Assembly: GCA_013180625.2 (NCBI GenBank)
Contig: SNVD02014823.1
Location: forward strand, 31,943-95,942
Source of the DNA: Boswellia sacra
Lineage: Eukaryota > Streptophyta > Magnoliopsida > Sapindales > Burseraceae
Direction of reading: 5' to 3'
DNA length: 64,000 nt
Made by a program: the position numbers and the translations under genes. This document shows positions 1-64,000 of this stretch, piece after piece. Every line of letters begins with the position of its first letter. The first letter of the stretch is position 1. The notes beneath the pieces are model-generated. The model worked only from the letters and a program-made list of their open reading frames with translations, had not been told where the DNA came from and did not search any database.

Positions 1-133
1 AGGCATTGTCTTAAAGTCAATGAGTCCTCCCCTCGTGCAGGTAAGATGGGTACTCAAGGGCTCCAAGAAATAACCCAATGCTCAAGGCCTATCTCTCGAT
101 GAGAACGATCATCGGAAGAAAATAACTTGTGTC
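1..133 (-). repeat. Left LTR, outer part, of an old non-coding LTR-type element
   Basis: These bases align, with many substitutions, to about 27555-27680, the equivalent part of the right LTR. Examples are the AAAGTCAATGAGTCCTC block near 14-30 and the CGGAAGAAAATAAC block near 113-126. The repeat resumes at 16800, after the copia element inserted at 134. The true outer end lies left of the window. Minus orientation is inferred because, read that way, the inner part holds a TATA-like motif and the repeat starts with TG. Confidence 0.6.
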
Positions 134-946
134 TGTTAGGATAATGCCATATGGACTACCATGTGTCATAATAAATCTATATGGCATTGATGTCTTGCCC
201 ATTTGGGATAAAACAAAATTAGCAAGATTTTAGTTTATTTTACTTTCATGTTTTTAACTAATTTAGTTATGTTACACATAACTGGATATTGTTTCCAGAT
301 TTGGATATACATTAGGAAAGTTTTGATTTGATCTCACTTTAGGAATGAGTTTATATCTTGCTGATTTGCTTAATTTCCTAATGTGATTTATCTTTCCTAT
401 ATGTGTAAAATCTATAGGATAATCACTATTAGGAAAGATATGGAAGAATCCTTATTCAATAAGGAAAGTTGATTGGACAAGTACTATATAACTAGAAGGC
501 TTTTGTTTATGTCCAAAAACTTTTTCTATGTAAGTTGTATAATTTTAGCTTGAGCGATGATAAGCACAATTCACTTTTCATATATGTGATTAGCTAGAAG
601 AGTGGGGATATATCATTGGGAACATGTAATACAATTTGAAAGGGACTTATATTGTGGGAAGTGCAGCAAGGGATAAAAGTTGGTTTGCTATGGATGGAGT
701 TCTAGGAGTTTAGGATGTTGTTTATATAGCATAGGTGAGTGAATAGGGAGTTCATCAACTGTAAAGCCTAGTCCTTATAAACATGAATATCATAGTGGAT
801 TATAGCTTGGTTGCTCGTGGATGTAGGCTTATTGTAGCCGAAACATGTTAATTTCCTCTGTGAAATTTTATTTATGTTTTGTTACATCTGATATAAATTT
901 GACAGTTTTGTCTTACGTAACTACATCTGTAGCTTCAGAACAAACA
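134..946 (+). repeat. Left LTR of the copia element
   Basis: It starts TGTTAGGATAATGCCA and ends near AACAAACA. The same sequence recurs from 14832 to 15623 and again after the solo LTR. The right copy has scattered substitutions throughout, which indicates an old insertion. Confidence 0.85.
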
Positions 947-947
947 G

Positions 948-965
948 TTGGTATCAGAACAGAGC
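948..965 (+). other. Primer-binding site, initiator methionine tRNA type
   Basis: TTGGTATCAGAACAGAGC lies one base after the LTR. It matches the TGGTATCAGAGC-type site complementary to the 3' end of initiator tRNA-Met that plant copia elements use, apart from a small internal insertion. Confidence 0.75.
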
Positions 966-1004
966 ATTAATAGATTTGTGCAGATCTTTTCATTGTTCTT
1001 CAGC

Positions 1005-2770
1005 TATGGATTTTCATAAGCACAGAGGGTCAATCAATCATCCGCCTCTTCTCAATGAAAGTAATTATGGGTATTATGGCTAAAATGAAGTTCTTTCTTA
1101 AGGCAATTGATAAAAGGGTTTGGAAAACTGTTGTTTATAGATAGAGTCCACCTACTCAAGTCAATCAAGAAGGTGTCAGAGCTGTGAAAGAGGAATCAGC
1201 TTGGAATCAACAAGACTATGATTTAGCTCAGTGGAATTCAAAAGCCATTCATTCACTTTTCAATGCAGTTAATCTGAAAGCATTTAGTATTATTTCTTCC
1301 TACACATGAGCCAAAGATACATGGGAGGGACTTTAAAATAAATATGAAAGAACTGCATCAATCAAGAGAACTAAAATCCTAATGCTTGCCTCTCAATTCG
1401 ACAATATCAAAATACAAGAAGATAAGATAGTTTCATAATTTTATGCAAGATTGTGTGAGATGACCAATGCTATAGCTTTTTTGGCAAAGACATATAGTGA
1501 TTCAGAAGTTGTTCTAAAAATACTCAATTCTTTACCTGAAAAATATCAAGCAAAATTGTTGCTGATACTCAGAAACTTGATAAGCTAAAAATTGATGAAC
1601 TGTTGGGTTCACTTCAGTCTTATGAGTTGAAATTCACGCCACAAGTCAAGAAAAACAAATCCATTGCTTTTGCAACCTCTTCATCAAAAAATGTAGAAGA
1701 TGATGACAACTCACAAATTTCAGATGATCAAGAAATGGCTTTAATGGTAAGAAACTTTAAAAATTTCCTTAAGAAAAATTCTAGAAGGAAGACTAAACTC
1801 AATGGTCAGAAAGAAGAAAGAAACACATCTGACTTAAAGAGAATGAAAAAAGAACCTGAGAAGAAAACTCAAGTACAGTGTTTTGAGTGCTCTGGATTCG
1901 ATCACATTAGGTCTGAATATGCAAATTTAAAGAAAAAAGGTAAAGGATTAAATGTTACTTAGAGTGATAGTGATCTAAAAGCAGCAATGATGAACATCAG
2001 AGTGGTTACATTGTATTTGTTGCATTTGTATCAGACAACGGAAAGGGAGTCATTTCAAAGACAACTAAATATGTTATAACTAAGGTAACTGATAATACTG
2101 ATACTGAATCTATTTTTTTTTTTTATCTAACTTATCAGAAAGAACTATGGAAAGCATATAACAATCTTCATCATGCCAAGGAAATAGAAATTCAAAAGAA
2201 GAAAGAAAATGAGAAGAGGATACATGAGTTGATTAAAGAAATTGAAGTTGTTACATGTGAGAAAGTGTTTTTGTAAGAGAATATTTTAAACTTGGCACAA
2301 CCATTGAGACACTAAAATTGGAGTTGGCTGAGAAGGATAAGTTCATATAGAAGCATGAGGTATCCATTAAATTTCTGTCAAAAGGAATAAAAAAGCTAGA
2401 CGAAATACTGATTCAAGGGAGAAATAGCAGTATCAAGCATGGATTGGGTTTTGAAGCACACAAGCAAGCATCTTCTTCAAAAACAACATTTGTCAAAGCT
2501 TCTAGATCAAACATTTCACAAAAATTAGATTCCTCAACAAAGTGAGAACCATTAAAATCTGATATCTCAAGCAATTCAAAAAGCTCACAAAATCCAGGAA
2601 AAGGAACTTTAAATTTAGGTAAAAACTCTTCCCCCAAAAGTTCTAAAAATTCATTTCATAGTGCATCATCACATTATGTTAAATCCACATTGTCTGTGAC
2701 CAGAAAATTTGTGCTAACATGTTACTTTTGTGGTGTTAAAGGACATATTAGGTTTAGATTTATAAACTAA
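1005..2770 (+). pseudogene. gag pseudogene of the copia element
   Basis: The frame opens at ATG 1005 and is broken by stops within the first 80 bases. Beyond that it has the plant copia gag layout. A helical region is followed by a basic segment in the open stretch 1603-1962 and a zinc knuckle near 1878-1920, where the last cysteine has become tyrosine. A lysine- and glutamate-rich coiled-coil-like stretch follows (about 2140-2280), then a second CxxC-type knuckle near 2720-2755, also damaged. A coiled coil downstream of the first knuckle is typical of Sirevirus gag. It cannot make a working capsid. Confidence 0.7.
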
Positions 2771-4459
2771 ACAATCTATTGTATTAGAATGAACAACAGC
2801 ATAGGTAGTCATGTAACACACAACATAAATAGTCACATAAAGCACAACAGAACTTGGTTAAAGAGAACACAAATAAATGTTAATGTTGCCTTATCTGCTT
2901 TAAATGCATTCACTAATGATTCTTGGTACTTTGGTAGTGGGTGTTCAAGACATATGACAGATAATAAAAGTTGTACTTTGGAGATGGTGCCAAGAGTAAA
3001 GTAAGGGGTGAGGGTACATTGTGTGTTGATGGTTTACCTGAGTTTCTCGATGTTCTTTATGTTAAAGGTCTAAAGGTCAAGTTACTTAGTATTAGTCAAA
3101 TTTGTGATAATAAATACACTGTTGATTTCAATAAAAATAAATGCATGGTTCTTGATTCAAATAAAAATTGCATGCTATAAGGTGTTTGGTCTAATGGCAA
3201 TTGTTATTTATTGACTAAAATGAGTGCATTGCATCCTAAGAACTCTGAAATTGAATTATGGCATCAAAGGCTTAAACACATGAATTATACAAACTTAGTT
3301 AAATTAACGAAGACTAGTAGTTAGAGTTGTACCTAAGTTTTGCACAAAAACTTGGCATTGTGTGTGGTCCTTGACAAAAAGGTAAACAGATTAAAAGGTC
3401 ACATGCTTCTAATTCTTTTCTTAGTGTTTCAAAGATTTTTGAACTGTTACATATAGATCTCATAAGTCCAATGCAAGTTCAAAGCTTTGCAGGGAAAAGG
3501 TATGTTTTTGTTTGTGTAGATGACTATTCAAGGTACACTTGGGTAGACTTTGTAAAGATGAATCTGATACATTTGATGTGTTTAGAAATTTGTGTGTCAG
3601 GTTGAAAAATGAACAAAACAGAAACATTGGAAGAATTATTAGAATTAGAAGTGATCACTAGACAGAATTTGAAAATGAGAGCTATGCTACTCTTTCTAAA
3701 CTTCATGGTATCACTTAAGAATTTTCTACTCCAAAGAGGCCTAAATAGAATGCAGTACTGGAGAGAAAGAACAGAACGTTGCAAGAAATTACCCGAGTGA
3801 TGTTAAATAGTAAGAAGCTTACAAAGAAACTTTGGCCAGAGGCTATCATACGGCATGCTACATCATCAATAGAGTTTTCTTGAGACTAGAAACCTACCAA
3901 ACACCTTATGAGCTATCGAAAAGGAGAAAACGTAATCTTAAATATTTTAATGTATTTGAGTGCAGGTGTCATGTTCTTAATGACAAATAACAATTTGGCA
4001 AATTTGATGCCAAAAGTGATGATGGTGTTTTTAATTGGTTATTCATTGAATAGCTAAGCATTATCTATAAAATGAGAACTAAAAGCATTATGGAATATGC
4101 TAATGTTGTATTTGATGACAATAATGATTTTATAGAATTTTCAGATGAAGAAGCCATAGAATGTCTTAGAGATTCTGCTGATATAATTGGAATAGATTCT
4201 GCAGAAAATACAATAACAATCACAAGATGAAAATACAATAGTTAAGACAAATGAGATGGCAATATTTGACAATATTGATTTAAAGGATAAAATCAGAACT
4301 AATGAGAAGACCAAGGATCCCCTAACTTGGATACAAAAGACACATCCAACCACTTATGTTATTGGAAGTGCAGAAGGTAGAGTTAAAACGAGAAGTAACG
4401 TAAGAAACCAGGTGAGTTTTTCTTGCTATGTTTCACTTGTAGAACCTAAATTTGTGAAT
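2771..4459 (+). pseudogene. pol pseudogene, 5' half: protease, GAG-pre and integrase
   Basis: The protease active-site region is near 2920-2960, reading Trp-Tyr-Phe-Gly-Ser-Gly-Cys-Ser-Arg-His. The normal catalytic Asp of the DSG triad is Gly here, so the protease is dead. A GAG-pre-integrase motif (LWHQRLKHMN) lies near 3258-3290. Integrase core pieces include the DDYSRYTW region near 3520-3545. Several frameshifts and stops separate these blocks. The last codons before the CACTA insertion, ending at 4462, are the usual linker upstream of the reverse transcriptase, which resumes at 10255. Confidence 0.75.
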
Positions 4460-4484
4460 GATCACTGTAAGAAAAAAAATTCAT

Positions 4485-4850
4485 ATTTGACAGTCTTTAG
4501 CCATCAAACTAATATATATATTGACGGTTTAATAACCGTCACCAATGGTACCATCAAATATTTTCAAATTGGCGGTCGGTCAACTCGCCAAATTGCACTT
4601 GACCATACTTCTCACATAAAAAAGACAAAGATAGTTCTCCAAAAAAAGATGATTTAGAATCCATATTTCTCACTTTTTGTCTTCATGTGCTTATATATTT
4701 GTCATATATCAATCAAATATAGCTATTTAAAGAGCTCATGTTTGTCAATTTTTAGTCAAATATAGTTTAATTTTTTTATATTTGACGATTTTTAGCCAAC
4801 AAATGTAATTGATTTTAAAAAAGCTTAGCGGTTCTTAGCCGCCAGGTATG
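4485..4850. repeat. Subterminal repeat array of CACTA 1
   Basis: Short degenerate units recur in both orientations: TTTGACAGTCTTTAGCCATC, TTGACGGTTTAATAACCGTC, TTTGTCAATTTTTAGTCAAA, TTTGACGATTTTTAGCCAAC and TTAGCGGTTCTTAGCCGCC. Such clusters inside CACTA ends are known transposase-binding regions in this superfamily. Their role here is inferred. Confidence 0.6.
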
Positions 4851-6989
4851 ATGTAGAAATATTAAAACATATATATAATACTTTGCTGTTCAATATATAC
4901 TTTATATGAAATCTAGTTTTTTAAAATTTTAAATAGTGCACAAGAATAAATCTACATCATTAGTCACATTAAATTTTTCATAGAAACACCAATCCTCCAA
5001 TCAATCACATTTAATAGGTAAGTGTAACCAGATTTCATGTAAGCAATTGATCTAGACATCTTAAAGATCAAACTATAAGATTAAAAGAGCCATTAGGCAA
5101 GAAGTATATCCAAATCATTACCCAATTACAAAGAAGTTCTATTCAGAACAATATATTGTCACTAACAATATTCTATAGAACTAAAACTTTCCATTTTTTC
5201 TTATGGCTTCAAGAGCTTAGCCTTCAATTTAAACACCTGCAAACAAGGAGAGTTGGCCATTAGTTGTTATCTTAAAGAAAAGTATTATTATGATTTTTAG
5301 CATGGTATACCTGTAGTCAACTGCAACCTCATCTCTTGTGAATCTCTAGACATGCTCCCAAATTGAACTATCTATACTTGTTTCATTAAAAATCCCAACA
5401 TGCACAAACACGGTTGTTTAAGAAGCTACATCAACAATGTAGGAAATACGTAATAAAAGCTTTCTTGTCCATAAACCCATATCATGTAATTACTATGCAA
5501 TAGGAATAAATTTTCAAAATATAAAGAAACCAAGCTTATTTTACAAAATACTAAAATAAATTAATAACTTCAAATGTTCATCAAATCCACTACTTATGTT
5601 CAAAGTAAACAAATTTTGAACACTTCAAAAATCCTAGCTAATAATCCAAAATAAGTTCACGATTGATTATCCATAATTGACAATTGCAATATGAGTTTTC
5701 TATTAATGTGTTAAGCAAAATAGTTTCTCGAAAAACTATATCCATCTACATCACTATGTTTATATTGAATTATTTCAAGATTATCATTCTCCACTTTATT
5801 TTAGAGTTAGAGGGCGCTTGTAGTTGTAAACATGTATGCATGAAAAATGATATGATATCATTCCATGGATGCAAACTTCTAGCTAAATAATTAGATTTGT
5901 TTCAATCTTCTCTTATTAGAAGAATCCCATCCTGCCAAGTGTCAACTTCATAGATTGTTATACTATATTATGGTTGATTATTTTAGCTCAACTCACTAAT
6001 TAATTGGACATAGGAAAAATACAAAATTTTATTGCATTTATGATTAATTATTTGTTTGTTTAACACCTGAAGTGATGAAAGTAGGATGTCTATCACAAGT
6101 GGAGCCACTGTGCCAGCTCCACCTAATCTACTATTGCTTAAAATCTGTCAATTTGATTAATAAGAGCAATCAATAGGAATTTAACCAATGAAGATGATGA
6201 TCGATGTCAAATTCAATTTCCTAGTGATGCAAACATACACCTCTATAAAAAGCCACTAACTATAGTGTACCCATTATTGCATTATATAAGCATGATTAAC
6301 CTTTCAAGCAATTTGACCTTATAACATGTTACATGGCATGGAGCTATTAAAATAATATAATTATTAAAAAATGTGCATATGAGCTCTAGTGTTGAACCAG
6401 GTGATGGTACTCCCAACTATATGAATATAATCCTAGATTAATCGTGATAAGATTCCATGGACGTAACGATGCAAACAAAAAGACTTATTAAGTTCCTATA
6501 GTCGTAGATGATAAATATAGAGAACATAAAACTATTTTGTTACTATGTTTATTTTTATGAACTCTTATAAAATTTCATTTCAAAGTTGATCACAAGGTCT
6601 TGATAAGAGATGTAAACAACAAAATATAATAATGAATCAAATGATAAACTAGCATCTTGTCAAAGATATGTAAAACATACTTCCAAACAAAAATAAATTA
6701 CCAAATCAGACTTAATATTAAAGATCTTGCAAGCTCTTTTGATGAGGTTAGCTACATTATCCTAACAGAAAAAGAAATCATGTTAAGAAATGAAAATAAA
6801 AAATTTTACTTAATTAACAAGCATAACCAAATCAGATGGAGTATGAAAACAACAATAGCTTAGGAGAACATAACTAAAATGCAGAATGACTTGTTAAATA
6901 AAAAGTTCTAACCTTTTAGACATGACTAGATAGGAAACTGTAGACCAAATAAACAGATGTCAAAACTTTGTTGAATAATAAAGCTATTA

Positions 6990-7850
6990 CCTTTGGACTT
7001 ACATGCAAAAAGGCCACAAATTGATCAAAACCAGTTCCCACACAATAGAGGATTTCTAATGAAACCAGCAAGCAACGATATTAATAATCAATCAACAAGA
7101 AATGAAAATAAAAATACTTATATTCTTTGATAACTGTCAAGAGAAAATCATGAGAAATTTTTGATTGGGGGTATAATCCTAGATATGTTGTTGTAGGACA
7201 AATTCTCGAAATGATAGAAATTGTTGCTCAGGAAGACTTACAAATAAATGAAAAATTGATGAAACAGGGACTTGATATCACGTCCTATGAGTCAAATAAA
7301 TTGAAACAATTGGTTAGCTGATTTGGAATTTCTCCATCTAAGTTGTTACTGTTCAATATTCTACCACAGATTTCTATCTCATAAAGGTTAGCTGACAACA
7401 TGTAAATCATAATTGGCTATTACACTACTAATAAATCAATAGAAATGAACCAAATAAAATAATTTGCTACTAAAAGGCTTACAAAAAGAGCAGGTGTTCT
7501 AGATCACATATAGAAGAAGGAACAAGTCCAGAGAAATTATTGCCAAAGAGATCCCCGGGACTGTTTAGTACAATAGTTACTATTAGGAAAAAAAATATGA
7601 TAAGAAACTTACAATGTGTCAAGATTAATGATTCATCCCAACTCATTCGGTATTCTCCCTTTGAAATTGCTTCTTTAAAGGTTTCTGCACAAGATAATTT
7701 TTTATCCAACTTTGTTAACATTAGGAAAAGGAAATTACTTCACAACAATGTATCTAAATTCAAAGTATCAACACATATAGGTAAGTCAAACTTTTTAGAT
7801 TCTGAAAACTACATGGGATAGACACCTTAAGAGATTGGCATGCACATTGT
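6990..7850 (-). pseudogene. Captured ERECTA-LIKE leucine-rich-repeat receptor kinase fragment
   Basis: On the minus strand there is a series of LRR exons, each bounded by recognisable acceptor and donor sites. They run from high to low coordinates: an SFQNLKSLTYL repeat (about 7780-7850); an exactly 72-nt exon (7613-7684) reading SNFKGRIPNELG and INLDTL with two in-frame stops; an exon (7483-7560) reading GNNFSGLVPSSICDLEHLL; NSNNLDGEIPNQLTNCFNL (about 7285-7350); a PPIKNFS segment (about 7150-7180); and a GNPLLCGNW segment (about 7015-7060). The order, the 72-nt exon and the LCGNW ending match the end of the ectodomain of ERECTA/ERL receptor kinases. The transmembrane and kinase exons are not seen. 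Stops and lost splice sites make it non-functional. Confidence 0.72.
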
Positions 7851-10254
7851 TGCAAAATAAGTAATCAAATGAATAGACGTGAGAGGCAAGAAAATAAAAC
7901 ATATCCACCACAAATTAATATTTAAGGGACAGAGAAGTTAGAAGTTTGTCACTCTCACTTTGTAACAATGCCTAATACAACCTTTACATGAAACTACTAA
8001 AAAAGTGCCAACTTGAAAACAAAAAATAAATAAATAAGTAAAAACATCTAATTCATAGACAGAGTGTACACCAATATAGACTTTCAATTATCTACTAGAC
8101 TACAAGTGGTAGTTGCAAACTCATATTTTAAGTAAAAAGTAAAAATGTGGTACTCCATTAAAGCTATCAATGATACGCATGGAATTTTAAAATCCAAATA
8201 CAAGTCATCTTAAATCAATATAGGATATTCAATCAAACTTTTATTTTGAATATATATATATATATAGCAAAATTATATTCTGAATTAAGATTTATTAGAT
8301 CCCAACAACCATCAACCTAAAAGCAAACTTAGTAAGAACACCAATGAAACACTTGTTTGAAAAAATCCCACCTGAAATTATTCCAAAAAAGAATTTAGAA
8401 CAACATACCAATTAAAAAAAGAAAGAAAGAAAATATATATTAAGTAATTTTTTTGTCATAGAAACACATCTAAAAATCTTTCCAGCAATCCTACTAAATT
8501 CATAACGATTGATTAAACAACTAAAGAACCTTAGGCAATAGACTCTAAAAATTTCAACCAACCTCTTTGTTGCACATTTCTTAAATAATAAGCTAAAATT
8601 TCGAGAAAGAGATCATTTTAGGAAGGAAAAGGAAAGAACTTGGAAAATTCAATAAATTTTTCTTAATTATCACTCAATTACATAATTAAAAAATTCAACC
8701 TCTAAGCAATTTACTCAATTATAAAATTAAATAAGAGAAATGCAAACTGTATATATAATAACAAAAAGATTAGAACAATCTTGTGATACTTTGTTAAACG
8801 TGGCACAAGAGTAGTCATCAATTCTAGCTTAAAAATCTCAAAGTTTGCCAATCTAATTTCTTCATTGTCAAGGTCTTACTTCAAGATTGAATCTTGCATT
8901 GAAAAAATAAAAAAGGTTAATCAAATCAAGGAAACTATTAATAAATTAAAAAAGAAAAGAAAAGAAAAGAAATCCCAAAGCTCCGTAATGCAAAAGTTTT
9001 ACTAGCATAAATTAATTTTAGCCTCATAGAACTTACATTTTTTAGTTAACCTTGATTTTGCAATGCTACCAACAAAAGTGTTATCATATACTGAGAATAA
9101 ACTTAATACAAGGCCTATCTAAGTTGTCTCCTTAGTGCTTTCCATCCTTGTCAATGATTTCTCCTTGATCCATTTTTACATGCTCTTTTATTGCTACAAG
9201 AAGAGAAAACCACCGATCACTTATGCACAACAATTGTTTGATAAAAGTTCAAGCCAAAACACAAGCCTTTAGTTATATTGGTACTAAAGTCTGTCAATCA
9301 AATAGATTAACATTGTTTTATGTAACATAATAATCAAAATATACAACTTGGCCAGTCATTGAAAAGAGAGGAAGAGAATTTGCTCCAAAATCGTGCATGC
9401 TCCATTACAAATTTTTTCTCTAAAAAAATTATAAAAAACATAAATGAATAAAATTAAATATGGACCCATTTCATGCCTTATCTAACCAAAACCAACGCAA
9501 AAAAATAAAACCAATTAAAAAAATGGAAGAGACCTGCACATAGCATGGATTTTAATTTCTTACCCAAAAAAGGCAAAACCCAAAAATAAAAATTAAATAT
9601 GAAAAAAAAAACAAAAAGATTAAACATAATTGATGGCATGTGTTTTACTGCCTTGGTAGACTCACATTACTTAGGCTTTTCTTTTTCTTTTTTTACAATT
9701 ATTTTATATTTTAGAATTATCAAATCTAAAACTAATTTCATCCCAATTTTAACCTTTGATTATCAACACAGAAGGAGAAGTTGATACCTTCAAAGAGAAA
9801 GCAACTATGAATTGTCAAGAAGAAGAAGAGAGCGATGCAACAAATTATAAATATCATTCATGAGATAAAGAAGAGACTAAGAAAAATATAGGAAAGTAGA
9901 TGGAGGGATGAAGCTACAGATTTGTGGTTGAGAAAGAGAGAGTCGAAATGAAGTCTTAGAGAAAGAAAGTCTTTTAACTTCAAACTTTTATTAATTGGAG
10001 TTTATTGGTTAGGTAGAGGGAAATGAAAAGATAGAGGGAAACGTGAGAGGGAAAATGGAAATATTTTATATTCACGTACTTGTCGTACTTATAAAGATGT
10101 GATGATTATGTGATTGAATAAATACGAAAAATGACAAATAAGAAGAATAAATGGGTTTAACTTTTAAAGCATGTTATATTTCTCTTTTTTTTTTTAAACC
10201 ATCAAATAAAAAAATTATAAAGTAATAAATATGTAGAAAATTCTTGTAGTGGAT

Positions 10255-11673
10255 GCTCTTAAGAAAGAAGCATGGATTCAAGCAATGCAAGATGAGCTGA
10301 ATCAATTTGAAAGAAATCAAGTGTGGACTTTAGTTCCTAGACCAAAAAACACTAATGTTATTGGAACCAAATGGATTTTTAAGAATAAAAGTGATAAAAA
10401 TGGACAAGTGATTGGGAATAAGGCTAGATTAGTTACTCAAGGGTACACACAAATTGAGGGAATACATTTTCATGAAACCTTTACACCTGTGGCTAGGTTA
10501 AAATCTATTAGGCTACTACTTGCAATTACATGTTTTTAAAACTTCAAACTTTTTCAAATGAATGTTAAAATAGCGTTTCTAAATGGCATTCTAAATGAAG
10601 AAGTTTTTGTTGAGCAACCAAAAGACTTTGTTAATCCTAAGCATCCCACTTATGTTTACAAATTGAAAAAGGCTTTGCATGGTTTGAAACAAGCTCCAAG
10701 AGCTTGGTATGAAAGACTCACAATATTTCTTGTTGGTAAGGGATATACTAGAGGCAGTAATGATAAAACCTTGTTCATAAAGCATGCATCTAAGTATATT
10801 ATTATTGGTCAAAACTATGTTGATGATATAGCGTTTGGTTCTACACTTGATGATAAAACTAATGAGTTTATTAAGCTTATGCGAGAAGAATTTGATATAA
10901 GTATGGTAGGTGAACTTACATTTTTTTCTTAGACTTCAAGTCAAACACTTGATGATGGCATTTTCAACTCTCAAACTAAGTATGCAGAGAACTTAGTGAC
11001 AAGGTTTGAAATGGATAAGAGCAAAGTAATGAGAACACATATTGCCACCAATCTCAAAATATCAAAAGACAAAGCTAGAAATGATGTTGATCAGAGTTTC
11101 TATGAAAGCATGATTGGAAGCCTTTTATATCTTACAGCAATTAGACCTGACATCAATTTCAGTGTATGTCTATGCACATGATTCCAGTCGTGTCCAAAAG
11201 AAACTATATCTGATAGCAGTCAAGAGGATAATCATTTATGTTCAATGGACTACAGAATATGAAATTTGGTTTTCTAAAGACACAAATTCATCCCTTACAG
11301 GTTATAGTGATGCTGAATGGGCTAGCAATGTGGATGATAGAAAGAGTACCACAGAAGGATACATTTACCTTAGAAACAATCTGATGGCTAAGTATATGGT
11401 TGTTGTACTCAATTGCTGTGGATGAAACAAATGTTGGAAGACTATCGTATCTCACAAGAATCCATGAAAATCTTTTGTGATAACACAAGTGCAATTAACA
11501 TCTCCAAAAATCCTGTCCAACACTCAAGAACTAAACACATAGACATTGTGTATCATTGCATTGAACATGTTTCAACTGAAAACCAACTAGTTCATTTGTT
11601 TACCAAGGCACTAGACTTATCAAGATTTGAAAAGTTAAGAAAGGCTATTGGTGTTTGTCAAGTATATAAATAA
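10255..11673 (+). pseudogene. pol pseudogene, 3' half: reverse transcriptase and RNase H
   Basis: The frame resumes right after the CACTA duplication with the standard start of the copia RT domain, including WTLVPRP and GTKWIFKNK near 10321-10386. A stop near 10539 is followed by the next block, with [19 protein letters not shown] and the catalytic YVDDI motif (about 10816-10830; usually YVDDM). RNase H pieces follow: YSDAEWA near 11303-11323 and a conserved SRTKHID block near 11526-11546. At least three frameshifts or stops break it (near 10540, 10930 and 11400). It ends at 11673. Confidence 0.8.
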
Positions 11674-14600
11674 ACATTATCTCAGTCATGCATAAGATAT
11701 CTGAAACATCATGCAATTTATTTTAACTTCGCATTTTTGAGCTATTTGCATGTCAAGTTTAGTGTTTTCCGTTGCTGATTTTATTTTATGAAATTTAGTG
11801 TAAATATAGAAAGGATTACCTATATGTGTTGAGTGAAAGCCATCTATTGAAAGCAATTTATGTGTATCTAGGAAATATGCTTAGATTGACTATTTAACAT
11901 AAAAGAAGGCTATCACCATACCTGTGCGAAAGCCACTGTATTAGTCTTTGATCTCAATTGAGTTTGGAGATATGCTGAGATTGACCACTTGATTGATGTT
12001 TAAATTGTATAATAGTGCAGAAGTCTTAATTTAAATTTATTAAATATTTATGAAGCTCAGTTAAAACAAATTACATGAAGTCAGGATATTTTAGTCACGT
12101 CTAAGATAACAAGCGTAGTTATGTTATGCATAATTGTTTTTTTTTTTTTTGTCTGACTTAGCTATACATTTAATTGGATGAGTTACATGTGTACAAGGTT
12201 AACACATTAGTAAACAGGTTTGAAATTGAAATGTTGTCAAAAGTAGTAGGACTTAATAGCATTCAACATTTTCTGATTTAGTTTCTTGAGAAGTTTCTTG
12301 AGGGGGAGTCTTGTGATTGTGTTATCCTAATTTTGTTAAGATTCTTGATTTAAAATTTTTTATTTCCTTCATTATATCGTTTTGCTCTTATCAAGCTAAA
12401 TTCAAAAACCAGGTTTGCTAAGGTTTGTTTATATCATACTTTCAGTCTATCGAGATGGCACCCAAGCTTTGATCACAGTCAAAGAAGATGCAACCAACAT
12501 TGCACGATTCTCCGTCACATTCACCATAGCAAGAAACGCCACTGGAGTAGTTATCACCAACTCACCATGAGACTCAAATTGAAATTGATCCTACACAATA
12601 GCAAGAACAAAACTCAACTATTGATTAGGACTCATAAGAAACTCAAAATGCTAAAGAAATAGAGGCGTCTGATTATGATGATCGAGCGAGGAGTGAAGAT
12701 TTTGATATGCATGTGAACGAGTTCAACATTCTTGAGAAGTTTAATCCCATTAGAGGCAAGTTTGCCTCTGAAAAAATCAAGGAATGGTATGACGACTATA
12801 TTGTGGCAAAAGAACTATGGAAGGAATGATTCATCAAGATAGAGACATTTGCCACTTACTCCCTTGATGTCCTGCTCTAAGACAGACAGTGGAGTAAATT
12901 GGTAACTCAGTTTCAACTCTTTGCTGCCTTTTTTATTACAGAATTTTATGCTAATGTGGTTGATAACATTAATGATGCTTCATATGTTAGATGCCACCTA
13001 GTTTATTATGGAGGAAAAGATGTTCATTTTTCCACCGAATGTTATCAGTGATTTTCTAGAGATACCTAGGGGTGTAGATTATGATATTTGTGCTTTGAAA
13101 ATCACAAAGAATGTTGTTTGGAAAGAACTTGCTAGTGAAACCATTAAGGGTCAAGAGTATATTGCACAATCTCAGTTGTTGCCTAGATATAGAGTTTTAA
13201 ACAAAATTTCTAGATACAACTGGACCCTAACCTGACATTCAACTACCATTAGTTTTGAAAGAGCTAAGCTTTTGTACTGCTTAGGAAAGAATAAAAGCAT
13301 TGATTTGGGTATGTGGATTTATGACTACATCATTGTTGGTGCAAAGAATCATTCTCAAAAGTTGTATTTTCCTTGCCTCATAATGGGAATTTTAATAAAA
13401 AATGGTATTTAGCTTACTACTTGTGTTGTGATAGAACCACTTGAATCACCTATCACTAGTGGTTTCAAGAAAAATAGTTAGGGGACAGCAATGAGAGGAT
13501 GATGATGAGGGTCTTGAAGTTGAAGGTGAAGAAAAAAGAGAGGAAATAGAACCTGCTCTAGAAAAGGTTAGAATGACCACTAAACAATCTTTAGATTCTG
13601 TGCAAGACACCTTGCAAAATTTGTCCAACACTCTTGACTCAGTCCTATAGCAACAACATCAGATTTTGATTAATTAATAGAAGCTAATAGAGTAGCAAAA
13701 AGAGAATGATGCAAAAATACAAGCTCACAATGAATTTTTGTTCAAGCATATTATAGGTTTTCCTTCAACAGAACCAGCTCCAGCTATTGCAAGCCCTTCT
13801 ATCTCTGAAATTCGTTCCCCTTCTATCTCACCAAAACCAAAACCTCTAGTCATTCCTGTTTCTGTAAGCACCCAGCAAGAATCTTCGACCATTCCAGCTA
13901 CTGATGTTGAAATTCTAATTGCAAATACTCCAGTTCCAGTTTTTAGTACTACGTCACAATAGCAGCTCCTACATCAGCTGAATCCCTTACACCTACTTTA
14001 GTTTCTGTTTCATTTGTAGAACTTGACACTGCAATTCTAGAGGCTATTGTACCTCCTAATGTTTCCATTGAACCCTCTACAACTGATATTCCTTCACCAG
14101 GTCCTCAACCTACCACTAAACAAGTTTAGTCCCCAACTCACTCACTGTAGCATCCCATCATTCCTCATCCACTTCAGTATAAAAAGATGTTTCATCACCA
14201 GCTATTGTAGCTCCTTATTGCTACACATGTCTCATCTCAAACAAGAAATTGTAGCTCAACAGTCCAAGGAAATAGTTGAAACTCTAGTTACAGTGACCAC
14301 CACTTCTTTTGAGCAGTCTACTCCGATTCCTTCTCCTCTAACACCATTAACAAGGTAGAGGCTGCAGACTAGGGGTGGTTTTCTCAAGCTAGGCTTCTCA
14401 CCTAGAAAATCTGTCCGACATCAGAAGTAATGCTCTTTGGGATTTTGTGAAGAAAAAAGTGGGATTAGATATGAGCCTGTGGTTTGCTATACTTTGCTGG
14501 ATAAAAATTGGTTTTAGAGGGAGAATTGCGCTTGTTGATAATTCGATTCTCAAACTTTTTATGATCTTTTGGATGTTTTGTGGTAAGAGGGAGTACTAAT

Positions 14601-14831
14601 CTTAGGGGGAGATGATATTGTTTTAGTTTTTTTTTTAACTTAGTCTATTACTTGTGTTGGTTTGTATGAACCTTGCTAAAGATGACTGACCAAAGTTCTT
14701 TTGCAATATAGTTTGCTTTACTGCTTTAATTTAGTTCTACTTTGTTCTTGGTCTAATCATTTTATTGCTAACGGATTTTATGAATGATATTTTACTTTGT
14801 GTTTTTCTCACAGAATGCCACAGGAGGAGAT
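11674..14831 (+). pseudogene. Sirevirus 3' region with decayed extra ORF
   Basis: About 3.1 kb separates RNase H from the right LTR. From about 12650 to 13430 the + strand has protein-like blocks with stops, including EFYANVVDN, an open stretch at 13008-13235 (ISDFLEIPRGVDY, SQLLPRYRVLNKI) and GMWIYDYIIVGAKN. A Pro/Ser-rich tail lies in 13738-14358. This resembles the widespread 'putative plant transposon protein' domain found as an extra ORF after pol in large plant LTR elements. Its function is unknown. Repeated purine motifs (TTGAGGGGGAGTC near 12299, TTAGGGGGAGAT near 14604) resemble the multiple polypurine tracts of Sireviruses. Confidence 0.55.
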
Positions 14832-15623
14832 TGTTAGGATAATGCCACGTGGACTGCCCTATGTCATAGTGAATCTATATGGCATTGATGTGTTGGCATT
14901 TTGAGAGCAAACAAAATTTGCCAGATTTTAGTTTATTTTACTTGCTTGTTTTTAACTGATTTAGTTATGTGTAACATAACTGGATATTGTTTCCAAATTT
15001 GTCTTTACATTAGGAAAGTTTTGATTTGATCTCACTTTAGGAATGAGTTTATATCTTGTTGATGTGCTTAATTTTCTAACGTGGTTTATCTTTCCTATAT
15101 GTGTAAAATCTACAAGATAATCATTATTAGGAAATATATGGAAAGAATCCTTATTCAATAAGGAAGGTTGGCTAAACAAGCATTATATAACTAGAAGTCT
15201 TTTGTTAATATCCAAAAACATTTTATATGCAAGCTGTATATGTTTAGCTTGAGCGATGATAAGCACAATTTATTTTCTATATTTGTGATTAGCTAGAAGA
15301 GTGGGGATACATCATTGGGAACATGTAATATAATTTGAGAGGGACTCAAATTATGGGAAGTGCAGCAAGGGACAAAATTTGGTTTGCTATGGATGGAGTT
15401 TTAGGAGTTACATTGTTTATATACGATAGGTGAGTGAGAGTGAATAGAGAGTTCATCAATTATAAAGCCCTAATCCTTATAAACGTGAACATTATAGTGA
15501 ATTACAGCGTGGATGCCCGTGGATGTAGGCTTATTGTAGTCAAAACACGTTAATTTCCTCTATGCAATTTTATTTATGTTTAGTTACATCTGATATAATA
15601 GTGACAGTTCTATCTTACGTAAC
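14832..15623 (+). repeat. Right LTR of the copia element, main part
   Basis: It starts TGTTAGGATAATGCCACG and follows the left LTR through CTTACGTAAC. The purine-rich AGGAGGAGA tract immediately precedes it. The last LTR bases (TTTAGCTTCAAAACAT) appear at 16768-16783, beyond the inserted solo LTR. Confidence 0.82.
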
Positions 15624-16756
15624 TGATAAGTCTAATTTTTATACATTATTTTCATCTTTTATCTTAAGTCTTTTTTGTTTGTTTCCCTCTTTTTTGTGTT
15701 TGACTGACGAATTTTGTAGAAGTTTGTTTAAGTTGTGGGGCTGCTTACTAATTTTTTATTATTAAACTTCTGGTGGGGCATTATGTCCTTCTCATTTTAT
15801 TATGTTGTCCACCAAGCACTTGGAGAGAATCAATTAAAGCTAGTCCACATGCATATTTGAAAAAAATACTTTCTGGTGGAATCCAAGGGCTTTGCAATAA
15901 AGATGTTTCCTCTCTTGTTGATGGGGATTCAAAAAGGAGAGAATTCAAGAAGGAGAGGGGATTCTGACGGAGAGAAGAGAGGGGCAGCAGAGGTAGATCT
16001 TGGGAGATATTCGAATTTGAAAAGGAATTGCTTATAAAGGAGAGGCAAAAACCGGACAGCCATCATCTGCATCATCAAAGATTCAACTCTCCATAGCTAG
16101 TTTCTTTTCTATCCCTATTTTCACTTATGTCTAAAAATATGTTCATATGTGTGTTGTTTGTAATTTGTAATATGAACTAATTTCCATTTTCTAGGGTGAA
16201 GATGTAGCCGTATTTTGATGTTTAATTTCTCTTGATTTGGGTTGATTGATGTTTATTCCAATATTGTTGAGCAATTTAATTTCATGCTTAATGCTTGTGA
16301 TTTTCTCGCCAATCGTTGCATGAATTGAGATATGGATTGAGACTGAGAAGTGATGTTCACATTAGTCTGTAATTATCTTGCCATAAATCATGTGAGATAG
16401 AGATATGAATGTGATTTGTGCAATCTTGTAAGATTTCTTATGCTTAATGGGTATTAATAGTGAATTAGATGAGACAAAGATGTAATTCTAATCTATTGAT
16501 ATACATTATTATTCTTGAGAAAGATTAATTATCAAATTAGTGAAATCGATTGGCGACAATAAGAATAAAAATTGGTTAATTGTATCAAAGAAGTTAAATT
16601 GATTAATTTGGTGAAATCGGATCCCTAGATCTTTAATTATAAATTTCTTCTATCCAGAATTTCGGTAGTTAATAGCAACAGTCCTTATGGGACGATACTT
16701 ATACTCTCATTTTATTACTTGTACACGATATCGTATACTTGCGATTTTTTGCAACA
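15624..16756 (+). mobile_element. Solo LTR, probably Ty3/gypsy, inside the copia right LTR
   Basis: It begins TGATAAGTCTAAT and ends TTTTTTGCAACA, flanked by the 5-bp duplication GTAAC at 15619-15623 and 16757-16761. The copia LTR resumes after the second GTAAC. No second LTR or interior is present, so this is the product of LTR-LTR recombination. The terminal region (CAGTCCTTATGGGACGATACTT, a run of short blocks near 16678-16700, then TATACTTGCG) resembles LTR 3' ends of large plant gypsy elements. A short open stretch at 15562-15765 spans its left edge and is not a gene. Confidence 0.75.
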
Positions 16757-16799
16757 GTAACCATGCCTTTAGCTTCAAAACATATGGTCTCCATGTGTC

Positions 16800-17045
16800 G
16801 CGATTGCTCAAAACCATTGAAAATATTTAAAGTATATCATTATTGTTAGAACCTTTGAGAGTAATTTATATAGTAATCTCCTACCTTAGGTAACTTACAA
16901 ATTAAATCTCTTGTAACTCTTAAGCCAATGTTCTTAATAAAAATATGTACGTTACAAATAATAAGTATTGTAACTCATGAAATTAATCTCAAATTAAATT
17001 TTATAACTCATTATATAAATATTTGTTTTAAACCTTTTATCTCTA
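16800..17045 (-). repeat. Left LTR, inner part, of the old non-coding element
   Basis: It aligns with 27700-27965, for example AACTTACAAATTAAATCTCTT and ATATAAATATTTGTTTTAAA present in both. Read on the minus strand it has a TATA-like CTATATAAAT about mid-length, as expected of an LTR promoter. Together with 1-133 it makes one LTR of at least about 380 bp. Confidence 0.65.
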
Positions 17046-20000
17046 ATAGTCTCTCACAAAAGGTGTAAAACTCAAAGCTTTATAAAATAAAATATTTAGA
17101 TAAAAATACTCATAAAATAAAAAAATATATAAAGAGCAATATTCTATTATACAATTGGTGTAGCTACCTTTCAGGTTTGAACCTAAGTACCTACACTTAG
17201 TATTGATAGCATCCATTTGAGAAACATGAGTGAACAAAGTCTTAAACTTGATTTCTTAACCAAATTTCAACTATCATACACATAATATTGACGAAGACTT
17301 GGTTTTTACGGGTTAGCACTGTTAATGGTCATGTGCTTAATCTTGATTCTAATTAGAGTTTTAGAGAGTAACCCAATTCTCACGGTCATGACCACATAAT
17401 GCTCTTACTTAGGTGAGTCCTTAAAAGGTATATGTGACCTATACCTCGTAAGATTATCTAACAGTTAGACTCATTCATGATAAATATCCTTCTAACATCA
17501 TATATAACAAGCACTTTGCCATAGGAATGAAGAAGATCATCTCTCTCTAAGGTATGCTAATATAGTTGTGCTTAATAAATCACGCAATATGGATTGTTCC
17601 TACTCATTAAACTTTCTTCATGAGATCTCCAATCATAGAGGTTGGGTTACTTCCCTTGGTACTAACTTGCGATTAAGCACATCCTCCTCGACACTTTAAT
17701 TAATTAATTAATTATAGCATGATAAAATTCTTCATAAATTTTCATACATGTGCACTTTCTACTTTATTTCATAAATTTTTCCATCTTTGATAATTGTTTC
17801 CTTTAGCTCTTTTAATATAATTGCATCAATTTTCTCACAAAAAGAATGTTATAGTGTACAAGAATATCATAGCCACAATAAAGAAAATTGTAGAACTCTT
17901 AATCACCGAAATTGAAAATTTTTAAGTAATAATATTTTCAGACTCATACACAAAAATTAATAATCATCTAATAATTTATAATATCACTTTTTTTCCATAA
18001 TATCATAAAAATATTAACAACCATAATATATAGAAAACCCCCACATTAAGAAATATTTTAATGCGCGAACAATAACTTTACAAAATATTAATGCTCTAAT
18101 TTATTGAATTCTTAAACTCATGGAAATAACAAATAAACTCAAATCACTATTATCCAAAGATTAATAACTAAAAACTTGAAACCTCTTAAAAATTAAAACC
18201 CCTATATTAACAAAAAAAATTTTCAACCCTGACATCAATAAGATATTTACTACTATTTTAAAAAACATTATATATTGCTCATATATGTTTAATAATAATA
18301 ATAATTAATGCAATATCATAACATGTATATGTGAGTTTCTAATTAAATAAATACATGCTTCATAAATTAATAAAAATTTAACGCATGTGAGTAACTTACA
18401 AATTGAATTCTTAATCAGTTCATAATAGTATACAATAAAGACAAAATATCATATAAATATATATATATGAGTTTATGAATGCGTTTAAAAATGCACGGTA
18501 GCTTCAAAGCAATAACATATTCAATTAACATATAAATCATTCCTAGTTAATCTATAACCATAAACAATAATTACATTTAGTAATATTTTTTCATAATTGA
18601 AATATTTATTAGACCATAATAAAAACTTATAAAAGGTCTTGATAATAAGACAACTACACTTAATTGTCTACGTTCTTTGAAAACAATAAGAAAATTTCAA
18701 TATTTATAAGACAAGCATAATAAAATAAGTTGGTATACGAAATTAAGATCCATATGAATGAAATAGAAACAAATAATCTCCTCATCATAATCTAGTAGCC
18801 GCAAGCTATTAATGTTTAAAATTAATAAGTACAAAAATTTATTAATCAATATCAAGAAGGAGAATAAAAAATATTTAGCACAGTACACAAGAGTACTATC
18901 ACAAATATTGTAATACAATATACTTAAATTCATGCATTTGCTATTAAGGTAATTGCTCTTGAAACATAAAATTTGAAGAAATGATATATGTTTCAATCTT
19001 TTCTAACACAACTCAAAAATGAATTAAATAAATATGTGAAACAACTCTTTGTAACTCAAAGCATCATACACTAATAGTATAATACCATATAATATATATA
19101 ACCACAAATAAACAAAGATTTAATATATCAAAAGACCATTTTTCTATGGTAAATAAATAATCATACTAACTAGATAAGAGTAGAAATAACATTTATATTT
19201 TGTATTACCTTAAATAAAATAAAATAAAAATTTCTACTACCATCATATTGTCTTGAGGTTAAAGAAATCCAATCTCAGTACTAAGTTGAGTCATCAACTC
19301 TGAATACACTCTTCGTTGTCAACACACTTTGAAAGCATTAGGCTCTCTCCAATAACAAAATAAAATATTCTAAATAAACAAGATTAGGAGAATAGTTTAG
19401 TAAAATATAATATTTAAAACACAAAAGCTATGCAATTATCACAGTGTTTGAACTTTATTTATCCGTTTTATATAAATCATAGAAACACATATATAAAGAT
19501 AGCCAAGTTGAAATCTACATATCAATATATAATAACAATGACATATATATATGTTTTAATGTAACATGAATAAAGAAAAAGAAACTTGGTAGCACACTTT
19601 CACAACTTATGCAACCTTACAATTTTGGTGTTTATACATTCACACATTTGTAACTCATGCAAGTACAATGACTTAATCAATGTTATAGTCTAGATCACAA
19701 AAAAAAAAAAAATCACACAAAAATATACTCACAATATAAACTAGAATAATTCACTAATTATATATAGTATAGTCAAGCTAGTTATATTCAAATTATGAAC
19801 AAAATATAAATCTTAATAGATCTCATAAAGATTTACAATATACATCATATGATAAAGAAATAAATAGAATGATTAGCAAAATCTATCACACTTGTTAACC
19901 TCTTATATTCAATAAAATTTAAATAGCATATATATAGCTAACAGCTATATAAATGCTTATAGACATGGATCTAATAAAAAGTAGAATAAACAAACTATTA

Positions 20001-22458
20001 TGAAATAGTTTGTATAACATAAGTAATAATCAAATAATAAAAGTATAAATATATACGATCAATTAACATGAAACAAATAACCTACAAATCATATGAATAA
20101 TTTATTAAGTTTGATAGCATGTGAGATACTTATTATAGATTTTTAATATAAATCCCTCATGAGCTCTCAATTAGGTGAGTTTCCTAAGGTGTATGTGTCT
20201 TGCAAGAATATCTGACTTTTAGACTCATTCAGGATAATTACCCTTCCTAACATCACATATAACAAGCACTTGACATAGGCATGAACAAGATTATATCTCC
20301 TCTAAGACATGTCAATATAACTGTGCTTAACAAGTCTCGTATTTTTATTGTTTCTACCCATTGAACCTCCTTCACAGGATCTCAAATCACAACGGTTGGT
20401 TACTTTCTCAGGTGACTCCTTTCAAGTTTAAGTACATCCCCCTTGATAATTCAATTAATCAATTGAATAACGGTTGAAATTCTTCATAAATTTTGCACTC
20501 CACTTAATTTAATCTTTGAGAACTTGTCCCCTGTATTTGATAATTGCTTCCATTAGCTATTTTTAATATGATAATATTAACTCTTACAAAATAATATTAG
20601 TGTTCATAAAAATAATATAGGTGAAGCTTAAAATGTTTATATGAAATATCCAATCAGCAAAAACTTAAAATTCTTAAGTAATAATATTTTCAAACTCATA
20701 CAAAAAAATTACTGATCATCTAAATATCACTTTTTTTCCCGAAATATTAAAAAAAATATTAACAACAATAATATAAAGAAAACCCCCACATTAAGAAATA
20801 TTTATGAATAGTAACTTTGCAAAAATATTAACGCTCTAACTAGAAAAACATTAATGCTCTAACTTGTTGAATTTTAAAACTCATCGAAATAATAACTAAA
20901 CTCAAATCATTATCATCTTAATTGTACAAAATTAATAAATAAAATATGAAACCCCCACATTAAAAAATATTTTTTCAAACCTCACAATAATAAGACATTT
21001 ATTGCTAATATATCAAATATAATATATAACTCATTTATATTTAATAATAATTGATAACATTTATCTCACAATATTTTTCTTCCATAGTGATATATAAGTT
21101 TTCAAAGTACAATAAACTACTAACCTTTCAAATTATATAAGAGCAAATAATAATGTAAAAGATCAGCAAAGTTATTAATCTTCAAAATTATAGAGTATAA
21201 AATCTGCACAATACTTGTACCACATATATATCTTAATATCAAGCACATACCTGTTAAGAACTTATAGTGATTGGCTCTTATAACTATTACTTGTAACATC
21301 TATAGCTTATATAAAATAACCACAATTTCAATAAAACCAAATAGTCATTTCATAGATGAAATATTAGATACACATATATCACTAATATACTTATAACTGA
21401 GAATTTGAAATGATAAAAATTCTTGCTAATCACATTAATATATCTCATATGCTATATATCAAACTTAACAAGTAAATAACTCATATAAAAGTATGATGCA
21501 TAGAGCACTAGAGTTTACTAAACTTATTCATGTAAAAGTTACTAGTTCATACAGACTCACTTTAATCTTAATCATAAATAAAAGACATTGATACAAGTAA
21601 AATTTATATGGTTGAAGTATAGAATAAAAGAATTTGCATATCATTATTTATCTCCATGTCTTAGCTTAAGACAGTTATTTATTCGTATTGTAAAATAAAG
21701 TAATAATTGGAAAAGAAGTCGTACTCTCTAATGCCAATAAGATTAGATCTACAAGAAAATAATAATCATCGTATATTCGATATCCAAAAAAGCTTCAAAT
21801 ACTTGAAATTGGCCCATATCAATAACTAAATTAATATTTCCCTCTAAACTGGACGCATATTTTGGGTCTTCATTGCAAGAAAAAGTAAAAGGATTTTATA
21901 CATGTAAGTATATATCACAATATAAAACTGAAATAATTCACTAATTATATATATATAGTTAGACTAGTTATATTCAAATTATGAACAAAAATACAAATCA
22001 TGATAGGATCTATAACATGTATTATATGATACACAAACAAACAAACAAAAATTAGCAAAATTTATCGCACTTGTGGACCTCTCACATTCAATAAAATACA
22101 AATAACATATAGATGTAGCTAATAGTTATATAGATGCATATGGGCATCGATATAATGAGAAGTAGAATGTACAAACTATTATAAAATAGTTTGGGCAACA
22201 TAAGTAATCAAATAATAAAAGCATAAATATATATAGCTAATTAATATATTAAACAAATAAACAACCAATTATCATATGAATTTATCTCTTTGGCTTTAGA
22301 TTGTTGAAAATATTTATAATGAATCTAAATAATAAAATCAAACAACGACAAATTGAAGAAATAATAAAATGTAAATTAAATTAACATAACAATAAATTAA
22401 ATAAATACGACAAGTAAAGGGATAAAATAAGAAAATTTGAGGCTTGAGCACTTGGGAG
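17046..22458 (-). mobile_element. Interior of the old LTR-type element, no coding, with a diverged internal duplication
   Basis: This is 5.4 kb of AT-rich DNA. All open stretches are short and low-complexity, and no retroviral domain is visible on either strand. Two diverged direct copies make up most of it: about 17390-20060 and about 20160-22290. Paired landmarks are ATATAACAAGCACTT (17506 and 20257), GAAAACCCCCACATTAAGAAATA (two blocks near 18032 and 20777) and the TAGTTATATTCAAATTATGAACAAA region (near 19778 and 21967). The layout resembles a LARD-type non-autonomous element. No primer site was found, so the class is inferred. Confidence 0.5.
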
Positions 22459-25400
22459 CACTACAAAAAAAGGAGTCATTTGCGGCGACAAAGTAAATAT
22501 CTTTTGTGACGACCATACGTTGAGCCCTAGGCCGACGTAGATAATATGGGACAAAAATCTTCAGCAATGGCCTGTTAGGTCATTTATAGCTGAGGCGTAG
22601 TCATTTATGGTAACAACTTTATCGCCATACAAGGCCATCTACGACACCTCATTTATGGTGACAAAAAAGCCGCCAAAAAAGACTCAATAGTTTTAAGAAA
22701 TTATTTTGGTTAAAATTATGGTTTTCCCCCTAATTTTAAATATAATCAAAATTACATTTTTGCCTACAATGTAACAGCTTTTTTTTTTAAAATGTGATTT
22801 TAAAATTTAAAATAAATCCATTTAAAATTAAATTTTTACCTATAACAACTTTTTTTAATGCAATTTTAAAATTTAAAATAATAACTATAATTCTAAATTT
22901 TATAGAATTATAATTTTACCCTCAATTTTTAAAATTACCAATTTGCCATTATTCTTAATTTAATAAAATTCTTTAAACAAGTGCTTTTTTAAAATTTAAT
23001 TCTCCTTATTCATTAACATTTGTTTACAACAATATTAAAGAACACAATTCAATAAGATAATTTTGTGAAAATTATTAAGAGACCAAAAAAATACACTCAA
23101 TTATTCAACTACACTTCAAAGTTTATTTCAAATTTCTCAATTGCCAACAAAGTTCAAAAGTTTAACATATTATATCAGATGAATCTAACTACACTTCAAA
23201 GTTCAATTTTCTCCACCAAAACCTACTAGCCTAGCAATCAACATTTTCAAATTTCTTAATAGGTAATAGTATAAACAAAAGAAAACAACAAAATTCATTG
23301 AAAAAAACAATCCAAAACCTAACTACACTTCTAAAGCCATCCAAAACCTAGTAAGTATGTGAAATTATCAATCCAGTTAAAACATGCAAAACCTTTGAAG
23401 AACTTGAACAATTCAACTTCACCCTTATCATTATTTATCGAGCCCTTGACCTTCACCTGACAAGTAAAAATAAATAAATAAATCTAGTTCTTGAACTTAA
23501 ACAGTTCATCTGCAGTAGGTAATAAATCCCATCATGCAACATTGATTTAAGTCCCAAAAGCTAAATGAACTATCATCTCCATAAAATCACAGAGTATTAG
23601 AGCATTGTAGCATAAACTAAAATATGACTCAGCTAATAAAATCATCAAAATAAGAATATTTACTAACAAATCTATCCATATTAGCATGCTGAAAATTTTC
23701 AAAACAAGATCCATTTAAGCATCCTGATCAATACATAGCAAGCTAGATATTTATGCAACCAACACAACATGCATTATTTGAACATTAAGGATCATTGTGA
23801 GGCACACTGAAAGTTTCCAATTTAAAAGTAGATAGGCAGTTGGAGACTAGAATAATGCAAGCTTGAACTTTTAAAGGCATCATGTCGTCATCTCTAGTTA
23901 ACTTATGGCATGTAATATTAAACTAAACTAGTGATCTTATTTTCTATAACCAAACTCGACTTGCTTCAATCTTGAATATTTTTTATGACAAAATGACAAC
24001 ATGCTTTGTTAAAATTTATTAAATAACAACAACAGCAAAGAAAACCATCAATGAATATCAATCAATACAATAACTCAGTAAGAAACTGCCACCATATTAA
24101 TCTGTTATTAAATCCATCATGTTCTACGAATGAGTCTTTAGTATCGTCACAAGATTTTTCTCTCCAATTATTGATGATTTAACAACTTTGCACTAACTTT
24201 TACAGGCTAATAAACCCGAAAAATACCCTTCAATTAAATATCTTTTTTAAATCAATTTAACTTTAAACAAATAAGATAATAGGCTGATCAATTATCAATC
24301 AATTTAAAGCTAAGTTTGTCCACTTAGTGCATGATTAAGGAATATGTTAATCATGTAATCATCTCCAAAAAATACCCCAAAACTTAACATATTATGATTA
24401 AGGATACCATAGTACTTGCTATCTAAGTTTATTCAAAGCTTAATTAACAGGTTTAGGAACATTGATTTTATGTTTTTTTTTTAAGTTTATTCTACATTAA
24501 TTAACGTAGAGAAAATACAATTACTAGCACTGGCATATTAAAGTAAAAGAAGATTAAGATAAAACAAGTCAAATAATATAAAATACAAGAAGCTTAAAAT
24601 TAAGCAAGAAGAAATCAACGTTCAAAGCTTTGGGGCAAACATAATAATAAGCTACTTTACATGATCATCAACACATATTTGTATACAATATCAATTCACA
24701 TATAATTTAAATGAAATATGCAACATGCATACAATATTCATACATTGCATATCTTATTAACATACATTTACAAGAGTTCAGATGAAATCACCCATGAAAC
24801 ATGTTAAATAATAGAATGAAAGATGGTTTTAAGCACTAAAGTACGAACGTGAAAGACAAAAGAATTCCAACATGACAAATCCTGAAATAAATTGTGGATA
24901 AAGCCTTCTAAACAGATTGCAGCACCTCTTATGCAACCAGAATCAAGAACTCAGTAGCTTAAGCTACAAATCTTTCATATTAGCGATTGTGATTAATAAA
25001 TATCCTGGAATTGAATTTGACTAGAATTTGATTTGCAAGAAAAAAATTCTGTTCATGCTAAATCAATACAAATGAATGATAAGCATACCAGATTTCGAAT
25101 TTTATATGTAATCGATTTCTTCAATAGGAAATCCAATAAACAAAGTGTAAGATTAAAAGCTCATCATACAGTGTTCAATAGGTTTTAGAGGCAAAATCGC
25201 CAATCATGAATGCTTAAACAATGGGCAAAGAGAAAACTGGGGGATTGTAACAACTCTTAATCAAAAGAGATCTAATAGTATAATACAAAGAATTGTATAA
25301 ATCTCCAGGCAGCATGCATGCATAATTGTATGATGTGATTTGGATAATCATTGGTTTCAATGGTCAGAAGTAAATCAATTAAATATATGTAACTCAATGA

Positions 25401-25699
25401 ATCAGGAAAAGCAAATCTTATTTATAGATTTGTTTATTTGTAAATACAAATTTTGAAGAGACAATTATGCTCACCATTAACTCAATTCACAAATTTTGTT
25501 TCTTTGTAAATTATTTATAGACTAAGACAATAATAATACCACTAACTCTCTAACTAATTAAGATTGAAGAGATACTCGAGACTGAAATTTAAAACGTAGC
25601 TTAATTTTGTAATGGGGACTTGTTTCTTTGAGGACAGAAGCAGCTATAAAGTCTATAACAATTTTTCTCTTGCTTCAATACTCGCCCAGACTTCTTTCT

Positions 25700-26024
<325 letters not shown>

Positions 26025-26929
26025 TCATGAACAACAGACCAAAAAAAAATTATGCAACATACATACAACATGCAAGCCCTAATTCTGATAAGAGTCCTGA
26101 AGAACAAACCAACAAAAAAAAATGCAACATATGTATAGATGGTGCTGCTCATCACCATATAAATAAAATTACCCAAAGCATAAGTTTAAATCATAACAGC
26201 AGAAAATATCCAAGTATAGCAGAGTTCTTACTTAGCAACTAATTAAATAGAACTCTAAGAAAACATTAGTAGTATCGAAATCTAAAAGAGATTCCCATGA
26301 GCATAAGAGTCAAGTAATTTCTAAGCAAAGTACAAAACTTAGCTGATTAGTAAAACTTTTAAATTTTTTTGATGAATTTAATATGTACAAATTCTGACCA
26401 CTAAAATATCAAAACATAAAGTCATAACAAGAAATAAACGTTGCATATTGAGAACTTAAACAAAGCAGTATGCAGCAAGTAATCTTGTAATTCACATTTA
26501 CCAATCCTTCCTAACTCTGTTGTCACAATTTTTCTCGGTTTTCAACTGAACCCACTTCAAAATATTATAATAATAATTATCTCATAAGCACTAATAAATT
26601 CTTGAATCTGATTGTTAAATAGAGCTGCTAGTCAAAAGCTTTAAGCTTCATTTAGACAAAACCAAGACTAAAACAGGGAAAACAAGACAGAGATTCATGT
26701 CACTTTACTTTCTAATTGTATTTAAAGAATTTAGAAACAAATATTGCTATTAGAAATATGCAACAGGAGAACCAAATTAACAATAATAAACGGAAGGATA
26801 AGCTTGCAACTCTAAGTACAAGCTAAGTACTCCTCTATAGTTCTACAGATCTTGATTTACAACAAATATAGAAAAGGCCTAATTACGAAAATATAGAGCA
26901 GAATCAACTCAACAGCTACTACAAATCAC

Positions 26930-27215
26930 AAAGTTGAACTAAGTAGAAGCCAAACTTGACTCTCATAGTGTTGAGGGTTGGTCTCTGCAAGAAATGTAGA
27001 TGAGAAAGGCAGATGATATTAGATGCAAAGAAGAAACACATATAGAAATGAAAATATCAATGAACAATTTCAGTTAATTATCAAAACGTAGATGCAAATG
27101 AGCTTACCATAATTTCAGCTAGCAAACCGTAGAAATTAACATTATCTCTTAAAACCAGAAGAATCTTCTTCGTTTTGCTTGATGAACGGACTAAAAAGGC
27201 TCCAGATCGATGGCG
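26930..27215 (-). pseudogene. Unidentified exon-like pieces in CACTA 2
   Basis: On the minus strand a stretch reading SSSKTKKILLVLRDNVNFYG, then LLAEIM, ends at a good donor (GTAAGC, near 27105). An acceptor (TTTCTTGCAG, near 26985) leads to a short frame ending in a stop near 26935. I do not recognise the protein. It may be part of another captured gene or a 5' portion of an element transcript. Confidence 0.35.
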
Positions 27216-27545
27216 TGAGATGTTTCACGGTGACGTAGACTAGTTTTCAACTAGATTGGCATGGCAGCTTCGTGGTGGTGGGCTTGGGCGGTGGTGTAGT
27301 GTTCATTTTTTTGGAAAAGCCTGTAACAAAAATGGATGGAGAAGAATCGATTTCAAGACTAAAAAGAGAGAAACGATTTCTAGGGTTACAAATCAAATCG
27401 ACAGGGAGTAAGTCAACGGCATTTACATCACGGTGTATTTTGCCTTATTTGGGGATGCAGGTGTTGTTGACACCAACACATTGACATTAGCTATTAATGC
27501 CGTCGTAAATGGGTGATGTATATAACGCATGTTTTTGTAGCGGAG

Positions 27546-27965
27546 GCATGTTAAAATATTGACGTAAAGTCAAAGAGTCCTCTTTTTATGTGGATAATAT
27601 TTATACTTAAATATTCTAAGATATAAGTTAATATTTATAATCTATTTTTTCCATGAATATGATTATCGAAAGAAAATAATATATCTTTATATGTTATGAT
27701 TGTTCAAAAATATAGAAAAAACTCAAAGTATATTCTTGTTATTGAAACGTTTGAGACTCCTTTATATAATAGTCTCCTAACTTAAGTAACTTACAAATTA
27801 AATCTCTTATAACTCTTAAGTCATATCGTTTTTAATAAAAATATATACATTATAAATAATACGTATCGTAATTCATGTTTTATTATGTTTGTAACTCATG
27901 AACTTAATCTCTCAAATTAAATATTGTAACTCATGATATAAATATTTGTTTTAAACATTTTATCA
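27546..27965 (-). repeat. Right LTR of the old non-coding element
   Basis: It aligns with 1-133 joined to 16800-17045. It is more A/T-rich than the left copy and many differences read as C to T or G to A. Similarity stops near TTTTATC at 27962. Its other boundary is obscured by CACTA 2, which may sit inside it. Confidence 0.6.
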
Positions 27966-28392
27966 CCAACAACTTCTGCTTTATTATAAAAAAAAATCAG
28001 CTTTAAGAAAAGCAGAACGATATTTAATAAATTAATTTTTAAAAATTGTTTTACTTTTCAAAAGTATAATAGAGATGTTAGGGATTACTGTTATTGTGGC
28101 TTTTATTAAGAGCAAATAATCAAAATAGACACGTACGTAGTATATTCATTTATAATATTTAATTATTTTAAACAAATTTTATATAAATTATTGTTATATA
28201 AATATAAATAATATGTATAATTAATTTTTAATTTATGTAAAACATATAGATGTATAGCCTATATGTTTAAATTTAATTTAATTGAATATCTAAATTAAAA
28301 TCATTTAAATTTAATATTGATTATGAAAATACATAATTTTATTTATAAAATAATTTAAAATTTATAATATACATCAAAATATATTATAAGTA
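27966..28392. other. AT-rich intergenic DNA
   Basis: This short interval between the old LTR and the next inverted-repeat element is AT-rich. I see no ORF, RNA gene or repeat in it. Confidence 0.6.
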
Positions 28393-29392
28393 GGACAAAT
28401 TTTACAAATAACCTCGAGGTATGACTTAATGTCACAAATAACCTCATTTTATTAATTCTATTAACTTAGACAAAATGACATTGAAATAACTTAAATGCCC
28501 TTTAGATAAATTTTTTAAAATTAGTAAGGGTGGATTCAAACCTGAGACGTTGCATTACCCTTTTTCACCACTACCACTAAACCAACTCCTTTCTTGTAAC
28601 CAACATACACAAATTTTATTATTTAATATATATTGATATTGATTTTAAGGCAAAAAAAAGACCCTCACCTTTTGTCTTTCATTCCATGCCAGGCACAAAT
28701 CTCACTGCTCCTTATTCCCTAGTTTCCGATCAAGCTTTTGAATTCAATTTGTATAAGTGTTTGCTTGCTGGCTCAAGGAAGGTTGTCTTGATATGTATTC
28801 TAACTAAATAGTTGATAAAAAAAGAGTAGATTTTATAAGAAGAACTAAACTATATGGATTGCATGAAGGATAAGAGCGAGACCTCCCTCCCATTCACACC
28901 TTCCTTCCACCGCCTTTCCCATTTTTTTCAACACCGCCTCTAGAACCCACAACTCTTTCCCTTAAACTGCTGCCATCACCACTGTCTCCTCAATCCAACA
29001 ATCGAGGTCTCAACGCCAATAGAAGAAACCCAAGACTAATCAGTGTAATCATCACTGACGGTTTGGGGTTCTTTTACTATGTTTTGTGAGGAGGATGTGA
29101 GTTTGTCGTGTTGCCATGATTGATGGTAACCAGCTGAGAGGCGGTGAGGACAGGGGTAGTTCTGCAATTTGAGGGAATGTTAGGTACTTTGGTTGGGTGT
29201 TCTATACATCGAAATTAAAATAAGGAATTATTGAATGATTTTCTTTATTTTGATAAGAATTTACCAATTCACCCTTATAGTTATAAACTTAACATAACAA
29301 TTTAATAGCAGGGTTTATTTATGGTTATTACCCAAAAAACGAGGTTATTTGTGATGGTAAGTCATATCTCAAGGTTATTTATGAAATTTACC
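28393..29392. mobile_element. 1.0-kb DNA transposon with long terminal inverted repeats
   Basis: The left end (GGACAAATTTTACAAATAAC, then CTCGAGGTATGACTTA and CACAAATAACCTC) is mirrored at the right end (GAGGTTATTTGTGATGGTAA, then GTCATATCTCAAGGTTATTT). The inverted repeats span about 60 bp. There is no transposase. The interior has a GC-richer patch (28880-29190) that could be captured host sequence but gives no recognisable protein. A target duplication is not clear. Long TIRs with unrelated filler suggest a Mutator-like derivative. Confidence 0.6.
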
Positions 29393-29449
29393 TTTCATTT
29401 AATCAAAGTATATAAAAGTAATAAATTTATTAAATATATTTCATGAAAT

Positions 29450-29826
29450 TTAAAAAAATTAAATTGTCGACGAAGCGGTCACTAGACAGCTAGAGACAGT
29501 CGTTGGCGACCATTTCATTGCTAGTGACATTGCCAACACTACGATGATCGTTAGAGGGCAATTTGTCTGTGCATGGTGGTTGTAATAGGAAAAGGTGTGC
29601 TATTTTATGTCACAATACAATGAAACTTCCTAGTTGAACTTTTGTCATCTTTTACCGCAAAATACCACATATTTTATCATTACAACCACAATGGATGGAT
29701 AGATCACACATCGGAGATCGTTATGGCTTCAATGGTGTCGCCAGACACCCAAGAAATAGTTGCAACTGTCCTTCTTCAACGAAAATTTGGTGACTGCTCT
29801 GACAACAGTTCAATTTCTTTAAAATA
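29450..29826. repeat. Imperfect fold-back (inverted-repeat) element
   Basis: The two halves are imperfect reverse complements around a centre near 29635. For instance GTGGTTGTAATAGG (near 29576) pairs with CATTACAACCAC (near 29678), and the outer parts pair more loosely. It contains a short open stretch (29642-29827) that is not a credible gene. Confidence 0.45.
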
Positions 29827-30431
29827 AAAATAAATAATTAAAAATATTTAATTGTTAATTAAGTATAAATTTTTAAAAAATAAAAAATAAAAGAATTCTA
29901 TAATTTTATTTTTGAGTGAGGATATTTTAAAATTTTTATATCAAAATTAAAGCAAGTTTCTAAAGTAGGGAGCCCTTTTTCTGTAAGATTTTTTATAAAT
30001 TATATTTTTTCGTAACAGTTTTTTTTTTTTTTTTAAGTAGGTGAGTAAGTAATCTCAATTACGCCTATATTGCTATTGTAATATAAAAAAAATAGTTTTT
30101 TTTTTATAATTTAAGTGATTCTATGATATGATGTGATTTGATTGATAGGACTTGACGTGTAATTTTTAGCTTAACATTACAATATTCTTCTGTCGACGTG
30201 TTTGTTCACATCCAAATTTCTTTCTTACTCGCTCAAAGTCAGATTTAGAGCTCAAAAGGGACCACGAGGTTTCCTTAATGACCGAGAAAACTCACTAAAA
30301 AAGTAATTAAAGTGTAGAAGCCCGAGGCAGATTTCTGCAAAATAATTTAGTATATGAAAGCGCTTAATTCACCGAAGTTAAATAGTATTAAGGATGTTAT
30401 CATCATGTGGTTGACATAATGTGGTTGTCTC

Positions 30432-30738
30432 GGCTGTAGCTATAGTATATTGGTTGTACGATATAATCGTTTTCAAATTTTTTATAAATTTTATATAAAA
30501 ATTATAAATATAAAAAAAAATTATAAATAAATAATTATATAATTATTTTCATTTTTTATAAAATTAGTTTAAAAATTATAAATTATTGTATAAAAGTCGT
30601 ATATGTGAAAAATTATTCATTTATAACATTTTTTTTTATATTTACAATTTTTATACAAGGATTTATAACTTTTATATTAAATTTATAAAAAATTTAAAAA
30701 CGATTATATAGTACAATCGGTTTACCATAGTATGACCC
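30432..30738. mobile_element. 307-bp MITE with 9-bp target duplication upstream of CRK gene 1
   Basis: The terminal inverted repeats include TTGTACGATATAATCG (left) and CGATTATATAGTACAA (right). Flanks are GGTTGTCTC (30423-30431) and GGTTGTCAC (30739-30747), an 8-of-9 match. The paralogous upstream regions of CRK genes 2 and 3 have one uninterrupted copy of this site (near 44912 and 50350), which confirms insertion. A 9-bp duplication points to a Mutator-type MITE. Confidence 0.75.
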
Positions 30739-30747
30739 GGTTGTCAC

Positions 30748-31883
30748 CTCCCTTCTCTTGCCATTTAATTGTTGAAGGGCCTGTATGTTCGTCAAATTGA
30801 CTACGTGGTTATAATTAAATAAAAAAATACTTCTTTTAAAAGAAAAATTTGATACACACAAACATATATATAAAACTTTTTCTGGCTGAACATACCACGT
30901 AAACATACTGCAATTAACTATCTAAACAATGTTATTTTCTTCATTGAAATTTTCCTGGAAATTGATTATATAATATAGTGCCATTACAAATTTATTCACA
31001 AGTTGAGTGCAATTTCTATCCAACTACTTGATCTTATTCTCTTATATTATTGAAATAGATGGAGTAGGTGATTCATGTGAAACCCATTCTTGTTAGAATA
31101 AGAGGATAATAGTTACGCACTAATAAAATATGTAATTTACATTTGAATGAAAGTCAATTTCGAACTACTTCAACACAATAGAGGCAATAGCCTTTTTTTA
31201 TTTCTTGAGAAAATGGGTATGAATTTAGTTTGAATTCACGTTTGATCAACTTGCCACCTCGTATGAAAACTTTATATAATAAGGTACAAGTTGGAATCAA
31301 AGGAAATATTTTATCAAACAAAAATTAAAAGAAAAGAAAAGTACATAGTACAATAATTGAAGTTTCATGTTGAATAATTTGCTTTAATGATGGAACACGG
31401 AGTTCACAATCAATTTTAATTAAATAAGCATTTCTGATGTACCTAACTATTCAGTTAATTGCAACCGTACCGATTTCTTTAACTTTGTTCCGAGCATTCT
31501 CATCTCGACAACCACCCCTCTGTTGTTTGATTAGAAGACTTCTAATAGCTAGTTTTGGAATATATTAGTTAATTAAAGCAAGTGATACGGTCCAGTTTCT
31601 CCAATCTTGAATCCTTATAACACTATCCATTCACATTTGAACCAGGAAGTAACAAAAATTTTACTCAGAATTAATTTCGTTTCACTATATCGGTAAGTCT
31701 CCTGGCCATTTCAGTGGGTGACCTGCGACTTTCAAGCTAGCATCCGTATCAATTGTAGTCTCCTGAAGCTCAGTTATCAGAAGGACAGATCCTAATTAAC
31801 AAAAAGGAAGCAGGGATATTGTAAGGTTTCGCTTTCTTCTTCCTGAAAACATTCAATCAGGACAGCTAGGTAGCCAAGACGAG
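30748..31883 (+). promoter_or_regulatory. Upstream region and 5' leader of CRK gene 1
   Basis: It is homologous to the regions before CRK genes 2 and 3, with local deletions. A TATA-like TTTATATAATAAG lies near 31271, well upstream. The last 90 bases before the ATG (GGAAGCAGGGATATTGTAAG, then CTTTCTTCTTCC) are nearly identical in all three genes and contain a pyrimidine-rich tract. Compared with copies 2 and 3, about 110 bp near 31570 are missing, including the TGACGTCG and CCACGTGG motifs. Confidence 0.6.
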
Positions 31884-34800
31884 ATGAGATTGGCAAATTT
31901 GCTTTGTTTCCTCTCCTGTGTTATTCTAAGCATCCGTCTTTCTGCTGGCGCTATATGTTACGAAGAAACAGGAAACTTCACAGCTAACAGCACCTATCAG
32001 AAAAACCGCGACATCATCCTCTCATCTCTTGCTTCCAATGTGACTGTAAGTGACGGTTTCTACTACACTGCCACTATTGGAGAAGAGCCGGACAAAGTCT
32101 ATGCTCTTGTGAATTGCAGAGGGGATGCTTCAGCCCAACAGTGTGCTAGCTGCGTCCGTATCGCAACCCAAGATATGATAAATACGTGTCCAAACAAGAA
32201 AGAGGTTGTTGCTTGGGGACCAAATCCTCAATGCATTACTCACTATTCAAACAGCTCTTTTTTCGGAAAGATGGAGAGTGATCCTATGGCCGGAGGCGCC
32301 TCTGATGATGACATTACAACCAACATTACAGAGTTTGATCAGAAGTGGGAGAGTTTGATGAATCGCCTGCTGAAAAAAGCTTCTACTGGCGCTCCTGGGC
32401 GTAAGTTCGCAACTGGGTCAGCAAATTTGACATCATTTGTGAACATATACGCATTAATGCAGTGTACTCCTGATATTTCACCTAGTGACTGCTACGAATG
32501 TCTATATAAATCTTTGGCTTACACCCAGGGTCACTACCATGGGCAGACTACTGCTCTTATTGTGAGACCTAGCTGTATTTATATCTGGGATTCAAGTCCC
32601 TTCTATAAGGTTACTCCTTATGATTTACAACAATCTCCTGCGATTGCTCCTACCGCTCCTCGTTCGCCCTCAAATAATTCAACAACCACAGAAGGTAAAA
32701 ACAAATGTTCAACTCCATGAAAAAAACAAAATTACCCTTATGGCGAATATGAAAATTGAACGTGAATTTTGAATGATACACGTACAAGACAGTGTGGAAT
32801 AGCTTAACCTCTACCATTTCACGATATCCCAATGTGCTTTTGTGGTTTCTGCAGGCAAAGGGGACAGTGAATCTAGAACGGTTATAATCATAGTTGTTTC
32901 TACAGTCGTCTTCATAGCACTTGTTCTTGTTGCCTTCATTTATGTCATTTTAAGACGGAGGAAGTCAAAGCAGGGGATCAGAAGCAAGAGAGAAACGGAA
33001 GGTAAATTAATTATACCCATCTTTAATTCACCGTGACTATCAAATACAAGCTTGGTTTTTCTGTAGCTTTATGGCCACTATAAAGATTTAGTCGAGTTGC
33101 AAATAAAAGAAAAAAAAATTCCTCAAAGAAACAGAGAAACGATATACAGCAGTTAGGAGTTTCTCTTTTTAGGTGTGTTTTTCCTTGAATGTAAATGTTC
33201 ATTTTATATTTTATTTTATTTTTATTACTAACGGGTTAATCTATATGATAAATTCTTACTATTAGATGTTCACAAAATTGATGACACCGTGGAGTCCTTG
33301 CAATTCGACTTCAGCACAATCAGGACTGCAACAAATGAATTCTCCATTGATAATAAGCTTGGACAAGGAGGATTTGGTGCTGTTTACAAGGTCAGTAATT
33401 AATGACATTGTGAGTAAAATAATACCAATTGTTGGTCAAAATGAGTTAAATTGTAAATTTTCTTCATCCGAAGGCAATTCCACTCTGTTTGCATTCATAA
33501 TGTTTCAAACATCCGATTGCAGGGTAGGCTTCCTGATGGACGGGATGTAGCTGTGAAGAGGCTATCTAGAGATTCCGGCCAAGGAGAACTAGAATTTAAA
33601 AATGAGGTCCTCCTAGTGGCCAAACTTCAACATAGGAATTTGGTCAGGCTTCTAGGTTTCTGTTTGGAAGGAAACGAAAGGCTTCTCATATATGAATTTG
33701 TGCTTAATTCAAGCCTAGATAACTTCATATTTGGTACTGTTTTATTTCTCTTTTTAGCTTTCTTTTAATTTTCAATGTAGAGTGCATTTCTATTTATACA
33801 TGCAATTTACTCAAATAGTAAACAGTTACATAGATGAATACATGATAACAGAACGATGTTGTAACCTGTTCTGTAATTTTTACTTGACTGCTATTGGATA
33901 AGTATTTGTGGTTATGGTTTTTGTGAGTCTGCAGATGCAATCAAACGTTTATTACTAGATTGGGAAATCCGATACAAAATTATAGGGGGCATAGCTCGAG
34001 GGCTTCTTTATCTTCATCAAGATTCTCGGTTTCGTATCATTCATCGTGACCTCAAAGCAAGCAATATCCTTTTAAATGAAGATATGATTCCAAAAATTTC
34101 AGATTTTGGAATGGCAAAATTGTTTGAAATGGATCAAACTGAAGGCGATACAAGTAGAGTTGTGGGGACCTTGTAAGTATATATTACAATCAATTTATTA
34201 GACATTATACTAAGAGTATGGTTACTTATTTGCACATATAAACTTATAAGGTTTTCGTTACATCTAAGAAGTCTAACTAGTGACCTTTTCCAGTGGCTAT
34301 ATGGCTCCAGAGTACGTGAGACATGGAAACTTTTCAGTCAAGTCGGATGTTTTCAGCTTTGGTGTGTTAGTCTTGGAGATAATCAGTGGTCAAAAAAATA
34401 GTTGTTTTAATAATGGAGAAGAAGTAGAAGATCTATTAACCTATGTAAGAAGGTTTTTTTTTTTTTTTTTTATTTCAATTAAATTTTGTTTTCCCTTATA
34501 TCACAATGAAGTTGCAAAAATTAGAGAAAAAATAAAAAAAGAAATGAAAGATCCTAACGTCTTTCTTTCTCTTCGTTAATTTTTTGCAGGCATGGAGGAA
34601 CTGGAATGAAGGGACAGCTTTAAATATAGTAGATCCCACTTTAAGGGTTGGTAGCAGCAGTGAAGTTATGAGATGCATCCATATTGGGTTACTATGTGTT
34701 CAAGAAAATGCAGCAAATAGACCTACCATGGCGACAGTTGTTCTCATGCTTACTAGCAGCTCTCTTTCTATTCCAGTACCCTCTAAACCTGCATTTTTTA

Positions 34801-34913
34801 TCCACACTTATACGGAGCAGGATGATCCAGAAGTCCCTGTGCTGTATCAGTCTGAAGATAATGTTCAATTTTCACTCAATGAGGCTTCAGTCACTGAGCT
34901 AGAACCACGATGA
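31884..34913 (+). CDS. Cysteine-rich receptor-like protein kinase (CRK), gene 1
   Basis: This is a plasma-membrane receptor kinase of the DUF26/Gnk2 family, whose members act in defence and stress signalling. Seven exons can be read: 31884-32694, 32855-33001, 33266-33390, 33523-33733, 33935-34172, 34294-34444 and 34590-34913. The total is 2007 nt, 668 residues. A signal peptide covers about residues 1-23. Two DUF26 domains carry the C-x8-C-x2-C motif at Cys78/87/90 and Cys194/203/206. The membrane helix is about 279-303, followed by an Arg/Lys stop-transfer run. The kinase has the glycine loop [11 protein letters not shown] (351-361), Lys373, HRD 468-470, DFG 488-490 and APE 515-517, so it looks active. 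All introns are GT-AG. It keeps the common GFCLEG motif where genes 2 and 3 have Ser for Cys. The ligand is unknown. Confidence 0.92.
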
Positions 34914-35059
34914 TTTTTGAAAAAGAAAGTTGTGTCTTTAAGCATGTTTGCCTTGGGTGAGTTTTTATAAGAAATTATCTATAGGTTGTTTATAAATCAG
35001 ATTGAAGTCCTATTTGTCTTGAATGATAAATATTAAATCCAGTGATGGACAAATCATTA

Positions 35060-35580
35060 ACAGATAAGGGCATGGATTTGCATGACGATTGATGTGACTT
35101 CTGACTTTTTGGCATGCTCGGCCCTCTTGTGCTACGAACAAGAAAATGAAAAACTTCTCACCTATGCGTTTTTGCATAATTCAAGCCTAGATAACTTTCT
35201 AATTGGTAAGGTTGTTATCATTTTTTTTCCTTTGTATTTTTCTTTTGTTCGAAAGCAAGATTACGAAATGTGAAATCCTAGAACTCTAATTTATGTAGTT
35301 ATTTTTAGTATGTATTTGTTTGTTATGTTCAATTGTTTTTCTGGATTTGTAGATCCCATCGAGCATGTAGTGTAGGACTCGGAAAAACGTTACCCAATTA
35401 TAGGAAACATAGCTCAATGAATCTTTTATCTCCATGGAGATTACTGATAATTTATCATGATATTAAAGCTAGCAACATATTTTTAGATGCAAATATGAAT
35501 CCAAAAATTTCTGACTTTTTAATAGCAAGACTTGAAATGGATCAAACTCAAGGTGATGCTAGAAGAGTTGTGGGAACCTA
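35060..35580 (+). pseudogene. Decayed CRK tail after gene 1
   Basis: Two blocks match CRK kinase exons 4 and 5. About 35145-35203 reads ENEKLLTYAFLHNSSLDNF before a GT donor. About 35353-35580 has degenerate [20 protein letters not shown] and [14 protein letters not shown] separated by stops. The sequence is closer to a generic CRK than to the neighbouring gene, so it looks like the remains of a second gene in an ancestral two-gene unit. The same tail follows genes 2 and 3. The Athila-like element inserted in the following intron position. Confidence 0.75.
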
Positions 35581-35616
35581 GTAAGTATATAAGGTTCAAT
35601 TTTTTTTCCCTCTCCT

Positions 35617-37006
35617 TGATGAACACTTAAATATGCATGTTTAATAAGAGTTTAGTTCATCATATTGCATTAATAGTGTCATTAAATTCCTCAACTTAAG
35701 CATATTTGTAGCATTTGCATCTTTGGAATTAATTCCTCTTAATTTTGGTTTTGTTACAGGTTCGGTAAAATGGGCATAACTCTCTATTTATAGATCAGAA
35801 TGGTGCAATTCTTAATGTTTTGGAAAGCTGATTCAATTTTCTACAAGATTGCATTTCACAAGCATCATCAAATTCGGGCTCTTAGTGGACCAAAATTGGG
35901 CTTGAAGTGAACCCATCTACAGTCTCGGCCCAGTCTGACCAGGCCTCAGTATTTGGACCGTATCTCTCAAAATACGTATCCAAATTGTGCAAATCAATAT
36001 GTTCTAGAAAGCTGAGAGAAATATCTACAACTTTCATGAAGACATGTGATTAAAATTCACAACATTTCGATGTCAAAATTGATGGTCAAAGTCGGTGCCT
36101 AATGATCCCAATTGTCAAAGATATTTACAACTAATATTTGACAATTATGCCCTTGTAATTTGACAAGTTTGCCCCTGGATGTATCTATAAATAGAGGTGC
36201 CTTGTGACCCATTAGGGCATCTTGGCCTTGGCTGGAACATTTTGGCTTTGGCTAGGATCTTGTATTGTGTTTTGTGTGTTTATGTTATTAATGAATTTCC
36301 TTTTTCTTACATTTTATTTTCTTTCTATTATAATGTTCTTCTAATTTCTCTTTTGCTAAGGTGAAAGGGTGAAACCCTTGATATGAGAATAAGGATTCTC
36401 TAACCCTTAATATGTGCTTAATAATCTTAATCTTATAATGTTTATTCAATATGATTTATATTTAATTTCTTAATCAATCTTGACACCACTCGTAAAGTGG
36501 AGGTCTTGATCCATTGTCGACAATCCTTGGCACATCAAATGCTTGGATCCTTTCTAGATGATGTATGGTTCTTCCTTACCGACACGAATCTAGTTAGGAA
36601 CCTTGATTTGTTGTAGACATATGGTGATTGGCACATTGGATGCTTGAACCCATTTACAAGAAGTGGTATAAATATTGGTAATGAAACAAATATAATTCAT
36701 ATAACTAAAATGGGTTAATTATCCTTATTTGAAATATCAAGGGCGGATCCCCTAACCTTAGCCTTCATTGTTATTGTGTTAATTTCTCTTGTATTCTAAT
36801 TATTCTTATTTATTGTTTACGAACTTGTTCTTTACTCATATTTGTTGATATTATCTTGCCATCTCTTCGAATCATCCATATCACGTTTGCTTAGCTTATA
36901 ATTTGTAACGCTTAAATTTCCTTCCTCGTGGATCGACCTCGGTCTCACCGAGATTATTACTTCGACACTCCTATACTTGGGAGACAATCCTTTTTCGGAT
37001 GTGTCA
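35617..37006 (+). repeat. Left LTR of the Athila-like element
   Basis: It runs from TGATGAACACTTAAATATGC to TTTTTCGGATGTGTCA. It is the same length as the right LTR. A TATA-like CTATAAATAGAGG lies near 36185, followed by the leader. Substitutions against the right LTR include TTCGGT/TTTGGT near 35761 and GTAACG/ATAACG near 36906. Confidence 0.92.
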
Positions 37007-37012
37007 AGTTTT

Positions 37013-37030
37013 TGGCGCCGTTGCCGGGGA
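37013..37030 (+). other. Primer-binding site, tRNA-Asp type
   Basis: TGGCGCCGTTGCCGGGGA, six bases after the LTR, is the characteristic site of Athila/Tat-clade Ty3/gypsy elements. Confidence 0.88.
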
Positions 37031-37236
37031 AGGTAAAATTTGACGTACAAAATTGTAAGTATTTTCTTTTCCCATTTCTATTTTTATTACATATTTCATC
37101 TCTTCTCTCCCCATTTCTATTTTTATTTTTTTTCTTGCATGTGTTCATCTTTTCTTCCTCATTGCATTAGTTGGTAGAATTGTTAGGAGTCACTCATCTT
37201 CTTTAAAAACATGCTCAAACCCAATTGAGAACATAA

Positions 37237-39245
37237 ATGGATTGCGTGAATCTTATGAGAACTTGTGCACAATCTTGCATAGTCTTCCCTCATGATGCAA
37301 CATATTTCGACCATGAATCGGATTTCATTCAATTCTTACCTCACTTTCATGGCCTAGATGTTGAAAACCCATTTTTGCACTTGAGAGAATTTAAAGAGTT
37401 TTGCAACACTTATAGTGACCTAAATTGTAGCATAAACATCTTTCGATTAAAGCTTTTTCCTTTTTCTCTAAAAGATAAAGCTAAGACATGGCTACAAAAT
37501 CTTAGGTCAAGATCCATTAGCTCATGGGATGAAATGCAACAACAATTTCTTAAAAAATTCTTTCCTCCCTATAGAACAAATTCTCTCAAAGTGCAAATCA
37601 TCAATTTCACTCAAAACCAAGGAGAGACCTTTTACCAATGTTGGGATAGGTATAAAGCATTGCTCAATACTTGTCCTCACCATGGTTTGGAAACATGGAG
37701 ACTAGTTTTAATTTTCTATGCACAACACATCAAGCTAGGCAAATGGTAGAATTAATGTGTAATGGACAATTTGAAAACAAAGACCCTGATGAAGCTATGG
37801 ATTACCTAGACTTACTAGCGAAAAATGCTCAAAATTGGAACAATGTTGGCACCTATGAGGTACCAAGAACATCTAGTAGAGGCATTTATAACATTAGGGA
37901 GAATCATGATCATCATGCTAAATTTGCATCCCTAGCTAGAAAAGTAGAGGATTTAGAAATGTGGTCTATGCAAGAAATTGTCTGTCACACTTGTAATTCT
38001 AGTGATCATCCTACGGATGATTGTCTAATTGTGTCTACCTTTAGGAAAAGTCTCCATGACCAAACCAATGTTTTAAACACTTTCCAAAGGTCAAATCCTA
38101 ATCCTTACTCACAAAAATTTGGATGGAAAAATCACTTGAATTTTGATTGGAGGAATGATAATCATGCACAATCTTACCAACCTCCCTTTCAATCATGTCA
38201 AAATTTTCAAAAAGCTCATGATCATGCATCTTATAAGGATCTTGAAGAAACATGGAATTCATTCATTGTAAAGCAAGAGGCTTTTAATAGTCAAGTTGCT
38301 CAAACTATGGCAAACTTGAATGATGCTCTTGAAAAACTTGCATTTGCATTTAGTACTCATGAGAAAGGTGTGTTTCCATCTCAACTCGAGCCAAACCTCA
38401 TCAATCCACATGTGAGTAATCCAAGTAGCCAACATCTTCTCGAAGATTCGGTAAGTGCTCTTCTCGAAGATTCGGTAAGTGCTCTTCATGATGGTAAGGT
38501 TGATCAAGAACATATTCCTAACCCTTATGAGACAGATGATGAATCAATCCTAAAGGGTAAGGAAGAGGTTAATCAACTTACACCTAACAAAGAAAAGACT
38601 GAATCCTCACTTATGCATCATGCAAAGGAATTTAACCAAAATTTTGATATTAATGAATTTTTCGAGCATGATGAAAATGAGGAAGCTAATAGGACAAAAA
38701 CTAACGTGGAAGACTATATCCAAAATGAGAAATTTTCAACTCCTTCGGAAATCAGGTTACTTAGTTCTTTTGAACCAAGCATGCAACTAGTGCCCATTGC
38801 TTCTAAAGAATTTTCATTGCTTGATTTTGTACAGGTGAAAGAGATTAAGAGTTGGGAGCCATGGTTCAAAAAAAAGGAGGAACAAACATCCACACTCAAT
38901 AATGCATGCTTTAAGGACAAACAAACTCAGATAGTGGTAATCTCCTTAATTCTCACAAATAAAGGAAAAAGAAAGGTACCACCTCAATGGCATATTTTTG
39001 ACCGTGGTAAATCACTTTTGAAGAGATCCCTCTTTTTGCATTTCTTTATAATGATTGATCAAATTTTATCCATCTATGCCATATTTTCATTTTTATTTTT
39101 ATTCTTGATTTTTGCTATCATTTATAGTTTGTTTTTATTTTATTTTGTGTGCGTTTATTTTAGTTGTGTGTTTTTATTTTATTTCCCGGTCAAGTGGCGG
39201 ATACGGTACTCCGTGGCTTTTAAAGTTGGTTTTTCAGTTCCCTAA
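37237..39245 (+). pseudogene. gag of the Athila-like element, frameshifted
   Basis: The first frame (37237-37749) carries the retrotransposon gag core: RLKLFPFSLKDKAKTWLQNL, SSWDEMQQQFLKKFFPP and CPHHGLETW. The same protein continues in a second frame (from about 37715) with QARQMVELMCNGQFENKDPDEA, so a one-base shift lies near 37715-37735. A CxxC-x4-H-type knuckle remnant (CHTCNSSDHPTDDC) lies near 37985-38025. Two 24-bp tandem units at about 38439-38487 duplicate LEDSVSAL. The hydrophobic C-terminal tail after about 39040 is probably non-coding AT-rich sequence read in frame. The frameshift makes this copy unlikely to supply Gag. Confidence 0.82.
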
Positions 39246-39299
39246 AAACTGTTGCTCACCTTACATCCATTTTCTTTTCTTCTCTCTAATTTTCTTCAC

Positions 39300-39848
39300 A
39301 TGGATACCATTCTCTCAAAATTGCACAAACATTTTCCCTCTCTTCCTCAAAATGATTTGCTTAAAATTTATAAAGCTCGTGCAGAAAGACTAAGGTTGTT
39401 GATGCGTAAGGGTATTCCTGCTGATTTAAGATGGTTAATTGAAGCCAAGGTTCGATTCTCTTGTGAGTTTTCAGATAATCTTGTTTCCCATATGCCAGGT
39501 TTGGGAAAAAGCTCTTATGCCAAAAAGCGAAGAGCGAAAAGGTTACAAGTTTGTCCCAGATGTGCAAGATGGACTTGTAACCAGCGTTGCCGCTCATTGG
39601 GATATTTGTCTAACAATCGAGAGGATAAACTACAGTTCATCAAGAATGGACTGAGTAAGGAGTCTTTGGATGATATCCGAACGACTCTTGAGACGCATTC
39701 TTGTGGACTTGTGCAGCGTGAAATTTTTAATTTGTGGACACAATTCCGAGATGAGCAGGAACGCTATAGTCTTGGGAATCTGACTCAAAACGACCCTGTT
39801 TGCCAGTTTATAAGAAAACTGGATGGGAAGCATATCCCCAACTCATAG
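39300..39848 (+). CDS. ORF resembling a plant flexivirus cysteine-rich nucleic-acid-binding protein
   Basis: This is an uninterrupted 182-codon frame starting MDTILSKLHKHF (an upstream in-frame ATG at 39252 would add 16 residues of leader-like sequence). An N-terminal helical, Arg-rich part is followed by SSYAKKRRAKRLQVCPRCAR and then CNQRC. That is a basic arginine/lysine run directly before a four-cysteine cluster (CxxC-x4-CxxxC). A downstream REDKLQFIKNGL segment follows. This order is the hallmark of the small 3'-proximal nucleic-acid-binding proteins of flexiviruses (Alpha- and Betaflexiviridae), some of which suppress RNA silencing. It occupies the place where pol would be. Similarity is judged from motifs only. 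It could instead be an element-specific accessory protein. Confidence 0.5.
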   Translation: MDTILSKLHKHFPSLPQNDLLKIYKARAERLRLLMRKGIPADLRWLIEAKVRFSCEFSDNLVSHMPGLGKSSYAKKRRAKRLQVCPRCARWTCNQRCRSLGYLSNNREDKLQFIKNGLSKESLDDIRTTLETHSCGLVQREIFNLWTQFRDEQERYSLGNLTQNDPVCQFIRKLDGKHIPNS

Positions 39849-40165
39849 AAGGTGTTTAAGCCGTTTCTGGACGTAAAACCAGAGGAAGATGTGAGCCACA
39901 GTCACAACTACCTGTACATATGCATGCGTGCCATCATTTTTGAATTTTAATACCTCATTGCTGTCATTTTTGAATTTGTATCTTTTGTTTGACTTATGGT
40001 GTCTTATTTCATCATCTTTTGACCTTTTTTTGCATTATTGTCAACTTTTTCAACAAACAATCGAGCTACCTAGATAGATATCATCATTAACATACCTTTT
40101 TGCACTCCATAAATACCACATGTCTTGGTTCTCTTCTTCACACATAGTTAGAGAGTCACATAGAC
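39849..40165 (+). other. Spacer between the two foreign ORFs
   Basis: This is about 317 bp of T-rich sequence with no ORF. The last part (CTCCATAAATACCACATGTC near 40105, then a CT-rich run) looks like the promoter end or 5' leader of a plant gene and may have come along with the LOG copy. Confidence 0.4.
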
Positions 40166-40789
40166 ATGGAGGGAACTTCAAAACGTCGAATCCAAAGGAT
40201 ATGTGTATTCTGTGGATCTCGACCAGGTAAAAGTGAAGAGTTCGTAGAAGTAGCGAATTATCTTGGTAGGCTACTGGCTGAAAGAAAGATTCATGTGGTT
40301 TATGGGGGAGGTAGCCTCGGGTTAATGGGTTGTGTGTCAACAGCTGCACATGTAGGAGGTAGTCAAGTTTTAGGAGTTATTCCTAAAGCTTTGGCTGTAG
40401 AAAGCATTGTTGGAAAAACGGTTGGGAAGGAGTTACAGGTCTCCTCTATGCATGAACGCATGGCACATATGCTCATCAATTCAGATGCCTTTATTGCTTT
40501 ACCAGGTGGCTTTGGTACTTTTGAAGAAATTTTTCAAATTGCCTCTTGGGCCCAACTGAATCTCCATAAAAAACCCATAGGCTTTGTTGAATGTTAACAA
40601 TTTCTTTGATCCTTTAATAAGTTTTGTTGATGCAGCTGTAGAACAAAATTTTATCCCACATTGGGCGAGACAGATCCTTATGACAAATTACAAGAAGTTG
40701 AGTATGAACCTGACCCAGCTAGTACTCAAATTAATTGGGCAGGAGGGCAAAACAAAAAGTGCAAATTGGATCTGAATCTCCGTTTGTAA
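40166..40789 (+). pseudogene. Intronless LONELY GUY (LOG) cytokinin-activating enzyme copy, frameshifted
   Basis: LOG releases active cytokinin bases from cytokinin riboside 5'-monophosphates in the cytosol. The first frame (143 residues to a stop at 40597) has the family motifs CVFCGSRPGK, VVYGGGSLGLMG, VIPKAL, the MHER arginine and PGGFGTFEE, which correspond to the nucleotide-binding and catalytic sites. Then a one-base shift (near 40588) moves the protein to another frame (NVNNFFDPLISFVDAAVEQN), and a second shift (near 40680) restores the original frame to a stop at 40787-40789. The total of 624 nt is normal LOG length. Plant LOG genes contain several introns, so an intronless copy inside an LTR element points to capture through RNA. 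The restored-frame tail ends LDLNLRL, an EAR-like motif. Confidence 0.85.
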
Positions 40790-42124
40790 TTTTTTTCTTC
40801 TTGTCTTTTATTTTATTTTATTTTATTTTTAGCATGTTATTTTATGAGTCTTTCAGGTCATCTCTCTTGAATAACAGAAGCTTCAGGTAATGTCTCCTAT
40901 ACTTTATCTCTCTACATTTAAACATTGAGGACAATGTTTCATTTGGTTGGGGGGGAAGGATAGTAGACATAAGTGTGTCTTGAAATTTTATTTTTTCTTG
41001 CAAAAAAAAAAAAAGCGAGTTAGTAATTAGATTCAGAGTGCGGTGTAAGGAGTTCAAATCCTCTTGAGACGCATTCTGGGTCAGGAATGGCAGAGTAGGG
41101 AGGACCAGTTTGAACTCTTGAAACCCATTCTAACCAATTTGTCATTTTATTCTTGCATTTTTGAAGACTTATTTGATATTATTTAGTCTTGATTTTTGAA
41201 TTTTATAACAAGGAGGTCTTATTCATTTCACTTTGAATCATTCAAATCTATGAACTCTCACAACCTTATCATTTAATAAATTGTGTGCTTATGTGCTCAT
41301 TAAGCAAGTATCTATGAATCTTTCTTCACACACACACACACCTTGATGTATGATTGTGGGTGGCGAAATGAAATACTGCAATATTTGAGTTCTTTTGTTT
41401 TGTTTAGGATAACAACAAAAGGAAGGGGAAAGTTTTAAAAAAAATGAAAAAAAATGAAAAATGAAAGAAAAAAAAAGAAAAAAGAGAGAAGCAATGGTGG
41501 ATAAGTTTGGTCTTGTAGCCTCCTTAATTCGAGCAATTAAGCCCGAGGGGTGCCTCAACACCTAATACCCTAAGACCAACTGGTTTGGGAGCTATTGGCC
41601 CAAAGCTCGCTACATGGATTAAGGAGAAAGCTTAATGGGATTGAACATTGCACTATCCACAAGTTTCTAAGCAAAAATAAAGCATCGGCAACCCGAGTCG
41701 TTAAGCTCGTAGGGGTGTCTTAACACCTAATGCCTTAAGGCCAACTGGTCTGGGAGTCATTAGCCTAAGGCTCGCTACATGGGTTAAAGATGCATTCTTT
41801 CAAAAAAAAAAAAAAAATATATAAATAAAATGAATGAAATGCCCCCTACCTAAGGTTGTTAGCCTTAACAAATATTAGAACCGATATGGCTTCTTTCTAA
41901 TAAGCCCCATAGTCATGTGTCAACTGAGCACAAAAAGAAGGTTTGTTGATATCTTGACTGAAGGGTACATGAGTCATTTAAAAAAAAAAGGTTGAGAGTT
42001 TGTTTATTTGGATAAAATCAAGGAGAGTGCAATAATGACCACCTTGGATGTAAAATTCTATAAATCACTTCTAAATAATAACGCTTTAATTGCTAGGGAC
42101 TAGCAATAAGCTAGTTGGGGGGTG
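40790..42124 (+). other. 3' non-coding region of the Athila-like element with duplicated block and purine tract
   Basis: ACATTGAGGACAATGTTTCA followed by GGTTGGGGGGG (near 40921-40960) is a typical pre-3' landmark of large plant gypsy elements. Two diverged copies of a roughly 100-bp block (about 41530-41633 and 41692-41789) share ACACCTAAT, CCAACTGGT and GCTCGCTACATGG. The terminal tract GTTGGGGGGTG directly precedes the right LTR and serves as the plus-strand primer. Confidence 0.65.
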
Positions 42125-43514
42125 TGATGAACACTTAAATATGCATGTTTAATAAGAGTTTAGTTCATCATATTGCATTAATAGTGTCATTAAATTCCTC
42201 AACTTAAGCATATTTGTAGCATTTGCATCTTTGGAATTAATTTCTCTTAATTTTGGTTTTGTTACAGGTTTGGTAAAATGGGCATAACTCTCTATTTATA
42301 GATCAGAATGGTGCAATTCTTAATGTTTTGGAAAGCTGATTCAATTTTCTACAAGATTGCATTTCACAAGCATAATCAAATTCGGGCTCTTAGTGGACCA
42401 AAATTGGGCTTGAAGTGAACCCATCTACAGTCTCGGCCTAGTCTGACCAGGCCTCAGTATTTGGACCGTATCTCTCAAAATACGTATCCAAATTGTGCAA
42501 ATCAATATGTTCTAGAAAGCTGAGAGAAATATCTACAACTTTCATGAAGACATGTGATTAAAATTCACAACATTTCGATGTCAAAATTGATGGTCAAAGT
42601 CGGTGCCTAATGATCCCAATTGTCAAAGATATTTACAACTAATATTTGACAATTATGCCCTTGTAATTTGACAAGTTTGCCCCTGGATGTATCTATAAAT
42701 AGAGGTGCCTTGTGACCCATTAGGGCATCTTGGCCTTGGCTGGAACATTTTGGCTTTGGCTAGGATCTTGTATTGTGTTTTGTGTGTTTATGTTATTAAT
42801 GAATTTCCTTTTTCTTGCATTTTATTTTCTTTCTATTATAATGTTCTTCTAATTTCTCTTTTGCTAAGGTGAAAGGGTGAAACCCTTGATATGAGAATAA
42901 GGATTCTCTAACCCTTAATATGTGCTTAATAATCTTAATCTTATAATGTTTATTCAATATGATTTATATTTAATTTCTTAATCAATCTTGACACCACTCG
43001 TAAAGTGGAGGTCTTGATCCATTGTCGACAATCCTTGGCACATCAAATGCTTGGATCCTTTCTAGATGATGTATGGTTCTTCCTTACCGACACGAATCTA
43101 GTTAGGAACCTTGATTTGTTGTAGACATATGGTGATTGGCACATTGGATGCTTGAACCCATTTACAAGAAGTGGTATAAATATTGGTAATGAAACAAATA
43201 TAATTCATATAACTAAAATGGGTTAATTATCCTTATTTGAAATATCAAGGGCGGATCCCCTAACCTTAGCCTTCATTGTTATTGTGTTAATTTCTCTTGT
43301 ATTCTAATTATTCTTATTTATTGTTTACGAACTTGTTCTTTACTCATATTTGTTGATATTATCTTGCCATCTCTTCGAATCATCCATATCACGTTTGCTT
43401 AGCTTATAATTTATAACGCTTAAATTCCCTTCCTCGTGGATCGACCTCGGTCTCACCGAGATTATTACTTCGACACTCCTATACTTGGGAGACAATCCTT
43501 TTTCGGATGTGTCA
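42125..43514 (+). repeat. Right LTR of the Athila-like element
   Basis: It is the same length as the left LTR and differs at only a handful of sites. It ends GGATGTGTCA, followed by the CTCCT duplication and the interrupted CRK tail. Confidence 0.92.
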
Positions 43515-43519
43515 CTCCT

Positions 43520-44170
43520 ATAATAAAATGGTAATTATGTATCTACTAAAAGTCATTTAGATGTTTTGAGCAGTATTTATTTCAATTAAAAAAAATAATG
43601 CTGATCTTAAGACATTTATACCAGAAGTAATATTCAAAATGACTCAATGGTCAATTATCTTAACACAACCATTTATTTTCTAAATGAATTCTATCTTCTA
43701 TTTAAAAAAAAAGAAAAAGAAAAAAGAAATCACAATGAATTTACATATCAATGAAAAAACATAGAGTAAATTTAGTCCACATAATTAATATTGTTATAAT
43801 GGATAAATGGGATGGTTTCATTGTAATCAAATCAATTTGAAATCTATTATTTGGCTGGGCATATGGCTCAAGAGCAAGTAAATTAAGCATGGGCACTTCT
43901 CTGTTAAGCCATGATGTTTTTAGCTTTAGTGTGTTGGTCTTGGAAACAAAAGATCTTCTAATCTCTTTGGAAACTAATAAAACAATGAAAACAAATATAC
44001 CAAGAGCATTTGGGTAAATCAAGAAGTCTACAACATTAAGTGATGGAACTAGCTAATATAATCTCTGTCCAATGTGACTTTTTTAGAATTTCATTTCAAA
44101 GAAAATTGTGTGTCCAAAATAATTTAATCAAAGAAAGAGAATATCTTTATGTGCACAGATTTTTACCTCA
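43520..44170 (+). pseudogene. Decayed CRK tail after gene 1, continuation past the retrotransposon
   Basis: It continues the intron and exon 6 of the decayed CRK. CTATAATAAAATGG matches the position after CTCCT in the intact tail near 56622, and a degenerate exon 6 (about 43850-43990) still reads VFSFSVLVLET. No complete frame remains. At about 44170 the sequence changes to the upstream region of gene 2, a duplication junction. Confidence 0.65.
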
Positions 44171-46062
44171 TTAATATTCTGACTTCTATACGATAATGAC
44201 CTAATGTGATGTGGCTGACAATGATTGACGTGTAATTTTTGGTTTTACATTACAATATTTTTCTGGCTTTTTTAGTCACAACCGACGTCTTTATTCACAC
44301 TCAAATTTCTTTTCACTCACTAAAAGTCCGGCTTGGAACTCAAAAGTCTGGTGTCAACATGTTTCATAACACCGTATATTTTATTAATCTTTGACTTATA
44401 AATTTATTTAATATTATAAATTATTAATGCTTATGATATATATATTATAAAATTAAAAATTTTATAATATTAAAAATTTTATATTAAAAAATAAAATTAA
44501 TTTATATAATAATAAATTAGGATAAGTTTGATTATTTTTTATACTAACAATTTTGTATATTCTAAAAATAATTTTAATGGATATAAATATATAAAATTCA
44601 ATAAATTATATATAAATAGATTAAACAATTAATTAAATTATATGAATTAAATATAATATTATTATAATACATGAGTAATATATTTAATAATCATATTAAA
44701 TCTGTGTTTTATGTCTTGATATAACTAATATAACGAATTAATACAAATATGAATTACTCTTATACTCAAAAGTGACCAGGAGGTTTCCTTCGAGACCGAG
44801 AAAATTCACTAAAAAAGTAACTAATGTGTAGAAGCACAGATTTTTACAAAATAATTTAGTATATGAAAGCTTTGAATTCACCGAAGTCAAGTGTCATGTG
44901 GGTGACATAATATGTCGTCACCTTCTTCTTTCGTCATTTAAATTTAGGTGGGTTTGTATTTTCGTCAAATTGACAGCATGGTTATAATTAAAAAAAAAAA
45001 CTTCTTTTAAAAAAACTAATAAGTATAAAACTAACTTTTATTGGCTGAGCATACTACATAAACATACTGAAATTAATGTTACAACTAATTTTATTCAAAT
45101 TATACTAAAATTAAATTAAATTAGTTCATATTTAAAAATTATTTTTATAAAAATTTGTTATTTATCAGTATAATACAATCTTATACTATATTAAGATAAG
45201 ACAATACTAACTTTAGTTCAACCCCAACTCCAATCACAATCTCCAAAATCTGAAACGGGCCTATTGCTCAAGCTCACTCCGGGGTCGCGCGGGCCATTGG
45301 CTGTTGTGATGCACTGAAGTTTTTATGAGGGAGCTTTAAAGCGGCCAGGTGGTGGAACAGTGGAATAATTAATTGAAGTTCATGTGGAATAATTGCTTTA
45401 ATGATGGATCGCGCGGTTCACATTTCCTTTTGTCCTTTTTGCTTTGCTTATTCTAAAGAACGGTCATACTTTGTCCTGTCGCGGACCCCTCAACTTGTCG
45501 CCCTTCCTCCGTTGATTGATTAGAAGACTACTAATAGCTAGTGTGGAATATATTATTAGCCAATGGAGAGTCTTAGAAGTATTCGTGCACTGCTGACGTC
45601 GTACAAAAAACTAATGGCATCCTATTGATTTGCTGCATGACCACGTGGTGTAGGGGATGGACCAGGACTGTCTCAAGTCATTAAAGTAGTGGTCCACTTT
45701 CTCCACTGAAAAAAAAGGGGTAAATATATTAAGCATTGTACCAAACCTTCAATCCTGATAATGGTTCGTGATGAGACCAACAACACCATGCATTCACATT
45801 TGACGAGGAAGTAATAAAAAGTTTCCCCAGAATTAATCTCATTTCACAATATCGGAAAGTCTCCTGGCCATTTCAGTGCCTGACCTGCAACTTTTGAGGT
45901 AGCATGCGTATCTCCTGAAGCTGGATCAAGAAAGATCCTAATTCTTATCGAAAAGGTATTCCTGACGCTTTGAATTAACGTAAAGGAAGCAGGGATATTG
46001 TAAGGTTTCGCTTTCTTCTTCCTGAAAACATTCAATCAGGATAGCTAGGTAGCCAACAAGAG
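44171..46062 (+). promoter_or_regulatory. Upstream region and 5' leader of CRK gene 2
   Basis: It is homologous to 49615-52821. Near the gene it contains TGACGTC (45594-45600, a TGA/bZIP-type motif) and a perfect G-box CCACGTGG (45641-45648), both conserved at the same spacing before gene 3. AT-rich filler occupies 44390-44760. The 5' leader with its CTTTCTTCTTCC tract is nearly identical to that of genes 1 and 3. Relative to gene 3, about 1.3 kb near 45080 is absent. Confidence 0.6.
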
Positions 46063-49000
46063 ATGAGATTGGCAAATTTGCTTTGTTTCCTCTCCTGTGT
46101 TCTTCTAAGCATCCGTCTTTCTGCTGGCGCTCTATGTTACGAAGAAACAGGAAACTTCACGGCTAACAGCACCTATCAGAAAAACCGCGACATCATCCTC
46201 TCATCTCTTGCTTCCAATGTGACTGTAAGCGACGGTTTCTACTACACTGCCACTATTGGAGAAGAGCCGGACAAAGTCTATGCTCTTGTGAATTGCAGAG
46301 GGGATGCTTCTGCCCAAGAGTGTGCTAGCTGCGTCCGTATCGCAACCCAAGATATGATAAATACGTGTCCAAACAATAAAGAAGTTGTTGCTTGGGGACC
46401 AAATCCTCAATGCATTACTCACTATTCAAACAGCTCTTTTTTTGGAAAGATGGAGAGTGATCCTATGGCCGGAGGTGCAACTGTTGAGAACATTACAACG
46501 GACATTACAGAGTTTGATCCGAAGTTTCTGAGTTTCATGACTCGCTTGCTGAAAAAAGCTTCTACTGGCGCTCCTGGGCGTAAGTTCGCAACTGGGTCAG
46601 CAAATTTGACATCAGTGAACATGTACGCATTAATGCAGTGTACTCCTGATATTTCACCTAGTGACTGCTACGAATGTCTATATAAATCTTTGGCTTACAC
46701 CCAGGGTCACTACCATGGGCAGACTACTGCTCTTATTATGAGACCTAGCTGTATTTATATCTGGGATTCAAGTCCCTTCTATAAGGTTACTCCTTATGAT
46801 TTACAACAATCTCCTGCGATTCCTCCTACCGCTCCTCGTTGGCCCTCAAATAATTCGACAACCAGAGAAGGTAAAATCAAATGTTCAACTTCATTTAAAG
46901 AAAAAGAAATTACCCTTATTGCGAATGTGAAAATGGAACGTTAATTTTGAATGATACACTTACAAGAGAGTGTGGAATAGCTTAACCTCTACCATTTCAC
47001 GATATCCCAATGTGCTTTTGTGGTTTCTGCAGGCAAAGGGGACAGCGAATCTAGAACGGCTATAATCGTAGTTGTTTCTACAGTAGTCTTCATAGCACTT
47101 GTTCTTGTTGCCTACATTTATGTCATTTTAAGACGGAGGAAGTCAAAGCAGGGGATCAGAAGCAAGCGAGAAACGGAAGGTAAATTAATTATACCCATCT
47201 TTAGTTCACCATGACTATCAAATATAAGCTTGGTTTTTCTGTAGCTTTATGGCCACTATAAAGATTTAGTCGAGTTGCAAATAATAGAAAAAAAATCCTC
47301 ACAGAAACAGAGAAACGTTATACAAGGGTTAGGAGTTTCTCTTTTTAGGTGTGTTTTTCCTTGAATGTAAATGTTTTCTTTACATTTTATTTTAATTTTA
47401 TTACTAACGGGTTGATCTATATGATAAATTCTTACAATTAGATGTTCATAAATTTGATGACACCGTGGAGTCCTTGCAATTCGACTTCAGCACAATCAGA
47501 ACTGCAACAAATGAATTCTCCATTGATAATAAGCTTGGACAAGGAGGATTTGGTGCTGTTTACAAGGTAAGTAATTAATGACATCGTGTGTAAAATAATA
47601 CCAATTGTTGGTCAAAAAGAGTTAAATTGTAAATTTTCTTCCTTCGGAGGCAATTCCATTCTGTTTGCATTCCTCATGTTTCAAACATCTGATTGCAGGG
47701 TAGGCTTCCTGATGGACGGGATATAGCTGTGAAGAGGCTATCTAGAGATTCCGGACAAGGAGAACGAGAATTTAAAAATGAGGTCCTCCTAGCAGCCAAA
47801 CTTCAGCATCGGAATTTGGTTAGGCTTCTAGGTTTCAGTTTGGAAGGAAACGAAAGGCTTCTCATATATGAATTTGTGCTTAATTCAAGCCTAGATAACT
47901 TCATATTTGGTATGGTTTTATTTCTCTTTTTAGCTTTCTTTTAATTTTCAATGTAGAGTGCATGTCTATTTATACATGCAATTTACTCGAATAGTAAAGA
48001 GTTGCATAGATGACTACATGATAACAGAACCATGTTGTAACTTGTTCTGTAATTTTTACTTGACTGCTATCGGATAATGTATTTATGTTATGGCTTTTCT
48101 GAGTCTGCAGATGCAATCAAACGTTTATTACTAGATTGGGAAATCCGATACAAAATTATAGGGGGCATAGCTCGAGGGCTTCTTTATCTTCATCAAGATT
48201 CTCGGTTTCGTATCATTCATCGTGACCTCAAAGCAAGCAATATACTTTTAAATGAAGATATGATTCCAAAAATTTCAGATTTTGGAATGGCAAAGTTGTT
48301 TCAAATGGATCAAAGTGAAGGCGATACAAGTAGAGTTGTGGGTACCTTGTGAGTATATATTAGAACCAATTTCTTAGATATTAAACTTAGAGTATGGTTA
48401 CTTATTTGCATATATAAACTGATGGGTTGGCTTTCATTACATGTAAGGAATCTAAGTAGTAACTTTTTCCAGTGGCTATATGGCTCCAGAGTACTTGAGA
48501 CATGGAAACTTCTCAGTCAAGTCGGATGTTTTCAGCTTTGGTGTGTTAGTCTTGGAAATAATCAGTGGTCAAAAAAATAGTCGTTTTAATAATGGAGAAG
48601 AAGTAGAAGATCTATTAACCTATGTAAGGAGTTTTTTTTTTTTTTTAATCAATTAAATTTTGTTTTCCCTTATATCACAATGAATTTGCAGAAAATTAGA
48701 GAAAAAAAAAGAAATGAAAGAGCCTAACGTCTTTCTTTCTCCTTGTTAAATTTTTGCAGGCATGGAGAAACTGGAATAAAGGGACAGCTTTAAATATATT
48801 AGATCCCGCTTTAAGGGTTGGTAGCAGTAGTGAAGTTATGAGATGCATCCATATTGGTTTACTATGTGTTCAAGAAAATGCAGCAAATAGACCTACCATG
48901 GCTACAGTTGTCCTCATGCTTACTAGCAGCTCTCTTTCTATTCCAGTACCCTCTAAACCTGCATTTTTTATCCACACTTATACGGAGCAGGATGATCCAG

Positions 49001-49083
49001 AAGTCCTTGTGCTGTATGAGTCTGATGATAATGTTCAATTTTCACTCAATGAGGCTTCAGTCACTGAGCTAGAACCACGATGA
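46063..49083 (+). CDS. Cysteine-rich receptor-like protein kinase (CRK), gene 2
   Basis: This is the tandem paralogue of gene 1 with the same seven-exon structure: 46063-46870, 47033-47179, 47442-47566, 47699-47909, 48111-48348, 48473-48623 and 48760-49083. The total is 2004 nt, 667 residues. It has a signal peptide, two DUF26 domains (motifs [13 protein letters not shown] and [13 protein letters not shown]), one transmembrane helix and a complete kinase (AVKRL lysine, [14 protein letters not shown]). Domain 2 is one residue shorter than in gene 1 (Phe missing in the LTSVNMY region), and the linker between the DUF26 domains differs ([20 protein letters not shown]). Intron 5 uses a GTGAGT donor. 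The reading frame is intact, so it is probably functional. Confidence 0.92.
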
Positions 49084-49249
49084 TTTTTGAAAAAGAAAGT
49101 TGTGTCTTTAAGCATCTTTGCCTTGGTGAGTTTTTATAAGAAATTCTCTATTGGTTGTTTATAAATCAGATTGAAGTCCTACTAGTCTTGAATGATAAAT
49201 ATTAAATCCAGTGATGGACACACCGTTGACAGATAAAGGCATGCATTTG

Positions 49250-49612
49250 CATGATGATTGATGTGACTTCTGATTCATTTTTGGCACGCTCGGCCCTGTT
49301 GTGCTATGAACAATGAAATGAAAAACTTCTCACCGTTTTTTGCATAATTCAAGCCTAGATAACTTCCTAATTGGTAAGGTTGCTATCATTTTTTTTCTTT
49401 GTATTTTGCTTTTGTTCGAAAGCAAGATTTTGAGATGTTAATTTTTTAGTTGCCCATAGGCTTACGAAATGTGAAAGCCTAGAACTCTAATTTATGAAGT
49501 TATTTTTAGTGAGTATTTATTTGTTATGTTTAGTTGTTTTTCTGAATTTGTGGATCCCTTCAAGCATGTAGTGTAGGATTTACACGTTACCCAATTACAG
49601 GAAACATAGAAA
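49250..49612 (+). pseudogene. Decayed CRK tail after gene 2, truncated
   Basis: It matches the tail after gene 1: exon 4 remnant near 49310-49375 (HNSSLDNFLIG-like, in broken frame) and the start of exon 5 near 49550-49610. It ends abruptly at about 49612, where the upstream region of gene 3 begins. This is the second duplication junction. Confidence 0.65.
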
Positions 49613-52600
49613 TTCTGGCTTTCATATGATAATGACCTAATGTGATGTGGTTGACAATGACTTGATGTGTAATTTTTGGCTCTACAGTACAATATTGTGA
49701 TGGCTTTTTACAAGTCACAGCCGCCCGAGGTGTGTGTTCACACCCAAATTTCTTTTCACTCACTACGAAGTCCGATTTGAAACTCAAAAGTCAGGGTGTC
49801 AATGTGTTGCACGATATGATATTTCTACAATATTAGTAAATATGTCAAATTGACGTTAAGTATTTGACAGGATAACTCATTTAACATTAATAAATAAATA
49901 TATTTTATTGATTTTTCACTTATAAACATATTTAATAATATAATTTATATAATAATAAATTAAGATAAGTTTAATTATTTTTTTACACTAACTATTTTAT
50001 ATATTTTAATAATAATTTTAATGAATATAAATATATAAAATCTAATAAATCATGTATAAATAAATTAAATAATTTATTAAATTATGAATTAAATATAATA
50101 TTATTATAATACGTGAATTGTATATTTAATGATCTTATCGTTTTATGTTTTATATTTTGATAAAATAATTAAATTGATTGAAATACAAATGCGAATTGCT
50201 GTCCGTACTCAAGAGTTACCAGGAGGTTGCCTTAAAGACCGGGAAAATTCACTAAAAAGGTGACTAAAGGTAGAAGCACTGAGGTAGATTTTTACAAAGT
50301 AATTTAGTACATGAAAGCGTTTAATTCACTGAAGTCAAGTGTCATGCGGGTGTCGTCACTTTTCTTCTTTTGTCATTTAATTTTAGGTGGGTTTGTATTT
50401 TCGTCAAATTGGCAGCATGGTTATAATTAGAAAAAAATACTTCTTTTAAAAAAACTAATATGTATAAAACTAACTTTTATTGGCTGAGCATACTACATAA
50501 ACATACTGAAATTAATGTTACAACTATCTAAACAATTTTATTTTCTTTATTGAAATTTTCACATAAATTTATTATATAATAATATAGTACTATTACAAAT
50601 TTATTCACTAAGTTTGAGTGCAATTTCTATCCAACCACTTGATCTTATTCTCTTGTATTATCCAAAGTGATGGAATAGGTGATTCATGTGAAACCCGTTG
50701 TTATTAGCATAAGAGGATAATGGTCAAGCACCAATAAAATCTGAAAGTTTACCATTGAATGAAAGTCAATTTCAAACTACTTTAATACAATAAAAGCAGC
50801 ATCCTTCTTTCTTTTTCCTTTTCTCAGATGAGAAAATGCGAATCAATTTAGTTTGAGGAAGAGTCAAATTTGATGAACTTTATATAATAAGCTAAAAGTT
50901 GGAATCATAGGAAATATTTTATCAAATAAACATTACAAGAAAAAAAATAGTACATTCCGTTTGGGAGTTAGGACTAAGTGGGGATTGGACAAGATTTTGG
51001 GATTAATTGCCTAAACCTTTATTTGAGGCATTCCAAGTGATTGTGATTGAGACTAATCATAATCCCAATAGTACCAAATCTTTGGGACAAAAAGTCCCAA
51101 GCTATACCGCGGGATCGTTTGTCCTAAGCTTGAGCTATTATATAATAATAAACATTAAATAAATAATTATTTACTATTTCTCAATTGAATAATAAAAATA
51201 ACAAATAAATATTAATTTATGATTTTATTTAAATTAATACATATTATAAAAATGAGATAATTTTAAAATAAATAATAATTATATATTTTACAATAAAATT
51301 ATATGTAGTAATAATAAACAATTGTATATATTATTAATAATTATTACAATACTTAATTTAAATATTAGTAAAACTAATATAATAAATATTATATTATTAG
51401 ACAAAAATTAATATAATAATATATAACTCATTTATGAATGATGACATTAAATTATTATAATATTAAATGTTATATAAAAATAAATAAATAAAATTTATTG
51501 ATGTAATAATAAATTAATTATAAAAATTAGTGCAATAAAATATTATTAAGAAAATATAAATATAATAGTATAATATATAAAAATTCTTATAACATACAAT
51601 ATAATATACCAAAAATTACTACATTTTAATAAACTACAACATTTAATTACATCTAATCAGGAATTAATATTGTTCATTAATTATAAAAATACGTAATAAC
51701 AATATAAAATAGCCCAAATATATATTTAAAAATTATATTAACAATTAATTTCTAATACAAAAAAATTTCACATTATTATTTTTTTAAAAAATAGCATGTA
51801 TTTAAATATTTTTAATCTAAATATTAAATTAATTTTCATTCAAATTAAACTAAAATTAAATTTAATTATTTTATATTTAAAAATTATTTTTATAAAAATT
51901 TGTTTTTTACTAATAAAATACAATCTCATACTATACTGGGTACAGAACAATACTAACTTTAGTTCAACGCCAACTCCAATCACAATCTCCAAAATCTGAA
52001 ACGGGCCTATTGCTCAAGCTTACTCTGGGGTCGCGCGGGCCATGGGCAGTTGTGATTCACTGAAGTTTTGATAAGGGAGCTTTAAAGCGGCCAGATGGTG
52101 GAAGGGTCAACAGTGGAATAAATAATTGAAGTTCATGTTGAATAATTTGCTTGAGTGATGGAACACGCGGTTCACATTTCCTTTTGTCCTTTTGCTTTGC
52201 TTATTCTAAAGAACGGTCATAGTTTGTCCTGTCACGGACCCCTCAACTTGTCGCCCTTCCTCCATCGATTGATTAATTACAAGACTACTAACAGCTAGTT
52301 TGGAATATATTATTAGTCAATGGAGAGAGTCTTAGAAATATTCGTGCACTGCTGACGTCGTACAACAAACTGATGGCATCCTGTTGGCTTGCTGCATGAC
52401 CACGTGGTGTAGGGGATGGACCAAAACTCTCTCAAGTCATTGGAGTTGTGGTCCACTTTGTCCACCGGAAAAAAAGGGTAAGAAGATTAAACATAATACC
52501 AAACCTTCAATCCTGATAATGGTTCGTGATGAGACCAACAACACTATGCATTCACTTTTGAAAGAGGAAGTAATAAGAAGTTTACCCAGAATTAATCTCA

Positions 52601-52821
52601 TTTCACAATATCGGAAAGTCTCCTGGCCATTTCAGTGCGTGACCTGCAACTTTTGCGGTAGCATGCGTATCTCCTGAAGGTGGATCAAGAAAGATCCTAA
52701 TTCTTTTCGAAAAGGTATTCCTGACGCTTTGAATTAACAAAAAGGAAGCAGGGATATTGTAAGGTTTCGCTTTCTTCTTCCTGAAAACATTCAATCAGGA
52801 TAGCTAGGGAGCCAACAAGAG
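49613..52821 (+). promoter_or_regulatory. Upstream region and 5' leader of CRK gene 3
   Basis: This is the longest of the three upstream regions. It shares blocks with both gene 1 (50520-50950) and gene 2 (51830-52821). It carries TGACGTCG (52353-52360) and the G-box CCACGTGG (52400-52407). A stretch at about 50955-51830 has no counterpart upstream of gene 1 or gene 2. It starts CCGTTTGGGAGTTAGGACTA, includes a GGGACAAAAAGTCCC palindrome near 51083, then becomes extremely AT-rich; it may be an old insertion. Confidence 0.55.
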
Positions 52822-55753
<2,932 letters not shown>

Positions 55754-56029
55754 GGCTTAAGTCACCGAGCTAGAACCACGATGATTTTTTTAAGAAGAAA
55801 GCTGTCTTTAAGCATGTTTGTCCTTGGTCTGAGTTTTATCGACTTTACAATACTTAGGACTCTCATATGCATGAACCTGTCCAATTTACATGTATAATAT
55901 AAAAGAAAGTCTATATAGGCTGTAAATCAGATTTAAGTCTTATTTATCTTGAATGAGACAAATACTAAATCAAGTGATGGACACATAATTGACAGATAAA
56001 GGCATGGATTTGCATGATGATTGATCTGA

Positions 56030-57090
56030 CACCTGATTCATTTTTGGCATGCTCGGCTCTGTTGTGCTATGGGCCAAGGAAATGAAAAACTTCTCATCTA
56101 TGCATTTTTGCTTAATTCAAGCTTAGATAACTTCCTATTTGGTACGGTTGCAATCCCTTTTTTTTTTTTTTTTAAATATTTAGCTTTTGTTTGAAAGAAC
56201 ATTCGTATTAATGCGAGATGTTAATTTTTTTGTTGCCTATGCTATTACGAAATGTGAAAGCCTAGAAGTCTATTTTATGTATTTATTTTTAGTAAGTTTA
56301 GTTGTTATATTCAATTGTTTTCGTGAATTTATAGATCCGTCAAGCGTGTAGCATAGGATTGGGAAAAACATTACCAAATTATAGGAAAAACATTACCAAA
56401 TTATAGGATACATAGCTCGTATGATCTTTTTATCTTCATGAAGATTATAGAATACCGATAATTCATCATTATCTTAAAGCTAGTAACATCTTTTTAGATG
56501 CAAATATGATTTCAAAAATTTCACAGGTTGTAATAGCAAGACTTTGAAATGGATCAAACACAAGGCTATACTAGTAGAGTTGTGGGAACCTGGTTAGTAT
56601 ATAAGATCCAATTTTTTCCCCTCTCCTATAATAATATACTAATGCATCTACTACAAGTCATTTAGATGTTTTGAGCTGTATTTTTTCAATTAAAAAAATT
56701 AATGCTGATCTTAAGACATTTATACAATATTCAAAATGATGGTCAATTATCTCAACAAAACCATTTATTTTCTTAAATTCCATCTTCTATTTTTTTAAAA
56801 AGAAAAAAGAAAAAAAATCACAATGAATTTGCATATCAATGAAACAACATAGAGTAACTTTATTCTGCATAATTAATATTATTATAGCGAATAAATAGGA
56901 TGGTTTCGTTGCAACTGAATCAATCTATTATTCGGTGAGTCTACGGCTCTAGAGCAAGTAAAGCATGGGCACTTCTCTTTTAAATCATGACGTTTTTAGC
57001 TTTGGTGTGTTGGTCTTGGAAATTATCATTGGCCAAAGAAACAATTGTTTTTGTGATGGAGGCAGAAGATCTCTTAATCTTTGTAAGTTA
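56030..57090 (+). pseudogene. Decayed CRK tail after gene 3, longest version
   Basis: This is the least truncated copy of the tail. Exon 4 remnant lies near 56080-56145, exon 5 near 56335-56595 (YHDLKASNIF-like and DQTQG segments with stops, plus a small tandem duplication GGAAAAACATTACCAAATTA near 56360-56405), and exon 6 near 56930-57083 ([15 protein letters not shown]) before a GTAAGT donor. No exon 7 is seen. It shows the uninterrupted version of the site where the Athila-like element inserted in unit 1. Confidence 0.7.
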
Positions 57091-58089
57091 ATAGATTCAT
57101 ACATATTTTTATTGGATATGACATTGCTTTAACAACACTTTTGCTGAAAAATAACTCTTCTAATTTATAGGAAAACAAAACTTTTTCAGTCCAGGTCAAG
57201 ACAACACTAAAATACAATAAAATAACTAGAAGAAAAAAAATCATAATTTCTCAACTCATAACTTCTTAACTATTCTTTTTATTTCTTTTTAATTAAAATT
57301 GACAAATTATAAAAACTAATTATATACTAGACTCTCAGACCATAAAAATCAATACTACTAAACCAAATAAATAACTAAGCCCATTCTTAATCTAATTAAG
57401 ACTATTAAACCAATTTGTTTTGGCATCTTATGATGAAAAGTTTGGTTTAATTTTGATTCCTAATATTCCTCTTCACTTTCTTGTCTAATATATAACAACT
57501 TTTAATTAGGAGAATCTCAATAGTATTAGGATAACTGGGGAGAATCCTATTTTCACAGGAACTCATTATTGGACGCTATCCTAGTTAACATATTATCTTA
57601 GTTCACGTTAGGAGGATATGTGTTTGCATTCGATTGTCTATTATAAGCCTAATTTGTGTTCTTTTCAAAATAAAACTCTACTACTTGCAACTGAAGGGAA
57701 GACAACTTGAGGCTGAATGGGAAACACAAATAGCTGATCACACATCTTTGGATGTGACGCATTGATCAAGGCATTCAAGGAGAGTAAGCGTCAGAGAGGT
57801 GCGGTGCGTCTTTACATTTTTATTAATTTTAGCCTTTATAGTATTTTCTAACATAATCTTGTAAAGCTAGGACAATGCATTGTGAGGATTCTTTATTTGG
57901 ATTGAGACAAACCCAGTGTGAGGCCCGTTTGCTATTCATTTAAATAAGGTGAGGTGTAAACAGTTTTGGGTCTATGTGTGAACAATTAATATGAAACCTG
58001 TCCAATACTTAGACAGTCCAAGTAGGCCCTCACTTAACCTTAATGAACGGGGCTTAGAAGATTGAGAAACCTAATCTCTCCCTTGGCAG
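57091..58089. other. Intergenic, nothing recognised
   Basis: This is about 1 kb of AT-rich sequence beyond the end of the CRK repeat unit. I found no gene-like frame, no clear terminal repeats and no RNA gene. Confidence 0.5.
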
Positions 58090-58098
58090 ATTCTATTA

Positions 58099-58362
58099 GG
58101 AAAATTCACAATTTTGACCCAAATTAAAAGGTCTACTTAAAATATAATCTGTTCACTACAAATTTTGATACGGTGACCTTCTATCCACCACACGTCAGGC
58201 TCTTATCTCTTTCGCGTCAAAACATGTGGAACGCCACTCTGATCATCATCTCTCTACATTCGCAATACCCAAGATCCTAATCTCAAGCAGCAACCTTACA
58301 ATTTACAAACACCCAAAAAAGAAAAACTAAACAATATAAAACAAAATTTCGGAAAGAAAAGG

Positions 58363-58405
<43 letters not shown>

Positions 58406-59189
58406 GTCACAAGCTATTGCAAAACGTGGATTGGGAGGGAGCTTCATGATGGCCCCCCTGCGGGTAAAAATCAATGCTCGACGCTGATCTCTTTTGGCAA
58501 AGAAAGCCTCAGCGTATAATCTTCTCATTCCTCTCTTCTTCCTTTCTGCTTGCCATTGTCAACAAAATCCAACAACCCGTTAAGCAAATAAAATCAAGCT
58601 CAAATTCTGATCTACTTTCTCGTGAAATCCGACCAAACACAACAAAACCCAGTTCAGAAAATTAAAGATTCACCGGTTTTGGTTGGGAAATTAGGATGAA
58701 AAGAGGAAGGTTTCTTTTTTTTTTTTTTAGGTTTTTGAATTTTGTTGAGGAACAGACATACACAGGCAAGGAACTCTAATAAAACTCGATTTGGGACAAA
58801 AACTTTCTTTACCTTTCATTTCGTTTTTTAATTTCTAATTTGAATACTTTTCACTTACACCATGTGAATCATAAAAAATGGGATTGATTGTACAGCGGTT
58901 TTTGTTCGATAGAGAGGTTGAAGATGAAGAGAGTCGGACACTCGACAAATGCAATTGAAGGGTTGTCATGTGTGAGGTTTTATGTAACCCAAAACACACG
59001 ATGGTGGATTGAATTTAGCTAACACTCGTTGTAATTTGTCTAGTCTCGTATGATTTGACTGTTGCTTTTATTTAATAAAAAAGGATAATGAGGTGATTTC
59101 TCAAGAAGAAGGTTATTGTATCAAAATTTATAGGATGGGTTATATTTCAACCAACCCCTTCAATTTGGATCAATATTTTAATTTTTCCC
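58099..59189. mobile_element. Mutator-like transposon with 9-bp target duplication
   Basis: The ends form an inverted repeat of nearly 60 bp. The left end GGAAAATTCACAATTTTGAC, then CCAAATTAAAAGGT, mirrors the right end AATTTGGATCAATATTTTAA, then TTTTTCCC. Flanks ATTCTATTA (58090-58098) and ATTATATTA (59190-59198) match at 8 of 9 bases. There is no transposase. The interior is GC-richer than its surroundings in places (58170-58290, 58430-58650) and has a short open frame (58474-58665) of unknown identity, so it may be captured host DNA (Pack-MULE type). Confidence 0.72.
58365..58402. repeat. (AT)19 microsatellite
   Basis: A perfect AT dinucleotide run inside the Mutator-like element. Confidence 0.95.
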
Positions 59190-59198
59190 ATTATATTA

Positions 59199-60159
59199 TT
59201 TGGAGATCCTAACAATGCACATCATTTATAAAGAAGAGCTATTTATAAACAAACTTACATGAACTCCAGTTTCTAATCATAAATTTAGCAATTCTAATTT
59301 AAAACTATAACTTTAAAGTTTCAAAGATTACTAGCAAACAAACAAACATGACGAAAATTTTTTTATTTGCACTTCAAATTTTCCTATACATACCCATTTC
59401 ATTTTTTTTAATAACATTTTTGGTTAATAATTGAAGTAATTAAATATCCATTAGGTAATTTGCAATTATGTACATCAGAACATATTTTGAAGTAATTTTT
59501 CTTTTACTCCTTATTAAGTGAAAAACCCCTTTATTTTTGTAAGTTCTAAATGCGGCTATGTTCCAATTAAATTATGAACAGAGTGTTATCCAGAATTGTT
59601 TGCCTAATTTTTCTTTCATTTACCTCTCATCTTTCTTAAAATCTAGGGTGAGACACTGAGTCTTGCTTATCCTCTTAACCAATCTCATTTTCACTATCAA
59701 TCAAAACCTTAAAGCCCTTCAATAAAAGGCAAAGCCATCATGCACAATGAATTTCACTAGGATAAATAAATTCATCAAAAAAGAATATAATTGATGGTAA
59801 GAGAAGAGATGCATAAATGTTCAACAAAACATACATGTAAATGATATAATCAATATAATATTTAGTTTTGTAATTTATTGGGGAGAACAGTTTTGGGCTC
59901 TGAACCTATAATCTTCACTCACCAATCGACAGATATTTAGTTTTGTGGCCAGAGCATTGACCCGTTAAAGATCAAGCGTACTACGAAAGCGGCAACAACT
60001 TCCAGGCGACACAAACTTCAGTTAATGCTTGCATAGAACTGTCAACTAGCGACGCACCATTTAAAGCTTACGTGCCCTTCTCCATAACTCAGGACTTGAT
60101 AACCAATCCCGACTCTTTTGCCTTTGAGACACCAAGGCAAAGTCAAATACCATACTCTC
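59199..60159 (+). other. Intergenic and upstream region of the MATE remnant
   Basis: AT-rich sequence with no coding frame. It presumably holds the former promoter of the MATE gene; no convincing core element stands out. Confidence 0.4.
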
Positions 60160-60832
60160 ATGGGTAGTATCGAAAGAGAAGGAGAATCTAGTCAGCCCTT
60201 GTTGAGAGAAGGAGCTGATCAAGAGAATAAAAGATTAAAAATAAGACTCTGGATTGAATCAAAGAAGCTATGGCGGATTGTTGGGCCAGCAATATTCAGC
60301 CAGATTTCTGGCTACACCATGAACATCGTCACTCAAGCGTTCGCCGGTCACCTTGGTGAAGTTGAGCTCGCTGCCATATCCATCGCCAACACTGTCATTG
60401 CTGGCTTCAATTTTGGCCTTCTGGTAATTAATCAAATTAACTCTCCCTCCTTTTATATATAAAAATATATGATGTATTTAACATTTTTTTTTGTTGGTTT
60501 TGACTATTGAATAGTTAGGCACGGCGAGCGCATTGGAGACCCTTTGCGGACAAGCTTTTGGAGCCAAGAGATATCACATGTTAGGCATTTACATGCAAAG
60601 ATCATGGATTGTTCTTTTCGTGCTCAGCTCCTTGTTAATACCAGTATACTTTTTCGCTTCTCCGATTCTGAAATGGCTCGGACAGCCTGATGATGTGGCA
60701 GAGATGTCCGGGTTGGTTGCTGTGTGGATGATACCACTGCACTTCAGTTTAATACCTTTGGTGCCATGCAAAAGTCAAGTAGAATACCTTTGGTGCAAGT
60801 GCAAAAATGGATGGTACGTGCCATGTTGGTGA
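60160..60832 (+). pseudogene. MATE/DTX efflux transporter, truncated to the first two exons
   Basis: Exon 1 (60160-60423) starts MGSIEREGESSQPLL and reaches the MATE fold with IVGPAIFSQISGYTMNIVTQ and FAGHLGEVELAAISIANT. Exon 2 starts after an acceptor at 60514 and reads LGTASALETLCGQAFGAKRY, then two membrane helices and WMIPLHFS. These are the first four or so helices of the twelve in plant DTX proton-coupled efflux carriers. After WMIPLHFS the frame loses family similarity: a repeated AATACCTTTGGTGC block (60749 and 60782) shifts the frame and a stop follows at 60830. No later exon is present downstream. The start at 60160 is preferred over 60118 because the Met-Gly-Ser start with acidic N-terminus fits the family. 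Confidence 0.82.
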
Positions 60833-61409
60833 ATAGGCAAGGAAGATTGAAATCTAATATTATTTTCTTTCTGAAAACATTTAAGATTTGATTTGAACTA
60901 TTCAAGTTCTTTTTTTCAGAAAGTAGCTGAAACTAAAACGTTGGTCAAAGTTTCAATTATCAAAGGTTTTTGCTAGTACGAATGAGTATTTAGCGAAAGT
61001 TTTCCATTCCAGACATTACCGTTTCCTAAATTGTACTATAGTTGAGTCCATGTGCAGGTACGTAGATCAATTTCGATTTGTTTCACTTGATCATTATTAT
61101 TATTATTTTCTTTTAAAGAGTAAGGGGTGGGCCAAGACTCAAATTAAATTTTAAACCCCCTACCCACCTCCAAGACTTGGATTTGACACCAGCTATGTAT
61201 GAGGAGGTAAAGAGCTACACTTTATCATTATTTATTTTTATTATTTTTATCATATAAAATACTGTTCAATTAGTTTTATTACCACCTATAACACATTAAT
61301 TCACTCCTCATGATATTTCAAAAGATTCAGCAAATATATCCATATTACAATTGAACGTAGCGATGTTTATATGCTAAAACTTTCTGTCCTATCTGTTGCA
61401 TTAAGAGTT
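60833..61409. other. Intergenic after the MATE remnant
   Basis: No MATE exons or other genes are seen. It contains ordinary AT-rich DNA and a short ATT run near 61096. Confidence 0.5.
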
Positions 61410-61410
61410 A

Positions 61411-61541
61411 GAGTAAATATGTGGTATAGCCGCTGCACTGCAGCAGACGATCCAAATCGCGTTATGTAGATACCTTATATTGATGTGACACAAACATGAC
61501 GTTCTCTGATTACATCTACTGCAGTATCACATATTTACTCT
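61411..61541. mobile_element. Small MITE with TA target duplication
   Basis: Terminal inverted repeats GAGTAAATATGTGGTA and TATCACATATTTACTC bracket about 130 bp and are flanked by TA on both sides. Inner parts also pair (CACTGCAG against CTGCAGT). The TA duplication suggests the Tc1/mariner (Stowaway-like) group. Confidence 0.6.
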
Positions 61542-61544
61542 AAT

Positions 61545-62263
61545 AGTTAACTAGAATCCATAGAGAAATCTTCTTTCACAAGGTCAAACCGAGGCAAATG
61601 TTTAAGATTTTTATGATTTTCATTTCTAATAATTATAATTTATTTAAATGCAATTAAATTAAATCCGCTGCACACTTATCGATACTTTATTACAGAATAA
61701 TCTACTCTCGCAGTAGAGCGGATAGAACCTTCCGATTAATTAGTCTTACAATGGAACTTGATCAATTTGTAACTTTTCCACCCGGGTAGTTATGACGAAC
61801 CCTATTATATGGCGAAAGATAAACAAGTCGCCGGAGTTTTCAAAATAATCACTGAACCCTCAACCGTTACCTCTGTTCTGTTAAGCAAGGGTATCAGGAT
61901 AAGTTTATGTTATTGTAAAATATCCTAAATAAAATAACAAAAGTGATAAATTTAATGTAATAAATTATTTTTTATTCTTTTTCTCTCTTTCTACCCTCTC
62001 TCTACATTTCCATTTTCTTCTTCTGCGTTGTATTCTTCAACTTAGCAAATCCTAGCCCTCGGTCTCTCTCTTTTGCGTTTTCTTCTTCTACGGTTGTTAG
62101 CAACTTCCGTTGTCAGTTCAAATCCCAGCCCTCAGTTTGAAACAAGAACGATTCATTGGAACAGGTAAAAGTGATGATTTTTTGCAATAGTAACTGCCAG
62201 CCACCACGATTGGCACGTGTATACCTCAACTAGGTTACAAAAACTCTATGTTTCTCACCAACC

Positions 62264-62331
<68 letters not shown>

Positions 62332-62774
62332 TTCAGACTGCAGAACCAACAAACCTGAGATCCCTCATCCTCAAAACCCAAAAAATTCTTTCAAATCCGT
62401 TATATCAAAACCTGTAAAAGACTTTTTCATTCAAAAAATTTCCCTCTTTAACTAATTCATTAATAATTTGTATCAAAATATGTTTTTCGTCTGGTAATTT
62501 TTTTAAAATATTTTCTTACGTGCTGTTTAGCCTTCATATTTGTACTTCTGTTTATTTATTTATTTTAAATATTTAAGCTGGTTTTTGGGTTGTTAAATTA
62601 TCATGATCATATTAGGGTTGTTTTGTTGGGTATATTGAATGGACCATTTTATATTTAGTTTGATGGTTTTGAATATATGTTGTATGAATGGCTTGCTTGC
62701 TTTGTTGGGCATATGGGTGTTTTGAGAAAAGTGTACGAAAGAAGTTAAAAAAAATGGTGGTTATTGTTGAATAA
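61545..62774. other. Intergenic with microsatellites
   Basis: No gene is recognised. A short frame at 62217-62417 is mostly the translated CT repeat. Two pyrimidine-rich segments (61975-62120) look like untranslated leader sequence, but no coding follows. Confidence 0.5.
62267..62330. repeat. Compound (TC)25(AC)7 microsatellite
   Basis: A perfect TC run (62267-62316) is followed directly by an AC run (62317-62330). Confidence 0.95.
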
Positions 62775-63241
62775 TGTTAGGAGATTGAACACTCCTACCG
62801 CAGCTCAAATAAAAGACAAGAAACAAATTGTTATGTTAGAAATAACAATTTGGGTGGCACTGCCCTCCACAATGAATAAAATAGACAACTTGGGCGGCTC
62901 AGCCTTACCACGGTAAATAAATTAAAGGCAATTAAAGAAAATAAAGACACAAATATTTAACGTGGTAAAACCCTCACTTTGAGGGAAACCTCCACGGGAC
63001 AAGACCGAAAATATTTCACTATGAAGAGAAATATTACAATCTCTCTCACAATTAGAATGGAGGAGATTACAAGGGAGGAAAAAGAGAAAAGCTTAATACA
63101 TAAGCTTGGTACACATATAAGGGGAGGACGAGGCTTTATTATATAGCCTAACCTCCCCCTCCTACACTTTGTTTCCCACCGATGTGGGATTGTGTGAAGG
63201 CAGTGTGAAAGGCAAAATGCCTTCACACCTTACACTTCACA
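62775..63241 (-). repeat. 3' LTR of a minus-strand Ty1/copia element
   Basis: Read on the minus strand it starts TGTGAAGTGTAAGGTG at 63241, right after the purine tract TTCAAGTGGGAGAA, and ends CTCCTAACA at 62775. A TATA box (GGCTATATAATAAAGC) and a typical leader with CCCTTGTAATCTCCTCC and GGTTTTACCACGTTAAATA follow. The 467-bp length and sequence style fit plant copia LTRs. Confidence 0.82.
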
Positions 63242-63293
63242 TTCTCCCACTTGAAGGCATTTTTTCTTTCAGTCTTGTCTCTATACATGCTGC

Positions 63294-64000
63294 TCACGTC
63301 TCTAACAGGCCACAAGACGTTCTACACCAGATGAACTTGTCAGCATTGATTGGTTTGGTTAATGCATCTGCTATGTTGTCCTTCGTGTGGATTTTCTGCA
63401 TATCCACTATTCCGTCTTCTACTACTTCTCATACATAATGATATTGAACTCCTATGTGCTTCGTTCTTGAATGAAAGGCTGGATTACTTGCAATATGCAA
63501 GGCACTCTGACTGTCACAAAATAAAGAAATCTTCTCTTGTTTGTGCCCGAGTTCCTCCAATAACCTTGTGATCCAAACAGCTTCCTTGCAAGCTTGTGTA
63601 GCTGCCATATACTCTGCTTCTGTTGTAGATAGAGCCACAACAGTTTGAAGTTTGGATACACAGCTCACAGCACCTCCTGCAAGTGTAAACACATAGCCTG
63701 TAGTGGACTTCCTTTTGTCAATATCTCCTCCAAAATCTGAATCAACATAGCCCTTGACAATGAACTCTGATCCTCCATAGCATAATGCAGCATCAGAGGT
63801 TCCTTTGATGTATCTAAGGATCCTCTTAACAGAATTCCAATGCTCTCTCCCCGGATTAGCAATGAATCTACTGACCGCTCCCACTGCTTGTGCAATGTCT
63901 GGTCTTGTACAAATCATAGCATACATTAGGCTCCATACTGCTGATGCATACAGTACTCGAGACATTTCTATCCTCTCCGCTTCATTGCTAGGACTCATAC
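63294..64000 (-). pseudogene. Ty1/copia pol 3' end (RT C-terminus and RNase H), runs off the window
   Basis: The minus-strand frame from the window edge down to 63429 contains the end of RT (SLMYAMICTRPDIAQAVG), the RNase H domain (GYVDSDFGGDIDKRKSTTGY, STTEAEYMAATQACKEAVW, FCDSQSALHIA) and SRTKHIGVQYHYV. A TGA at 63429-63431, where an Arg codon is usual, interrupts it. The last 45 codons (KDNIADALTKPI and so on) continue in the same frame to a stop at 63294. One nonsense change is the only damage visible, so the element is fairly young. The rest lies beyond 64000. Confidence 0.88.

What the first reader, a model, noticed from the sequence alone, without database searches (positions are those of the whole stretch)
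39300..39848. Flexivirus-type nucleic-acid-binding ORF inside a plant LTR retrotransposon
Seen: an intact 182-codon frame with an arginine/lysine run directly followed by a CxxC-x4-CxxxC cluster and a DKLQFIKNG segment, sitting in place of pol in an Athila-like element. Known: flexiviruses carry a small 3'-proximal protein with this basic-plus-zinc-cluster layout, some with silencing-suppressor activity. Inference: the element acquired the ORF from a plant RNA virus, possibly by template switching, and kept it open while gag acquired a frameshift. A protein able to counter host silencing would be a plausible benefit to a retrotransposon.
Basis: partly seen in the sequence, partly recalled or inferred. 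Interest (0 to 1): 0.92.

Follow-up and report, generated by a model that had tools for sequence, protein, structure and literature searches.

The report
Virus-type accessory gene in plant retrotransposons
A very abundant family of plant jumping genes carries, next to its usual genes, a small conserved gene related to silencing-suppressor proteins of plant RNA viruses, together with a copy of a plant hormone-activating enzyme gene, and the pattern of changes suggests that both were kept working while the elements were active.

Summary
Window 39300-39848 is an intact 182-codon frame with a basic run and a C-x2-C-x4-C-x3-C cluster, above the curated Pfam cut-offs for Viral_NABP (E 1.2e-7) and Carla_C4 (1.1e-6). 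It is not a one-off capture. The window element (35617-43514, LTRs 99.5% identical, CTCCT target duplication) is a pol-less copy. In 14 of 20 other copies fetched from this genome, and in a related contig, the gene lies just downstream of integrase. An intronless LOG (cytokinin-activating enzyme) gene follows it in 20 of 20 fetched copies and is broken in the window. 150 copies of the viral-type gene were scored in this genome at 96% identity or more. Between two families dN/dS is 0.21 for this gene and 0.36 for LOG, open copies only. LOG in Athila-like elements is in print; my searches found no report of the viral-type gene. Homology to flexivirus proteins rests on a core of about 65-85 residues; fold comparison was inconclusive; direction of transfer is untested. 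Most likely function, by inference: nucleic-acid binding that counters host silencing or regulates expression.

The parts
35617..43514 (+). complete LTR retrotransposon insertion, 7898 bp, pol-less copy of an Athila-like lineage
   Evidence: LTR pair, TG..CA ends and 5-bp target duplication; no match in the window to the RNase H end/integrase frame of L001, and only about 280 bp between the gag-like frame and the accessory gene
35617..37006 (+). 5' LTR (1390 bp)
   Evidence: 99.5% identical to 42125-43514, 7 differences in 1390
42125..43514 (+). 3' LTR (1390 bp)
35612..35616 (.). target-site duplication CTCCT (second copy 43515-43519)
37013..37029 (+). primer-binding-site-like sequence TGGCGCCGTTGCCGGGG
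   Evidence: read directly; complementarity to tRNA-Asp is recalled, not tested
37237..39020 (+). gag, in two overlapping frames in this copy (frameshifted)
   Evidence: PF03732 E 4e-20 in the first piece; pieces in frame at that junction in 6 of 6 other pol-less copies
39185..39215 (+). conserved non-coding block of 31 nt upstream of the accessory gene
   Evidence: in 8 of 8 rows from two families plus L001, with one C/T site and one extra base in L001
39300..39848 (+). accessory gene: flexivirus-type nucleic-acid-binding protein (NABP-like), 182 aa, intact
   Evidence: Pfam Viral_NABP 1.2e-7 and Carla_C4 1.1e-6; 339 related proteins at E<=10
39522..39542 (+). basic run KKRRAKR (residues 75-81)
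   Evidence: K75, R77, R78, A79 and K80 at 90% or more in both the 38- and the 121-row alignment, K76 in the latter only, R81 in neither
39552..39590 (+). cysteine cluster C-x2-C-x4-C-x3-C (residues 85-97)
   Evidence: each of the four cysteines at 90% or more
39846..39914 (+). conserved block beginning at the stop codon, three predicted hairpins
   Evidence: 96% mean column identity in 15 rows, 10 of them distinct; 99.2% of cells paired, one double change, 96 of 500 shuffles as good
40166..40786 (+). intronless LOG gene (cytokinin riboside 5'-monophosphate phosphoribohydrolase type), open to 40597, rest out of frame or interrupted
   Evidence: PF03641 E 2e-26; nearest solved structure At2g37210 E 6e-45; broken C-terminal part
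42113..42124 (+). polypurine-tract-like AGTTGGGGGGTG before the 3' LTR
   Evidence: read directly

Best explanation
The frame is a standing accessory gene of an Athila-like Ty3/gypsy retrotransposon lineage found in several eudicot orders. It lies directly 3' of integrase and is followed, in nearly all copies seen, by a captured LOG gene. Shown: anatomy, amplification in this genome, purifying selection, and profile-level similarity of its core to flexivirus nucleic-acid-binding proteins. Inferred: an ancestral element took the gene from a flexivirus-like RNA long ago. The protein binds RNA or DNA through its basic run and zinc-type cluster, and helps the element by weakening small-RNA silencing or by acting as a nuclear regulator, as carlavirus relatives do. 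The window copy is a recent pol-less derivative that would have to be mobilised by relatives with intact pol and near-identical LTRs.
For: Pfam hits above cut-off for the window protein; at E<=1e-3, 35 of 38 aligned members hit Viral_NABP and 33 of 38 Carla_C4; three of three second-family proteins tested pass both cut-offs. The core 36-99 alone hits Carla_C4 at 1.5e-7, while residues 1-59 and 100-182 hit nothing better than E 0.15. Integrase-NABP order in L001, in 14 of 20 copies and in 8 of 8 LOG-chosen loci. 150 of 150 scored genome copies at 96% or more. dN/dS 0.21 between families and 0.18-0.22 against L001 by NG86. Viral relatives include reported silencing suppressors and a transcription factor (PMC12172455, PMC3689765; passages). 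In the first Foldseek search 21 of the top 22 viral hits are flexivirus proteins (19 named as nucleic-acid-binding, RNA-binding or silencing suppressor, one '15kDa protein', one 'HP') and one is unnamed, at E 0.03-1.5 (virus families recalled).
Against: No direct evidence of function. The second, better model gave only two flexivirus hits, first of 18 but at E 0.45 and 1.2, and no useful PDB match. Cysteine spacing differs from the carlavirus C-x2-C-x9-C-x4-C quoted in PMC3689765. Several relatives fall below a curated cut-off: L001 for Carla_C4; P0076 and P0119 for Viral_NABP, P0074 for Carla_C4; P0092 shows neither at E 0.01. No viral sequence could be fetched for a tree. Only 4 of 8 LOG-chosen copies have an open NABP, and within that family dN/dS is 0.37 (NG86, 6 pairs) to 0.61 (YN00, 4 pairs) on very few changes.
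Confidence: 0.55

Rival explanations
1. The gene moved the other way: a plant retrotransposon (or a plant gene shared by both) is the source, and flexiviruses acquired it.
For: The retrotransposon family is large and conserved, 56-77% identity in the 120 listed hits; nothing tested sets the direction.
Against: The flexivirus hits come from carla-, viti-, tricho-, prune-, allexi- and mandarivirus names (genera partly recalled), a wide viral spread, whereas the retroelement proteins look like one group with shared N- and C-terminal extensions.
Confidence: 0.2
2. The protein is a retroelement-internal helper, such as an RNA chaperone, packaging or nuclear-import factor, not an anti-silencing protein.
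For: Basic run plus zinc-type cluster; conserved non-coding blocks flank the gene; pol-less elements keep it and share the 3' half with pol-bearing ones.
Against: Gag already holds a CCHC-type knuckle, CHTCNSSDHPTDDC (read; motif recalled); viral relatives are reported as suppressors or a transcription factor.
Confidence: 0.2
3. The viral match is convergent: an unrelated zinc-binding protein with a basic run.
For: Short core; fold not confirmed; reversed control reached E 4e-4 to an unrelated model; second cysteine pair spaced differently; some relatives below a cut-off.
Against: Two separately curated viral models hit the window protein above cut-off and at E<=1e-3 in 35 and 33 of 38 related members, which are not independent; 0 of 5 controls hit them.
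Confidence: 0.12

Closest known systems
Flexivirus nucleic-acid-binding / cysteine-rich proteins (Pfam Viral_NABP PF05515, Carla_C4 PF01623)
   Same: Core of about 65-85 residues with basic run followed by a CxxC zinc-type cluster; above curated cut-offs
   Different: Host is a retrotransposon; extra N- and C-terminal parts without a match; C-x2-C-x4-C-x3-C instead of C-x2-C-x9-C-x4-C in potato virus H; fold not confirmed
Athila-like Ty3/gypsy elements with extra 3' ORFs, including LOG-bearing ones (Steinbauerova et al. 2011, abstract recalled; YgdH/LOG domain in Citrus and Populus elements, PMC9289625 section 12 read)
   Same: Ty3/gypsy element, extra gene 3' of pol, captured LOG
   Different: Carries a flexivirus-type gene between integrase and LOG, which the section read does not mention
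Orchid Gypsy elements with an AlkB-type RNA demethylase (PMC9289625, abstract and section 12 read)
   Same: Plant LTR retrotransposon with an added RNA-acting gene proposed to counter host surveillance
   Different: Different gene; found only in two Phalaenopsis genomes in that screen
Plant LOG cytokinin-activating enzymes (At2g37210 structure 2a33)
   Same: 51-54% identity for the five sequences of this genome compared; PGGxGTxxE motif (recalled as the LOG signature) in 28 of 29 open copies
   Different: Intronless, borne by retrotransposons in many copies

Membership tests
Flexivirus nucleic-acid-binding protein family | match to curated models above gathering score | tested here: met
   window protein, (32.4 vs 23 bits; 28.9 vs 20.9); three second-family proteins; some relatives fall below one cut-off
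Flexivirus nucleic-acid-binding protein family | basic motif followed by a zinc-finger-like cysteine motif | tested here: met
   KKRRAKR then C85-x2-C88-x4-C93-x3-C97; conserved; zinc binding itself not tested
Flexivirus nucleic-acid-binding protein family | carlavirus-type cysteine spacing C-x2-C-x9-C-x4-C (potato virus H) | tested here: not met
   spacing quoted in PMC3689765 against C-x2-C-x4-C-x3-C; other genera not compared
Flexivirus nucleic-acid-binding protein family | same fold | tested here: inconclusive
   models of pTM 0.30 and 0.40; Foldseek E 0.03 or worse, TM about 0.2
Flexivirus nucleic-acid-binding protein family | lies at the 3' end of a plus-strand RNA virus genome | tested here: not met
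   lies inside LTR retrotransposons
Flexivirus nucleic-acid-binding protein family | nucleic-acid binding and silencing suppression | not testable with these tools
   needs protein and plant assays
LTR retrotransposon, Ty3/gypsy, Athila-like | LTRs with TG..CA ends, target duplication | tested here: met
LTR retrotransposon, Ty3/gypsy, Athila-like | gag and integrase-bearing pol in relatives | tested here: met
   PF03732, rve and Integrase_H2C2 in L001, L001-like pol frame in 14 of 20 copies, in pieces in most
LTR retrotransposon, Ty3/gypsy, Athila-like | reverse-transcriptase phylogeny within Athila rather than Tat | not tested
   no reference set at hand; 'Athila-like' is recalled from primer site, 3' extra ORFs and LOG reports
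LOG enzymes | Lysine_decarbox domain and catalytic motif | tested here: met
   the window copy itself is broken
LOG enzymes | cytokinin nucleotide phosphoribohydrolase activity | not testable with these tools
   enzyme assay needed

The most novel reading that the evidence does not exclude
A retrotransposon lineage of eudicots carries a two-gene host-manipulation module: a virus-derived protein that blunts small-RNA silencing or reprograms nuclear transcription, and a cytokinin-activating enzyme. Together they would make element-bearing meristem cells proliferate, or tolerate the element, so that more copies reach the germ line.
Probability: 0.22. Interest if true: 0.93.

Novelty: new variant of a known kind. 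Interest (0 to 1): 0.78.

Why it matters
Whether plant retrotransposons fight back against host silencing with dedicated proteins is an open question with few examples (my recollection of the field). Here a gene resembling viral silencing suppressors is kept under selection in a highly amplified lineage, beside a hormone-activating enzyme, so the idea can be tested with ordinary transient assays. It also points to gene traffic between RNA viruses and retrotransposons, and it warns that some annotated LOG or 'hypothetical' plant genes may be retrotransposon genes.

Tried and rejected
Rejected: a one-off capture into this copy; a chance frame (dN/dS); the gene standing in for pol. The in-frame stretch after the NABP stop was considered as a readthrough extension; its changes between families are mostly amino-acid changing (my reading), so an RNA or DNA element seems likelier.

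Led nowhere: viral-contig searches for relatives and for the two flanking blocks; a profile search meant to reach viral proteins, which returned 796 proteins of which only the best 120 are listed, and those look like retroelement relatives; PDB sequence and fold searches; Rfam, only sub-threshold matches; paper searches for the Pfam names and for virus or captured genes in LTR elements, whose listings showed no report of this gene in retrotransposons. Those seven searches are the only basis for 'not seen in print'; the library lacks most subscription journals.

A first LOG between-family dN/dS (0.59) was wrong because equal-length sequences were not aligned; one search replaces it (0.36). Within-family-1 NABP ratios (0.25) are biased low because those copies were chosen by protein similarity. 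YN00 gave values for part of the pairs only. L003 and L010 hold the same copy (C516), so counts over loci include it twice. The 20 fetched copies were picked by me from the 150 scored rows for contig room and varied frame length, not at random.

Full report
The thing itself. Window 39300-39848 encodes 182 residues from ATG to TAG. Two curated Pfam models of plant-virus proteins match above their cut-offs: Viral_NABP, 32.4 bits, residues 35-120, and Carla_C4, 28.9 bits, residues 58-92. The core 36-99 alone reaches 1.5e-7 with Carla_C4, while residues 1-59 and 100-182 match nothing better than E 0.15 and 0.21. Of five controls submitted (one reversed, four of nine shuffles) none hits these models, though the reversed one hits an unrelated model at 4e-4. 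Of 38 aligned relatives, 35 hit Viral_NABP and 33 Carla_C4 at E<=1e-3; some relatives fall below a curated cut-off.

The element. LTRs 35617-37006 and 42125-43514 differ at 7 of 1390 sites (K2P 0.0051), ends are TG..CA, and CTCCT is duplicated on both sides. At assumed rates of 2.5e-9 to 1.3e-8 per site and year that is roughly 0.2-1 million years (rates recalled). Gag is present but frameshifted. The RNase H end/integrase frame of L001 finds no match in the window, and there is no room for pol between gag and the gene. A LOG gene without introns follows at 40166 and is broken after about 143 codons.

Where the gene normally sits. A 3330-base contig binned in a bacterial MAG (L001, in my reading plant contamination) holds an integrase frame (rve 2.4e-16, Integrase_H2C2 1.4e-12) followed by the same 182-residue gene, without LOG in the remaining kilobase. 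The window's own genome (638.6 Mb) gave 150 scored matches at 96% identity or more; 13,747 first-look candidates were mostly not scored. 19 of the 150, the window included, are identical at protein level, and by my count 26 of 150 carry one stop. I fetched 20 of these 150 with 10 kb each: 20 of 20 have LTR sequence and LOG downstream, 14 of 20 have L001-like pol upstream (in pieces in most; I did not look for a copy with all genes intact), and 6 of 20 lack pol. Twelve more short stretches also have LOG after the gene, 12 of 12. A search with a LOG protein scored 150 near full-length LOG copies (14,387 candidates). The eight whose DNA was returned, the best-scoring ones and one subfamily, all have an integrase end, then a 182-residue relative of the gene at 76-79% identity, then LOG; 4 of the 8 relatives are open. 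So pol-NABP-LOG is the order in two families of this genome; gag upstream was examined in the first family only.

Distribution. The first protein search found 339 relatives at E 10 or better (120 listed, 56-77% identity), with named hosts Populus, Xanthoceras, Rhamnella, Acer and Orobanche; a second, shorter profile query found 796 (120 listed; the two sets overlap), adding the names Striga and Parasponia. One Rhamnella model (P0076) joins an integrase-like N-terminal part (my reading; Pfam saw only the NABP part) to the gene. Another (P0092) joins the gene to LOG: the database lists PF01623 for it, while my own scan at E 0.01 showed only LOG. Three of 18 LOG contigs of 1500 bases or more have exactly the length of one of the 53 NABP contigs (8723, 4511, 2128); a jitter null gives 0.31 expected and P 0.0024 (contigs not used).

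Selection. Window against L001: dN 0.16-0.19 and dS 0.50-1.11 by four methods, ratio 0.15-0.36. Family 1 against family 2: 0.21 by NG86, 0.22 by YN00; against L001 0.22 and 0.18 by NG86. Within family 2 the ratio is 0.37 (NG86, 6 pairs) to 0.61 (YN00, 4 pairs) on very few changes; within family 1 it is 0.25 but biased by the choice of copies. LOG: 0.25 within family 1, 0.36 between families; 28 of 29 open LOG copies keep PGGxGTxxE. Closed copies were left out of these rates (6 of 50 NABP, 5 of 34 full-length LOG matches). My reading: selection acts while elements are active; many copies decay afterwards.

Exchange between elements. Pol-bearing copies have a gag N-terminal part 51-78% identical to the window's by piece, pol-less copies 90-93%, yet both share LTRs at about 93-99% over their main part and the NABP gene at 95.6-100%. 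This suggests that the 3' half is exchanged between two gag lineages, by recombination or template switching (inference).

How it most likely works. Viral relatives are described as silencing suppressors (sweet potato chlorotic fleck virus, citrus yellow vein clearing virus; preliminary for potato virus H) and one, of chrysanthemum virus B, as a weak suppressor and a transcription factor that induces hyperplasia (PMC12172455 and PMC3689765, passages only). I infer that the retroelement protein binds nucleic acid and counters small-RNA control or regulates transcription. LOG would activate cytokinin locally. No step of this function is shown here.

Structure. AlphaFold models reached mean pLDDT 63 and 74, pTM 0.30 and 0.40. 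With the better model two flexivirus proteins remain at the top of 18 hits, E 0.45 and 1.2. Nothing useful in PDB. I count the fold comparison as inconclusive.

What is known. LOG-type (YgdH) domains in Citrus and Populus Gypsy elements are in print (PMC9289625, section 12 read, citing Steinbauerova et al. 2011, whose abstract I only recall). A term search of a 2026 review of gene capture by plant transposons found no LONELY GUY, cytokinin or Athila (PMC13317346), and one of a 2020 review of additional ORFs found no LONELY GUY (PMC7264820, passages). Seven library searches showed no report of a flexivirus-type gene in LTR retrotransposons.

Noticed in passing
window 39846-39914; L001 2345-2413; L042-L049: 69-nt block beginning at the NABP stop is far more conserved (96% mean column identity, 15 rows) than the gene itself and folds into three hairpins with one double change that keeps the pair; not significant against shuffles (96 of 500). 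Candidate cis RNA element.
   Followed up: partly
window 39185-39215: 31-nt non-coding block upstream of the gene is nearly identical across two families and L001 (8 of 8 rows); function unknown.
   Followed up: partly
L010-L029: Two gag lineages, one with and one without pol, share LTR-NABP-LOG nearly identically: apparent modular exchange of the 3' half.
   Followed up: partly
(P0247 and others): 59 of the 120 listed LOG hits are annotated proteins of Reevesia pubescens whose tags name 20 chromosomes (hand count): possibly retrotransposon LOG copies annotated as host genes.
   Followed up: no
In a small tree the 18 retro-LOG or LOG-hit sequences separate from the two Arabidopsis LOGs (split support 1.0), compatible with one old capture; no known host LOG of the same species was included.
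   Followed up: partly
L001 (DAIEQH010000041.1): A contig binned in a Candidatus Nomurabacteria MAG looks like plant retrotransposon contamination.
   Followed up: no
window 31619-35412, 45782-49609, 51820-55837: Element sits in an array of duplicated receptor-kinase-like genes with cysteine-rich domains, copies 89-93% identical (naming recalled).
   Followed up: no
window 37582-37688 minus: Sub-threshold Rfam match to snoR71 inside gag (29.8 of 40 bits, E 0.005); probably chance.
   Followed up: no
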